Part shown: positions 1 through 48,602 of the stretch, piece by piece
Position numbering within the stretch: the stretch's first letter is position 1
How the letters are laid out: every line of letters begins with the position of its first letter
Notes under the pieces: model-generated
Seen by the model: the letters and a program-made list of their open reading frames with translations, nothing else
Databases searched by the model: none
What the model was told of the DNA's origin: nothing
Translations under genes and position numbers: made by a program
Source of the DNA: an uncultured Nitrospiraceae bacterium
GTDB lineage: Bacteria; Nitrospirota; Thermodesulfovibrionia; Thermodesulfovibrionales; Dissulfurispiraceae
Assembly: GCA_903822005.1 (NCBI GenBank)
Contig: CAIJNL010000042.1
Coordinates: 1-48,602, forward strand
Direction: 5' to 3'
DNA: 48,602 nt

Positions 1-1
1 C

Positions 2-364
2 TATGGTCAATTTGGCATGCCTGGAGATCTTCCGGTTGTAGGAGACTGGAACAACAGTGGCACAGCAAAGATAGGAGTTTTCCGGCCTTCAACCGGCATG
101 TGGTATCTGGATTTGAATGGCAGTGGCACATGGAGCGGTTGTGGACCTGATTCATGTCTGGGTCCTTTTGGAATGCCCGGAGATTACCCAGTTGTAGGAG
201 ACTGGACTGGCACGGGTACAATAAAAATCGGGGTTTTCCGGCCTTCAACCGGCATGTGGTATCTGGATCTAAATGGCAGTGGCACATGGAGCGGTTGCGG
301 AACTGATGGATGCTATGGTCAATTTGGCATGCCTGGAGACCTTCCGGTTACCGGCCAATGGTAA
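2..364 (+). CDS. C-terminal part of a 52-residue repeat protein (FG-GAP/propeller-like), partial
   Basis: Open from the first complete codon to a TAA at 362-364; the N-terminus lies outside the window. The visible part holds a little over two copies of a 52-residue (156-nt) unit with the cores GVFRPSTGMWYLDLNGSG, TWSGCG, a short Cys-containing loop, FGMPGD and PVVGDW. Glycine/aspartate-rich units ending in GDW resemble the beta-propeller-like repeats of large exported proteins in deltaproteobacterial genomes; that is a family-level guess. Each unit has two cysteines in the loop (CGxDxC), which could pair. The two copies are almost identical as DNA, suggesting recent duplication or homogenisation. 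Probably extracellular, but no signal peptide can be seen here. Confidence 0.75.
   Translation, partial: YGQFGMPGDLPVVGDWNNSGTAKIGVFRPSTGMWYLDLNGSGTWSGCGPDSCLGPFGMPGDYPVVGDWTGTGTIKIGVFRPSTGMWYLDLNGSGTWSGCGTDGCYGQFGMPGDLPVTGQW
74..364 (+). repeat. 156-bp tandem coding repeat
   Basis: The stretch beginning at 74 recurs at 230 with only scattered third-position changes, and a third partial copy starts near 313. The period is 156 bp, equal to 52 codons. Identity is high at the DNA level, not only in the protein. Confidence 0.8.
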
Positions 365-390
365 GTAATAACCAGTAACAAATAAGTACA

Positions 391-424
391 AACGGGGGCG
401 CGTCTCAGTACGCGCCCCCGTTTG
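391..424. terminator. Rho-independent terminator, probably bidirectional
   Basis: Perfect 12-bp GC-rich stem (AACGGGGGCGCG at 391-402 pairing with 411-422) with an 8-nt loop and short T/A tracts on both sides. It lies 27 bp after the repeat protein stop and 36 bp beyond the end of the convergent MFS gene, so it can serve both. Confidence 0.85.
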
Positions 425-459
425 CTATTTGCTTTGAATATGCCTTGCCGTCTGTGTCG

Positions 460-1833
460 TTAAGCTGTTTTACCGGCCGGTTTTCCGGAAACGCAGACTT
501 CATCGACCGGCTCGGTGATCGTCGCGAGAAAGACCAGGCAGAGGAGTGAACAGCCCGCCAGGAACATGAAGACCGCATCCCAGTTATACGCGTCCAGGAT
601 CATTCCAGTGATAATCGGGCCGCAGGCCCCGCCGAGCTGCCCGCCTGTGTTGACGACAGACATGGCGATCGGATAGGTCTGCTTGGTCGTCAATGCCATC
701 GGGTATACCATGAAGGCCGAATAACCGAGGTTGAGCAGGATCCCTGTCACAAACATGAGCAGGGCAAGCAGATAAGGTTCGTTGGGCGCGTATACCAAAG
801 CGTACATCATAAAGATAGTCGAAAGCGCGGTGACCATCATGACCGGCTTGCGCCGTTTATTGGTTATCTTGTCAGAAAACCATCCGCCCAGTACATTGCC
901 GATGATAGCTCCTACCCAGGGGGCCGATGCGACAATCCCCATGTTCATGATCGAAAATTTCTTTACGCTGAGCAGATATGTCGGAATCCATGCCAGCAGC
1001 ACGTTGACTATGGCAACGATAAAAAAGTAGCCCACCGTGCTTCCCCATATGTCCCATGAGCCAAAGACCCTCTTGTTTGTCTCGAGCAGGCTGACTTTTC
1101 TGGCCCTGATCAATGTGTCGAGCCATGCCAGATTGTAAGGCTTCGTTTGAGTTACCTTATCTGAAGGGCCCGCCTGTTCGGAATCGATATATTTGCATTC
1201 GGCTGACGAGCAGTAAGGGCTTTCAGCCGGATTGTTCCTGACGACGAAAAACCATACCAGAGAGAGCAGTATGCCGGGCACCGCGAATATGAAGAAAATG
1301 TACCGCCAGCCAAACGCCGCAATAATCAGGGCGCATAGAGGCGGAACAAGGACCGGTCCGAATTTTGCGGCAGCTAGGAAAATGCCTGTTGCCGTGCCTT
1401 TTTCTTTCGGCGGGAACCAGTGATTTATCGTTGAGGTAATGCCCACTGGCAGCGGGGCCTCAGCCAGTCCCAGCCCAAAGCGGTAAAGCTTGAGCATGAA
1501 TACCGAACCGGCGGTCCCGATCAGCCCGGTAAAGACTGAAGTCAATATCATCGCGAACGAAAATATCCTGCGCACACCCAGCTTGCTGTACGCAAAACCC
1601 GCCGGGATCTGAAAGATCGCGTAGCCGAGCAAAAACAGGCTCGCGAGGGCGCCGGCTTCGGTGTTGCTCATTATGAATTCTTTTCTTAGAAACGGCAGGG
1701 CCACTCCGATGTTCGCCCGGTCTGCCGCGGCAACCGTATAAATCAGAAAAATAAGCCCGGCAATTATCCAGCGGAACCCGGTTTTCTTTTCCCCCGTACC
1801 GGTTGTTGCCTCATTAAGCGCTGATTTAGTCAC
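460..1833 (-). CDS. MFS transporter, anion:cation symporter (ACS) type
   Basis: 457-residue polytopic membrane protein with the usual 12-helix MFS pattern and a central hydrophilic loop near residues 200-245. The N-terminal DRANIGVALPFLRKEF stretch and GYAIFQIPAGFAYSKLGVRR (loop 2-3 motif) are typical of ACS-family carriers, which take up sugar acids, tartrate, phthalate or similar organic anions with protons. Start is GTG at 1831-1833 with a G-rich ribosome site just upstream. It follows the dehydrogenase gene by 31 nt on the same strand, so the two probably form an operon. Substrate unknown; a hydroxy acid oxidised by the neighbouring dehydrogenase is the simplest inference. Confidence 0.85.
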   Translation of the reverse strand: MTKSALNEATTGTGEKKTGFRWIIAGLIFLIYTVAAADRANIGVALPFLRKEFIMSNTEAGALASLFLLGYAIFQIPAGFAYSKLGVRRIFSFAMILTSVFTGLIGTAGSVFMLKLYRFGLGLAEAPLPVGITSTINHWFPPKEKGTATGIFLAAAKFGPVLVPPLCALIIAAFGWRYIFFIFAVPGILLSLVWFFVVRNNPAESPYCSSAECKYIDSEQAGPSDKVTQTKPYNLAWLDTLIRARKVSLLETNKRVFGSWDIWGSTVGYFFIVAIVNVLLAWIPTYLLSVKKFSIMNMGIVASAPWVGAIIGNVLGGWFSDKITNKRRKPVMMVTALSTIFMMYALVYAPNEPYLLALLMFVTGILLNLGYSAFMVYPMALTTKQTYPIAMSVVNTGGQLGGACGPIITGMILDAYNWDAVFMFLAGCSLLCLVFLATITEPVDEVCVSGKPAGKTA

Positions 1834-1864
1834 GATATTCCCCCCCTATTGTCCATATAAAAGC

Positions 1865-2737
1865 CTATTCATGAAATATTTTCGTGAGCTGTTCCCAGCT
1901 CTCCGGTCTCTTTCCCTGGAACCTCTGCCTGAAATTCTTTGATTCCAGCCAGGTCAGTCTTTTTTCGGTCGCGATAGTCATGGTAGGCTCGATATTTAAC
2001 TCTTCGAGCATGCTGCGCACATCAAGCATCTCGTGGGCCTGGCGTTTGGCATGGATGGAGCCGGCAGTCACCAGAAAATTCATGACTTCTTCGAACGGCC
2101 CGGCATTGAGGGTGTCGGAAACTGAATCGAGCACGCGTCTTTCGACCCCGAGTTTGGAGGCGGCCTCGAGCATCTCGCAGGAAAGAGCTGACATGCCCTT
2201 CATGTAAATGCTGCGGACAAGTTTGATCGCGATGGCGTCTCCGGCGACATCACTGATCTTGGTCAGTTTCATATTGTAGGGAGCCATCACAGCCATAAAC
2301 TGGTCACTACCGTCGCCGCTAAGCAGGGTGGGCACCTTGTGCTGCGTCATGATGAGCAGGCCCATCATCGCTCCGTCAACAAATTTGGCCCCTGTCTTGT
2401 GGACTATTGCGTCTATTTTCTTCTTGGTGTTCGGCGAAGAAGTGGACACGTCCACATAAATCTTCGTGCTGTTAAGGGCTTTTACGGTCTCGGCTGCGGC
2501 TGCGAACGCGTTCGCTCCCGGCACGGCGGCAATGATAACATCCGCATATTTCGCTACTTCCTGCCAGTTTGGCAGCAATTTGACATCTGCGTCCTTGGAG
2601 CGGCTTCTTACAATGGCGCCGTCTTTCGGGTCTTCCTGCACAATGTCATAAGCTACAATCCCCGTCAGTCCCTCCTTTTTGAAACCTGAAGATATCTCAT
2701 AACCTACCTCTCCAAAACCAATAAAACCAAGCTTCAT
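1865..2737 (-). CDS. NAD(P)-dependent dehydrogenase, 6-phosphogluconate/3-hydroxyisobutyrate dehydrogenase-like with DUF1932-type C-terminus
   Basis: 290 residues. The N-terminal Rossmann motif GFIGFGEVG (residues 4-12) and a beta-hydroxyacid dehydrogenase fold precede a helical C-terminal domain (KLVRSIYMKGMSALSCEMLEAA, about 173-194) of the DUF1932 type. Members oxidise beta-hydroxy acids; the exact substrate cannot be read from sequence. ATG start with a strong G-rich site (GGGGGGGGA) upstream. It is the first gene of a two-gene operon with the MFS carrier and is divergent from a LysR regulator, a classic regulator-target arrangement. Confidence 0.8.
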   Translation of the reverse strand: MKLGFIGFGEVGYEISSGFKKEGLTGIVAYDIVQEDPKDGAIVRSRSKDADVKLLPNWQEVAKYADVIIAAVPGANAFAAAAETVKALNSTKIYVDVSTSSPNTKKKIDAIVHKTGAKFVDGAMMGLLIMTQHKVPTLLSGDGSDQFMAVMAPYNMKLTKISDVAGDAIAIKLVRSIYMKGMSALSCEMLEAASKLGVERRVLDSVSDTLNAGPFEEVMNFLVTAGSIHAKRQAHEMLDVRSMLEELNIEPTMTIATEKRLTWLESKNFRQRFQGKRPESWEQLTKIFHE

Positions 2738-3221
2738 GCTGTCCCCCCCATAACTGATTTATAATGTTGCTGTCGAATCTCTATTGGATATCTGCAACGA
2801 TCTGTTTTAAGCCGGAATTTTCGTTAAGCTGTCCTTCATTCTTTACGTAATTATCAGGCATTAAAATTGAAAAGTAAAGCGACTTTTTTAGCTGAGTAAT
2901 ATCACTTTTTTCGATATTACAGGCGTCAGCTTTCAAGGTTTGAAAAAACATGAGCCGCCGCCTCACTATTGCGTCTCTATGTAAGTCATACTCATAATAA
3001 ACCTATCATCAGTAACTATCAATGTCTGCCTGCAAATAACTTGTCCCGGAGGCTGATTATTTCCAGTTACACCCAGGTCGTTCTTGACGATTATCACGTT
3101 TCAATGCTAGATTTTCAGATGAGTATAACTCGCATTGATTTCAATAGTTTGCCATGCCGCGGATGCCCATCCCTGCTTTTTAACTATTTGCCGGCGCTTC
3201 ATGACTCAATGAGAGGCCATT
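2738..3221. promoter_or_regulatory. Divergent intergenic region with a perfect inverted repeat (candidate LysR operator)
   Basis: 484 bp without a convincing gene separate the dehydrogenase/MFS operon from the LysR gene. The main structure is GTAATATC (2896-2903) and GATATTAC (2913-2920), a perfect 8-bp inverted repeat with a 9-bp spacer, about 160-180 bp upstream of the dehydrogenase start. LysR proteins bind interrupted dyads in such divergent regions, so this is the best operator candidate. Short ORFs here have neither ribosome sites nor recognisable motifs. Confidence 0.45.
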
Positions 3222-4124
3222 ATGCTGTATAGCCGGGGGATGGAAGCGTTCCTGGCAGTTGTCAGGACACGCAATGTCAGCAAGGCCTCGGAAGCTCTTA
3301 ATCTGGCACAATCAACTGTAAGTAAACGGATATTTGTCCTGGAGCAGGAAATCGGCGTTCAGTTGTTCGAGAGAGGCAAAGGTCTCAAAACCGTCGAGCT
3401 CACTCCGGCAGGAGAGATTTTTGTGGACATGGCGGAACGCTGGCTGACTCTGACCCGGGAAATGAACATCATGCTGACTCAGGGCCCGACACTGGCCCTG
3501 AATATAGGGATGCTGGACAGCCTCATTAATTCCATTTTCCCGTTCCTCTTCGAAAGACTGATCAGCCATCATTCACTTTATCGCCTGAAAATTATTACAT
3601 CGGTATCCAAAGATGCTTATGACCTGATAGAAACGCGCCAGGTGGATGTGGCCTTCAGCCTGCTGGAGAGAAACCATCCGAACATACATATGCAGCAATG
3701 TTTCACCGAGCCTCTGGTGGTTTTACGGACCGCGGCCTTTGCCCAAACTCCAACACGGATCTGGCATCCGAAAGATCTTAATCCGAGTGATGAGCTTTAC
3801 ATTACATGGGGGGTGACTTATCAGATATGGCATGATCATCAGTGGGATTTAAGACTCAACAAAGTCCAGATAAATACCGCAAATCTGGCTTTGCAGCTGC
3901 TTCGGCAGGACAGGTTGTGGGCCATAGTCCCGGAATCCATCGCAAAGAATGCCGTCTTGCGCGGAAACTTTAGCTACGGTTATCTGTCGGAACCACCGCC
4001 AAGGCGCATCGTGTATAAACTGACCCACAAATATCCCAAGGCCTCTACTGTTGAGTCTCTTAAAATCTTTGATAACTACCTAAACTGTGTGTTGGCTGAT
4101 AAATTATCGCCTGCGAAGGGCTGA
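3222..4124 (+). CDS. LysR-family transcriptional regulator
   Basis: 300 residues, the normal LysR length. The N-terminal winged helix-turn-helix covers about residues 5-65 (FLAVVRTRNVSKASEALNLA, QSTVSKRIFVLEQEIGVQLF), followed by the ligand-sensing domain, with DLIETRQVDVAFSLLE typical of its first lobe. ATG at 3222 has GAGAGG upstream; an in-frame ATG at 3240 is an alternative with a G-rich site. It is divergent from the dehydrogenase/MFS pair, which it probably controls in response to their substrate. Confidence 0.9.
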   Translation: MLYSRGMEAFLAVVRTRNVSKASEALNLAQSTVSKRIFVLEQEIGVQLFERGKGLKTVELTPAGEIFVDMAERWLTLTREMNIMLTQGPTLALNIGMLDSLINSIFPFLFERLISHHSLYRLKIITSVSKDAYDLIETRQVDVAFSLLERNHPNIHMQQCFTEPLVVLRTAAFAQTPTRIWHPKDLNPSDELYITWGVTYQIWHDHQWDLRLNKVQINTANLALQLLRQDRLWAIVPESIAKNAVLRGNFSYGYLSEPPPRRIVYKLTHKYPKASTVESLKIFDNYLNCVLADKLSPAKG

Positions 4125-4172
4125 CTGTCGCATAAAAGGGCGCGACTTGAATGTTTCAGGGGAGGGGAAGCC

Positions 4173-5177
4173 ATGAGCAGCACTATAAAAAGAATTGAGT
4201 ATGCATTGATAGTACTGACAATATTATTGCCGGCGGTTTGGTGTCTTGCAGCAGATCCGGACCGCGGGGCCCCGTCTGCAGCGGTGGCCGGGCCGCCTGA
4301 AAGGCAGGAACTCGACAAGCTGGATACATATGTGTCCGGCTTCAGGCTGCTGAGAGCTACCCTCTTCCGGGGTGTGTCCAGCACGAATGTTGCGGATGAT
4401 CGCGGTAATCTGGTGAAGATTGCACGGGACGGCTGGTTTGAGGATGAGCCCCTCAGGAAAGAGAGGGAGATTATCGGGTTAGTGTCGGCCATGAAGTCGG
4501 CGCCTGCAATACCGGAGGCCGCAGTGCGCTATTTCTTCAGGGCGGGCACCCTGATAAGGTCCGCAAGGATTGCCCCTGATTACAAGTACGCGATAGACGC
4601 ATACAAGGAGGCGCTGTTTGAAGCGCCCTGGTGGGGCGACGCATACTATAACCTCGGGATTGCCTTTGCCCTGGCGGGCCGTGACAGCGATGCCGTGGAA
4701 TCGCTCAAGCTATATCTTTTGACCAGGCCCATAGAGTCCGACAGGGCCCTGGCCCAGAAAAAAATCGATGAGCTGGAGGGGAAAAAAGAGCTGACCGGAA
4801 AGCGTTACGAAGACTCCAGGCAGGAGGCGAGCCAGGGATCAATCGACTACAGCCGCGGACCGGCAGGATACGACGACGCTATCCGCCACTGGAAGAGGGC
4901 GCTGGAACTAAACCCGGACGATCCTGATAACTACAACATATATTACAGCCTTGGCGAGATCTACATGAATAGAGGGGACCTGGACGAAGCCGGCAGGAAC
5001 ATGCAGAAGTCCTTTGAACTGAAACCGGAACAGTCTGACGCAATTCGCTACAGCAACTTCGGGTCTGTCCTGCAGCGCAGCGGCGATCACAACGGCGCCT
5101 GCCGGTATTTCAAAAAAGGGTGTGAGGCCGATGAAGAGATGAGCTGCATCAGCCATCGCAGCATGTCGTGCTGGTAG
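4173..5177 (+). CDS. Exported tetratricopeptide-repeat (TPR) protein
   Basis: 334 residues. A signal peptide is visible (basic start, hydrophobic YALIVLTILLPAVWCLA, then A-D at about residues 27-29), so the protein is probably periplasmic or exported. TPR-like helices cover about residues 130-180 (YAIDAYKEALFEAPWWGDAYYNLG) and 225-330 (DAIRHWKRALELNPDD, YYSLGEIYMNRGDLDEA, NFGSVLQRSGDHNGACRYF). The C-terminus is cysteine-rich (C-x6-C, then two more). Start chosen at ATG 4173 with GGGGAGGGG upstream. Role unknown; TPRs imply protein binding. It is 48 bp before a second exported protein, possibly co-transcribed. Confidence 0.75.
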   Translation: MSSTIKRIEYALIVLTILLPAVWCLAADPDRGAPSAAVAGPPERQELDKLDTYVSGFRLLRATLFRGVSSTNVADDRGNLVKIARDGWFEDEPLRKEREIIGLVSAMKSAPAIPEAAVRYFFRAGTLIRSARIAPDYKYAIDAYKEALFEAPWWGDAYYNLGIAFALAGRDSDAVESLKLYLLTRPIESDRALAQKKIDELEGKKELTGKRYEDSRQEASQGSIDYSRGPAGYDDAIRHWKRALELNPDDPDNYNIYYSLGEIYMNRGDLDEAGRNMQKSFELKPEQSDAIRYSNFGSVLQRSGDHNGACRYFKKGCEADEEMSCISHRSMSCW

Positions 5178-5225
5178 TACCGTGCCCGGAATAAGCTTTC
5201 CGGAAAACAAGAAAGGAGAAAACCG

Positions 5226-5861
5226 ATGAAGAAAATTATTATGTTGATTGTTTCTTTCCTTTTCATCTTCTCGGCCGCATGTTATGGCGCTGACACAAAA
5301 GAGCCGGACTACTACGCCATGGTAAAGCAGTTGAAAAATAATGACCTGAATGTGGACTTCAACGCGCTTAGAATGTCTTATACCAGGACGCAGGATTATC
5401 AGCCCTATGGCGGAGAGACAAGCAAAGTGGTCGATTCTGCGGTTGATGCCGCAAACAGAAAAGATTACAAGGAAGCCATAAGGCTGGCCGAAGCCGCGCT
5501 CGAAAAAAACTTTGTAGATTTTGACGCGCATTTGATATGCCAGATGGGATACCGTGAGCTGGGCAGTCTCACAAAATATGCCTTTCACAGAAATATCCTG
5601 AAAGGCCTGGTCAACTCATTATATGCCTCGGGAGACGGGCTTACACCCGCGACTGCGATTATAGTTATTAATACCCGCGAAGAATATTTTCTTATGCGTG
5701 CTAACGGGCTCAGAAAGATCAAACAGAGCCTGGTTAAAGCTGACGGCCATAGTTACGACAAGATGGAAGTTGAGAATGTGAAGACCTCTGAAAAAAAGGT
5801 TTTGTATTTCAATGTTGACATGCCATTTGACTGGCTGAGCAAGAGCATGCAGAAAAAATAG
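5226..5861 (+). CDS. Exported DUF4919-like protein
   Basis: 211 residues with a clear signal peptide (MKKIIMLIVSFLFIFSAACYG, then ADT). The remainder resembles the DUF4919 family: an N-terminal DYYAMVKQLKNNDLNVDFNALRMSYT segment, a short repeat-like helical region (AANRKDYKEAIRLAEAAL) and a C-terminal beta-rich part (KVLYFNVDMPFDWLSKSM). Function of the family is not known. AAAGGAGAA precedes the ATG by 6 nt. The cysteine at residue 19 could be read as a weak lipobox (FSAAC), so a lipoprotein is possible. Probably co-transcribed with the TPR protein upstream. Confidence 0.7.
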   Translation: MKKIIMLIVSFLFIFSAACYGADTKEPDYYAMVKQLKNNDLNVDFNALRMSYTRTQDYQPYGGETSKVVDSAVDAANRKDYKEAIRLAEAALEKNFVDFDAHLICQMGYRELGSLTKYAFHRNILKGLVNSLYASGDGLTPATAIIVINTREEYFLMRANGLRKIKQSLVKADGHSYDKMEVENVKTSEKKVLYFNVDMPFDWLSKSMQKK

Positions 5862-6015
5862 TCTCTGATTTTTTGTGCCGCTATTTTCCCCCCTGATATC
5901 CAGGCTGCGGGTAGCGCATGTCAGAAAAGAATAGATATCATTGCGTCTACAATAGCATTATCGCATTGGTATTATTCGAAATTATATAATTAATTTTAAT
6001 AATAAGTGACATACA

Positions 6016-6046
6016 TGCATCAATATTGCAATAAACTGCATCAATA
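6016..6046 (+). promoter_or_regulatory. Candidate upstream activating sequence: two direct TGCATCAATA repeats
   Basis: TGCATCAATA occurs at 6016-6025 and again at 6037-6046, exactly 21 bp apart (two helical turns, same DNA face). TTGCAATA lies between them. They sit about 105-135 bp upstream of the predicted transcription start of the sigma-54 promoter, the normal place for binding of a sigma-54 activator. The PrpR-type activator at 14109-15974 is the obvious candidate binder. Binding is inferred. Confidence 0.55.
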
Positions 6047-6124
6047 AAAAGGCAATGTAAGCTGTCGCCGAAAATCCCTGCAACAGGGCTCATTCAACAT
6101 TCTGATAATTAAGGTTTTTATTGG

Positions 6125-6141
6125 TTGGCATGCTTATTGTT
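6125..6141 (+). promoter_or_regulatory. Sigma-54 (-24/-12) promoter for dctA-citDEFC
   Basis: TTGGCATGCTTATTGTT matches the sigma-54 consensus TGGCAYR-N4-TTGCW, with the -24 GG intact and only the final C of the -12 GC replaced by T. GG and GT are ten bases apart, as required. Transcription would start near 6152, about 50 nt before the carrier ATG. No comparable sigma-70 element is seen. Confidence 0.65.
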
Positions 6142-6202
6142 ATAAATAGCCCAGTAATTTTGATAGCTCATCACACGTAATCTTATATAAAAGGAGAGTG
6201 GC

Positions 6203-7504
6203 ATGGATCAGAAAAAAAGCAGGGCAGCATCTCTTTGCGGTCAGTTGTATTTTCAGGTAGTCGTCTGCGTTCTGCTCGGAATTCTCATCGGTTTCATCAA
6301 GCCTGATTGGGGAGTAGCACTTAAGCCGGTGGGCGATGCCTTTATCAAGCTCATCAAGATGCTGCTGGCTCCGATTATCTTCGGCACCCTCGTCATAGGC
6401 ATCGCAAAAATGGGCGATATGAAAGAGCTTGGACGGGTAGGCGTCAAGGCGCTCATCTATTTTGAGATCGTGTCAACGCTTGCACTTGTTATCGGTATGG
6501 TTGTTGTTAATATATGGCAGCCTGGAGTCGGGATGAATATCGATGCGAAGACTATCGACACCTCATCCATTGCGACTTACACCTCGGCTGCCAAGCAGCA
6601 GGGCGCGATCAACTTCTTTATGGACATGATCCCATCGAGCGTGGGAGATGCTTTTGTAAAGGGCAACATGCTGCAGATCATCCTTTTCGCCCTGTTGTTC
6701 GGCCTGGCAATATCCATGCTGCATGACAAGGAAAAGAAGGACACGGCGATTAAGGTCATTGATTCCCTCCTCCACGGAATGTTCGGTATTGTGAAGATGG
6801 TGATGAGGCTCGCGCCTTTGGGCGCACTGGGTGCTATGGCTTTTACTGTAGGCAAATACGGTGTTGGTTCGCTTATGCAGCTTATGCAGCTTATCATATG
6901 CGTCTACGTTACCAGCTTTATATTCATTATTTTTGTGCTCGGGTCAATCGCCTGGTACAACAAGATTTCGGTATGGAAATTTCTCGTGTATATCAAAGAG
7001 GAAATCCTTATCGCACTGGCAACCTGCTCAACGGAAGCCGTCCTGCCCCGGATGCTGGTAAAGCTCGAACAGCTTGGCTGCAGCAAATCGGTTGTCGGCC
7101 TGGTCCTGCCTACCGGGTATGCCTTTAATGCCGACGGCACGGCCATCTATATGACAATGGCAGCTATTTTTATTGCCCAGGCAATGAACATTCCATTGAC
7201 TATATGGGACCAGCTGCTTCTTCTCGGGGTCCTGCTGTTCACTTCAAAAGGATCTGCCGGCGTGGCGGGTGCCGGATTCATAACCCTTGCCGCAACCCTG
7301 GCCTCAATGGACAGTATCCCGGTTGCGGGCATGGTCATACTGCTGGGTGTTGACCGGTTTATCAATGAAGTAAGGGCACTGACGAATGTAATCGGCAATG
7401 GCATTGCAACTATCGCAGTTGCCAGGTGGGAAGGCGCTTTCGATGACAAGCGTGCATCAGATGTTCTCAACGGCAGGATAAATGTGGAGAATGATACTAG
7501 ATAG
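6203..7504 (+). CDS. dctA: DctA-type dicarboxylate/cation symporter (DAACS family)
   Basis: 433 residues with 8 hydrophobic segments and two re-entrant loops, as in DctA/GltP carriers, which couple organic acid uptake to protons or sodium. Diagnostic stretches are ALATCSTEAVLPRML (hairpin 1; E. coli DctA has a serine-rich GTSSSESALPRML here), VVGLVLPTGYAFNADGTAIY and TSKGSAGVAGAGFITLAATL. The CST in place of SSS lies near the substrate site. AAAGGAGAG precedes ATG 6203. It is the first gene of the operon with citDEFC, 42 nt before citD, so a role in moving citrate or the succinate/fumarate partner is inferred. Family members normally carry C4 acids, so citrate transport is unproven. Confidence 0.85.
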   Translation: MDQKKSRAASLCGQLYFQVVVCVLLGILIGFIKPDWGVALKPVGDAFIKLIKMLLAPIIFGTLVIGIAKMGDMKELGRVGVKALIYFEIVSTLALVIGMVVVNIWQPGVGMNIDAKTIDTSSIATYTSAAKQQGAINFFMDMIPSSVGDAFVKGNMLQIILFALLFGLAISMLHDKEKKDTAIKVIDSLLHGMFGIVKMVMRLAPLGALGAMAFTVGKYGVGSLMQLMQLIICVYVTSFIFIIFVLGSIAWYNKISVWKFLVYIKEEILIALATCSTEAVLPRMLVKLEQLGCSKSVVGLVLPTGYAFNADGTAIYMTMAAIFIAQAMNIPLTIWDQLLLLGVLLFTSKGSAGVAGAGFITLAATLASMDSIPVAGMVILLGVDRFINEVRALTNVIGNGIATIAVARWEGAFDDKRASDVLNGRINVENDTR

Positions 7505-7546
7505 CGGTGACCGTTGAGTGAATGACAGATTTTGGAGGAGGGATGT

Positions 7547-7843
7547 ATGAGCAGTTTAAAACCATCTCAGGCCGGGACGCTTGAATCCAACGACATAGTA
7601 ATTACCGTTGGACTGGGCAGCAAGGGCGAGGGCATAGTGATCGAGATGCAGAGTACGGTGTTCGCCCAGTACGGCGAGCAGATACGTAAGGTCATCGAAG
7701 ACACCGTGAAAGGCCAGGGGATAGCGGATATCTATATAAAAGCGGTAGACAGGGGAGCGCTCGACTGCACGGTGCGGGCCAGGACATTGACCGCCCTGTC
7801 GCGCGCGGGAGTGGAGATAAAGGAGGGGCAGGTATGGAGCTGA
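7547..7843 (+). CDS. citD: Citrate lyase acyl carrier protein (gamma subunit)
   Basis: 98 residues, the usual CitD size. The AGTLES segment at residues 9-14 matches the attachment site of CitD; Ser14 would carry the phosphoribosyl-dephospho-CoA arm through which acetyl and citryl groups pass. Start chosen at ATG 7547 because a near-perfect ribosome site (GGAGGAGGG, 7534-7542) precedes it; an upstream in-frame TTG at 7532 would lie on top of that site. It overlaps citE by 10 nt, so the two are translationally coupled. Confidence 0.92.
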   Translation: MSSLKPSQAGTLESNDIVITVGLGSKGEGIVIEMQSTVFAQYGEQIRKVIEDTVKGQGIADIYIKAVDRGALDCTVRARTLTALSRAGVEIKEGQVWS

Positions 7844-8703
7844 GAAGGACGTTGATGTTTGTTCCGGGCAACAGCCCCGCCATGCTCCAGAATGCGGGCG
7901 TGCTTGGCGCTGATTCGATTGTCTTCGACCTGGAAGACGCGGTTGCACCAAGGGAGAAAGATGCCGCCCGCTTCCTCGTGGGCGGAGCGCTCAGGACTGT
8001 TGATTACGGCAGCTGCGAAAAGATAGTGCGTATCAACCCGATCGACGTTTCGGCCGAGAAGGACATCGCGGCAATAGTGCCCTGCAGGCCCGACGCCCTG
8101 CTCGTGCCGAAGGTTAACTGCGCCGAGGACATTCATCAGGTGGTGAAGTGGATCGAGGCGAGCGAGGCACCGGGCCAGAAAGAGGTGAAGATCGTCGCCC
8201 TTATCGAGACGCCGCTCGGAATCTCCAACTGCTATTCAATCGCAAAGGCCCACCCGCGCATCGTTGCCATGGCCTTAGGTGCGGAAGATTATACTGCGTA
8301 TCTCGGCACGCAGCGCAGCGACGGGCCCGAAATCTATATGGCGCGCACGATGATCGTGAATGCGGCGGCAGCTGCCGGTATCCAGTCTGTGGATACGCCA
8401 TTCACTGATGTGCTGGATGACGAAGGTCTTGTTAAGGACATAGCATTCGCGAAGAAGCTTGGGTTCAAGGGGAAGATTGTTATCAATCCGCGACATGTAG
8501 ACGCTGTTCATCAGGGCTTCAGTCCGAGTGCTGCAGAGATCGAGTGGGCCCACAGGGTTGTGGCCGTCATCAAGCTGGCCGAAGACCAGGGGACCGGCGC
8601 CATTTCGCTTGACGGCAAGATGATCGACAAGCCGATCGTGGAGCGCGCCGAGAGGCTGCTGCAGCTCGCAAAGGTGCTCGGCCTGGAAGGGGGGCAGTCA
8701 TGA
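7834..8703 (+). CDS. citE: Citrate lyase beta subunit (citryl-ACP lyase)
   Basis: 289 residues of the HpcH/HpaI-CitE TIM-barrel family. CitE splits citryl-ACP to oxaloacetate and acetyl-ACP. Visible signatures: RRTLMFVPGNSPAML at the N-terminus, DSIVFDLEDAVAPREKD (acidic metal site), VRINPID, LLVPKV, ALIETPLGI and ALGAEDYTAYLGTQR. Length matches the family. It overlaps citD (10 nt) and citF (4 nt). Confidence 0.95.
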   Translation: MELRRTLMFVPGNSPAMLQNAGVLGADSIVFDLEDAVAPREKDAARFLVGGALRTVDYGSCEKIVRINPIDVSAEKDIAAIVPCRPDALLVPKVNCAEDIHQVVKWIEASEAPGQKEVKIVALIETPLGISNCYSIAKAHPRIVAMALGAEDYTAYLGTQRSDGPEIYMARTMIVNAAAAAGIQSVDTPFTDVLDDEGLVKDIAFAKKLGFKGKIVINPRHVDAVHQGFSPSAAEIEWAHRVVAVIKLAEDQGTGAISLDGKMIDKPIVERAERLLQLAKVLGLEGGQS

Positions 8704-10244
8704 TCACAAATGCAATTGGCCGGGCCGTACCGGAACAGATAGAGGGCTACGGCAGGGTAAAGCCCTTTGCAGGGGCATTCAATACCCCTCCGGACATGAA
8801 GCGGGCTGCGCCCGCAGTCAAGATGCGCCGGCCGGGTGAAAGTAAACTGCACGGCAGCCTGGAGGAGGTATTCCGGGCCATTCCTGTGAAGGACGGGATG
8901 ACGGTCTCCTTCCATCACCATTTCCGCAACGGCGACTATGTGCTGAATATGGTGCTCGACACAGCTGCAAGGCTCGGGATCAAAGACCTTACCGTGGCGA
9001 TGACCGCGCTCTTCCCGGTGCACAAGCCGCTTTTGGACCATATAAAAAACGGGGTCGTTACCGATATCACGACCAACTATATGAGCGGTCCGGTAGCGGA
9101 CGCGGTTACACGCGGCATTCTGAAAAGGCCTGTAATCATGCGCACCCATGGCGGCCGCCACAGGGCGATCGAGTGCGGCGAACTGAAGATAGATGTAGCC
9201 TTTATTGCCGCGCCTGCCTGTGATGATTACGGCAACCTGAACGGTGTAATGGGGCCGGCTGCCTGCGGGTCGCTGAGCTATGCCATGGCTGATGCCGAGT
9301 ACGCGGACCATGTAGTTGTGCTGACGGACTTTTTATGCGATTATCCCCTTTCGCCTGTTTCAATATCACAGACGAGGGTTGATTATGTGGTAAAGGTAGA
9401 TGCTATCGGAGATCCGAAAGGGATTGTTTCGGGCACCATCAGGTCGATCAAGGACCCTGTTCAGCTCAGGATTGCCCAGATGGCGGCGAATGTCATCAAG
9501 GCCTCCGGATTGATCAGGGAAGGTCTTTCCTTCCAGACAGGGGCGGGCGGCGCTACATTGGCGACCGCGCAGTACCTGAGCAAAATGATTGAAGAGGCGG
9601 GTGTGACCGCGAGTTTTTCTGTGGGCGGCACGACCAGTTTTATAGTGAACATGTTAAACAGGGGCCTGCTGCGCAAGATCCTGGACGTTCAGGATTTCGA
9701 GAGGGAACCGATTGAGTCCATAGGCAGCAATCCGAACCATCTGGAGGTAAGTGTCGACGAGTATGCAAATCCTTTTAACTCGGGCTGTATTGTCAACAGG
9801 CTCGACACCGTAATCCTCGGCGCTACGGAAATAGACATGGATTTCAATGTCAATGTTACCACCGGCTCCAGCGGCCTGATCATGGGCGGCTCGGGCGGCC
9901 ATAGCGATTCCGCGGCAGGGGCGAAACTTACGATCATCGTGGCCAATTTATTGCGCGGCCGGCTTTCAACAGTAGTGGACAAAACTCTGACGGTGACTAC
10001 GCCCGGAGAATCTGTGGACGTGCTTGTCACAGAGAGGGGCATAGCGGTAAACCCGCTGCGCAAAGACCTGCTCGAAAAGATGAAGGCCGCGGGGCTGCCT
10101 GTGAAAGAGATTGGAGAGCTCAAGGCAGAGGCAGAAAAGCTCGCTGGGGTCCCTGGCAAGATCAAGACCGGCGACCGCGCGGTTGCTGCCATTGAGTACC
10201 GTGACGGTACCATAATAGATGTAGTGAGACAGGTGCTAGATTAG
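8700..10244 (+). CDS. citF: Citrate lyase alpha subunit (citrate:acetyl-ACP transferase)
   Basis: 514 residues, typical of CitF, a CoA-transferase-like enzyme that swaps acetyl for citrate on the acyl carrier protein. Visible segments: TVSFHHHFRNGDYVLNMVLD, RTHGGRHRAIECGELKIDVA, FIAAPACDDYGNLNG, FQTGAGGATLATAQYLS and GSSGLIMGGSGGHSDSAAGA. With CitD and CitE it forms the three-subunit lyase giving acetate and oxaloacetate from citrate. ATG overlaps the citE stop by 4 nt. Nothing is truncated. Confidence 0.95.
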   Translation: MITNAIGRAVPEQIEGYGRVKPFAGAFNTPPDMKRAAPAVKMRRPGESKLHGSLEEVFRAIPVKDGMTVSFHHHFRNGDYVLNMVLDTAARLGIKDLTVAMTALFPVHKPLLDHIKNGVVTDITTNYMSGPVADAVTRGILKRPVIMRTHGGRHRAIECGELKIDVAFIAAPACDDYGNLNGVMGPAACGSLSYAMADAEYADHVVVLTDFLCDYPLSPVSISQTRVDYVVKVDAIGDPKGIVSGTIRSIKDPVQLRIAQMAANVIKASGLIREGLSFQTGAGGATLATAQYLSKMIEEAGVTASFSVGGTTSFIVNMLNRGLLRKILDVQDFEREPIESIGSNPNHLEVSVDEYANPFNSGCIVNRLDTVILGATEIDMDFNVNVTTGSSGLIMGGSGGHSDSAAGAKLTIIVANLLRGRLSTVVDKTLTVTTPGESVDVLVTERGIAVNPLRKDLLEKMKAAGLPVKEIGELKAEAEKLAGVPGKIKTGDRAVAAIEYRDGTIIDVVRQVLD

Positions 10245-10246
10245 CC

Positions 10247-11290
10247 ATGTGGGATGGTGTAATCATAAGGCAGGTCAACCTTGACAGGGAGAGCGAAGTG
10301 GCGGCCGTGCGTGCTTTTCTCGACCGCTTCTCTCTCAGGTTCGACACCTCTGTTGATTACACCATCGCGCTTTTCAAGGATGAGACCATGGTGGCTACCG
10401 GTTCGCTCTCAGGTGAGGTGCTGCGCAATTTCGCGGTAGACGAAACACTCCAGGGAGAAGGCCTCACAGCCACCATCATTTCCGAACTTATGCGCGAGGC
10501 TGGCGCCCGCGGGGTATATCACTACTTTATCTTTACACGCCCGGACAAGGCATTCCTTTTCGCTTCGCTGGGTTTTAATGAGATTGCGCGGGCAGAACCC
10601 CATGCCGCTGTTCTGGAATCCGGCATAGGATCGGTCAACCAGTACTGCGAGGACCTGATCAGGCAGACAGATTTTCTGCCGCGCCAGAACCGCGCCGCGA
10701 TTGTGGTGAACTGCAACCCGTTCACGCTCGGCCATCTTTCGCTCATAAAGCGTGCGGCGGCACAGCATAACGTTATAGTATTTGTTGTTAGTGAAGACAG
10801 ATCGCTGTTTCCTTTTGCGGACCGCCTTCGCCTTATACGGGAAGGCGTGTTCGGCCTTTCCAACGTGGCAGTCGTACCCGGAGGCAAATACATAATCTCG
10901 GCCGCCACTTTCCCCAGTTACTTCACAAGGGAGAGTGAGACTGTTGTGGCCCAGACCAGGCTGGACATCACGCTCTTTGCGACCCGCATTGCGCCTGCGC
11001 TCGGGATAAGGGCGCGATTCGTGGGCGAAGAACCCTATTGCGAGATCACCTCTGCCTATAACCAGGCCATGTCCGATATCCTGCCGTTAAATGGAATAGA
11101 GTTCAATGTAATACAGCGGGCCGATGTGGATGGAGACATTATCAGCGCTTCGAAAGTCAGAGAGGCCATTCGCAGCGCTGACTGGAAGACAGTAGAGCTC
11201 ATGGTGCCTGCGACAACCCTCGCGTATCTTACATCTGATCAGGCCAAGCCTGTAATCGAACGCATCGGGCAGACCGAGTCGCGGCATTAG
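10247..11290 (+). CDS. citC: [Citrate (pro-3S)-lyase] ligase
   Basis: 347 residues. The N-terminal half (about 1-125) is an acetyltransferase-like (GNAT) region with FAVDETLQGEGLTATIISEL. The C-terminal half is a nucleotidyltransferase-type domain whose NPFTLGH motif (157-163) is the ATP-binding site. CitC acetylates the CitD prosthetic group with ATP and acetate, switching the lyase on. It starts 2 bp after citF. The order citD-E-F-C differs from the classical enterobacterial order in which citC comes first. Confidence 0.93.
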   Translation: MWDGVIIRQVNLDRESEVAAVRAFLDRFSLRFDTSVDYTIALFKDETMVATGSLSGEVLRNFAVDETLQGEGLTATIISELMREAGARGVYHYFIFTRPDKAFLFASLGFNEIARAEPHAAVLESGIGSVNQYCEDLIRQTDFLPRQNRAAIVVNCNPFTLGHLSLIKRAAAQHNVIVFVVSEDRSLFPFADRLRLIREGVFGLSNVAVVPGGKYIISAATFPSYFTRESETVVAQTRLDITLFATRIAPALGIRARFVGEEPYCEITSAYNQAMSDILPLNGIEFNVIQRADVDGDIISASKVREAIRSADWKTVELMVPATTLAYLTSDQAKPVIERIGQTESRH

Positions 11291-11342
11291 GTAAATACCG
11301 TCACAATTTCGCCTCTCATTCAGCGCTGTGTTAAAATAAACA

Positions 11343-11504
11343 ATGCCGCAAAAGGATAAAATTACATGTCCGAGGAACGGCTCAACGCGCTATGTGGCCG
11401 CTTGCGAGCATAACTGCCCGAGGCATAAAAAATGTAGAACACTACAGGCGCATAGACAACCGCTTCTTTTCGACATGGCCCCGGCTGCACCATCGCGGAA
11501 GTAA
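11343..11504 (+). CDS. Small cysteine-rich (zinc-ribbon-like) protein, 53 residues
   Basis: Reading frame from ATG 11343 to TAA 11502-11504. The protein has the pattern C-x11-C-x3-C-x5-C (ITCPRNG, YVAACEHNCPRHKKC), which looks like a compact metal-binding knuckle found in small proteins of related anaerobes. There is no ribosome site, but TAAAAT at 11332-11337 places a possible transcription start on the ATG itself, so a leaderless message is conceivable. The frame is open by design or chance; the cysteine spacing is the main support. Confidence 0.4.
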   Translation: MPQKDKITCPRNGSTRYVAACEHNCPRHKKCRTLQAHRQPLLFDMAPAAPSRK

Positions 11505-11538
11505 GTGACGTCTTACATTAACGAAAGAGGAAAAAACG

Positions 11539-12096
11539 TTGGCTAAGACAGCAATTGTGGACATAGACAACACCTTGTGGCAGTTTTGTGATGCCTTTCA
11601 TGTTGTACTGCTTAAAATCAATAATACATTTCCACCGCCCGGCACCTGGAAAACCTGGGATATCTTTGACGGATATTGCTCAACAGATGATTTTCATGAC
11701 GCCATCAACTGGGTCCACGCACACCAGGACCGTGACGACTTTGTTCCCTATCCCGAGGCGAGAAATTTCCTTGCTTCCCTGAAAGCCAATGGATACCACG
11801 TAACCATAGCAAGCCACAGGTTGCCTGAATACAGGGAGCCAACAGAGAGATGGCTTGACAGGCACGGGCTTGTATATGACGAGCTTCATCTTTCGCACCA
11901 TAAGACCGATCTTTTCAACGCTTCCACCAGCGTTGTGATCGATGATGCCCCGCAGGTCCTCGAAAAGGCTGTTGAGGCCGGGGCCATTGCCACAGGACTG
12001 TTATTTCCCTGGAACATGGAATACCGGGATGACGGCTTTAAACTTTATCCAAATCTCAACGAAATCCTGAAGAATATTCTAAATTCAAAAAAGTGA
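11539..12096 (+). CDS. HAD-superfamily hydrolase (5'-nucleotidase-like)
   Basis: 185 residues. HAD motif I is DIDNT with Asp8 and Asp10 as nucleophile and acid/base; ASH near residue 94 is motif II, the HHK lysine near 121 is motif III, and VIDDAP near 134-139 is motif IV. The helical cap lies between motifs I and II. A phosphatase on a nucleotide or other small phosphate ester is likely, substrate unknown. Start is TTG 11539 after AAAGAGGAAA; no ATG lies nearby in frame. It follows citC by about 250 bp and need not belong to the citrate operon. Confidence 0.75.
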   Translation: MAKTAIVDIDNTLWQFCDAFHVVLLKINNTFPPPGTWKTWDIFDGYCSTDDFHDAINWVHAHQDRDDFVPYPEARNFLASLKANGYHVTIASHRLPEYREPTERWLDRHGLVYDELHLSHHKTDLFNASTSVVIDDAPQVLEKAVEAGAIATGLLFPWNMEYRDDGFKLYPNLNEILKNILNSKK

Positions 12097-12293
12097 TATA
12101 ACCGAAAAGGCCGTGAATAGGGTCAATCCATTTGTTTTGACAGTTTAATCACGAACCTTTTTCGGATCTCGAGATCAAAGTGTTGATAATCACCCCCCAA
12201 ATGGCCCCCATTCGTCTACGAAAATTGATCCCTTTGACCGTTGTGACTTTCCCGAAATCAATACTACTTGGTTTGTTTAGTTTTTGCGCATGC

Positions 12294-12310
12294 CTACTGA
12301 AAATCTTGAT
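12294..12310 (+). repeat. Direct repeat, left copy, flanking the toxin-antitoxin module
   Basis: CTACTGAAAATCTTGAT is found here and again at 12938-12954, 644 bp apart, with weaker similarity continuing for about 25 bp beyond. The pair brackets the RelBE-like genes. Confidence 0.6.
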
Positions 12311-12378
12311 CTTCAGCACTGTCGGTCATATAATTATTTCCGGAAATAATTGTCATAATTTGTTTGTGCGACCTGTGC

Positions 12379-12407
12379 TTGACGTTATGACGTTATAACG
12401 CTATAAT
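12379..12407 (+). promoter_or_regulatory. Sigma-70 promoter and overlapping operator of the RelBE-like operon
   Basis: TTGACG (12379-12384) and TATAAT (12402-12407) are 17 bp apart, a near-consensus promoter. Between them is CGTTATAACG (12391-12400), a perfect 10-bp palindrome, preceded by a half repeat ACGTTATG. An antitoxin or antitoxin-toxin complex bound there would block RNA polymerase, the usual autoregulation of type II modules. Confidence 0.75.
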
Positions 12408-12433
12408 ATTCATGTGAACTCAGGAGGTGCGCT

Positions 12434-12667
12434 ATGTCAGTACAGACAAAACGGGCTACGGTATACCTAGACCTGGAGCTGCATAAAGCGCTGCGTCTCA
12501 AGGCTGTTGAGACATCAGCGTCTGTATCGGAACTTATCAATATTGCGGTAAGAGAGTCTATTGCTGAGGATGCAGATGATTTAGCGGCATTTACGGCAAG
12601 GAGCAAAGATCCTTTGATAGGGTATGATGAGATGGTCAAAAAACTCAAACAAGATGGCCGAATATAA
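12434..12667 (+). CDS. Type II antitoxin, ribbon-helix-helix family
   Basis: 77 residues. The N-terminal RATVYLDLELHKALRLKAVETSASVSELIN segment (about 8-36) is a ribbon-helix-helix DNA-binding fold; the acidic tail (EDADDLAAF onward) would cover the toxin. AGGAGGTG lies upstream of ATG 12434. The toxin gene overlaps its 3' end by 14 nt. The palindromic operator upstream supports autorepression. Confidence 0.8.
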   Translation: MSVQTKRATVYLDLELHKALRLKAVETSASVSELINIAVRESIAEDADDLAAFTARSKDPLIGYDEMVKKLKQDGRI

Positions 12668-12911
12668 AATCTATTTTAGGCAATCTGTTGAGAAAGATTT
12701 CACGGCAATTCCACGGAGCGACCTCAGGAAAATTTTGCAGCGAATCAAATCTCTTGAAGGCGATCCCCGTCCTCAAGGTTGCGAAAAGTTAACTGGTCAG
12801 GAAAGATATCGTATTCGTCAGGGACGTTACCGGATTCTATATTCAATTCATGACAGGGATCTGGTAGTCTGGGTAGTTAAGGTCGGCCATCGTAAGGACA
12901 TTTATCGCTGA
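12654..12911 (+). CDS. RelE/ParE-family toxin
   Basis: 85 residues from ATG 12654: MAEYKIYFRQSVEKDF start, KLTGQERYRIRQGRYRILYSI core and VVKVGHRKDIYR end, all typical of RelE-type ribosome-dependent mRNA interferases. The basic residues of the Y-R-I-R-x-G-x-Y-R-I segment are the usual catalytic/RNA-binding ones, and the terminal H-R-x-x-x-Y-R motif is intact, so it is probably active. ATG 12624, further upstream, reads through the antitoxin in another frame with no ribosome site, so 12654 was preferred. Confidence 0.85.
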   Translation: MAEYKIYFRQSVEKDFTAIPRSDLRKILQRIKSLEGDPRPQGCEKLTGQERYRIRQGRYRILYSIHDRDLVVWVVKVGHRKDIYR

Positions 12912-12937
12912 AGTGACTCTGTAAGGATGCATTGTAA

Positions 12938-12954
12938 CTACTGAAAATCTTGAT
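12938..12954 (+). repeat. Direct repeat, right copy, flanking the toxin-antitoxin module
   Basis: Second copy of CTACTGAAAATCTTGAT, 26 bp after the toxin stop. See the left copy at 12294-12310. Confidence 0.6.
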
Positions 12955-13359
12955 ATTTGCCACTGCCAGACATTTGTTTATTGCCAAAAAGAACATTGAT
13001 AGATTTATTCTTCATTGGAAGGGATGCTATTCTGTGATGTAATGAAAACAATAGGCTAACAAGAGTTGGCCTGCACAATGATGTCCGATCCCTTAACGGC
13101 TTGTTGTTCAGGATGTAGGGTATCCAAGAGACCTAGCCGCAGTTATTGTCTTCAAAGGATTAGACCGGGAATAATAGGGGACAGCGCCCTGTTTAAGAGA
13201 ATTACTGTGCCGCTCATCTTGACCGCTAACAACGAATAATAGTTGGTAATCCGAGAAATTACCGCTGCGAATTTCCAATGGATACTTTGATAGTTTAGCG
13301 CTAGCTGTCGTTTATTGTGTTCTGTGAGAAACGATCAGATTGCGAGAAAATCCGACATC

Positions 13360-13426
13360 GCTCATTTCTTGATCTAATTAGCAGAGGAAAAAGAGACCTG
13401 ATAATGCGAGAAGTCAAGAAATGAGC
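13360..13426. repeat. 13-bp perfect inverted repeat with a 41-bp loop
   Basis: GCTCATTTCTTGA (13360-13372) and TCAAGAAATGAGC (13414-13426). TGCGAGAA also occurs twice, just before the left arm (13341) and inside the loop (13405), giving a mixed direct/inverted pattern typical of small non-autonomous elements. Confidence 0.5.
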
Positions 13427-13594
13427 TTGCGAGTTCTGTAAAGATACCGTTGCAGAAATCAAAGCCTCAAGGCATATTTGAGCCCTGATGGAGCCGAGCG
13501 CTAGCGAGGAAAGTACCTATCCGATCCGGCGAGTTGCAGGGTGTTCCTGCTCATTACCGAAAGAATATGCAAGATCAATATTCTTCCTGTCGGC

Positions 13595-13837
13595 TTACTT
13601 TGTGCTCAAGCTCTTTTCCTTGATACAACAAATTATGTTGTCTGACTTTACTGCATCTTTACCGCAAGTTAAATTAAGCACTATTCCTTCTTTAGTCCTA
13701 ACGGACTCAATCCGGCTTTCATCAGAATTACAAACTTGACGGCAAGATGCTCTCTCTAAAGCGGTGCATTTCATATAACCATCTTCAGCGAATACCAATG
13801 TCGGAATTAATAGAGCGATCAAAATCAAATAACGCAT
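13595..13837 (-). CDS. Small secreted cysteine-rich protein
   Basis: 80 residues with a textbook signal peptide (MRYLILIALLIPTLVFA, then EDG). The mature part of about 63 residues has six cysteines (KCTALERASCRQVC, LTCGKD, IICCIKEK), suggesting two or three disulfides in the periplasm or outside the cell. AACAGGAGGAAA lies just upstream of the ATG. I do not recognise the family. It is an isolated minus-strand gene in a repeat-rich, AT-rich patch, so it may be horizontally acquired. Confidence 0.65.
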   Translation of the reverse strand: MRYLILIALLIPTLVFAEDGYMKCTALERASCRQVCNSDESRIESVRTKEGIVLNLTCGKDAVKSDNIICCIKEKSLSTK

Positions 13838-14108
13838 TCTTTTTTCCTCCTGTTATAGACTTTGCCGTTTTTTTAAACTGAGAATAACAAGCCCCTGACA
13901 TCCTATCTTTCTCAGTCCACAAGATAATTTTAACTATTTTAAATTATTTTTCAAGTCCGCCTTTCCGCCGTCGCGCCACGGCAGAACTTCTCCGCAGGAA
14001 AAAATAGGGGACTGCTGTTAAGTTTGCCTATTACTTGTTGAAATTGTTCTTGCCGGCATGTCATTATGTTTCCTGAATGATGCATTTTTTGTTGCGGAGG
14101 TGATGCGC

Positions 14109-15974
14109 ATGAACCGGTACCCCATACTTTTCGTTGTTCCCGCCGACCCGATGATGGATACCGTAAAGAATATCCTGAAAGAAGAAAATATAGATATCTC
14201 TGTTGCGCAGAGCGTCCTGCATGGCGATGTGGATATCGTAAGGGAATATATCGAAAAGGGGGTGGAGGTTGTCATCTCGCGTGCCGGTACCCTTCGCGCC
14301 CTTGAGGCGGCAAACATCAGCATTGCCATGGTAGAGCTGACCATTACCGGGTTTGACCTTATCGATGCCATCGAAAAAGCGAGGATACATGGAAGCCGGA
14401 TCGCTGTAGTCGCTTTCCAGTCTATGGTGCTGGGCATAGACTATGTCGCAAAGAGCCTCGGTGTTGACATCGGATATTTTTTCATAAAAGGGCGTGAAGA
14501 GATCCCGTCGGCAGTCGCGTCGGCCGCAGCACAGGGTTACGAGGTAGTGCTGGGCGGACCGGCGACTGCCGCGGCTGCGCGGGCGCACAATCTGCCGAGC
14601 GTGCTGATCGGCAGCAGCAAGGCATCGATACTGCAGGCGGTATTTGAGGCGGTAAGGGTGGCGCGTGCCATCGAAAACGAAAAATACAAGCGTGAGCTCT
14701 TTTCGGCCGTTGTTGATTATGCCAACGACGGGATCATCACTGTTGACACGGCCGGGATTATCTCGACTATCAATCCCCGGGCCGCACAGATAACCGGTTT
14801 CAGGAAGGCCATTGGCAACGATATCGATACTGTCTGGCCCGACCTCAAACTGACCAATGTGATAAAGAACAGGGAACAGCACCTTGGCCAGATAATGGCG
14901 ATAAATGGAAGACAGGTTTTCTGCAACAAGGTGCCGATAATCGTGAATAACAGGCCGGTGGGTGCTGTAGCCAATTTCCAGGAGATCACGAGGATACAGC
15001 AGTTAGAGGCCGCCATCCGCCGCAAGATTTATTCCAAGGGCCATGTGGCGAGGTTCTCGTTCAGCGATATATGGGGCACGAGCGCCGCAATCCAGAAGGT
15101 GATCAGGATCGCGAAGGATTATGCCGCGACCGAATCCAACATACTTGTAACGGGCGCGACCGGGACCGGCAAGGAGGTCTTCACCCAGTCCATGCATAAC
15201 TTCAGCCGCAGGAAAAATGGCCCTTTTGTCGCGGTAAACTGCGCCGCGCTTCCAGGACAGATACTCGAAAGTGAATTGTTCGGATATGTCAAAGGCGCAT
15301 TCACGGGAGCGAGCGAACAGGGCAAGCCGGGGCTTTTTGAACTGGCCCATGGCGGTACGATTTTCCTGGATGAGATCACCGAGCTGGATTACGCAAACCA
15401 GGGACGGCTGCTGCGCGTGCTGCAGGAGAAGGTCGTTGTAAGGCTTGGCAGCGACACGGTCACCCCCGTTGATGTGAGGATCATTGCCGCTACCAACAGG
15501 GACCTTGGACAGGCGGTCGAGGAAAAAAAATTCCGCGACGATCTCTTCTATAGACTTAATGTGCTGAAGCTGCACGTACCCACTCTGCGGGAACGCAAGG
15601 CCGACATCAGGGACTACGCGAACAAATTCCTTGCGCGGCACACTCCGCCGGGCGGTCGACCAATGTCCTTTCGTCCCGGGGCCCTCAGGCTGCTCGAAAA
15701 GTTCGACTGGCCGGGCAACATCCGGCAGCTCCAGAATACGATCGAGAGAGTCGCCGTATTGTGCAAGGAGCCCGTGATAAGCGAATCGATCATAGCGCAA
15801 TGCCTCGATATCCCTGACAGGAAGGCAGAACGGCATAATATACTGTCCAGGGAAATTGATGAGATACGGCAGGCGCTTGCAACGGCAAAGGGCAGGCAGA
15901 GCGGGGCCGCAAAGTTGCTCGGCATCAACCGCTCAACATTGTGGAGAAAGATGCAGAGGCTGGGCATGCCCTAG
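14109..15974 (+). CDS. Sigma-54-dependent activator with PrpR-type sensor domain
   Basis: 621 residues from ATG 14109, chosen because GGAGGTGAT (14095-14104) is a perfect ribosome site; an earlier ATG at 14058 lacks one. Domains: PrpR N-terminal sensor (about 5-190), PAS (195-300), AAA+ ATPase (320-545) with Walker A GATGTGKE (349-356), the sigma-54 contact motif GAFTGA (396-401) and Walker B FLDE (419-422), and a Fis-type helix-turn-helix (580-621). PrpR-type sensors bind small acids such as 2-methylcitrate. Placed between citDEFC and citXG, it probably senses citrate or a relative and drives the -24/-12 promoter at 6125. Confidence 0.9.
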   Translation: MNRYPILFVVPADPMMDTVKNILKEENIDISVAQSVLHGDVDIVREYIEKGVEVVISRAGTLRALEAANISIAMVELTITGFDLIDAIEKARIHGSRIAVVAFQSMVLGIDYVAKSLGVDIGYFFIKGREEIPSAVASAAAQGYEVVLGGPATAAAARAHNLPSVLIGSSKASILQAVFEAVRVARAIENEKYKRELFSAVVDYANDGIITVDTAGIISTINPRAAQITGFRKAIGNDIDTVWPDLKLTNVIKNREQHLGQIMAINGRQVFCNKVPIIVNNRPVGAVANFQEITRIQQLEAAIRRKIYSKGHVARFSFSDIWGTSAAIQKVIRIAKDYAATESNILVTGATGTGKEVFTQSMHNFSRRKNGPFVAVNCAALPGQILESELFGYVKGAFTGASEQGKPGLFELAHGGTIFLDEITELDYANQGRLLRVLQEKVVVRLGSDTVTPVDVRIIAATNRDLGQAVEEKKFRDDLFYRLNVLKLHVPTLRERKADIRDYANKFLARHTPPGGRPMSFRPGALRLLEKFDWPGNIRQLQNTIERVAVLCKEPVISESIIAQCLDIPDRKAERHNILSREIDEIRQALATAKGRQSGAAKLLGINRSTLWRKMQRLGMP

Positions 15975-15995
15975 CTGGCAGCCATGCCTATTTTT
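15963..15995 (+). terminator. Possible Rho-independent terminator after the activator
   Basis: GGCATG (15963-15968) pairs with CATGCC (15983-15988), followed by TATTTTT. The stem is short and overlaps the ends of two convergent genes, so this is tentative. Confidence 0.35.
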
Positions 15996-17373
15996 CGGAC
16001 CCTCTTCCGGACCATTCTTCCAGGCGGTGCAGAAACCAGGTGATCGCGAGCAGATCGGCCGCGCCGCCGGGGCTGACATTGTGATCAATGAACTGCCGGT
16101 CCAGTTCCACGGCCTTTGGACGTCCTTCTTCATTATACATCCCGCCTTCCAGCAGAAAGCTTTCAGCAAGCGGACGGACCCAGTCCAGCAATTTTTCGGG
16201 GCTGTGGCGGTTTATAACAGTGGTATCTTCGACCATCGTCATCAGCACAAACAATGTCTGCAACAGAGAGTCATTTACCGAAAGCCCGCTCTTCAGGGCA
16301 TCCCGAAGTGAGGGCAGGGCACTGTTTTTAACAGCGGGCAGACCGTCCTCCATTTCACCGCGAATGCCCCGGATGCCGTGCGAGCGAAAGAGCCTTTCAC
16401 CCGCGGTCAGCTTGCGGCCGCATGATTCCGGGAGGCGATTGAGTTCACGCTCAACAATGCCGCCCGTCATTTGTGAGGCTGCCTGGAGAACTGATGTTGC
16501 TGTAACTTTCTGATTACGGGCGTTCAGCCATCCTGTTGCGGCAACAATCACGCCCAAAGAGAAGAGCAGCCCTTTTTGGGTATTAACCCCGCCGGTTGCA
16601 TCCAGCATGGCCGACTCACCTTCAAGCCCGATAAGGCGCAAAACCGGCAGAAGTTCGGGCAGGCCTCCCTGATGCTGAATGCCCGCTTCACAGCAGCGGG
16701 CCATGGTCAGGCTTAATGCGGCTGAACTGGACATAAAAGAAAAAAAGTCCATATCACGGTGCGCGCCTGAATTTATCCTGTCCACCAGTCCGGGAGAGGG
16801 AGTACAGGCGATCTCATAGAGCATGGCTTCAACAGCAAGGAAGCCGGTTTGTTCAGCAAACGGACTGATCTTGCGGGTCTGGAATGCGAGGAATTGACGG
16901 AGCAAACCCTGCACTGCGGCCATGATTTCTTCCGCGCCATGTTTCCTTTCACGCATGCATACAGCAGCAGGAAGCTCACACAGCAGGCAGGAGCGGTATG
17001 ACCCGCTTGTCTGGCGTGAAAGCTGCCTGCCTTCAGCATCAAATACATCTATGTCGAGAAGTCTCGAAAAAGCATGCTCATCCTCAAGGCTTACAGCAAT
17101 CTGCTTAACCGCTGAGGCCCCGGACCGCACTGCCAATATTGCCTCCGGTCCGGTCGGCAGATTTACGCGCTCCATTGCGGCAATTTCGAGTCTCGCCTGC
17201 ATGGCCGAAATAGCATAGTCGCATAACTGGCGCAGCACAGGTCCGTCTTTCTCGGGTCCGGGAATATTCAGGGTGATGCTCGCAATAGCAGTACCGTACT
17301 CAGACAGCATGCGTTTCTGGCGTTTCTGCCGCTCTTCCTTCGCTGCCAGGATTTGCTCCAATGTAACAGGCAT
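15988..17373 (-). CDS. citXG: CitX-CitG fusion: prosthetic-group synthesis and transfer for citrate lyase
   Basis: 461 residues. The N-terminal CitX domain (about 1-165; MLSEYGTAIASITLNIPGPEK, SGSYRSCLLCELPAAVCMR) transfers phosphoribosyl-dephospho-CoA to CitD. The C-terminal CitG domain (about 175-450; EAMLYEIACTPSPGLVDRIN, GGVNTQKGLLFSLG, SHGIRGIRGEMEDGLPAV) makes the 2'-(5''-triphosphoribosyl)-3'-dephospho-CoA precursor from ATP and dephospho-CoA. Fused CitXG is known in several bacteria. The ATG has GGAGG upstream. It is transcribed opposite to, and separately from, citDEFC. Both domains look complete. Confidence 0.92.
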   Translation of the reverse strand: MPVTLEQILAAKEERQKRQKRMLSEYGTAIASITLNIPGPEKDGPVLRQLCDYAISAMQARLEIAAMERVNLPTGPEAILAVRSGASAVKQIAVSLEDEHAFSRLLDIDVFDAEGRQLSRQTSGSYRSCLLCELPAAVCMRERKHGAEEIMAAVQGLLRQFLAFQTRKISPFAEQTGFLAVEAMLYEIACTPSPGLVDRINSGAHRDMDFFSFMSSSAALSLTMARCCEAGIQHQGGLPELLPVLRLIGLEGESAMLDATGGVNTQKGLLFSLGVIVAATGWLNARNQKVTATSVLQAASQMTGGIVERELNRLPESCGRKLTAGERLFRSHGIRGIRGEMEDGLPAVKNSALPSLRDALKSGLSVNDSLLQTLFVLMTMVEDTTVINRHSPEKLLDWVRPLAESFLLEGGMYNEEGRPKAVELDRQFIDHNVSPGGAADLLAITWFLHRLEEWSGRGSEK

Positions 17374-17571
17374 TCAATATCCTCCGAAACTGCGTTTCAA
17401 TCTGCGATGCTTATTGTAAAAGCCAGGCATTCATAAACTGACCTGCCTGATTATACTAAATAATGTCAGCCAGGGTCGCTTTTCGGCAAACCGCAAAAAT
17501 GGCTGCTACCCCTATGCTATTATAATTCTCGTGGGGTTAATCACCCCGTTCGACTGAGAGGAGATTACAAT
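17374..17571. promoter_or_regulatory. Divergent citXG/prpF-like promoter region
   Basis: 198 bp. TATAAT at 17521-17526 is a -10 candidate for the plus-strand gene, without a good -35. GGGGTTAATCACCCC (17533-17547), an interrupted dyad, lies where transcription would start. ATGCTTATTGT (17407-17417) repeats the 3' part of the sigma-54 element at 6130-6140. Confidence 0.4.
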
Positions 17572-18732
17572 ATGGCACTATTAAGAATTCCGGCTGTTTA
17601 TATGCGCGGCGGCACCAGCAAGGGAGTTTTCTTCAGGGCCGACGCACTGCCCGCTGACCCGCTTGTAAGGGACTGCATACTTCTGCGCGTGACCGGCAGT
17701 CCTGATCCCTATGGAAAACAGATCGACGGCATGGGCGGCGCGACCTCAAGCACCAGCAAGGTCGTGCTGATATCGAAGTCCGCAAGGCCCGACTGCGATG
17801 TGGATTATCTTTTCGGTGCGGTTTCTATTGAAGCACCAGTCATAGACTGGTCGGGCAATTGCGGCAACCTCACCTCAGCGGTAGGGCCTTTTGCGATCAG
17901 CGAAGGTCTGGTCAATGCCCCTCGGGACGGGATTGCAGCGGTGCGCATCTGGCAGGTCAATATCGGCAAGCGCATAATTGCCCATGTGCCTATGAGCAAC
18001 GGCGCGGTGCAGGAAGAGGGCGATTTTGAGCTGGATGGCGTGACATTCCCTTCTGCCGAGATAAAGATTGAGTTTCTTGATCCGGGCGGTACGGAAGACG
18101 ATTCCGATGGAGGCTCAATGTTCCCGACAGGCCGCGTGATCGACCTTCTGGATGTGCCCGGCGCGGGGAAGTTTGAGGTTACGCTTATCAATGCCGGCAA
18201 CCCGACAATCTTCATGTCCGCGGAAGCCCTAGGACTGAAAGGCACAGAACTCCAGGGCGATGTCAACAATAATCCTGAACTGCTTGCGCGTCTTGAGTCG
18301 ATAAGGGCCTATGGCGCTGTTGCTATGGGTCTGGCTGCGAGCGCCGCAGATGCAACGCAGAAGCGCCCGCATACTCCAAAGCTGGCCTTTGTCTCTGCAC
18401 CGATGGAATACATCTCGTCCAGCGGTAAAAAGGTCGCAAAAGAGAGCATTGACCTTACAGCGCGCATAATGTCCATGGGCAAGCTTCATCACGCCATGAC
18501 CGGCACCGGCGCGGTAGCGATTGCGGTTGCTGCCGCAATACCCGGAACCATTGTGCAGCGCATAGTTGCAGGCCGAACAGGCGGCGGACAGGTACGCTTC
18601 GGACATCCTTCAGGCACGCTTGCTGTCGGGGCGGAAGCTTCTCAGCAGAACGGAGACTGGATAGTGACAAAGGCCATAATGAGCCGCAGTGCGAGAAAGT
18701 TAATGGAGGGGTGGGTAACCATTCCGGGATAA
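17572..18732 (+). CDS. PrpF-family isomerase (2-methylaconitate/aconitate isomerase-like)
   Basis: 386 residues, the usual PrpF length. N-terminal PAVYMRGGTSKGVFFRADAL, GMGGATSSTSKVVLI and DWSGNCGNLTSAVGPFAI are characteristic of this double diaminopimelate-epimerase-like fold. Known members move a double bond in unsaturated tricarboxylic acids (2-methylaconitate cis-trans, 3-methylitaconate, aconitate) through proton transfer by a lysine or cysteine pair. GAGAGGAG precedes ATG 17572. There is no 2-methylcitrate synthase or AcnD in the window; the neighbours are citrate lyase genes and trans-aconitate methyltransferase, so an aconitate substrate is the better inference. Confidence 0.85.
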   Translation: MALLRIPAVYMRGGTSKGVFFRADALPADPLVRDCILLRVTGSPDPYGKQIDGMGGATSSTSKVVLISKSARPDCDVDYLFGAVSIEAPVIDWSGNCGNLTSAVGPFAISEGLVNAPRDGIAAVRIWQVNIGKRIIAHVPMSNGAVQEEGDFELDGVTFPSAEIKIEFLDPGGTEDDSDGGSMFPTGRVIDLLDVPGAGKFEVTLINAGNPTIFMSAEALGLKGTELQGDVNNNPELLARLESIRAYGAVAMGLAASAADATQKRPHTPKLAFVSAPMEYISSSGKKVAKESIDLTARIMSMGKLHHAMTGTGAVAIAVAAAIPGTIVQRIVAGRTGGGQVRFGHPSGTLAVGAEASQQNGDWIVTKAIMSRSARKLMEGWVTIPG

Positions 18733-18767
18733 ATACAGATTACGGCATCGCGTGAGGAGACAGAAAT

Positions 18768-19541
18768 ATGAGTGACTGGAACCCGCAGCAATACCTTAAG
18801 TTCGAAAAAGAGAGGACGCAGCCCTCAATCGATCTCGTGGCGAAGATATCCATCGAAGGCCCGCGGACTATTATCGACATAGGATGCGGACCGGGCAACA
18901 GCACCCAGATCCTGCATCAGAGGTGGCCTCTCGCTGACATCATAGGTATTGACAATTCCCGGACGATGATAGAAAAAGCGCGGGCGGATTATCCTCATCA
19001 GCAATGGGAAATCAGGGACGCCGCCTGTGTTGTTCCGGGACAGACGTATGATATCGTTTTTTCGAGTGCGACACTGCAATGGGTGCCGGACCACGATGTC
19101 CTGATACCACGGTTGTATGAAATGGTAAATGACAAAGGCGTACTGGCCGTTCAGATACCGGCCAATATCGAATCCCCTTTTTTCAAGATAATGTTAAAGG
19201 TGGGCGGAAACGCCAGGTGGGGCGCATACACGAAGGGCTGTGAAAAGCTGCTGACTTACCACCCTGCTGAATATTATTACAATAAGCTCAGTTCGTTAAC
19301 GCAGGACATAGATTTGTGGAAAACCTCATATTTCCATGCCATGAGGTCTCACAAAGACCTGACGGCCTGGCACAAGAGCACCGGCATGAGGCCCTTTCTC
19401 GAAAAATTGCCGGATGACAAAGCGAGGGAAGAATTCGAAAATGAAATAGTGGATGAGTGCAGGGCAGCCTATCCGGTGCAGAGTGACGGTAATATCCTCT
19501 ATATCTTTGAGAGGCTGTTTTTCATAGCGGGGAAAAAATAA
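18768..19541 (+). CDS. tam: Trans-aconitate 2-methyltransferase
   Basis: 257 residues, matching Tam. MSDWNPQQYLKFEKERTQPS at the N-terminus, the SAM-binding TIIDIGCGPGNSTQIL (about 34-49), IDNSRTMIEKARADYP, and SATLQWVPDH are all close to the E. coli enzyme. Tam methyl-esterifies trans-aconitate, a side product of cis-aconitate that inhibits aconitase. It starts 35 bp after the PrpF-like gene with TGAGGAG upstream of the ATG, so the two are probably one operon dealing with aconitate isomers. Confidence 0.92.
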   Translation: MSDWNPQQYLKFEKERTQPSIDLVAKISIEGPRTIIDIGCGPGNSTQILHQRWPLADIIGIDNSRTMIEKARADYPHQQWEIRDAACVVPGQTYDIVFSSATLQWVPDHDVLIPRLYEMVNDKGVLAVQIPANIESPFFKIMLKVGGNARWGAYTKGCEKLLTYHPAEYYYNKLSSLTQDIDLWKTSYFHAMRSHKDLTAWHKSTGMRPFLEKLPDDKAREEFENEIVDECRAAYPVQSDGNILYIFERLFFIAGKK

Positions 19542-19584
19542 ATAGCGCGAAACGAACAGATGAATATGCGGGGCATTCCTGTTA

Positions 19585-19803
19585 TCAGTTCTGCGATGTG
19601 GTGAAACCGATCAGGCGCCGTTCAGGACCGTCATAACAGTCTTTTGCGTATATCTTGCGTACAGGATCTGTCCCGACAGTTACCCATTTCTTTTCTGATT
19701 CGCGGTAAAACAGCTTGATTCTTTTGCATTCGATGCCGACTTGCAGGATATAAACCGGAATAGTATCGCAGATGTTATCGTTGTAAACCACTCTTATGGC
19801 CAT
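19585..19803 (-). CDS. GSU3473-like small protein
   Basis: 72 residues from the ATG at 19801-19803, with ACAGGAGAT as ribosome site. A longer reading of the same frame to 20385 lacks a ribosome site and a protein-like composition. The VVYNDNICDTIPVYILQ start, KKWVTVGTDPVRK core and YDGPERR end resemble small GSU3473-type proteins that I know from Geobacter-like genomes. Function unknown. Convergent with tam. Confidence 0.65.
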   Translation of the reverse strand: MAIRVVYNDNICDTIPVYILQVGIECKRIKLFYRESEKKWVTVGTDPVRKIYAKDCYDGPERRLIGFTTSQN

Positions 19804-20284
19804 AATAATATCTCCTGTAAGAAAATATTGTAATAAGAATAGCACTCCCGATTGATTATTGCAAGGGGCCATACTGAAATTGCGGGACAAAAAGACCTGA
19901 TTCCGTACAGCCTGCTTGTGACAGATGTCACGAGGACTGCAAATACAGCATTTTCCATCTATACAGGCAGTATAAATTCCATGATAATATAGTATGGAAA
20001 TTAATTTCGGAATATTTAAACTGTTTCCAGCCGGGCAGTATTCTTCTGGTGCCAGGCGTGACAGTCTCATGATCTCATCAGGGTGCGGGCTGGTCGCAAA
20101 GAGCGTAAGACCTGCACCGATGAGCTGGAAATGGATTTTCATGACCGGCGCCGGAGTATCGGCAGCCTGTCTCTGCCTTCTCTTCATCTGCTGAATGCAT
20201 CGTAGTACTTGCTGTCGGCTATTGACCGTCTTTTGCAATTCCTTTAGACTATATACATAAAAGCCCGGGGAGGCGCGAGAAGGC
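19804..20284. other. 481-bp gap before the DUF748 gene
   Basis: No convincing gene. TTCCAT (19977-19982) and ATGGAA (19993-19998) form a small dyad; other ORFs lack ribosome sites. A promoter for the next gene lies at its right end. Confidence 0.5.
20222..20250 (+). promoter_or_regulatory. Sigma-70 promoter candidate for the DUF748 gene
   Basis: TTGACC (20222-20227) and TAGACT (20245-20250) are 17 bp apart, 35 bp before the start codon at 20285. Confidence 0.45.
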
Positions 20285-23272
20285 ATGATCAGGGACAATC
20301 TCAAGGCAACGGGCCGGAAGGTCATGCGGTTCTGCAAGACCCGCAAGGCCAGGATTACCGGTTTCGTTATTCTGCTTTTCTTCATAGTGTTTTCTATAAC
20401 CGGTTTCTTCGTACTGCCGCCCTATGTCAAGAAGATCACTGTAGAAAAACTGAGCGAACAGCTGGGCAGGCAGGTGAATCTGAGTTCCGTAATGCTCAAT
20501 CCTTACGCCCTCTCTGTGACCCTGAAAGGCTTTGAGATCAAGGAAGCCGACGGCAGGACCAACTTCGTTTCTGTAGACAGGCTTTATCTGAACCTTGAAA
20601 TGATGTCCATAGTCCGCGGGGGGCCTGTGTTCAGCGAAGTCAGGATCGAGGGGCTTTATCTCGGCATTGTGCGCACCGGGGCGAATACCTATAACTTTAC
20701 AGACATAGTCGAAAAAATGCAGTCCGCAAAGGCGGCTGGTATTGAAGAAAAACCTTCCACGCCGATGAAGTTTTCTGTCAGCAATATACGCATATTGGAC
20801 AGCAAGATAGATTTTGATGACCGTCCCGTGTCTACCCGGCATACGATCTCGCAGATAAACCTTACCATACCGTTTATTTCCAACCTGCCGTCTTATGTCG
20901 AGTCTTTCGTGCAGCCTTCGCTCAGCGCCACCATTAACGGCACGCCGTTCAACTTCAAGGGCGGCTCCAAGGTCTTTGCGGACTCGCGCGAGACCTCGTT
21001 TGATATCCTGCTGCGCGACATAGACATCCCGTATTATCTGGGATACGCGCCCACTAAACTGAACCTGAAAGTCCCTTCCGGCAAGTTCGACATAGACATG
21101 AAGCTCTCTTATCGCCAGTTCAACGACCGCAAGCCCCTGATCAGCCTGACCGGCGAGGCACGACTGAAGGACTTTATGGCCAAACTGAGATCGGCCAAAG
21201 ATGATTTCATCAGGATACCGGATGCCCGTGTCAATGACATTGCCTTTGACATGGAGGCCAACAGGATAGAGATTGCCTCAGTCTCGACGGGAAAAGGCTG
21301 GATAGGAGCTGTGCGCTCGAAGAATGGCGTTATCAATCTCGCATCCATAATGTTATCAGGCCCGGCGCCGGCGGCTATAGGTGCAAAGCCAAGGCGCGCG
21401 GCTGCTGCAGACGATTCCGCAAGCATACTTCTGAAATCTCTCACAGTAACCGGTTATGCGGTGAAGATTACTGATGAAAGTCTGGCCGAGCCCTTTTCAC
21501 TTAATATCGACGAAATTACAATCAGGGGCAAGGACATCTCAACTGCAAAGGACGCGAAAAGCGATCTGGATGTATCCATGCGGGTCGAGAAGAGGGGGGA
21601 CGTTTCTTTAAAAGGGAAGGTGGCCATTAATCCGGTTGCTGCCGAGCTTGCTCTGGACATAAAAGCGCTTCCGCTGAAGCCGATGAATCCGTATCTGGAC
21701 GAAAAGGCCAGGGCCATATTGGCTGCCGGGGCATTAAACATCAAAGGCAATATTGTTGCCTCCATGCCGCAGGGGTCTGATCCAAAGGCTGCGTTTCGCG
21801 GCAAGATATGGGTAAATAAATTTTCGCTGCTGGACAAGGTAAATGCCGAAGACCTGCTGAAGTGGGAAACATTATATATAGGAGAGGCTGATATCCGTTA
21901 TGCTCCACTGTTCGTTCATATAAATGAGATAGCGCTTACGAATTTCTACTCTCGCATCGTAATAAATGCCGATCGGACCACGAACCTGCAGGAGGTATTC
22001 AGCACGGCGCCCGCGGGAGCGCAGACCGCTTCAGCTGCTCCTGAGGTCAAGGCAGCGGAGCAGCAGGCCAAACCAGGCAATATAAGGATCGACAAGGTAA
22101 CGCTGCTGGGCGGGACCATCAACTTTACCGATAAATTTATAAAGCCGCGCTTCAGCGGAAACCTGCTTGAGATCGGGGGGCGCATAACAGGCCTCACGTC
22201 GCAGGAAGGCACGCTGGCTGAAGTCGAACTGCGCGGCATGTACGAGCGTTACGCCCCGCTTGAGATTACCGGCAAGATAAACCCTCTGAGGGAAGACCGC
22301 TATATTGAGATCAAGGCGGCCTTCAAAGAGATGGACCTCACGACACTCACACCTTACGCAGGCCGCTACGCGGGCTATGTAATCGAAAAGGGCAAGCTTT
22401 CGTTTCAAATTGAGTACCTTATAGTCAGGAACAAACTCAGCGCAAAGAACAGTATATTCCTTGACCAGTTTACCCTGGGCGACAAGGTCGAGAGTGCTGA
22501 TGCTACCGGTCTGCCTGTCAAGCTCGGCATTGCCCTGCTAAAGGACAGAAAGGGCGAGATCAATCTCGATATTCCTGTCAGCGGGGACCTGGATGATCCT
22601 CAGTTCAGTCTTGGGGGCATCATATGGAAGGTGATAGTCAACCTCCTGGCAAAGGCAGCCACATCTCCGTTCGCGCTTCTCGGCGCGGTATTCGGCGGGG
22701 GCGAGCAGCTGAGCTATTCGGAGTTTGATTACGGTCTTGCAACGATCACGCCCGAGGTCCAGAAAAAACTCGACACTCTCATCAAGGCGCTTTCGGACCG
22801 GCCGGGGCTCAAGCTGGACATTGTTGGTCACGCAGACCCGGACAAGGACAGGGAGGGACTCAAACGCTATATAGTCATGCGCAAGGTCAAGGCCCAGAAG
22901 CTCAAAGAGCTTGCAAAAAAGGACAAGGCCACCACTCTGTCTCTCGATTCCGTGATTGTCACACCTGCGGAATATCCGGAATATCTGAAACGCGCATACA
23001 GCGAAGAGAAATTTCCGAAGCCGCGCAATATCCTCGGTATGGCAAAAGGTCTTCCGGTGCCCGAAATGGAGAAGCTGATGTATACCAACATGCCTGTGAC
23101 GGACGATGATCTCAGGCTGCTCGCAAAAGACCGCGGAATGGTGATTAAAGACTACCTGCTTAAATCAAAACAGATCGGGCAGGAGCGCATATTCCTGGTT
23201 GAGTCCAATCCGCTGATCATGGAAAAAAAGGAAGGCGTCAGGAACAGCCGCGTCGACTTCAGGCTTAAATAA
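20285..23272 (+). CDS. Large AsmA-like DUF748 protein
   Basis: 995 residues. One membrane helix near residues 24-46 (ITGFVILLFFIVFSITGFFV) anchors it in the inner membrane; the rest is periplasmic. Repeated beta-rich AsmA/DUF748 segments run to about residue 800 (KKITVEKLSEQLGRQVNLSS, IRILDSKIDFDDRPV, DVSMRVEKRGDVSLKGKVAI). A C-terminal OmpA-like piece (TPEVQKKLDTLIKALSDRPG, KLDIVGHADP) could touch peptidoglycan. AsmA-like proteins are thought to bridge the envelope for lipid transport or outer membrane homeostasis. GGGGAGG precedes ATG 20285. Single gene, probably monocistronic. Confidence 0.85.
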   Translation: MIRDNLKATGRKVMRFCKTRKARITGFVILLFFIVFSITGFFVLPPYVKKITVEKLSEQLGRQVNLSSVMLNPYALSVTLKGFEIKEADGRTNFVSVDRLYLNLEMMSIVRGGPVFSEVRIEGLYLGIVRTGANTYNFTDIVEKMQSAKAAGIEEKPSTPMKFSVSNIRILDSKIDFDDRPVSTRHTISQINLTIPFISNLPSYVESFVQPSLSATINGTPFNFKGGSKVFADSRETSFDILLRDIDIPYYLGYAPTKLNLKVPSGKFDIDMKLSYRQFNDRKPLISLTGEARLKDFMAKLRSAKDDFIRIPDARVNDIAFDMEANRIEIASVSTGKGWIGAVRSKNGVINLASIMLSGPAPAAIGAKPRRAAAADDSASILLKSLTVTGYAVKITDESLAEPFSLNIDEITIRGKDISTAKDAKSDLDVSMRVEKRGDVSLKGKVAINPVAAELALDIKALPLKPMNPYLDEKARAILAAGALNIKGNIVASMPQGSDPKAAFRGKIWVNKFSLLDKVNAEDLLKWETLYIGEADIRYAPLFVHINEIALTNFYSRIVINADRTTNLQEVFSTAPAGAQTASAAPEVKAAEQQAKPGNIRIDKVTLLGGTINFTDKFIKPRFSGNLLEIGGRITGLTSQEGTLAEVELRGMYERYAPLEITGKINPLREDRYIEIKAAFKEMDLTTLTPYAGRYAGYVIEKGKLSFQIEYLIVRNKLSAKNSIFLDQFTLGDKVESADATGLPVKLGIALLKDRKGEINLDIPVSGDLDDPQFSLGGIIWKVIVNLLAKAATSPFALLGAVFGGGEQLSYSEFDYGLATITPEVQKKLDTLIKALSDRPGLKLDIVGHADPDKDREGLKRYIVMRKVKAQKLKELAKKDKATTLSLDSVIVTPAEYPEYLKRAYSEEKFPKPRNILGMAKGLPVPEMEKLMYTNMPVTDDDLRLLAKDRGMVIKDYLLKSKQIGQERIFLVESNPLIMEKKEGVRNSRVDFRLK

Positions 23273-23385
23273 CCGCAGTACGTTCAGGCAGGACGGCATT
23301 ATCCGGTCCATACCTATTCCGTTGTGATTGCGCTTGCAGGTAATTCCGTGTATATTAAAGAAATAACAGCCAGGTGGAGGTTTTG

Positions 23386-23592
23386 ATGAGCAGTCAGTGT
23401 GAATCATGCAGACGCACAAACTGGATAGACAGTTCCGAGTCATGCCCAAAGTGCGCGGGCGGCTGTTTTGACATACAGACCCAAAGCCCCTGCAGGTTCT
23501 GCAAAGGCAAAGGGAGGATAGAAATCAGGGTGCCGTGCCCGGTCTGCAATGTCAAGGGAGACAAGCCCGACAAGCGCATTATTATCCGCTAG
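23386..23592 (+). CDS. Small zinc-ribbon protein (DnaJ-like CxxC knuckles)
   Basis: 68 residues from ATG 23386, preceded by GGTGGAGG. Four CxxC pairs (CESC, CPKC, CRFC, CPVC) with CKGKGR between the last two resemble the CxxCxGxG knuckles of the DnaJ zinc domain, so it probably binds two zinc ions. An earlier in-frame start at 23374 would lie on the ribosome site. No known partner; about 110 bp after the DUF748 gene. Confidence 0.7.
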   Translation: MSSQCESCRRTNWIDSSESCPKCAGGCFDIQTQSPCRFCKGKGRIEIRVPCPVCNVKGDKPDKRIIIR

Positions 23593-23614
23593 ATTGGCCT
23601 GCCGCAGCAGCTAT

Positions 23615-23643
23615 TCCACATATCAGCATCCCTGTGCTATAAT
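23615..23643 (+). promoter_or_regulatory. Promoter of tRNA-Pro
   Basis: Perfect TATAAT at 23638-23643 with extended -10 TGC directly before it and TCCACA (4 of 6 to TTGACA) 17 bp upstream. The tRNA starts 19 bp later. Confidence 0.65.
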
Positions 23644-23661
23644 ATTTAGCTTTTAACACAT

Positions 23662-23738
<77 letters not shown>

Positions 23739-23929
23739 TTCTTCCCTCAGAATAGTCTATGGGGGAACCATTAAGTCGTTACATTTTGCCCGTTTTCGAT
23801 TACCAGCTACAGGTTGTCTCCGTTGTTTTTTCCATCTCTTGATCTTGAATACTGTGAATGCAGCAAAAAATTAGATTTCATCGGCAATATTATTGAAGTG
23901 GCAGTAGCTTACATATTGGGGAGACGACT

Positions 23930-24075
23930 GGAACGCTTCTAGGGAGGGGCAGAAGGTCCACCCCGTTAGAGATCGAAACTGCGTCAGCACTAATAATCTC
24001 TAACGGGGTAAGCGGCTATGATGAGATAAGCCGGGTCGGCAAGGGGGAAAGACCTTTGTAGGCCCGGCTTTTTTT
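23930..24075 (+). ncRNA. Candidate structured RNA / attenuator upstream of the ORF6N gene
   Basis: A 13-bp perfect inverted repeat, CCCCGTTAGAGAT (23961-23973) with ATCTCTAACGGGG (23996-24008), closes a 22-nt loop. CTTCT (23936-23940) and AGAAG (23951-23955) form a small hairpin just before it, and GGGG at 23946-23949 could instead capture the CCCC of the long stem, an alternative fold. A terminator follows at once. No known RNA class was recognised. The 5' end is a guess. Confidence 0.45.
24028..24075 (+). terminator. Rho-independent terminator ending the structured region
   Basis: AAGCCGGG (24028-24035) pairs with CCCGGCTT (24063-24070); an inner GGTC/GACC pairing extends the stem, and seven T follow (24069-24075). 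It ends 48 nt before the ORF6N start codon, so transcription from upstream would have to pass it. Confidence 0.7.
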
Positions 24076-24123
24076 GTGGGCGTTTAAGGAGCTATTTTGG
24101 CATGTTTATGGAAAGGAGAACAG

Positions 24124-24645
24124 ATGAAAGCACTAGTTACGGTTGAGATTATAGAGCGTAAGATTTATCTGATACGCGGACAGAAAGTCATGCTCGATAG
24201 CGATCTTGCTGAAATGTATGATGTTCCTACAAAAGTACTGCTTCAGGCAGTTAAGCGCAATCCGAATCGTTTCCCTGACGACTTTATGATTCAGCTTAAT
24301 TATCAAGATCTTGCAGCTTTAAGGTCACAAATTGTGACCTTAAAGACAGGGCGTGGCGAGCATAGAAAGTATGAGCCCTATGTCTTTACTGAAAACGGGG
24401 TTGCCATGCTTTCCAGTGTGCTCAACAGTGAAAGGGCCATTGAGGTTAATATCCAGATTATGCGGACATTTACAAAGCTTCGCCAGATGATAGCGTCTCA
24501 TAAAGACCTTGCCGGAAAACTGGCTTCACTGGAAAAGAAATACGATGCCCAGTTCAGGGTAGTCTTCGACGCCATCCGCGAACTCATGGTTCCGATAACC
24601 CCGGAAAAGAAAAGGAAGATAGGATTTCGGAGAGAACATGACTGA
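24124..24645 (+). CDS. ORF6N-domain protein
   Basis: 173 residues from ATG 24124, with AAAGGAGAA as ribosome site. The ORF6N domain covers about residues 5-95 (IIERKIYLIRGQKVMLDSDLAEMYDV, RFPDDFMIQL, YVFTENGVAMLSSVL), followed by a helical tail. ORF6N domains occur in phage antirepressors and host-encoded relatives and are presumed to bind DNA. The SQIVT codons near 24328-24344 form a long DNA palindrome. It opens the accessory island after the tRNA and may be a phage or plasmid remnant. Confidence 0.85.
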   Translation: MKALVTVEIIERKIYLIRGQKVMLDSDLAEMYDVPTKVLLQAVKRNPNRFPDDFMIQLNYQDLAALRSQIVTLKTGRGEHRKYEPYVFTENGVAMLSSVLNSERAIEVNIQIMRTFTKLRQMIASHKDLAGKLASLEKKYDAQFRVVFDAIRELMVPITPEKKRKIGFRREHD

Positions 24646-24721
24646 TTTAATCGGAAATTATAAATGAAAGAATTGGTTTCGAGTGGTTATGTGGTTCAAC
24701 TAATGCTAAATGAAAGAAAAG

Positions 24722-24744
24722 GGTGGTCACAGATTGTGACCACC
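24722..24744. promoter_or_regulatory. Palindrome shared with the ORF6N gene (possible operator)
   Basis: GGTGGTCAC (24722-24730) and GTGACCACC (24736-24744) with a 5-bp centre. The core GGTCACAGATTGTGACC differs by one base from GGTCACAAATTGTGACC inside the ORF6N gene (about 24327-24343). It lies just upstream of the HigBA-like promoter. Confidence 0.4.
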
Positions 24745-24759
24745 GAAATAGATTTGAGA

Positions 24760-24788
24760 TTGACAAAAGTTAACGTGCAGGTTAACAT
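24760..24788 (+). promoter_or_regulatory. Promoter and operator of the HigBA-like operon
   Basis: TTGACA (24760-24765) and TAACAT (24783-24788), 17 bp apart. Two GTTAAC hexamers at 24769-24774 and 24781-24786, 12 bp apart, lie across the spacer and the -10 element, a likely binding site for the helix-turn-helix antitoxin. Confidence 0.65.
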
Positions 24789-24794
24789 ACCCTT

Positions 24795-25151
24795 GTGAGC
24801 AGGACTATAGTTTTCTATAGAACTGCTGATGGTAAATGTCCTGTGCGAACGTTCCTGGATTCGTTGTCTGCAAAGGCAGCGCAAAAGGTTACTTGGGTTC
24901 TGAGCCTTCTCGAAGACATTGATATTTTGCCGGCGGTATATCTGAAAAAGATCGCTGGTACTGAGGATATCTGGGAGTGCAGAATACAGTCTGGCTCTGA
25001 TACTTACAGGATATTCTGTTTCTTCGAGGGCAGGTCGGTTGTAGTGCTTACGCACGGCATTTACAAAAAGACGCAGAAAACCCCGCGCAGAGAGATAGAG
25101 CGGGCCGAGGCTTACAGAATGGATTATCTGCAAAGGAGGACAAAACATTGA
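24795..25151 (+). CDS. HigB-type toxin (RelE superfamily, phage Gp49-like)
   Basis: 118 residues, GTG start at 24795. VFYRTADGKCPVRTFLDSLSAKAAQKV at the N-terminus and WECRIQSGSDTYRIFCFFEG followed by VVLTHGIYKKTQKTP in the second half are the Gp49-like HigB signature, with K, R and H residues placed as in active ribosome-dependent RNases. The toxin gene precedes the antitoxin, as usual for HigBA. It overlaps the antitoxin start by 4 nt. Confidence 0.85.
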   Translation: MSRTIVFYRTADGKCPVRTFLDSLSAKAAQKVTWVLSLLEDIDILPAVYLKKIAGTEDIWECRIQSGSDTYRIFCFFEGRSVVVLTHGIYKKTQKTPRREIERAEAYRMDYLQRRTKH

Positions 25152-25423
25152 GCGACCTGAAGAAATATATAAAAGAGAGAAAAACGAGGGACAAGGTTTT
25201 TGCGAAGGGATATGAAGAGGGGTATGAGCAGTTCAAGATCGGCGTGATGCTAAAACAGAGCCGCGAGTCGGCGGGTCTTACGCAGGAAGAGCTTGCCCGG
25301 CGGCTTAAAACCAAGAAGACAGCTATTTCCCGCATAGAGAACCACGCAGAAGATATCAAGCTGTCTACGCTGGAGAAAGTTGCGCATGCGCTTGGCAAGA
25401 GGCTGCAGGTGAAAATAGCCTGA
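25148..25423 (+). CDS. HigA-type antitoxin (XRE-family helix-turn-helix)
   Basis: 91 residues, TTG start at 25148 with AAAGGAGG upstream. The helix-turn-helix spans about residues 40-75 (ESAGLTQEELARRLKTKKTA, ISRIENHAEDIKLSTLEKVA). The N-terminal basic/helical extension (about 1-35) contacts the toxin in such pairs. Translationally coupled to the toxin (TTGA overlap). It probably represses the operon through the paired GTTAAC sites. Confidence 0.85.
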   Translation: MSDLKKYIKERKTRDKVFAKGYEEGYEQFKIGVMLKQSRESAGLTQEELARRLKTKKTAISRIENHAEDIKLSTLEKVAHALGKRLQVKIA

Positions 25424-25457
25424 GTGCGTGGCTTTTTAAAGCATTTAAAAGCAAGAA

Positions 25458-26383
25458 TAGGGGTCAGGTCTTGCAATAGCACATTTAAGAATGATACGAT
25501 AATCCAATGGCTAGACCAATAAGAATTGAGTATTCTGGGGCATTGTATCACATTACATCGAGAGGTAATGCGCGGCAGGATATATTTATTGATGATAATG
25601 ATTATCTGGAATTTATGGATGTGCTTTGTCTGGTAGTCAAACGTTATAACTGGTTGCTCCATGCGTACTGTTTGATGGGAAATCACTATCATCTTCTCAT
25701 AGAAACACCGGACGGTAATCTATCGGCAGGCATGCGGCAGCTTAATGGAATTTATACGCAGCGATTCAATCGGCAGAATCAGAGAGTCGGCCATTTAATG
25801 CAGGGCAGATTCAAAGCAATACTTGTCGACAAGGATTCGTATTTAGGCGAGTTGAGCAGGTATATTGTGTTAAACCCTGTCAGGGCAGGAATGAAGAATA
25901 GGCCAGAGCAGTGGAAATGGAGCAGTTATAACAAGACAGTCGGGTTTGCCGCAGGAAGCGACTGCTTGACAACAGAGTGGCTGTTGAGATTGTTCGGTAA
26001 GAACAGGAAGACTGCACAAGAGAAATATAAGGAGTTTGTCAGAGCGGGAATAGGAAAAGACGGTCCGTGGGACAGGCTTGTCGGGCAGGTTTTACTGGGC
26101 AGTGAAGAGTTTATTGAAAAAATGAGAATACATCTTGAAGAAAAAGAGGATATAGAGGAAATACCCAGGACACAGCGGGTATCAGCCCGGCCGAAACTCG
26201 AGCAAATATTAGCGAATAAAAAGGAAAAAGCGGAAGCAGCTTATGATGCACATGTAAAATATGGGTACAGGCTTAAAGAAATAGGGAAAGTATTAGGGGT
26301 GCATTATGCCACAGTAAGTAGACTGGTCAGAGCTATTGAAGGCAGGAATTAGTGATATATGTTATTGCAAGACCTGACCCCTA
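25458..26383 (+). mobile_element. REP-associated tyrosine transposase (RAYT) element with 21-bp inverted ends
   Basis: A perfect 21-bp inverted repeat, 25458-25478 and 26363-26383 (core GGGGTCAGGTCTTGCAA), brackets the transposase gene with 28 bp on the left and 10 bp on the right. No target duplication is seen, as expected for single-strand HUH transposition. A diverged solo left end lies at 27711-27745. Confidence 0.8.
25507..26352 (+). CDS. REP-associated tyrosine transposase (HUH, Y1 type)
   Basis: 281 residues. Y1 transposase domain (about 1-150): MARPIRIEYSGALYHITSRG start, the HUH motif in LMGNHYHLLIE (residues 57-67), a Gln-rich helix with candidate catalytic Tyr84 (QLNGIYTQRFNR), and LSRYIVLNPVRAGM. 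The C-terminal extension ends with a helix-turn-helix (KEIGKVLGVHYATVSRLVRA, about 257-276). Such enzymes move or spread REP sequences. The gene is intact and lies inside its own inverted repeats. Confidence 0.9.
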   Translation: MARPIRIEYSGALYHITSRGNARQDIFIDDNDYLEFMDVLCLVVKRYNWLLHAYCLMGNHYHLLIETPDGNLSAGMRQLNGIYTQRFNRQNQRVGHLMQGRFKAILVDKDSYLGELSRYIVLNPVRAGMKNRPEQWKWSSYNKTVGFAAGSDCLTTEWLLRLFGKNRKTAQEKYKEFVRAGIGKDGPWDRLVGQVLLGSEEFIEKMRIHLEEKEDIEEIPRTQRVSARPKLEQILANKKEKAEAAYDAHVKYGYRLKEIGKVLGVHYATVSRLVRAIEGRN

Positions 26384-26552
26384 GTTTTCCTTAGAATAGT
26401 TGCATTCAGGGCAAATCGTTAAATGGGGCATTAAGTTTCAATATGCGCATTATTCAGAAGTCACAACTTGTAGCTTGTTCTTAAATTAAGCATACTATTA
26501 TATATCCGGTGCCGACTTAAAGGGTGTCTAATCTAAGTGGGAGGGATTATTG

Positions 26553-27638
26553 ATGCCGACAAATGCTGAGTTGCTTAAAACACTTAGAGAACGTTTCTTG
26601 CGCGGTGATATATTAGAAGAAGAGTATAAAGCAATCAGGGCAGGTCTTTTAGGCGAAATGCCATTTCTTTATTTCGATCCAGAGTATGTTGATAATGATC
26701 GTTGCAGAAAAGATGAGATTATAATAGAGGCTGAGGAGTGTGCTGACAGTATAGGCGATTGGACTGCTTGTGCATTTAAATGGGAGGAACTGGGCGAAAA
26801 GCGCGAGGTGCGCAGATGCATGAAGATGGCTGAGGAGAGGGCTGAAAACCCAAAAGATTGGACTGACTGTGCATTTACATGGAAGGAACTGGACGAAGAG
26901 CGAGAGGTGCGCAGGTGCATGGGGATGGCTGAGGAGTGTGCTGACAGTATAGGTGATTGGACTGACTGTGCATCTACATGGAAGGAACTGGGCGAAGAGC
27001 AAGAGGTGAGCAGATGCATAAGGATGGCTGAGGAGAAGTCTGAAAACTCAAAAGATTGGACTATTTGCGCATCTCACTGGAAGGAACTGGGAAAAGAGCA
27101 AGAGGCACGCAGGTGCATTGGGATGATGGCTGAGGAGAAGGCTGAAAACTCAAAAGATTGGGCTATCTGCGCATCTCACTGGAAGGAACTGGGAAAAGAG
27201 CAGGAGGCGCGCAGATGCATGGGGATGGCTGAGGAGAAGGCTGAAAACTCAAAAAATTGGGCCGACTGTGCATTTACATGGAAGGAACTGGGAGAAGAGC
27301 AGGAGGCACGCAGATGCATGGGGATGGCTGAGGAGCGGGCTGAAAACTCAAAAAATTGGAGTAGTTGTGCATTTGGGTGGAGCCAGATAGGGGAGGAGCA
27401 GGAGTTTCGGAGATGTCTATGGATAGCTGAGGAGAAGGCTGAAAACACAAGCGATTGGATTCGTTGCGCAATTTGGTGGGATGGGCGAGATGAGCAGAAG
27501 GCGCGCAGGTGTATGGGGATGGCCGAGGAGAAGGCTGAAAACTCAAAAGAGTGGACTATCTGCGCATCTCAATGGAAAGAACTAGGCGAAAAACAGGAGG
27601 CGAACAGGTGTGAGAAAAAAGCAAAAACATTTACGTAG
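26553..27638 (+). CDS. Protein of nine 33-residue W/C helical repeats with SHOCT-like N-terminus
   Basis: 361 residues from ATG 26553, with GGGAGGG upstream. Residues 5-34 (LLKTLRERFLRGDILEEEYK) resemble a SHOCT oligomerisation motif. Residues 60-356 are nine near-identical units of about 33 residues: AEEKAENSKDW, xxCAxxWKELG, xEQEARRCMGM. Each unit predicts two helices with conserved W, C, A, W, L, R, C, like TPR or Sel1 solenoids but not fitting either consensus well. Unit 4 has one extra residue, unit 8 one fewer. About two cysteines per unit and no signal peptide suggest a cytoplasmic, possibly metal- or thiol-bearing scaffold. No function recognised. Confidence 0.75.
   Translation: MPTNAELLKTLRERFLRGDILEEEYKAIRAGLLGEMPFLYFDPEYVDNDRCRKDEIIIEAEECADSIGDWTACAFKWEELGEKREVRRCMKMAEERAENPKDWTDCAFTWKELDEEREVRRCMGMAEECADSIGDWTDCASTWKELGEEQEVSRCIRMAEEKSENSKDWTICASHWKELGKEQEARRCIGMMAEEKAENSKDWAICASHWKELGKEQEARRCMGMAEEKAENSKNWADCAFTWKELGEEQEARRCMGMAEERAENSKNWSSCAFGWSQIGEEQEFRRCLWIAEEKAENTSDWIRCAIWWDGRDEQKARRCMGMAEEKAENSKEWTICASQWKELGEKQEANRCEKKAKTFT
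26730..27620 (+). repeat. Nine tandem 99-bp coding repeats
   Basis: Units start at GCTGAGGAG and are 99 bp long (102 in unit 4, 96 in unit 8). Neighbouring units are strikingly similar as DNA, which indicates recent slippage or recombination and predicts copy-number variation between strains. Confidence 0.85.
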
Positions 27639-27710
27639 AAAATAATATAGCAGTTCTGTCCTAAGTACACAATCCCGAAGGAGAAAACTGCCAGCACATC
27701 AGGCACATCA

Positions 27711-27745
27711 GGGTCAGGCTTGCAAGTATGCATTTATCAGATATA
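27711..27745 (+). repeat. Solo remnant of the RAYT element left end
   Basis: GGGTCAGG-CTTGCAA followed by a GCATTTA-like stretch aligns with 25461-25495, the left end and adjacent sequence of the RAYT element, with one deleted base and several substitutions. Confidence 0.5.
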
Positions 27746-27793
27746 AGCCCATAGCCGCTTGACATCAGTATAACTCTTGGTCATGCTATTGGT

Positions 27794-28048
27794 ATGAAAA
27801 CGGCAATATCCGTACCGGATGAGATATTCAGGGAAGTCGATGAATTTGCAAAAAAGCAAAACTGTTCCCGCAGCGAAGTTTTTGTTCTTGCAGTTGCCGA
27901 GTTTTTCGAAAGGCGAAAGGCCTGGAAATTACTGAGGGATCTAAATGCGGTTTATACCGAAGTCAGCCCCGAAACCAAGGATGACCTGCTGCTGCGCCGG
28001 AAGGGCATGAGACATTTTGCCAAAAAGGTAAACAAAGAGACTTATTAG
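27794..28048 (+). CDS. MazE-like ribbon-helix-helix antitoxin
   Basis: 84 residues. AISVPDEIFREVDEFAKKQNCSRSEVFVLAVAEFF (about 3-37) is a ribbon-helix-helix; the tail would bind the toxin. No ribosome site precedes ATG 27794; TTGACA at 27759-27764 with a weak -10 near 27784 would put the transcript start about at the ATG, so translation may be leaderless. Overlaps the toxin start by one base. Confidence 0.8.
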   Translation: MKTAISVPDEIFREVDEFAKKQNCSRSEVFVLAVAEFFERRKAWKLLRDLNAVYTEVSPETKDDLLLRRKGMRHFAKKVNKETY

Positions 28049-28362
28049 TGGACAGGATAAGGCAGGGCGATGTTTACTGGGTAGATTTTGGAGAGCCCGC
28101 AGGTTCTGAACCCGCTTTTCTCCGGCCATGCGTAGTTGTCTGCGCTATTTCTTCAAACCTGAAGCTTGAGGCCTCGCCCGGAAATGTCCTGCTGAAAAAA
28201 GGCGAGGCAAAACTGCCAAAGGACAGCATAGTAAATATAACGCAGATGATAACTGTTGATAAGGCATGTCTTGAGGAGAAGATCGGTTCCTTGTCTCATG
28301 TGAAGCTTATGAAGGTACTTGACGGGGTAGATCTGCTTTTAAGGCCGACGAGGCTGGCATAA
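28048..28362 (+). CDS. MazF/PemK-type toxin (mRNA interferase)
   Basis: 104 residues, GTG start. RQGDVYWVDFGEPAGSEPAF and RPCVVVCAIS at the N-terminus, GNVLLKKGEAKLPKDSIVNI in the middle and the LMKVLDGVDLLL end match the MazF fold; the conserved G-D-(V/I)-x-W and Arg near residue 27 are present. MazF enzymes cleave single-stranded RNA at short sites. Coupled to the antitoxin gene. Confidence 0.88.
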   Translation: MDRIRQGDVYWVDFGEPAGSEPAFLRPCVVVCAISSNLKLEASPGNVLLKKGEAKLPKDSIVNITQMITVDKACLEEKIGSLSHVKLMKVLDGVDLLLRPTRLA

Positions 28363-28468
28363 GTGTGCCTGGAAGTCTGAAGGCAGGCCTGAAGATGTGA
28401 AAATACGATAGATAAATTTTAATTTACCGCATACCATTTAACCACTGACCCGCAGCAGGCGTTTGACG

Positions 28469-28500
28469 CATACACCTGAATATGATAATATTGGTGTATG
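28469..28500 (+). promoter_or_regulatory. Operator dyad over the VapBC promoter
   Basis: CATACACC (28469-28476) and GGTGTATG (28493-28500) form a perfect 8-bp inverted repeat with a 16-bp spacer containing TATGATAAT, the -10 region; TTGACG at 28463-28468 is the -35 candidate. VapB dimers binding the two arms would block transcription. Confidence 0.65.
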
Positions 28501-28515
28501 GCTTAGGAGGTGCAT

Positions 28516-28716
28516 ATGTCAAGAACGAATATAGAGATCGATGATAAGCTCGTCAGGGAAGGGTTCAGCCTCACAAAACTTAACACTAAAAAAGAGCTGG
28601 TTAATCTTGCGCTTGAAGAGCTGGTAAAAAAGCTTAAGAGAAGGAAGATCCTGGGGTTTGAAGGCAAGATCAAATGGGAGGGCGACCTTGAGGAATCGAG
28701 GCTCGGCAGGGTGTGA
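28516..28716 (+). CDS. vapB: VapB-type antitoxin
   Basis: 66 residues from ATG 28516, preceded by TTAGGAGG; the in-frame GTG at 28510 lies too close to that site. SRTNIEIDDKLVREGFSLTK and TKKELVNLALEELVKKLKRRK match the VapB/MazE-like (type II, VapB family) ribbon-helix-helix. The C-terminal FEGKIKWEGDLEESR would occupy the VapC groove. The toxin gene overlaps by 4 nt. Confidence 0.85.
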   Translation: MSRTNIEIDDKLVREGFSLTKLNTKKELVNLALEELVKKLKRRKILGFEGKIKWEGDLEESRLGRV

Positions 28717-29117
28717 TTCTCGCAGATACAAGCGTATGGATCGACTTTCTTGAGGGGAAGGGAACGCCTCAGCATCTGGAACTTCGGCGGCTTATTGAGA
28801 ATGATGAAGATATTTGCCTTACCGGTATTGTGGTAACCGAGATTCTCCAGGGGATAAAGGACGACGGCCAAAACAGAGAGATAAGGCGTTATCTTCTCGA
28901 ATTCCCGATTATTAACCCGCAGGAAATTTCTTCATATATACACGCAGCCGAAATCTACCGCACATGTGCAAGTAAGGGGAAGACAGTCAGGAAGACAATT
29001 GATTGCCTTATTGCCGCAGTAGCCTTGGAGCATGACCTCGTACTTTTTCATAATGACAGGGATTTTGAGAATATCAGGGCATGCTGCAGGCTTAAGACGC
29101 TGGACCTGATGAAGTAA
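28713..29117 (+). CDS. vapC: VapC toxin, PIN-domain ribonuclease
   Basis: 134 residues, GTG start overlapping the vapB stop. PIN acidic residues are visible: D5 in ILADTSVWIDFL, E43 in VVTEILQGI, D97 in RKTIDCLIAAVAL and D115 in HNDRDFENI, so the Mg2+ site is intact. VapC enzymes cut tRNA or rRNA. The gene ends 14 bp from the convergent hydE stop and marks the right edge of the accessory island. Confidence 0.9.
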   Translation: MILADTSVWIDFLEGKGTPQHLELRRLIENDEDICLTGIVVTEILQGIKDDGQNREIRRYLLEFPIINPQEISSYIHAAEIYRTCASKGKTVRKTIDCLIAAVALEHDLVLFHNDRDFENIRACCRLKTLDLMK

Positions 29118-29131
29118 CAATAAACATGCTA

Positions 29132-30577
29132 TCAGGGTTGGCTGTTACTCTCTGAAATCCTTCCCAGTTCATCAATCACCTTCTGCAACCCTTCCGCAGA
29201 AGTAATAAGGCACCTCCAAGCCTCTCCGCCAAAAGCATCCGCCTGCTTATCTATCCATTGCAAAAATAGGGACGGTTCTCCGAAGACCTCGATACCCTTC
29301 ATCATGGCGAGTTTAAAGCGTATCCTGTAAGCCCGTTTTGCTTCATCCGGGACTTTTTGCTCGATTACAGTAAGCTCCATATTCATTTTAGTAGCGAAGT
29401 CTTCGCACTGCTTATATTTTTCTGTTTCAACGAGTGCGGCAATATCCTGCCCCAGCCCGATCTCTTTGTTCATGGCCACAACATCAGCAATATCCTGCAT
29501 GATCTCCAGTTTTCTGTTAATTACTGTTTTTGCCATAGATCGGACAGCAGCCTTTTTGCGATAGCCATAGCCCTGCGACACGCTGCGGCCGATGTCTTCG
29601 ATTTTGGCAGTGACGCAGCTCCTGCAATGGGCCGGCGTATCGCCAACGCATATCTTGCCCGGATAGAGCGCGTACAGCCTGCGGTAATCACCCTCTGTCA
29701 CATTGGGCATGATAACATTGGCCCCGCTCTGGAGCCCCAGCATCCTGCCGTTCTCATTCAGCGCTTCCATGGCAGTAGTGGCAGGTATGTTAATGTCCGG
29801 CATCAGCAGGCGCGTAATGGCCATGACCTTTAAACTCAGCTCAAACGTGCCGCCAGTTGCATCACCCAGCGGTGTGTCCGAGTTTGGAATAAATGGCCCA
29901 ACGCCTATCATATCTGCACCAAGCTCTTTAAAAAAAAGTATGTCATCAGCAAGTGATTCCATTGTCTGGCCTGGCAGGCCGACCAGACAGCCGGTGCCAA
30001 GTTCGTACCCAAGTTCCTTCAGATCATGCAGGCAGCGCACCCGGTTCTCAAAGATCATGCCGGGGCTCATCTTCTCATACAGTTTTTTATCAGTCGTCTC
30101 GATCCGCAGCAGATAACGGTCAGCCCCTGCATCACGATATGCCTGGTACTCTTCACGTGTTTTTTCACCAATGCTTAGCGTTATCGCAACATCGAGCGCC
30201 TTGATGGATTTGATTATCTGCAGCATCTCTTCACGCGAATAGAATTCACCTTCACCTGCCTGCAATACTACTGTCTTGTATCCGTCGCTAGCTGCCTTTG
30301 AGGCAAATTCGATTATAGTCTCTGGTTCAAGGCGATAGCGTTCAAGTTTGACATTGTCCTGGCGCAAGCCGCAGTAGAGGCAGTTCTGGGAACAGCAGTT
30401 GGTAAACTCGATCAGGCCGCGGAGATGGACTTCGTCGCCGACAAATTGCTTCCTCACCCGGTCAGCTGCCGCAAACAGTTCAGCATCATGCTCATCAGTC
30501 TTCAGCAGCTCAACAATCTCTTGCCTTGTAAGGTCGTGTTTTGTCTCGGCTTTTTTGATGATATCAATAACCGCCAT
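29132..30577 (-). CDS. hydE: [FeFe]-hydrogenase maturase HydE (radical SAM) with C-terminal extension
   Basis: 481 residues. Radical SAM cluster C62-x3-C66-x2-C69 (CCSQNCLYCGLR) and the optional second cluster C310-x7-C318-x2-C321 are as in HydE. HydE acts on the HydG-made Fe(CO)2(CN)cysteine synthon while the H-cluster di-iron unit is built. Characterised HydE proteins have about 350 residues; here residues from about 355 on (some 125) form an extra, mainly helical domain I do not recognise. It starts 1 bp after the hydF stop, last in the hydG-aspA-hydF-hydE operon. Confidence 0.93.
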   Translation of the reverse strand: MAVIDIIKKAETKHDLTRQEIVELLKTDEHDAELFAAADRVRKQFVGDEVHLRGLIEFTNCCSQNCLYCGLRQDNVKLERYRLEPETIIEFASKAASDGYKTVVLQAGEGEFYSREEMLQIIKSIKALDVAITLSIGEKTREEYQAYRDAGADRYLLRIETTDKKLYEKMSPGMIFENRVRCLHDLKELGYELGTGCLVGLPGQTMESLADDILFFKELGADMIGVGPFIPNSDTPLGDATGGTFELSLKVMAITRLLMPDINIPATTAMEALNENGRMLGLQSGANVIMPNVTEGDYRRLYALYPGKICVGDTPAHCRSCVTAKIEDIGRSVSQGYGYRKKAAVRSMAKTVINRKLEIMQDIADVVAMNKEIGLGQDIAALVETEKYKQCEDFATKMNMELTVIEQKVPDEAKRAYRIRFKLAMMKGIEVFGEPSLFLQWIDKQADAFGGEAWRCLITSAEGLQKVIDELGRISESNSQP

Positions 30578-30578
30578 A

Positions 30579-31826
30579 TTACTTTTTCTTCATCGCTTCG
30601 CGGCCTGCCCGATAAACTTCAAGGGCAGCAGGGAAGGGCTCGAGCGCCCGCTCAAATATGCCGAGGCTGTATGCAATGGCAAGCCCGTAGTTGGTTATGG
30701 GCACGCCCAGTTCATTGCACTTCCGTATGCGGTTGGACATCTCGCGGCGGTTCATGGTGCAGGCTCCGCAATGGATCACGAGCTTAAAGGTAGTCAGGTC
30801 TTCAGGGAAGTCATGGCCCTGGTAATGGACGAAATCGAGTTTACCGCCAACATATTGCGTAAGCCAGCGCGGTATCTTTACCCTGCCTATGTCTTCGCCA
30901 ATGGGATGGTGCGTGCAGGCCTCGGCAATGAGAACACGGTCCCCGGTCTTCAGCTTCTCAACAGCCATCGCGCCTTCGACCTGTTTGACCAGGTCACCTT
31001 TGTATCTCGCAAAGAGGATCGAGAAACTGGTGAGAGGGATATTTTTCGGAACGTCTGCAGTCACTTTAAGGAATGCCTGCGAGTCGGTTATGACGAGCTT
31101 TGGCGGCACCTTCAGGCGGTCGAGAGCTGACCGCAGTTCGCGTTCCTTTACGACCATGCAGAAAGAGTCGCTGTCAAGGAGATCGCGGATCGTCTGCACC
31201 TGCGGCAGGATCAAACGCCCCTTTGGCGCTTCCTTGTCAATGGGAACCACGAGGATCGCCATCTCGCCCGGGCCTACAAGGTCACCCGCTATTGCTGGCG
31301 GCTCCAGGCATTCAGGCGGAACACTTGCAAGCATGGCCTGGCGCAATGCATCAAGGCCTGTGCCGGTCAAAGCGGAAACCGGAACAGTCAGACTGCGGTA
31401 TTGCTCAGGCACGAACGCGGGCTCGTCGCCCGGTGCCGCAGTATCCGATTTGTTGATTACGATGACAACCGGTATGCTCCTGCTCGAAACCTCTTCAGCA
31501 AGCTGATCTTCATACTCGCCCCATATGCCTGGCTCTGTAACGAGCACAGCAATATCAGTACGGTCAAAGACCTGCCGGGTCTTTTCGATCCGCAGACCGC
31601 CGAGTGCGCCGATATCATCGATGCCGGCTGTATCAATAAATACAATCGGGCCGAGGGGCTGAAGCTCCATGGGCTTCTCGACCGGATCAGTGGTTGTGCC
31701 CGCAACGTCAGAGACAATCGAGACCTGCTGTTTTGTGAGCGCGTTCAAAAGGCTCGATTTGCCTACATTGCGGCGGCCAAAGATGCCGATGTGGATCCGT
31801 AGTCCTTTGGGGGCTGGCTGCATCAT
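30579..31826 (-). CDS. hydF: [FeFe]-hydrogenase maturase HydF (GTPase scaffold)
   Basis: 415 residues. N-terminal GTPase: P-loop GRRNVGKSS (17-25), DTAG (65-68) and NKSD (125-128). The dimerisation domain follows, then the C-terminal cluster domain with C304-x-H306 and H352-C353-x2-C356, the CxH...HCxxC ligand motif. HydF carries the di-iron precursor and hands it to the hydrogenase apoprotein. All ligands are present. Adjacent to hydE and aspA. Confidence 0.95.
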   Translation of the reverse strand: MMQPAPKGLRIHIGIFGRRNVGKSSLLNALTKQQVSIVSDVAGTTTDPVEKPMELQPLGPIVFIDTAGIDDIGALGGLRIEKTRQVFDRTDIAVLVTEPGIWGEYEDQLAEEVSSRSIPVVIVINKSDTAAPGDEPAFVPEQYRSLTVPVSALTGTGLDALRQAMLASVPPECLEPPAIAGDLVGPGEMAILVVPIDKEAPKGRLILPQVQTIRDLLDSDSFCMVVKERELRSALDRLKVPPKLVITDSQAFLKVTADVPKNIPLTSFSILFARYKGDLVKQVEGAMAVEKLKTGDRVLIAEACTHHPIGEDIGRVKIPRWLTQYVGGKLDFVHYQGHDFPEDLTTFKLVIHCGACTMNRREMSNRIRKCNELGVPITNYGLAIAYSLGIFERALEPFPAALEVYRAGREAMKKK

Positions 31827-31867
31827 ATATTAAACTCCTGACAGGTGAAGGATTATAAAACGATTTG

Positions 31868-33274
31868 TTAATGCCCGAGCTTGCTTACAGCTTCAGGGCT
31901 GATCGCAGCGTCAAATTGTTCGGCAGTCATCCATTTGTTTGTGGTCACGATCTCTCGCAGAGTCTTTCCCTCTGCCGCAGCCAGTTTCAGGGCCTCGCAG
32001 GCTTTTTCGTATCCGATGACGGGCAGCAGAGCGGTCGCGGTTGCGGTCGATGTCTCGATATGCATGGCGCAGCGTTTCTCATCCGCCTCGATCCCATTTA
32101 TGCAGAACTCGCGGAAGATGCGGCAGCTCCGCTCCATCAGCTCAAGGCCCTCAAGCATGCAGACCGCAATCAGCGGCATAAAGGGATTCAATTCGAGTGT
32201 GCCAGAAGCGCAGGCCAGCGAGAGCGTGGATTCGTAACCGTAGACCATCATGGCTGCCTGGCCTACTGCCTCTGGTATAACAGGATTCACCTTGCCCGGC
32301 ATGATCGAAGACCCCTGTTGGCGCGCTGGCAGTCTGATCTCTCCAAGTCCTGCGTCAGGCCCGGATGAGAGGAGACGGATATCATTGCTCACCTTCCAGA
32401 GCGATGCTGCCAAAGCCTTGACCATTCCCATGACCTCTACAAAGACATCCGCATTCTGGGTCGCCTCAACAAGATTTTCTGCGCGGGCAAATCCAATACC
32501 TGTAAGTTCGCGCAGCTTTTCGACTGCACGGAAGATATATTCACGTTCAGCCGCAAGCCCCGTGCCTACCGCCGTGCCGCCAAGATTAACTACACGCAGC
32601 CGCTCCTCGCACTTGAAGAGACGCCAGCGGTCGCGGTTGAATGCCTCCGCATACGCAGACATCTCACGGCCGAGGGTGATCAGCACAGCATCCTGCATCT
32701 CGGTGCGTCCCACTTTTACCACATGGGCCATGCGCTTTTCAGCGGACTGGAACGATTCCTGCAGCTTCACTACCTCTTCTTCGAGCCGGCGTATCCCGCG
32801 GATGGCAGCAAGGCGCAGTGCGGTCGGGTAGGTGTCGTTTGTGGACTGGTTCAGGTTCAGGTCATTTATCGGAGAGACAGTGTCGTAGCTGCCGTGCGGC
32901 TCGCCGAGAATTTCGAGCGCGCGGTTTGCGAGCACTTCGTTCACATTCATATTGGTGCTTGTGCCTGCACCGCCCTGGAGCTGGTCAACAATGACATGCT
33001 GGTCCATCAGGCCTTCGGACATCTCGCGGCAGGCCTTTATTATGGCAGCCGCTTTTTCAGGAGATTCCTTCCATGCGCCGAGGTCCGCGTTGGTCGACGT
33101 GCTCGCCCATTTGACCGTGCCGTATGCCCTGATGAGTGAAGCAGGCACAGGCCTGCCTGTGAGCGGGAAGTTCTCGACTGCACGCAGGGTATGGATGCCA
33201 TGCAGCGCAGCGGAGGGCAGTTCACGTTCGCCGAGAAAGTCATGCTCTTTCCTTGTTGATGTCTTGTCAGCCAT
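31868..33274 (-). CDS. aspA: Aspartate ammonia-lyase, in the hyd maturation operon
   Basis: 468 residues of the fumarase/aspartase superfamily. The signature GSSIMPGKVNP (about 322-332), GGAGTSTNMNVNEVLANRA and NQSTNDTYPTALR are present. It converts aspartate to fumarate and ammonia. It lies between hydG (23-nt gap) and hydF (41-nt gap), so it is co-transcribed with the maturases. One inferred role is supplying ammonia for the azadithiolate nitrogen; another is simple aspartate/fumarate metabolism. The fumarase-versus-aspartase choice rests on overall similarity and is reasonably safe. Confidence 0.85.
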   Translation of the reverse strand: MADKTSTRKEHDFLGERELPSAALHGIHTLRAVENFPLTGRPVPASLIRAYGTVKWASTSTNADLGAWKESPEKAAAIIKACREMSEGLMDQHVIVDQLQGGAGTSTNMNVNEVLANRALEILGEPHGSYDTVSPINDLNLNQSTNDTYPTALRLAAIRGIRRLEEEVVKLQESFQSAEKRMAHVVKVGRTEMQDAVLITLGREMSAYAEAFNRDRWRLFKCEERLRVVNLGGTAVGTGLAAEREYIFRAVEKLRELTGIGFARAENLVEATQNADVFVEVMGMVKALAASLWKVSNDIRLLSSGPDAGLGEIRLPARQQGSSIMPGKVNPVIPEAVGQAAMMVYGYESTLSLACASGTLELNPFMPLIAVCMLEGLELMERSCRIFREFCINGIEADEKRCAMHIETSTATATALLPVIGYEKACEALKLAAAEGKTLREIVTTNKWMTAEQFDAAISPEAVSKLGH

Positions 33275-33297
33275 GGCTTCTTATATTCTAACCTCTG

Positions 33298-34704
33298 CTA
33301 TATGCAAACGTTGCGTCTGCCTTCTTTAACCTGCCTGATAAGGTCAGCAGTAAATTCCCTGTGCGAGCTGTCCATGCCCGAGAGGAGTTCTTCGACAAGT
33401 TTGCTGCCGGCAGCCTGCGTCTCGGGCGACGCGTAGTCCAACAGGTATTCCATAAACGTTGATATGGCGTTCGGGTTGCAATGCTCCTTGATATCGCCCG
33501 GTTTGGCAAGGTCCATGAAATCCTGGCCTGTGCGGCCCATGCGATAGCAGGCAGTGCAGAAGCTAGGTATAAAACCCATAGCGGCAAGGTCACGCACGAC
33601 CTCGTCCAGGCTGCGATGATCGCCGAGACAGAACTGGGCATTGGTATGGTCTTTTGATTCGTATCCGCCGGGGTCAGTGCGGCTGCCCGCAGAGATCTGG
33701 CTGATGCCGAGCTGGAGACAGTCGCGCCGTATTTCGGCATTTTCGCGCGTCGAAAGTATCATGCCTGTGTAAGGCACGGCAAGCCTGATAATGGCAATGA
33801 TCTTTTTGAAGTCCGCGTCGCTGACCGCATGGGGCGGCCTCATGGAAAGGTCGCTCCCAAGTGCGGGTTCGATGCGCGGTACGCTGATGGTGTGAGGCCC
33901 GCAGCCGAAACGGTCTTCCAGGTGTTTTGCATGCTGCATGATCGCGAGCAGCTCAAAACGCCAGTCCGCAAGCCCGAAAAGCACGCCCAGCCCGACATCG
34001 TCGATGCCTGCCTCCATTGCCCGGTCCATGCAGCCAAGCCGCCATTCGAAATCTTTCTTCTTTCCTGCCATGTGCACCTGCTCATAAGTGGGCCGGTGAT
34101 AAGTTTCCTGAAAGGTGATATAGGTGCCGATCTCGGCAGCCTTGAGGCGCCTGAAATCCTCTACCGAGAGGGGCGCTATCTCAACATTGATCCGCCTGAT
34201 CTCTCCGGGGCCCTCTTTAGTTTCATAAACAGTCCTGATGGCATTCAGGAAGTAATCGAACCCTTCGGCGGGATAGGCCTCTCCGAGCAGCATGACAATT
34301 CGCTTCTGGCCTGTGCGGATCATGGAGCGGGTCTCGGCCGCGATCTCATCGTACGAAAGAGTGCGGCGGACAAGGTCCATATTGGAGGCACGGAAGGCGC
34401 AGTAGAGACATTCGTTCTTGCAGACATTCGAGATATAGAGAGGCGCAAAGAGGACGATGCGTTTGCCGTAGATCTCTTCCTTTACCTCTTTGGCAGTATG
34501 AAAGAGTTCATCGAGAAGTGCGGGTTCTTCGACACGGATCAAAACCGCTACTTCCTCAGGCGTAAGCCCATGGAACATGCGCGCCTTTGCGAGTATTTCC
34601 TTAACACGACCGGGATCGGGCTTTGCATCCTGCAGTAGTGACTCGATACTGAGAGGTTCGAGCCAGGAGACATCATCTTTGATGCCCTGTTCCAAAGTAC
34701 TCAT
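33298..34704 (-). CDS. hydG: [FeFe]-hydrogenase maturase HydG (radical SAM tyrosine lyase)
   Basis: 468 residues, normal HydG length. Radical SAM cluster C95-x3-C99-x2-C102 (CKNECLYCAF) and the C-terminal auxiliary-cluster motif C382-x2-C385-x22-C408 are both complete. HydG cleaves tyrosine to p-cresol, CO and cyanide and forms the Fe(CO)2(CN) synthon. ThiH, its relative, lacks the C-terminal C-x2-C-x22-C motif. First gene of the minus-strand operon; AAAAGGAT upstream of the ATG is the ribosome site. Confidence 0.95.
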   Translation of the reverse strand: MSTLEQGIKDDVSWLEPLSIESLLQDAKPDPGRVKEILAKARMFHGLTPEEVAVLIRVEEPALLDELFHTAKEVKEEIYGKRIVLFAPLYISNVCKNECLYCAFRASNMDLVRRTLSYDEIAAETRSMIRTGQKRIVMLLGEAYPAEGFDYFLNAIRTVYETKEGPGEIRRINVEIAPLSVEDFRRLKAAEIGTYITFQETYHRPTYEQVHMAGKKKDFEWRLGCMDRAMEAGIDDVGLGVLFGLADWRFELLAIMQHAKHLEDRFGCGPHTISVPRIEPALGSDLSMRPPHAVSDADFKKIIAIIRLAVPYTGMILSTRENAEIRRDCLQLGISQISAGSRTDPGGYESKDHTNAQFCLGDHRSLDEVVRDLAAMGFIPSFCTACYRMGRTGQDFMDLAKPGDIKEHCNPNAISTFMEYLLDYASPETQAAGSKLVEELLSGMDSSHREFTADLIRQVKEGRRNVCI

Positions 34705-34731
34705 GACAATTGTATCCTTTTCGGGGCAGCC

Positions 34732-34746
34732 GCATAAAAAATGCCG
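34732..34746 (-). promoter_or_regulatory. Possible sigma-54 element for the hydG operon
   Basis: On the minus strand CGGCATTTTTTATGC has GG and GC exactly ten bases apart, with one mismatch in each half of the consensus. It would start transcription near 34720, leaving only about 16 nt to the hydG ATG, just enough for the ribosome site. Confidence 0.3.
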
Positions 34747-34995
34747 CAGCCGGTTTTGAATATCGGTAAATTCGCTATTCTACCTTCTAGTATCCTTATT
34801 AATATGTTATTCCCCAAAGTGGTGACCTGTCAATTTATCGGGTCACTCTATTGTGAGGGCGGTCAACATGTCCGAACATGTCTGATAGGCACGCATGCAA
34901 AGACATTTGGTATACTCAAAAGAACCTGCATTGGGCCTGCGCCGCTCACGGCCCCAGGTTTTAATCTGTCCGTATATCCGTGTCTGATGTGACAT

Positions 34996-35009
34996 ATGTG
35001 GCGCCACAT
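34996..35009. promoter_or_regulatory. 14-bp perfect palindrome, candidate activator site
   Basis: ATGTGGCGCCACAT lies about 150 bp upstream of the predicted start of the sigma-54 promoter at 35134, a usual distance for an enhancer site. A related ATGGTGGCATGTTGTGTCAT stretch follows at 35019-35038. Confidence 0.45.
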
Positions 35010-35133
35010 TAATGTGCGATGGTGGCATGTTGTGTCATATACAATTTAATGCTATTTGTATACGTCTTCGCTGTAGCCCGCATATATATTTGATTTATCA
35101 GGGAAATAATTAATGCCGGGATGGTTCAGGCCT

Positions 35134-35150
35134 TTGGCATATTTATTGCC
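35134..35150 (+). promoter_or_regulatory. Sigma-54 (-24/-12) promoter for the Stn-like operon
   Basis: TTGGCATATTTATTGCC keeps both invariant dinucleotides (GG 35136-35137, GC 35148-35149) ten bases apart. The predicted start near 35161 leaves a leader of about 60 nt to the first GTG. Confidence 0.7.
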
Positions 35151-35219
35151 AATTATAATAGGTATTTCTTGTCATTATTATGTTTAGCGCCGATCAACTG
35201 CCAATACAGGAGGAATTAA

Positions 35220-35708
35220 GTGAGCAAGCGAGCAGCTATTAAGTATAAGTATGTCAGTCCCGAGGTCGTCGCAAAGGGGGCTGGCAAGAGCGATGTTATA
35301 CCGCTCCTGCAGAAGGTCCAGGTAGCTAACGGATTCGTTCCGGAAGAGGCTATCCATGAAATAAGCGGGCTGACCGGAGCGGCTGAGAGCGATATCTTCA
35401 GCGTAGTGACCTTTTACAAACAGTTCAGGCTGAAAGCCCCTGGAAAGTACCTCATTAAGGTATGCGACGGCACGGCCTGTCACGTTAATGATTCGATGCT
35501 GCTCCTCGATGTAATCAGGGACGACCTGAAACTGGATGATGTTACAGACACTACGGACGACGGCCTGTTTACGGTTGAGACAGTCGCATGCCTGGGATGC
35601 TGCAGTATCGGGCCTGTCCTCTTTCTGAATGATGACGTTCACGGGAAGCTGACTGCCCAGAGCGTACGCAAGTTGTTGAAGGAATATCAGCGCAAGGCGC
35701 GGAATTGA
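35220..35708 (+). CDS. NuoE-like thioredoxin-fold [2Fe-2S] subunit (StnA/HndA type)
   Basis: 162 residues, GTG start behind a perfect AGGAGGAAT. The cluster ligands C82-x4-C87 and C124-x3-C128 are complete. Proteins of this type pass electrons between a NuoF-like flavoprotein and partners in complex I, bifurcating hydrogenases and Stn. VVTFYKQFRLKAPGKYLIKVCDGTAC is a diagnostic region (split here: VVTFYKQF, CDGTACHVN). First gene of a three- or four-gene operon; 13 bp before the NuoF-like gene. Confidence 0.92.
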   Translation: MSKRAAIKYKYVSPEVVAKGAGKSDVIPLLQKVQVANGFVPEEAIHEISGLTGAAESDIFSVVTFYKQFRLKAPGKYLIKVCDGTACHVNDSMLLLDVIRDDLKLDDVTDTTDDGLFTVETVACLGCCSIGPVLFLNDDVHGKLTAQSVRKLLKEYQRKARN

Positions 35709-35721
35709 TGCGAGGTAAACT

Positions 35722-37491
35722 GTGATAAATATAACTGTTGGAATGGCCACATGCGGCGTCTCGGCAGGCGCTGAAAAGATCCTCGATACATTAAAGGGCG
35801 TAGCAAAAGGCATCCCGGCTTCTGATGTTGCGGTAGCGGCCACAGGCTGCATAGGCATGTGCTATCGCGAGCCGCTTGTTGAGGTCAGCGACGGAAAGTC
35901 GACTTTCCTGTATGCCGATGTTACGGAAGAAAAGGCAAAGAAGATATTTGAGAGCCATGTAAAAGATAAAAAGTCCGTGGACGAGTGGGTCATCATAAAG
36001 AACCACAGCGAAGGCCCTGAATTCGGCTACCTCGGAAAACAGGTAAAGATAGTGCTCAGGAACTGCGGGGTCATCGACCCTGATTCCCTTGATGAATACC
36101 TGGGCAAAGACGGGTACAAGGCGATCAAGAAAATACTGGCAGGGGTCACCCCTGAACAGGTCGTTGAACAGATGATCGCTTCCGGACTGCGCGGCAGGGG
36201 CGGCGGCGGGTTTTCGACCGGCATGAAATGGAAATTCGCGAGCATGTCGAAGGGACCAAAGAAGTATGTAATCTGTAATGCGGACGAGGGAGACCCCGGC
36301 GCTTTTATGGACAGGAGCGTGCTCGAAGGCGATCCCCACTCTGTGATTGAAGGCATGATGATCTGCGGATATGCCATCGGCGCTTCCGAGGGATATATAT
36401 ACTGCAGGGCTGAATACCCGATGGCAGTTAAAAGGCTGCAGCGGTCCATAGCTGTCCTCGAGGAAAAGGGCATGCTCGGCGACAATATCTTTGGCAGCAA
36501 ATTTTCTTTCAGGCTGAAGGTGAAAGAGGGCGCCGGCGCTTTTGTATGCGGCGAAGAGACAGCGCTTATATCGTCCATCGAAGGGAAACGCGGCACGCCA
36601 AAGGTGCGCCCCCCGTACCCGGCTGCAAAGGGCCTTTTCGGAAAGCCGACAAACATAAATAATGTCGAGACCTTTGCGAACGTGCCCTGGATAATCCTGA
36701 ACGGGCCGGAGAAGTACGCGGCCTACGGGACCGAAAAGAGCAAAGGCACAAAGGTCTTCGCGATTGCAGGCAAGGCAAGCAAGGCCGGCCTGGTAGAGGT
36801 GCCGATGGGCATCAGCATAAATGAGATCGTCAATGAGATCTGCGGCGGTATCAGGGGCGGCAAGAAGTTCAAAGGGGTGCAGATGGGAGGCCCCTCGGGC
36901 GGATGCATACCGGCGTCGCTCGCCGATACGAAGATCGATTATGAAGAGATCACGAAGCTAGGGGCCATAATGGGTTCAGGCGGCATGATCGTTGTGGATG
37001 AAGATACCTGCATGGTCGAACTGGCCCGTTTCTTTCTCGCGTTCACGCAGAACGAGTCCTGCGGCAAATGCACCTCCTGCAGGATCGGCACACTGAGGAT
37101 GCTCGAGATACTGGAGCGGATAGTGGCAGGCAAAGGAACGGAAGAAGACATCCCGATGCTTCAGGAACTTGCGCAGTATATCGGCAAGGCCTCTTCCTGC
37201 GGGCTTGGAACGACCGCTCCCAACCCGGTGCTCACCACCCTGAAATATTTCAAGGATGAATACCTGGCCCATATCAGGGACCATGTATGTCCGGCCCATT
37301 CCTGCGCGGCCCTTGTGAAATTCATCATCAATCCCGAAACCTGCACGGGCTGCACGCTCTGCGCGCGGGATTGTCCGACAAAGGCCATCAGCGGGGAGCG
37401 GAAGCAGCCGCATGTGGTCAATGAGAGCCTCTGCGTCAAGTGCGGAAAGTGTTTCACTGTCTGCAACTTCGGCGCAATTTATAAGGATTAG
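35722..37491 (+). CDS. NuoF-like NADH-oxidising flavoprotein with ferredoxin domain (StnB/HndC type)
   Basis: 589 residues. N-terminal thioredoxin-like [2Fe-2S] part (about 1-90; C11, C43, C47), NuoF domain with the FMN/NADH loops GRGGGGFSTGMKW (158-170) and AGAFVCGEETAL (271-282), an SLBB segment, the [4Fe-4S] motif C447-x2-C450-x2-C453 plus C493, and a C-terminal 2[4Fe-4S] ferredoxin (C541-C581). This layout is that of HydB/HndC/StnB subunits of electron-bifurcating complexes, not of plain NuoF. GTG start with GAGG upstream. It is the NAD(H) site of the complex. Confidence 0.93.
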   Translation: MINITVGMATCGVSAGAEKILDTLKGVAKGIPASDVAVAATGCIGMCYREPLVEVSDGKSTFLYADVTEEKAKKIFESHVKDKKSVDEWVIIKNHSEGPEFGYLGKQVKIVLRNCGVIDPDSLDEYLGKDGYKAIKKILAGVTPEQVVEQMIASGLRGRGGGGFSTGMKWKFASMSKGPKKYVICNADEGDPGAFMDRSVLEGDPHSVIEGMMICGYAIGASEGYIYCRAEYPMAVKRLQRSIAVLEEKGMLGDNIFGSKFSFRLKVKEGAGAFVCGEETALISSIEGKRGTPKVRPPYPAAKGLFGKPTNINNVETFANVPWIILNGPEKYAAYGTEKSKGTKVFAIAGKASKAGLVEVPMGISINEIVNEICGGIRGGKKFKGVQMGGPSGGCIPASLADTKIDYEEITKLGAIMGSGGMIVVDEDTCMVELARFFLAFTQNESCGKCTSCRIGTLRMLEILERIVAGKGTEEDIPMLQELAQYIGKASSCGLGTTAPNPVLTTLKYFKDEYLAHIRDHVCPAHSCAALVKFIINPETCTGCTLCARDCPTKAISGERKQPHVVNESLCVKCGKCFTVCNFGAIYKD

Positions 37492-37502
37492 GGGTAGATA
37501 TC

Positions 37503-40500
37503 ATGGCAAATACCATAAACATAAAAATCAACGGAAAAGATATAACGGCGGAAGCCGGCAAGACCATACTGCAGGCAGCGCGGGACAACGGCTTTGATAT
37601 ACCCGCCATGTGCTATGAGCCGCGGCTCGACCCGCACCGCTCATGTCTCGTATGTTCAGTCGAAGAAATGAAGTCAAAAAAAGTATTGATATCCTGCGCG
37701 GTGCCGGTTGCCGAAGGCATGGAGATCGAGACCGACAGCCCGCCTGCTGTCGCGGCAAGGAAGGCCGCGCTTGAACTTCTTCTTTCGAACCACTATGCCG
37801 ACTGCAAAGGGCCATGCAACGTTAAATGTCCTGCCTCAGTGGACATCCAGGGATATCTTGCGCTGGCAGGCATGGGCAAATACAGGGAGGCGCTCGAACT
37901 CGTCAGGGAGACCAACCCCATGCCGCTTATGTGCGGCAGGGTATGCGTGAAATATTGCGAGTCGGACTGCCGTAGAAATTATACGGACACTCCTGCGGCG
38001 CTGAATTTTGTAAAGAGATATGTTGCTGATCTCGAATATGACAATCTTGAAAAGCCCGCGCCCATGAAGAAGAACGGGAAGAGGGTCGCGGTTGTGGGCG
38101 GAGGCCCCTCAGGACTTACATGCGCCTATTTCCTCGCGAAGAAGGGCTATTCAATCACGATCTTCGAGGCCCAGCCAAAGCTTGGCGGCATGGTCCGCTA
38201 CGGCATCCCTGAATACCGCCTTCCCGAGAAGGTGCTCGACAAAGAGGTCAATTTTATCCTTTCGCACGGCATCGATGTAGAGACCGGGATGAAGCTCGGA
38301 AAAGACTTCACGCTCGATGATCTGAAGGCAAAGGGATATGATGCTATCTATCTCGCGATGGGCTCATGGATCGGCAAACCGATGGGCATAGCCGGAGAGG
38401 ACTCTCCTCATGTTCAGACAGGCATCAGGTATCTAGAAGATGTGAAGAAATCCGGGACGTTTCCAAAGTTGAGCGGTACCGTAGCTGTAGTCGGCGGCGG
38501 CAATACTGCCATCGACGTGGCAAGGACGGCTGTACGCTGCGGTGCAGACAAGGTGGCCCTTCTGTACCGGAGGACGCTCGACGAGATGCCCGCTGACAAT
38601 GAAGAGATACAGGACTCAATGGAAGAGGGCATCGAGTTCAAGATCCTTACTGCCCCGAAAAGTGTTGTGACCGATAATGGCAAGCTCATCGGACTGGAAT
38701 GTTTTGAAATGTATCTTGGAGAGCCTGATGCGAGCGGCAGGAGAAGGCCTTTGCAGAAGGAAAACTCGGAATTTCTCTTCAAATGCGATATGATCGTTTC
38801 GGCCATCGGGCAGGAAAGCGATCTTTCCTGTCTGGCGAACAAGGGCCTGGGAGAGATAAAAACAACGAAGTGGAAGACGATAGACTTCGATCCTGCCTCG
38901 CTGTCCACAAGCATCCCGGGTGTCTTTGCCGGGGGTGATATAGCAACCGGACCCATGGCTGCCATTGATGCAATAGGCGCGGGCAGGAAGGCCGCCAATA
39001 TCATCGATATTTATATTGCGACCGGCAAGATAATCAGCATCCATCCTGAATTCCTGAGCAGCAAGGCAGCGCTCGAAACACTGGACAAGGCGTCGTTTGC
39101 CCATATCGAGAAGACCGAACGCAGCCACAGCATGAAACTCGATCCTGCTGAAAGGATAAAGACGTTCGAGGAAGTCGATCTCGGCGTGACCCCTGAAATA
39201 GTCGCCCACGAAGCAAGCCGCTGTCTTGCATGCGGCTGTGTTACGGTGAACGACTGCGACCTCAAGGATTACTCTACTGCCACCGGGGCATCTCAGAAGG
39301 CCTATACTGGCAAGTTCAAGAAATCGGATGTGGACACTGCGCATCCGTATATCGCCCTTGATCAGAATAAATGCGTCCTCTGCGGCAGATGCGTGAGATA
39401 TTGCGGCGAACTGATAGGCATTTACGCGCTCGGCTATATCAACCGCGGTAATTCCACACTGGTTAAACCGTCGATGGACAAGCCGCTGGCCGACACGCCC
39501 TGTATCGCGTGCGGCAACTGTATAGAGGTCTGCCCCACAGGGGCCATCGAATTCAATTTCCCGTTCAAGAGGCAGGCCCCCTTCAAGATCACCGCGAAGC
39601 GGTCGGTCTGTTCCGAGTGCGGTGTGGGCTGCGAAATAGATGTCAATGCAATGGACAGGGACATCTTTTATTTGACGGCCAGGCCCTATGAAAAATATGT
39701 TGAGGGAGAGCTTTGCAAGCTCGGAAGGTTCGAAAGTTCTTATCTTAAATCGGAGGGCAGGATCACCGCCTGTTCCGAATCCGGCAAGGGGACAGTCGCC
39801 CTCGAAGCTGCTGCCGGCAAGATAGCGGCAAAGCTTGGAGAAATAAAGACTAAATACGGAGATAATTCCATACTTTTCGTGGTGTCATCGTCGGCAACGA
39901 CAGAGGAAGTCTTTCTTGCTTCTTCAATAGCTGCTCATTACGGCTCTTCCCTGATCGCTTCAGCCGAGGACCTGGGCAGGGGCGAGGTTCCGGACCTGGG
40001 CATGCTGACAGGGGCCAATCTCTCTTCGGCCACGCGGGAAGATCTTGCGACTGCCGATGTGATCATTAACATCGGCGCCGGGCTGGCGGTCAACAGTCCT
40101 GTGTTTGGTTTCAATGTCAAGCGCGCAGGCAGCCGGGGCGCAAAGTTTATACAGATCGGCCGCCTTGATACCGAACTCGAAAGACATGTTTCCGTTCATC
40201 TCGACTGCAAGACCGGAGAAGAGGGCGAGGTTGTCGAGGCAGTTGCAAAGTGCATTTTTGGAAGCACTAAATTTGATGCCAAGGCAGCCGAAGTTACTGG
40301 CGGCTTTGCTGATTATAAAACTGCTGTTCTTAAGTCAGCTTATCCGCTCGACAAGGAACTCGCTGGTGAGGTTGCGGATGATCTTCTTGACAGCGCGAAG
40401 AACGTGGTCATTATCTTCAATGACACAGTGGATGGCATGAAGCTGCATGACCTTAAATCGGCGGCCAATCTGCTCGGACTGACAGGCAGGCTTAACAGGG

Positions 40501-41054
40501 CATCCAATGGCATAACCGTTGTACAGAAGGGAAGCAACAGCCAGGGATACAGGGACATCGTATTCAGCGGAGCCCTGGGGTTCTCTTCGGCGGAGAAGCT
40601 TGCGGACATCAGAAATATAATTAAAAAAGGCGGGATAAAGGCGGTGGTGTCCCTGAACGGCGATCAGGCAATCTCTGATCTGCTGCCAAAGAAGGCTGAA
40701 TTTATAGCTGCTCTTTCGGTTTTCGAAAATTCTTTGACTGCGGCTGCCGCGGTGGTGATACCCTTTTCGCCCAATATTGAAGCCGAAGGTTCAGTCGTCT
40801 CTTTTGACGGCAGGGTCGTGAAATTCAAAAAGGCCTTCGATCCGCTGCCCGGCTTCACGACTTTTGAAGCGCTGAATATTATATTCAGGCATGCTGCCGG
40901 CAAATCATACAGTATCGATTATGTGAGAGAGCTTATTGCCGCTAAACTGCCGCGTTACAGAAGGCTCGCGGACGGCTCTGTCGATTCTTTTTCCCTTGTC
41001 GATGCGATCGCGGACAAGAGTCTTTCAGATATGAAGCAGAAGTATTATGTTTGA
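37503..41054 (+). CDS. 2Fe-2S / GltD-like flavoprotein / NuoG-like fusion (StnC type)
   Basis: 1183 residues. Order: [2Fe-2S] ferredoxin (C37, C48, C51, C65); GltD/NfnB-like part (about 95-510) with [4Fe-4S] cysteines (C101, C105, C109; C144, C148, C152, C156), FAD motif VVGGGPSG (197-204) and NAD(P) motif VVGGGNTAIDVAR (329-341); further [4Fe-4S] sets (C574-C585, C624-C634, C667-C677); then a molybdopterin-oxidoreductase-like domain with C703-x2-C706-x3-C710 and C738, running to the end. The last domain looks NuoG-like, without an obvious Mo-ligating Cys. The fusion beside NuoE- and NuoF-like genes matches the Sporomusa-type Nfn (NADH/ferredoxin:NADP oxidoreductase), so NADPH would react at the GltD part. 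Confidence 0.88.
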   Translation: MANTINIKINGKDITAEAGKTILQAARDNGFDIPAMCYEPRLDPHRSCLVCSVEEMKSKKVLISCAVPVAEGMEIETDSPPAVAARKAALELLLSNHYADCKGPCNVKCPASVDIQGYLALAGMGKYREALELVRETNPMPLMCGRVCVKYCESDCRRNYTDTPAALNFVKRYVADLEYDNLEKPAPMKKNGKRVAVVGGGPSGLTCAYFLAKKGYSITIFEAQPKLGGMVRYGIPEYRLPEKVLDKEVNFILSHGIDVETGMKLGKDFTLDDLKAKGYDAIYLAMGSWIGKPMGIAGEDSPHVQTGIRYLEDVKKSGTFPKLSGTVAVVGGGNTAIDVARTAVRCGADKVALLYRRTLDEMPADNEEIQDSMEEGIEFKILTAPKSVVTDNGKLIGLECFEMYLGEPDASGRRRPLQKENSEFLFKCDMIVSAIGQESDLSCLANKGLGEIKTTKWKTIDFDPASLSTSIPGVFAGGDIATGPMAAIDAIGAGRKAANIIDIYIATGKIISIHPEFLSSKAALETLDKASFAHIEKTERSHSMKLDPAERIKTFEEVDLGVTPEIVAHEASRCLACGCVTVNDCDLKDYSTATGASQKAYTGKFKKSDVDTAHPYIALDQNKCVLCGRCVRYCGELIGIYALGYINRGNSTLVKPSMDKPLADTPCIACGNCIEVCPTGAIEFNFPFKRQAPFKITAKRSVCSECGVGCEIDVNAMDRDIFYLTARPYEKYVEGELCKLGRFESSYLKSEGRITACSESGKGTVALEAAAGKIAAKLGEIKTKYGDNSILFVVSSSATTEEVFLASSIAAHYGSSLIASAEDLGRGEVPDLGMLTGANLSSATREDLATADVIINIGAGLAVNSPVFGFNVKRAGSRGAKFIQIGRLDTELERHVSVHLDCKTGEEGEVVEAVAKCIFGSTKFDAKAAEVTGGFADYKTAVLKSAYPLDKELAGEVADDLLDSAKNVVIIFNDTVDGMKLHDLKSAANLLGLTGRLNRASNGITVVQKGSNSQGYRDIVFSGALGFSSAEKLADIRNIIKKGGIKAVVSLNGDQAISDLLPKKAEFIAALSVFENSLTAAAAVVIPFSPNIEAEGSVVSFDGRVVKFKKAFDPLPGFTTFEALNIIFRHAAGKSYSIDYVRELIAAKLPRYRRLADGSVDSFSLVDAIADKSLSDMKQKYYV

Positions 41055-41977
41055 CACAAACGGTAACCAGTCAGAACCCGGGAGGCAGCATAGGGTGCAA
41101 TAGGCGCGATATGGTGATAGAAAACATATATCAGGTCTTCAAGAACAAAAACCTCGAAAGCGGGACTGCCCAGATCGTAACCGCATCCCGGCAGTACATA
41201 GAGGCAGAGGTGTATGCCGGGGTGATTGTGAATATTAAATCACATTCGCTTTCCTATGAAAAGATCATTGAATGCCTGCTTTCCGGGGCGGGCAATCAGA
41301 TTTCCGTAACTCCGGGGGAAGTACAACCTGAAGCTGTTCAACCCGGCACGGTCGAAAAGCTCTTCCATTTGACCACTGGGTATTCTCTGGATCCGGATGA
41401 CACCTCTCCGCCGCGGCTTCTGCAGATGCTCCGGTTGATGGAGACTTTGGCCCGGTCGGAGAATGGTTTTGCAGCGTTCGATATCATGACCGGTGAAATC
41501 GTCAGCAGATATAACAGATTTTCGCTGGAAGGTCCTGTCATCAAGAAAAGGATTGACCATTTTTCGAATGAATTTCTGATCGCTATCCCGTCCCTGAACA
41601 GCAGGCCGATGCCCGCCGACAGCCGCTGTATTCCTGGCTGGGTCTTCGAAAGTGTCGCGATCCCCGACAGCCTGTTCAAGGACATCCTGCTTTACTTTAT
41701 CTTTTTTGGAGAAATGTTCCGGCCGGTATTCAGGACCATAGTGAAGAAGGAAGCCGGATTCGGCGCAAAGGTCGGATTTGCGAGGATATCAAAGGCAGTT
41801 TACAATGCCGCAAGTAACGTCAGTGCTGCTATAATATTCAAGGGCGCAACAGAAGTGGGTTCCATGAATATCAACTGGCATGCTGAAAACAAGACCGGCG
41901 TGATGATAACACAGGCGGACCTGGACAGGCTTGGTGTAAAGGATGGAGATACCGTAAGTCTCGTGTTTACTAAATGA
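41051..41977 (+). CDS. Unknown protein coupled to the Stn-like operon
   Basis: 308 residues from TTG 41051 (overlapping the previous stop by 4 nt), or 288 from ATG 41111, which has only a weak AGGGTG site; the choice is open. I do not recognise the protein. The first 70 residues vaguely recall DUF4388-type domains. The last 30 (GVMITQADLDRLGVKDGDTV) resemble the end of the molybdopterin-dinucleotide-binding domain of MopB enzymes, which is interesting since the preceding protein has a NuoG-like domain. No signal peptide or membrane helix. Possibly an accessory subunit or sensor of the complex. Confidence 0.7.
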   Translation: MTQTVTSQNPGGSIGCNRRDMVIENIYQVFKNKNLESGTAQIVTASRQYIEAEVYAGVIVNIKSHSLSYEKIIECLLSGAGNQISVTPGEVQPEAVQPGTVEKLFHLTTGYSLDPDDTSPPRLLQMLRLMETLARSENGFAAFDIMTGEIVSRYNRFSLEGPVIKKRIDHFSNEFLIAIPSLNSRPMPADSRCIPGWVFESVAIPDSLFKDILLYFIFFGEMFRPVFRTIVKKEAGFGAKVGFARISKAVYNAASNVSAAIIFKGATEVGSMNINWHAENKTGVMITQADLDRLGVKDGDTVSLVFTK

Positions 41978-41989
41978 CAAGGAGGGGGA

Positions 41990-42223
41990 ATGGACTACAC
42001 AATAATTATTAATCTGATATTGAGTGCCGCAATACTCGTCCTCGGAGTAAAAAGGTATGCGCAGTCAGGGGTAAAGGCATTTATTTTTATCGGTCTCGGT
42101 TTCCTTCTGTTCGGCATATCGCACCTGGCGGTCCTCACGGGTTTTGCTGGCGATTATAAAACGCTGCTGTCGGTTGTGCGGGTCGGCGGATATGTTCTTG
42201 TAATCATAGGCCTTCTGTTCTGA
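41990..42223 (+). CDS. Small membrane protein with three helices
   Basis: 77 residues with a strong site (AAGGAGGGGG) before ATG 41990, only 12 bp after the previous gene. Hydrophobic segments at about 4-20, 29-50 and 58-76, short polar loops. Not recognised. It may end the Stn-like operon or precede the pil operon; no terminator is visible on either side. Confidence 0.65.
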   Translation: MDYTIIINLILSAAILVLGVKRYAQSGVKAFIFIGLGFLLFGISHLAVLTGFAGDYKTLLSVVRVGGYVLVIIGLLF

Positions 42224-42263
42224 ACCTCCGGCTGAGGTCAATGCATGCCGTCCCTGTACTGAA

Positions 42264-42281
42264 TTGTGATTTTCATCACAA
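42264..42281. promoter_or_regulatory. CRP/FNR-family binding site upstream of pilM
   Basis: TTGTGAT-TTTC-ATCACAA: perfect 7-bp arms, matching the CRP consensus TGTGA-N6-TCACA. It lies 120-137 bp before the pilM ATG. Confidence 0.55.
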
Positions 42282-42365
42282 AGTATTCGGGCGGTTTTGT
42301 TTTATAGTTAAATGAGAGAGTGGCCTGCAAACATCTCTCCCGGCATGGCCGGTCAACAAAAATGC

Positions 42366-42398
42366 TTGACAAATAGGGTAATTTTGGTCAATTATATT
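42366..42398 (+). promoter_or_regulatory. Promoter candidate of the pil operon
   Basis: TTGACA at 42366-42371 with an AT-rich TTATATTTT immediately before the ATG. The spacing to a good -10 is long (20-22 bp) and no ribosome site lies before the pilM ATG, so start and promoter are both uncertain. Confidence 0.35.
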
Positions 42399-42400
42399 TT

Positions 42401-43456
42401 ATGTTTGTAAGTAAGAGGGGTACCATCGGACTGGATATAGGATCCCGTTACTTGAAGCTGGCACAGCTTAATGCCGGCAGAGAAGGATACGAACTTTCCC
42501 TGTTCAGTATGATGCCGATTGAAAAGGACGTCATATCCGACGGTCTGGTAATAAACAAATCAAAACTGGTTTCCGCACTCAAGGCATTGTTCAATCAGGC
42601 CGGGGTAAAAAAATCCGACGTCGCAATAGGTCTTTCGGGCCATTCCTCAGTAATTACCAAAGTCATTAAAGTGCCCCAGATCACGGAAGATGAACTCAGT
42701 CTCAACATCAAGTATGAAGCCGAACAATACATACCATTCGATATCAAGGACGTGAACATAGATTTCGAGATCCTCGGGCCTGCCCGCGACGAAGAGGGCA
42801 TGATGGATGTCATGCTTGTGGCGGTCAAGAAGAGCGTGATGGCAGATTATGTGGATGCCGTGCAGCAGGCTGGAATGAACCCGGTCGTCGTGGACATCGA
42901 CTGTTTTGCTGTCGGCAATGTTTATGAAATGAATTACGGGGCTTCAGACCGCAGGGCCATCGCCCTTGTCAATATCGGTGCCTGTAAAACCAATATCAGC
43001 ATAATCAAAAACGGACAGCCTGTTTTCACTCGCGACACTGCTGTTGGAAGCAACGCGCATACGGACGCACTCGAAAGGACCCTCAATGTTACAAAGGACG
43101 CGGCTGAGAGGATCAAGCTGGGTGAGCGCGCTGACGGTGTAAAGCCCGAGGCAGTGGCTGAGATAATGGAAAGGACTTCCGACGAAATTTATGCGGAGAT
43201 ATACAGGTCCTTCGAGTATTTCAGGAGCAGTGCCGGAGACGAGGAGATCGGCGGCATTGTCCTCAGCGGAGGAGCAACGCTGATCAGCGGTTTTGTGAGC
43301 CTGATGTCTGAAAGGCTCGGCATACCTGTCGAGACCCTGGAAGTCCTCAGAAAGATTGATCTGCCGGAAAAGACAGGGGCCTCTGTCAGAGATGTTGCCC
43401 CGATGGCTGCGGTTGCCATAGGCCTTGCGATGAGAAGCGCGGGAGACAGGCAATGA
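42401..43456 (+). CDS. pilM: Type IV pilus assembly protein PilM
   Basis: 351 residues, actin-like ATPase fold: GTIGLDIGSRYLKLAQL (phosphate 1, residues 7-23), VALVNIGACKTNISII (phosphate 2) and GGIVLSGGATLISGF (adenosine motif). PilM sits under the inner membrane and binds the N-terminus of PilN, linking the PilNOP alignment complex to the motor. Start ATG 42401 agrees with the usual PilM N-terminus although no ribosome site precedes it. First gene of pilMNOPQ, each overlapping the next by 1-4 nt. Confidence 0.93.
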   Translation: MFVSKRGTIGLDIGSRYLKLAQLNAGREGYELSLFSMMPIEKDVISDGLVINKSKLVSALKALFNQAGVKKSDVAIGLSGHSSVITKVIKVPQITEDELSLNIKYEAEQYIPFDIKDVNIDFEILGPARDEEGMMDVMLVAVKKSVMADYVDAVQQAGMNPVVVDIDCFAVGNVYEMNYGASDRRAIALVNIGACKTNISIIKNGQPVFTRDTAVGSNAHTDALERTLNVTKDAAERIKLGERADGVKPEAVAEIMERTSDEIYAEIYRSFEYFRSSAGDEEIGGIVLSGGATLISGFVSLMSERLGIPVETLEVLRKIDLPEKTGASVRDVAPMAAVAIGLAMRSAGDRQ

Positions 43457-44031
43457 TACGCATAAACCTGCTGGCCGAAAGAAAACAGAAAGACAAGAAG
43501 CAAAAAAAAGAAGCCGCAGTTGTAATGGTCGAAAAAAGGAAGGCGCCTGCCTTCCTCACAATATTGCTGGCGGGAATCATAGGAACATGCCTTGTAGTTG
43601 GCCTTGCTTATTTTCTGCTGCAGATGAACATTGACAGTCTCAAAACCGAATACCAGGAAAATAACGCCAGGATAGCGGATATGAAGAAGAAGATCGATGA
43701 GGTAAAGAAATATGAGGCGCTGAACAAGGCCATCGACGCCAAGTCGAACCTCATAAAGACACTGAAGAAAAGCCAGTCGGTCCCTGCCAGACTGCTGGAT
43801 GATGTCAGCAAGCTGCTGCCGGGCGACACCTGGCTCACTTCTTTCAGTTACAGCAGTCCGACGGCCGTGATCGAAGGGGTGGCGTTTACCAACAACGATG
43901 TGGTCGCATTTATCGAAAATCTGAAGAAAGCCGCTGACTATGCTGAAGTATATCTGGAAGAGTCCAAACAGGGAACGATTGATAAAGTGGAAGTATATAC
44001 TTTCAAGCTGAATTTCAAGACGAGGACATGA
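43453..44031 (+). CDS. pilN: Type IV pilus assembly protein PilN
   Basis: 192 residues. The cytoplasmic N-terminal MIRINLLAERK is the conserved PilM-binding motif (INLLP-like). A single membrane helix at about 33-57 is followed by a coiled coil (about 58-105) and a ferredoxin-like periplasmic domain. It pairs with PilO in the inner membrane. ATG overlaps the pilM stop by 4 nt. Confidence 0.9.
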   Translation: MIRINLLAERKQKDKKQKKEAAVVMVEKRKAPAFLTILLAGIIGTCLVVGLAYFLLQMNIDSLKTEYQENNARIADMKKKIDEVKKYEALNKAIDAKSNLIKTLKKSQSVPARLLDDVSKLLPGDTWLTSFSYSSPTAVIEGVAFTNNDVVAFIENLKKAADYAEVYLEESKQGTIDKVEVYTFKLNFKTRT

Positions 44032-44648
44032 CCGTGGATAACATGGAAAATATGAGCCCGGTAAAGAAGAACGCAATACTTATACTGCCCATACTGCTGA
44101 TTGTCGTGATTAGCGTAACCTATCTGCTGATTCCCCTTTATGAGGAGAGAAGCACCCTGGCGGCGGACGTTGACAAGCAGCGGGACGGTCTGAGGCTTGC
44201 CCAGCAGCAGGTTTTGCAGCTCAATAACCTGATTGCTGAAAATGAGATAAAAAAGAGGGAGCTGGCAAAACTCGAGGCGCAGCTGCCGGCAGAAAAGGAA
44301 GTTACCGGACTTCTCAGGCAGGTTTCCGATCTTGGTATAAAGGCCGGCCTTGACACTGTTCTCTGGCGGCCGGGGGCAAGGACAGTCCATTCAAGCAAGG
44401 ATGTTTATGAAATCCCGGTCAGCGTAGAGATGCGCGGGAATTATCACAGCCTGGGTTTCTTTTTCAGCAAGGTCACGGAGCTTCAGAGGATCGTCAATCT
44501 GAATAATATAACCCTGAAGACCGGCGGGAAAGGGACTGCCAAGGGGCCCGCAAATCTGACGGTATCTTTTTCGGCAAGGACATATTCCTCGATCTCCGAG
44601 GAAGAGAAAAAGGCGCTGGAACAGGCCGAAAAAGGAAAGAAGAAATGA
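44028..44648 (+). CDS. pilO: Type IV pilus assembly protein PilO
   Basis: 206 residues, one membrane helix near 17-36 (AILILPILLIVVISVTYLLI), a coiled coil (about 42-85; EERSTLAADVDKQRD, NEIKKRELAKLEAQ) and a periplasmic domain (EIPVSVEMRGNYHSLGFFF). Heterodimer partner of PilN. The overlap with pilN is ATGA. Confidence 0.9.
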   Translation: MTVDNMENMSPVKKNAILILPILLIVVISVTYLLIPLYEERSTLAADVDKQRDGLRLAQQQVLQLNNLIAENEIKKRELAKLEAQLPAEKEVTGLLRQVSDLGIKAGLDTVLWRPGARTVHSSKDVYEIPVSVEMRGNYHSLGFFFSKVTELQRIVNLNNITLKTGGKGTAKGPANLTVSFSARTYSSISEEEKKALEQAEKGKKK

Positions 44649-45127
44649 GATTCGTTATTGTTTTCGCGGGGCTTCTGATGATACTTGCGGCAGCAGGAAT
44701 GCCTTCAACCCCTGCGACAGCGGCAGAGCAGAATAAAACAAAAGAGACAGTTTCTCCCGCGCCCGAAACTGAAAAGAGGGGCGATTACTACGAATATACG
44801 GGCGTAGGCAGGAGAGACCCGTTTACGTCCCTGATCCAGAAAAAAACGAGTGACAGGGAAAAGGGAGCTACTGCCCTTGAATCGTATGAGTCGGCAGACA
44901 TGAAACTGATTGCCGTCCTGTGGGAGAAGAACAAATATTTTGCAGTTATCTCGCTGCCTGACGGCAAGTCATATACGGTATTTGAAGGCGTCAAGGTTGG
45001 CACCAGCGCAGGTGTGATAAAAAAGATAACCAAAGACAAGATGGTTATTGCGGAGCGGGTAAAGGATGCAAGGGGCAGGATAAGTCCGAAAGAGAGAGTA
45101 TTAAAGCTCCGTACGGAGGAGGAATAA
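44645..45127 (+). CDS. pilP: Type IV pilus assembly protein PilP
   Basis: 160 residues with a signal peptide (FVIVFAGLLMILAAAGMPST). No cysteine follows, so unlike many PilP proteins it is probably not a lipoprotein. The central YTGVGRRDPFTSLI is the typical start of the PilP beta domain, which binds the secretin PilQ (LKLIAVLWEKNKYFAVI region). Overlaps pilO by 4 nt and pilQ by 1. Confidence 0.88.
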   Translation: MRFVIVFAGLLMILAAAGMPSTPATAAEQNKTKETVSPAPETEKRGDYYEYTGVGRRDPFTSLIQKKTSDREKGATALESYESADMKLIAVLWEKNKYFAVISLPDGKSYTVFEGVKVGTSAGVIKKITKDKMVIAERVKDARGRISPKERVLKLRTEEE

Positions 45128-47508
45128 TGATAATAAATATCCAGTCTGCGGGAAATATTAAAAAGATTACATACGGCGTACGGACCGCCTTATCGCGAAT
45201 TGTTATGACGGGCATGCTTGCCGGAATTCTGATATGCAGCGCCTCAACACAGTCTGCGGCTGCTGACGGAGCGGCGAACAGACCCGTGCCTGATGCCGCT
45301 CCTGTAATAATTACCGGGATTACCATAGAGGACAATTCCGTACTTATCAGGGTGCAGGGCCCGATTAACTATACGATATATAAGCCCGCTGACCCGTTCC
45401 TTGTGACGGTGGAGATAGAGGGTGCGTCTGTCGGACAGTTCCGTGACAAGATCGTATCAAAGGCAAAGGGTATCACCGAGGTTTCGCCGGTCCAGATCGA
45501 AGTCCCTGGGCTGGCGGCCAGACTGGACATAATGCTTCAGTCAAAGGATGAGATACGGACGGAGATACGGGAAAACGTTTTGGTTATAAGCATTGATAAG
45601 CCCGCAGCTGAAAAAGTAGTGATTGAAAAAGCCAGGCCTGCGATGGGTCCCGAGAGAGTGGCCCTTGATACGGCCAAACCTGCAGTGGCCCCCGAACCCG
45701 CCCCGACCGTAAAAGAAGGCGGTGCGCGCGAAATTTCAGAACTCTTTACGGACAAGGATGGCGACAAACCGTCCGGTGATAGAGGTGAAGCCGTGAGGCC
45801 AAGGGATGAGGCTGTTGCCGACAATGTCCCGACTGCCAAAGACGGCTATGCCAGAGAGATTACCGAGATGTTCTTTGACAGGGACAAGGACGTTGTAGAA
45901 CTCGTGATAAAGGCTGACGGAAAGCTGGGTGAACCGGCGGTGTACCAGCTCGACGGCACAGTGATACTCGAAATTCCAGCGGTAACATTCAGGGCGGCCA
46001 TGCCGTCAAAGATGATGCCGCCTGTAAAGGACATATCTGTCAAGACCGAGAATGGCAAGCTGAAGATCGTCATAGCCGCGCAGGCAAGTGCGCAGTCGGA
46101 AGTCTATATACTGGACGATGAACTCCTTGTCGATTTTATGGCCCCGGGAACCAGGGCCAAAAAAGAAGTGACCGAAAAAGGTGCTGCCGCCGTGCAGGAC
46201 AAGATTGTCAACGGAACAAAGGTCATATCCCTTGATTTCCAGGATGCGGACATTGTACCGATATTAAGGCTGCTCGGTGATGTGAGCGGCTACAACATGG
46301 TTGTGCATCCGGATGTGAAGGGCAGGATCACCATGAAGCTGTTGAATGTGCCGTGGACGCAGGCCCTCGATATCATTATCAAGACGTTCAATCTCGAAAA
46401 GGTCGTGGAAGGCAATATTATCCGGGTGGCGACTGTCAAGGCGTTCCAGGAAGAGAAGAAGTCCATGGCAGATAACAGGGAGCTTTTTGGCAAGGCGGAG
46501 GAGATACAGACTAAAATCTTCACTGTGAATAATGCCAATGTCGATACGGTGAAAGGGAAAGACGGGAAGGCTGATATGCCCGGACTCAAGGAACTGATCG
46601 AAAAAGGTAAGATACTCTCGCCGCGGGGTACAATCAGCGTAGATACAAGGACAAGATCTGTCATTATTAAAGATATTCAGTCCAGCATTGATGCGGTGGC
46701 GAAGCTGCTCGAAACACTCGACAAGCCCACCCGGCAGGTCCTCATAGAAGCGAGGATTGTAGAGATTACCACAAGTTATGCCCAGAGCCTGGGCGTTGAG
46801 TGGGGGATGACCGGCAAGTCAAAAGGAATGTTTGGAAAGAATGACAGCGCGAACGCCCAGGGATCTACGGGCAGCAGCGTTTCAGGGGGACAGTCGTCAG
46901 GTTCGACCCTGTTCAATCTGCCGGCTGCGCTTACTTCAGCATCGCCCGCGACCAGTGCGATAACGTTTGGATATCTCACGGCTGACAAAACATTGGGACT
47001 CGATCTCAGGCTTTCTGCCATTGAGACCAGGGGCAAGATCAGGGTCGTAGCGAGCCCGAAGATTTTGACCCTTGATAACCACGAGGCAATAATAAAGCAG
47101 GGCAAGAAGATACCGATTACCACATCGCAGAACAGCGGAGGCACGATTACATATACGACCACATATGTTGACGCGACCCTGAAGCTGACTGTAACTCCGC
47201 AGGTATCTCCTGATGGGGCTGTTGTCATGAAGCTTGAGCTTATCAGGGATGAACCCAATTATACAAAGGTGGATGTATTGGGAAATCCGCAGATAGATAC
47301 CAGGCTGGCCTCTACCCAGGTCATACTGAACAACGGCGAGACGGTGGTAATCGGGGGAATTATTAACAATGCCGACCAAAAAACTGATAATACGGTCCCC
47401 GGGATTTCAAAAATCCCGCTGATAGGGGAGCTTTTCAAACAAAATACGACTGAGACTACAAATTTTGAACTTCTGATATTCCTCACACCAAAGCTTATGC
47501 AGTTATAA
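45127..47508 (+). CDS. pilQ: Type IV pilus secretin PilQ
   Basis: 793 residues. Signal peptide in the first 47 residues; AMIN domain near 60-155; a second AMIN-like segment near 255-340; STN/N0 domain 365-435 (ISLDFQDADIVPILRLLGD); N1 domain 460-535; secretin domain 540-793 with VPGISKIPLIGELFKQ (757-772). It forms the outer membrane pore for the pilus; AMIN domains bind peptidoglycan. An 18-residue stretch is duplicated between the AMIN segments (REISELFTDKDGD near 201 and REITEMFFDRDKD near 243). Ends just before a strong terminator. Confidence 0.95.
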   Translation: MIINIQSAGNIKKITYGVRTALSRIVMTGMLAGILICSASTQSAAADGAANRPVPDAAPVIITGITIEDNSVLIRVQGPINYTIYKPADPFLVTVEIEGASVGQFRDKIVSKAKGITEVSPVQIEVPGLAARLDIMLQSKDEIRTEIRENVLVISIDKPAAEKVVIEKARPAMGPERVALDTAKPAVAPEPAPTVKEGGAREISELFTDKDGDKPSGDRGEAVRPRDEAVADNVPTAKDGYAREITEMFFDRDKDVVELVIKADGKLGEPAVYQLDGTVILEIPAVTFRAAMPSKMMPPVKDISVKTENGKLKIVIAAQASAQSEVYILDDELLVDFMAPGTRAKKEVTEKGAAAVQDKIVNGTKVISLDFQDADIVPILRLLGDVSGYNMVVHPDVKGRITMKLLNVPWTQALDIIIKTFNLEKVVEGNIIRVATVKAFQEEKKSMADNRELFGKAEEIQTKIFTVNNANVDTVKGKDGKADMPGLKELIEKGKILSPRGTISVDTRTRSVIIKDIQSSIDAVAKLLETLDKPTRQVLIEARIVEITTSYAQSLGVEWGMTGKSKGMFGKNDSANAQGSTGSSVSGGQSSGSTLFNLPAALTSASPATSAITFGYLTADKTLGLDLRLSAIETRGKIRVVASPKILTLDNHEAIIKQGKKIPITTSQNSGGTITYTTTYVDATLKLTVTPQVSPDGAVVMKLELIRDEPNYTKVDVLGNPQIDTRLASTQVILNNGETVVIGGIINNADQKTDNTVPGISKIPLIGELFKQNTTETTNFELLIFLTPKLMQL

Positions 47509-47547
47509 ACACAAAAAAGGGGCCGGCAGCGGCCCCTTTTTTGTGTT
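47508..47547. terminator. Bidirectional Rho-independent terminator
   Basis: AACACAAAAAAGGGGCCG (47508-47525) and its exact complement at 47530-47547 form an 18-bp perfect stem with a 4-nt loop; the A6/T6 tracts give U-runs on both strands. It separates the convergent pilQ and TonB-like genes. Confidence 0.95.
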
Positions 47548-47560
47548 CAATCTTCAGGGA

Positions 47561-48319
47561 TCACTTTGACATGAAGTGCCCGACGATGGTCAACTCATCT
47601 TCCTTCCAGTCATCCGGCAGCGGCCAGTAGGGGTTGGCATCATTCAATGCCCGGATGACCGAGTCGTCAAGAACTCTGTAACCGGAGGTCCGGAGCAATT
47701 CGACACGTCCAAGCTCTCCATTTCTCTTGAATGTGATGCGCACGTCGACATCGCCGAATATCCGCCGCTCGGCGAGTTCGCGCGGATATTTCCAGACAGC
47801 TGCCAGTTTTTCACTTACGCGCTGCAGCCAGCCGAAATTCTGACCTTGCCCCATATCAAAAGCTACGCCGCCGCTTTTGACACTTTGCGCGGTGTGTGAC
47901 CTGCTAGCTATCGCCGTTTTCCCTATTATGGCCTTGTCGAACAGTTTATCTTTCAGAGGCGTCTCTTTTATTTTTGTTTCTTTTGACAGCTGTGTTCCGG
48001 ACAATGAAGGCGCAGTGGTATCTTTTGTTACTTCTTTCCCGGGAAGGCTCTCTTTATTTGCCGCCTGGCCTTTTGGGGTGGAATATAGTTTTTTCGGTGT
48101 ATGCGTCTCGCCCGTGCGGACATTCTCTACAGTCCTGCGCTGCTGTTTTTTTGCGCGTTCAACAGGCTTTGGCGGCTCTTTTGCTTTTGCAAGCTCCTCG
48201 GGCGTAACTATGGTGGTGATAAAGGGTTTTGTCTCCTTTTCTTTCTGCGGTATAAGAAAAAGCGCGATCGCAATGATGAGCACATGCAATATTATGGAAA
48301 TTACAAGATATTGTTTCAA
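47561..48319 (-). CDS. TonB-family energy transducer
   Basis: 252 residues. N-terminal membrane helix (YLVISIILHVLIIAIALFLI), a long proline/lysine-rich periplasmic spacer (about 35-160) and a C-terminal TonB domain (WKYPRELAERRIFGDVDVRI, GELGRVELLRTSGYRVLDDS). It would carry proton-motive force to outer membrane receptors or another envelope machine. No ExbB/ExbD genes in the window. Start is TTG at 48317-48319 with a weak ribosome site. Convergent with pilQ. Confidence 0.85.
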   Translation of the reverse strand: MKQYLVISIILHVLIIAIALFLIPQKEKETKPFITTIVTPEELAKAKEPPKPVERAKKQQRRTVENVRTGETHTPKKLYSTPKGQAANKESLPGKEVTKDTTAPSLSGTQLSKETKIKETPLKDKLFDKAIIGKTAIASRSHTAQSVKSGGVAFDMGQGQNFGWLQRVSEKLAAVWKYPRELAERRIFGDVDVRITFKRNGELGRVELLRTSGYRVLDDSVIRALNDANPYWPLPDDWKEDELTIVGHFMSK

Positions 48320-48461
48320 GGTGATCTTATTTTAACGCAAATGGCCGGGTTATGATAAGTTTCAGGCCGACTATGCCATAAGGCGGCCCGCAAAGGCCTT
48401 CAGATACGAGAAAAGATTCAGTTGTCCGGGTGCTTTTTGCAGCCACAATTTCATGGCTATC

Positions 48462-48602
48462 TGTTGATCGGCGTGCAAAATTGACCCACTTTTAGGCAAA
48501 ATCGGCGTCCAAAATTGACCCACCCAGGCATATCCTCTATTCTCTCTGTAGCTAAACAGAGAGAGGAGCAGATGAAAGGAGATGCTGATAGTGGAAACCA
48601 TC
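48462..48602 (+). mobile_element. Left end of an IS21-family element, truncated by the window edge
   Basis: Two 22-bp near-identical direct repeats, 48468-48489 and 48502-48523 (core CAAAATTGACCCAC, one mismatch), 34 bp apart, are the multiple terminal repeats typical of IS21 ends. The tip is probably TGTTGATCGG at 48462. A 9-bp hairpin TCTCTCTGT/ACAGAGAGA (48541-48564) lies just before the transposase ribosome site. Confidence 0.7.
48582..48602 (+). CDS. istA: IstA-type transposase, first seven codons only
   Basis: ATG 48582 preceded by GAAAGGA starts MLIVETI, which matches the common N-terminus of IS21-family IstA proteins (usually continuing into a helix-turn-helix). Everything else lies outside the window, so the call rests on the seven residues and the repeats upstream. 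Confidence 0.6.

Follow-up and report, generated by a model that had tools for sequence, protein, structure and literature searches.

Predicted sigma-54/PrpR-type control of a citrate lyase operon in an uncultured Nitrospiraceae bacterium

Citrate-linked activation of citDEF-type genes is carried out by CitAB, CitO, and CitI (PMC6193673). CitAB is a two-component system, CitO is of the GntR type and CitI of the DeoR type, and none of them works with sigma-54. A stretch of 48,602 nucleotides from an uncultured Nitrospiraceae bacterium, analyzed here as a whole and referred to as the window, raises the question of whether a citrate lyase operon may instead be controlled by a one-component sigma-54 activator. 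The initial annotation had proposed that citrate fermentation in this organism is switched by an activator of this kind upon direct binding of a tricarboxylate.

The genes of the operon are arranged in the order dctA, citD, citE, citF, citC with short gaps or overlaps between them (Table 1). With the CitX-CitG fusion, found 4.7 kb away on the opposite strand, the locus holds all four cit genes as well as a source of CitX and CitG, although CitE scores below its equivalog cut-off. The true start of citD is probably the ATG behind GGAGGAGG near 7541-7547. The DctA-like protein is the sole transporter within the operon, and we saw no gene for oxaloacetate decarboxylase in the cluster, so that citrate fermentation, the process named in the initial annotation, is a predicted role.

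Table 1. Positions of genes and candidate regulatory elements at the cit locus, numbered from the first nucleotide of the window.
Feature	Position	Strand	Remarks
Candidate activator half-site 1, TGCATCAATA	6016..6025	+	Core GCATCA 6017-6022, 110 bp 5' of the -24 GG
Candidate activator half-site 2, TGCATCAATA	6037..6046	+	Core GCATCA 6038-6043, 89 bp 5' of the -24 GG
Candidate sigma-54 promoter, TTGGCATGCTTATTGTT	6125..6141	+	-24 GG 6127-6128; -12 GT 6139-6140
Extended -10-like element, TGTTATAAA	6138..6146	+	TG-N-TATAAA read directly; overlaps the sigma-54 element; rival sigma-70 reading
dctA-like symporter, first operon gene	6203..7504	+	NF002461, 604 bits (cut-off 513)
citD, citrate lyase acyl carrier protein	7532..7843 (ORF limits)	+	TIGR01608, above cut-off
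citE, citrate lyase beta subunit	7834..8703	+	TIGR01588 best match, 309 bits, below cut-off 443; position within citDEFC
citF, citrate lyase alpha subunit	8700..10244	+	TIGR01584, 650 bits (cut-off 501)
citC, citrate lyase ligase	10247..11290	+	TIGR00124, 307 bits (cut-off 262)
PrpR_N-PAS-AAA+-Fis-type HTH sigma-54 activator	14109..15974	+	ORF opens 14058; probable start at ATG 14109, behind GGAGG
CitX-CitG fusion, makes and attaches the citrate lyase prosthetic group	15988..17373	-	TIGR03124 and TIGR03125, above cut-off
prpF, methylaconitate/aconitate isomerase family	17572..18732	+	TIGR02334, 582 bits (cut-off 441); PDB 2pvz, E=2e-156
Trans-aconitate 2-methyltransferase-like (Tam-like) gene	18768..19541	+	NF002463, 272 bits, slightly below cut-off 297

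Apart from the organism's own copy, CitF was found in none of 60 relatives, 230 genomes of the class, and about 395 sampled genomes of the phylum, which suggests that it was gained by transfer or else lost in the other lineages. A foreign origin of the contig is unlikely, since a PilQ-like protein encoded on it is closest to that of a genus-mate (60%). The nearest CitF relatives in a pattern scan belong to Clostridia (57-58%). With CitF found only in this genome, phylogenetic footprinting of the cit promoter is impossible. No ortholog with the same dctA-cit gene arrangement was found, and none of the loci examined in 12 relatives has a sigma-54 activator, prpF, or dctA beside cit. The three closest relatives whose DNA upstream of citD was read have no repeat pair there. 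A possible match of a Lachnospiraceae activator to a cit locus was dropped, as the contigs differ in length.

The coordinates originally given for a -24/-12 element upstream of dctA are exact, but the element, which sits 61 bp before the dctA start, departs from the strict form of GG at -24, GC at -12, and 10 bases between. TTGGCATGCTTATTGTT has the GG and the correct spacing, with GT in place of the GC that is nearly invariant at -12 of sigma-54 promoters. Matching to a generic sigma-54 consensus gave no excess over chance (13 found versus 15.7 expected), and a matrix trained on this genome was therefore needed. We built it from 15 other candidate sites, comprising 12 apparently noncoding matches to TGGCA-N6-TTGCW and 3 promoters adjoining PrpR_N activators, a small set of our own assembly, with scores that serve as a guide and not as a probability. 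The TGGCA-N6-TTGCW pattern is enriched fourfold in the genome (28 matches versus 7 for a reversed-pattern control), and its matches include sites before glucarate and galactarate operons beside PrpR_N activators, while enrichment of the GT form, TGGCA-N6-TTGTW, is not clear (18 versus 13 for the reversed-pattern control). With this matrix, for which the training sites have leave-one-out scores of 11.4-22.3, the site at 6125 scores 17.2 bits and ranks second among 97,170 window positions. Since only 4 of 2000 shuffles also reached this score, the site stands above chance. By matrix score the element looks like a sigma-54 promoter, yet it fails the strict form. The consensus in clostridia is TTGGCATNNNNNTTGCT (PMC6615313).

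The same DNA can also be read as a sigma-70 promoter with TGTTATAAA as its extended -10, in which case the upstream TGCATCAATA repeats would bind some other regulator, such as the LysR protein encoded at 3222-4124. The TG-N-TATAAA sequence and the absence of GC at -12 both fit this reading, as does TGCA-N7-TGCA at 6016-6030, which has the partial symmetry that LysR sites often show, and the LysR gene is 2 kb upstream. However, the -35 at 17 bp spacing is poor, with 2 of 6 matches, and falls below listing in the promoter scan, and the LysR gene and dctA are not divergently oriented and have two genes between them. The high rank of the sigma-54 score and the recurrence of GCATCA upstream of the sigma-54-like promoters in other PrpR_N operons also argue against sigma-70 control, which we consider unlikely.

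The two identical copies of TGCATCAATA lie 21 bp apart at 6016 and 6037, exactly as first annotated. Allowing up to 3 mismatches, this pair is the sole match in the 3.23-Mb genome, and in 2000 dinucleotide shuffles of 5862-6202 an exact 10-mer repeat at 21 bp arose once; on these two grounds the pair is above chance. Less specific repeats arose more often, with 27 shuffles having an exact 10-mer repeat in helical register within 120 bp and 216 (about 11%) having an exact 10-mer repeat of any kind. This last figure, together with the 14 genomic copies of lone TGCATCAATA, which is thus not rare singly, would fit a repeat pair that arose by chance in AT-rich intergenic DNA and plays no part in cit control. 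Such an origin is nonetheless very improbable given the rarity of the 21-bp pair among shuffles and the presence of its core word in two more promoters associated with the same type of activator. Neither the repeat pair nor the -24/-12-like element is overwhelming when taken alone.

The candidate regulator encoded downstream has the features of an enhancer-binding protein (PF00158, 226 bits; PF02954, 43 bits), and the intact GAFTGA motif credited to it can be read in the translation as ESELFGYVKGAFTGA. A PrpR_N domain is present (124 bits), but scores against the PrpR equivalogs are below the cut-offs (357 versus 499 and 330 versus 703 bits), so that we refer to it as a PrpR_N-type activator and not as PrpR proper. 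Its context is likewise one of cit, prpF, and tam-like genes, not a prp operon. Past the activator are the CitX-CitG fusion, PrpF, and Tam-like genes, all missing from the initial annotation, which had also placed the activator 2 kb from citC where we measure about 2.8 kb. Between citC and the activator are a HAD-like gene followed by a RelE-like toxin and a probable antitoxin. The toxin-antitoxin-like pair occupies a low-GC stretch (12434-12911). TGATGC occurs at 14078 and 14101, where the activator gene begins, with one of the two copies between the ribosome site and the ATG, and self-regulation is possible.

Sigma-54 activators usually adjoin their targets, and most targets have several upstream sites (PMC6615313). 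A matrix scan of the intergenic region 17374-17571 found no high-scoring sigma-54 site, and the only remaining strong site in the window, at 35134, precedes a hydrogenase-like cluster. That site (TTGGCATATTTATTGCCA, 35134-35151, 20.3 bits) has the highest sigma-54 score in the window. The gene set after it has, judged by eye, the look of an electron-bifurcating hydrogenase, and HydE/HydF/HydG-like genes lie on its other side (29132-34704). Further upstream, an ORF of 362 aa (26550-27638) consists of near-identical repeats of about 34 residues, e.g., AEEKAENSKDWTICASHWKELGKEQEARRCMGM.

The genome encodes 10 PrpR_N proteins, and the majority of the PrpR_N activators whose surroundings were read adjoin transport or catabolic genes. 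One is found beside glucarate dehydratase and a D-galactonate-family transporter, another beside galactarate dehydratase, and the closest paralog of the cit activator (49% identical, on contig C2) adjoins a DASS transporter and a homoaconitase-type hydratase. In the wider family, matches to the cit activator at E 1e-100 occur in 2 of 30 other genomes, and the genus-mate has none. The sigma-54-like sites of the glucarate and galactarate operons are TGGCACAATACTTGCT and TGGCATGCATATTGCT, respectively; between the galactarate and cit sites there are two mismatches.

Comparison of the cit, glucarate, and galactarate promoters, which are few, showed that, of the GC-rich 6-mers they all contain, GCATCA/TGATGC is the most frequent, with 6 copies in total versus 3 for the runner-up and 0.73 expected from the genome background. 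Some common GC-rich 6-mer reached 6 copies in 14 of 2000 shuffles, and GCATCA itself did so in none. The exact word is absent from the four other PrpR_N-linked promoters used as controls, one of which, that of the 49%-identical paralog, has the variant TGACGC. This distribution is matched in the recognition helices, which read INRSTLWRKM (cit), INRSTLYRKL (glucarate), and MNRSTLYRKL (galactarate), while S or D replaces the N of this helix in the four control activators. GCATCA pairs 8-22 bp apart occur only 4 times in the 220 kb examined, 3 of them in the glucarate and cit promoters. These GCATCA figures somewhat overstate the case, since the word had already been spotted when the shuffle test was run, the 8-22 bp range was chosen post hoc, and much of the 220-kb sample came from around PrpR_N genes. 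A half-site spacing of 21 bp is found in both the cit and the glucarate promoters, and the full set of spacings is 21 in cit, 10 and 21 in glucarate, and 16 in galactarate, where a variant word is involved. In cit the half-sites form direct repeats, in the glucarate and galactarate paralogs their orientation is mixed or inverted, and no dyad geometry common to the three promoters could be settled by eye. This in-genome comparison is the best support for sigma-54/PrpR-type control.

The abundance of PrpR_N proteins also means that the sigma-54 promoter could be served by, or jointly with, another of them, for example the glucarate, galactarate, or 49%-identical activator, a reading to which the sharing of GCATCA half-sites and the similarity of the recognition helices lend some weight. 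These paralogs, however, adjoin catabolic genes of their own, whereas the local activator gene is found among cit and aconitate genes with no other likely sigma-54 target nearby, which makes service by another activator quite unlikely. We link the local activator to cit on the grounds of its position, the shared motif, and the lack of another target. Counting against a sigma-54 promoter under the local activator are the GT at -12, the overlapping extended -10, the 2.8 kb from citC with the toxin-antitoxin-like pair between, the differing half-site orientation in cit and its paralogs, and the small number of promoters compared. Overall, sigma-54/PrpR-type control of dctA-citDEFC is predicted to be likely, with a probability of roughly 0.7. 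The sigma-54 and local-activator part of the original proposal is thus supported by the promoter score, GCATCA sharing, matching recognition helices, and absence of another nearby target; its other part, direct sensing, did not gain the same support.

The PrpR_N domain alone cannot name the ligand, because paralogs carrying it adjoin glucarate and galactarate dehydratase genes, and these paralogs suggest sugar-acid ligands. The PrpR of Salmonella is activated by 2-methylcitrate (PMC4987338), while that of Xanthomonas did not respond to 2-methylcitrate in binding tests (PMC12153269). PrpF is present in some prp operons (PMC4987338, PMC5690661), and the Shewanella PrpF isomerizes trans- and cis-aconitate (PMC5690661). 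Since citXG, PrpF, and the Tam-like gene adjoin the activator and the Shewanella PrpF acts on aconitates, the neighborhood reads as a tricarboxylate module. A tricarboxylate (citrate or cis/trans-aconitate) is a good guess for the ligand on the basis of the PrpF and Tam-like neighbors, and its direct sensing by the PrpR_N domain is plausible.

In the mechanism that we propose, dctA-citDEFC would be transcribed from the sigma-54 promoter with a start near 6152 and would be silent without an enhancer-binding protein. The PrpR_N domain of the local activator would bind an intracellular tricarboxylate or a close product, most likely citrate or aconitate. The protein would occupy both TGCATCAATA sites, which face the same side of the helix some 110 and 131 bp ahead of the start, and in its ligand-bound form its AAA+ domain would remodel the sigma-54 polymerase via the GAFTGA loop. 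The sequence elements, the identities of the genes, and the sharing of the half-site within the genome are observations, whereas sigma-54 use, activator binding, and the ligand are what we infer. The full combination of local activator, tricarboxylate signal, and sigma-54 promoter is predicted to be fairly probable.

The predicted system resembles Salmonella PrpR and prpBCDE in its PrpR_N sensor, AAA+ domain with GAFTGA, Fis-type HTH, and sigma-54 promoter (here predicted), and in the class of its effector, as 2-methylcitrate is also a tricarboxylate (PMC4987338). It differs in its predicted target, a citrate lyase with a DctA-like carrier, and in its enhancer word, TGCATCAATA here versus CGTTTCATGAAACG in Salmonella prp (PMC4987338). 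The nearest precedent for sigma-54 control is CitP of Clostridiales, likewise a predicted sigma-54 activator, in that case of the transporter gene citA (PMC6615313, Table 1); this is a prediction only, labeled "Transporter" and without citrate lyase genes, and the likeness noted here is in its described role. In Bacillus velezensis, TarR and tarAB provide inducible use of another tricarboxylate, trans-aconitate, with a PrpF-superfamily isomerase, but TarR is of the LysR type, and citrate lyase and sigma-54 fall outside the tarAB system as described (PMC11495376). No report of sigma-54/PrpR or enhancer-binding-protein control of citrate lyase or citrate fermentation was found in the open-access literature, and the papers that combine RpoN/sigma54 with citrate lyase are mostly genome papers, with no such control described in those consulted.

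If true, this control logic would be unlike that of CitAB, CitO, and CitI, in that the cit operon would stay off until a small-acid-binding activator hydrolyzes ATP at a distant promoter. More tentatively, paralogous PrpR_N activators in this lineage may read variants of GCATCA with diverged sensors, one of them running a citrate lyase operon as a one-component citrate/aconitate sensor. The glucarate and galactarate paralogs in the same genome would allow sensor specificity and DNA-site specificity to be compared side by side, and PrpR_N would then be a flexible organic-acid sensor with a range well beyond 2-methylcitrate.

Follow-up and report, generated by a model that had tools for sequence, protein, structure and literature searches.

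The closest described systems each share a part of the arrangement reported here. The D. vulgaris sigma-54 regulome has, as here, one-component activators with their own UAS, and the targets given for them include operons for pyruvate formate-lyase, formate functions, and C4-dicarboxylate transport; its main text never uses the word hydrogenase and, unlike in D. vulgaris, the hydrogenase, Stn, fumarate reductase, fumarase, formate dehydrogenase (FDH), and pyruvate:ferredoxin oxidoreductase (POR) genes of the present genome have one common site (PMC4641369). The Rex regulon of Caldicellulosiruptor bescii, which covers hydrogenases, POR, and hydG, likewise places one regulator over [FeFe] hydrogenase and POR, but Rex is an NADH-sensing repressor, whereas the candidate here is an RpoN activator and the membership of hydG is unsupported (PMC6391272). 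The Stn complex of Sporomusa ovata is built of NuoE-, NuoF-, and GltD-NuoG-type subunits, as here; the present operon differs by an extra 308-aa gene, by its divergence from the H-cluster maturases, and by its rarity in the phylum (PMC10482914). Rex and HydS have been proposed for the bifurcating hydrogenase Hnd (PMC10084766). A survey of sigma-54 in Proteobacteria mentions NiFe hydrogenases, their maturation factors, and dicarboxylate symporters (PMC12316311); in the available text of a Clostridiales reconstruction, hydrogenase comes up solely as a domain that some activators carry (PMC6615313); and SigL promoters of the form TGGCA-N6-TTGC drive betaine genes in Sporomusa sphaeroides (PMC12456013). 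Among the matches listed from titles and abstract openings of open-licence PMC articles, none concerns a sigma-54 regulon for [FeFe] hydrogenases or their maturases. In the portions of the literature available, electron-bifurcating hydrogenases are tied to Rex or H2-sensing regulation; here RpoN control of a complete fermentation is indicated. The mechanism is already known in kind, and the target combination and the site look new within the literature searched.

The window (the whole 48,602-nucleotide stretch of Nitrospiraceae DNA that was analysed; contig C42 of the genome) contains a 515-bp region that separates hydG (minus strand, starting at 34704) from a NuoE-like gene (plus strand, GTG at 35220). 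Positions 34995-35149 of this region likely hold a sigma-54 promoter together with the enhancer that serves it; six such promoters in the genome would form a C4-dicarboxylate fermentation regulon including hydrogenase and Stn. The initial annotation had pointed to a near-perfect -24/-12 element and, upstream of it, a 14-bp palindrome. Both are present: TTGGCATATTTATTGCC at 35134-35150 on the plus strand, and ATGTGGCGCCACAT at 34996-35009, with 138 bp from the palindrome core to the TGG. The element proper, TTGGCATATTTATTGC, has its GG and GC ten bases apart in TGGCA / TTGC context, as RpoN promoters do, and is the sole exact TTGGCA-N6-TTGC in the window, which has 10 matches at up to one mismatch versus 5.8 expected. 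With an approximate sigma-54 matrix its score is 13.5 of 19.4, the second-best value in the window after an element inside aspA. ATGTGGCGCCACAT has no second match in the window within three mismatches. The region had also been described as dense in palindromes, which holds to a mild degree: it has seven perfect palindromes of at least 8 bp against a shuffle mean of 3.0, at least seven being reached in 3% of shuffles and one of at least 14 bp in 5%. Since the palindrome is only mildly unusual inside the region, the window alone would leave the question undecided; the weight of the evidence lies in the palindrome/promoter pair occurring again elsewhere in the genome.

Table 1. Features of the window, promoters of the proposed regulon (site given as contig:position), and the candidate activator
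Feature	Position	Strand	Remarks
hydE	29132-30577	-	in stretch 29132..33274
hydF	30579-31826	-	in stretch 29132..33274
aspA	31868-33274	-	in stretch 29132..33274
hydG	33298..34704	-	divergent; then aspA, hydF, hydE on the same strand
Possible hydG promoter, sigma-70-like TTGACA-18-TAACAT	34804..34833	-	match count in region at chance level
Putative 24-bp upstream activator site (TGTGGCGCCACA core, N4, TGTGC)	34995..35018	+	contains palindrome 34996-35009; genome recurrence, alignment
Putative sigma-54 -24/-12 element TTGGCATATTTATTGC	35134..35149	+	pattern search, matrix score, recurrence
StnA-like (NuoE-type) subunit, 162 aa	35220..35708	+	
StnB-like (NuoF-type) subunit, 589 aa	35722..37491	+	best PDB match 8oh5_B, 826 bits
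StnC-like GltD-NuoG fusion, 1183 aa	37503..41054	+	9bov_A 743 bits, 8oh5_C 668 bits
308-aa protein	41051..41977	+	overlaps 3' end of StnC-like gene; no Pfam/NCBIfam match
Putative regulon promoter 	C42 (window)		Stn-type transhydrogenase operon
Putative regulon promoter	C25:74065		malic enzyme-like gene first, then NuoE, NuoF-GltD, HydA, and accessory genes
Putative regulon promoter	C25:64678		frdC, frdA, frdB, then SDF and DASS-type dicarboxylate transporters
Putative regulon promoter	C11:35156		class I fumarase
Putative regulon promoter	C1:19448		formate dehydrogenase alpha, with iron-sulfur and cytochrome b subunits
Putative regulon promoter	C12:10504		pyruvate:ferredoxin oxidoreductase subunits
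Candidate activator	C25:60359-63268		four PAS stretches, sigma-54 AAA+ with GAFTGA, Fis-type HTH; beside frd promoter

Genome-wide, TGTGGCGCCACA occurs in five exact copies and five further copies at one mismatch. All five exact palindromes have a -24/-12 element 134-139 bp downstream in the same orientation, and a sixth pair, within the same range, is formed by a one-mismatch palindrome before porG; no promoter of this kind accompanies the remaining four one-mismatch copies. On the same approximate matrix the six elements score 12.45 to 16.9. The 17-mer TGGCATATTTATTGCCA before the [FeFe]-hydrogenase operon is identical to that of the window, and the hydrogenase palindrome lies 137 bp from its promoter versus 138 in the window. 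In leave-one-out scoring the 24-bp site reaches 21.7-30.7, whereas the highest score of any unrelated site in 152.6 kb is 13.2. The spacers of the six promoters, which have this site in common, are otherwise dissimilar (fum and por alone share a further 17-bp stretch), which makes it less likely that the promoters simply arose by duplication. Four of the six spacers contain IHF-like sites with 0-1 mismatches, which is weak evidence. The genome encodes RpoN, and about 29 of its enhancer-binding proteins score strongly. These common elements, their geometry and genome specificity, and the gene contents were computed directly; with one putative activator site common to six RpoN-type promoters at a near-constant distance, the set has the make-up of an enhancer-binding-protein regulon. 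At locus L148 (C2:166673), near 1501, a one-mismatch palindrome with extra GCCACA half-sites has a weak -24/-12 element (score 8.95) at 123 bp, and is a possible weak seventh member.

Apart from one pair in a congener, the combination is specific to this genome among the phylum genomes searched. A combined pattern of palindrome and -24/-12 element, with a gap of 105-135 bp, matches five times here and in none of the other 394 phylum genomes, its reversed control giving no match; the pair of a congener (150 bp, described below) falls outside this gap range. The exact palindrome alone is found in 43 of 395 genomes. Its 45 exact copies in the 41 genomes besides this one and the congener (two cut by contig ends on one side, some apparently orthologous) have no element scoring at least 12.4 within 100-200 bp on either strand. 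Set against six of six for the five exact sites here plus the congener's, 0/45 gives an exact probability of 6e-8 by label, a value to be read with the facts that the 12.4 threshold was fixed after the regulon sites were seen and that some of the 45 are likely orthologous copies. A looser pattern recovers all six sites and two others here, and 0-3 matches in each of the other 30 family genomes; the 24-bp site is absent from all the matches listed for these family genomes. The sigma-54 pattern set one base off matches four times in the genome, at none of the six regulon sites, and gives a background count.

The genes behind the six promoters, each set taken as one transcript on the basis of gene spacing, make up what we take to be a pathway that converts imported fumarate or malate into pyruvate and acetyl-CoA, its electrons leaving through fumarate reductase, H2, and formate. 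The formate dehydrogenase alpha gene consists of two open pieces around a UGA, which is read here as a selenocysteine codon. In the hydrogenase operon (locus L114), PHP-domain, HATPase, DRTGG, and PAS genes lie around nuoE and hydA (4214-5536 and 11584-13323) and may encode hydrogenase signalling partners. The initial annotation's assignment of the window operon to the Stn type is borne out: the NuoF-like subunit matches best the StnB chain of 8OH5, the S. ovata StnABC entry (PMC10482914), and the fusion matches its StnC chain. The operon has NuoE-, NuoF-, and GltD-NuoG-type subunits and no H-cluster domain; the predicted activity would be an NADPH-dependent reduction of NAD+ and ferredoxin. 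For the NuoE-like protein no match above 45% identity was found outside this genome among 31 family genomes, and the sole other Stn-type fusion at E<=1e-150 in the 395 phylum genomes is 36% identical.

The same palindrome points to a candidate regulator through a congener, G010, where a single exact copy genome-wide lies 150 bp upstream of TGGCATACTAATTGCT, before an frdCAB operon 71-87% identical to that of this genome; the TGTGC half-site is missing. The congener's palindrome is also downstream of an activator gene whose product is 71% identical to the four-PAS protein of Table 1. This arrangement connects the site with frd and, through its location, with the PAS activator. Here the protein is the sole enhancer-binding protein on C25, the contig with two of the six sites. 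An activator with a GAFTGA-bearing AAA+ domain and an HTH thus neighbours a target, and does so along with the site in two genomes, a synteny that makes it the likeliest activator of the regulon. In the other phylum genomes with matches, relatives cover the C-terminal half of the protein only (45-57% identity), and the loci of eight such distant relatives show another recognition tail and no TGTGN4CACA. A radical SAM gene (L153, 11280-12581) lies between the activator and the frd promoter here and has no match in the congener locus.

In the mechanism that these data suggest, in which activator binding, RpoN dependence, and the identity and signal of the activator are predictions from sequence, an enhancer-binding protein would bind TGTGGCGCCACA and the adjoining half-sites about 137 bp upstream of the promoter, the DNA would loop, and ATP hydrolysis would open RpoN polymerase at TTGGCA-N6-TTGC, so that the Stn-type transhydrogenase operon is transcribed. 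The same activator would drive the hydrogenase operon, frdCAB with the two transporters, fumarase, formate dehydrogenase, and pyruvate:ferredoxin oxidoreductase. These six operons would amount to a C4-dicarboxylate (fumarate/malate) fermentation that disposes of electrons as H2 and formate, and the signal might be a C4-dicarboxylate or the redox state. Since the pair recurs at five other operons with near-constant spacing, one regulator probably switches on the whole pathway. If so, a single ATP-driven activator would turn on dicarboxylate fermentation as a unit, and the proposal specifies a short DNA site, six promoters as targets, and the candidate activator by name.

It had been proposed that a different activator acts here from that of the TGCATCAATA sites (two exact copies, 6016-6046). 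The site is indeed unlike TGCATCAATA; a shared activator is more probable than one dedicated to this locus, because the same enhancer and promoter stand at five other operons. The same RpoN regulon and site might still be served by another enhancer-binding protein that recognises TGTGGCGCCACA, the PAS activator having some other target. About 28 strong candidates besides the PAS activator are encoded in the genome, and one of them, in the window (14058-15974), is of PrpR type. This reading is nevertheless unlikely, though the most serious of the alternatives, because the PAS activator is alone of its kind on C25, its G010 ortholog is likewise found next to that genome's only palindrome, and eight distant relatives with a different recognition tail are without the TGTGN4CACA motif in their loci. 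Far less credible is the palindrome as a repressor or Crp/Fnr-like operator, with the -24/-12 likeness incidental to sigma-70 promoters. A perfect TATAAT at 35155-35160, after the -12, could then serve as a -10; a TATAAT-like stretch comes after the -12 at most of the six promoters, and a Crp-family gene lies upstream of por. The GG-N8-TTGC spacing is, however, fixed in all six promoters and in G010, while the distance from the -24 to the TATAAT varies; the constant 134-139 bp suits an enhancer and not an operator; and the plus strand of the 515-bp region has no sigma-70 match, with no -35 at standard spacing for the TATAAT.

The suggestion that sigma-54 controls both the Stn-type complex and H-cluster maturation is supported for the Stn operon, which has the shared pair, and unsupported for hydG. 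The minus-strand -24/-12 candidate named for hydG, CGGCATTTTTTATGCG at 34731-34746, has its GG and GC correctly spaced and might be driven by the same enhancer acting in both directions. Co-induction of hydG with the hydrogenase would make biological sense, because the genome search yielded a single [FeFe] hydrogenase catalytic subunit (on C25, a contig other than that of the maturases). The candidate scores 6.3 of 19.4 on the approximate matrix and lies about 263 bp from the palindrome versus 134-150 bp elsewhere; at 100-200 bp from the palindrome, where a promoter is expected, the best minus-strand score is -0.1. A sigma-70-like alternative for hydG (Table 1) exists, itself at chance level. 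Given the weak score and the wrong geometry, sigma-54 control of hydG is not accepted, and a sigma-54 promoter of its own is improbable. HydG relatives are 56-65% identical in a scan of 80 of 143 loci; tblastn of the window proteins on those loci, many on short contigs, found no divergent hydG/nuoE order. Between hydG and the palindrome, ACATGTCCGAACATGTC at 34867-34887 is a repeated ACATGT pair that may be a separate operator. An Rfam search found nothing but a tRNA.

The absence of the [FeFe] hydrogenase and the Stn complex from relatives suggests that both were probably acquired laterally. A tentative reading, to which we give slightly less than an even chance, is that an old frd sigma-54 switch, whose site occurs once in the congener, was extended here to six operons, capturing hydrogenase, Stn, POR, FDH, and fumarase. 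It would illustrate, inside a single genus, a way in which hydrogen metabolism gained from outside may come under the control of a circuit already in place.

On the maturase side, HydE is 481 aa long, and the final ~50 residues are similar to an Xre/MbcA/ParS toxin-binding domain at 24.0 bits, slightly short of the 24.5-bit cut-off. A 362-aa repeat-built protein with no Pfam match is encoded at 26550-27638 on the plus strand. An IS200-type transposase (25507-26352) and a PIN-domain gene (28713-29117) lie beside hydE in 24000-29117, which suggests a mobile or toxin-antitoxin-rich neighbourhood.
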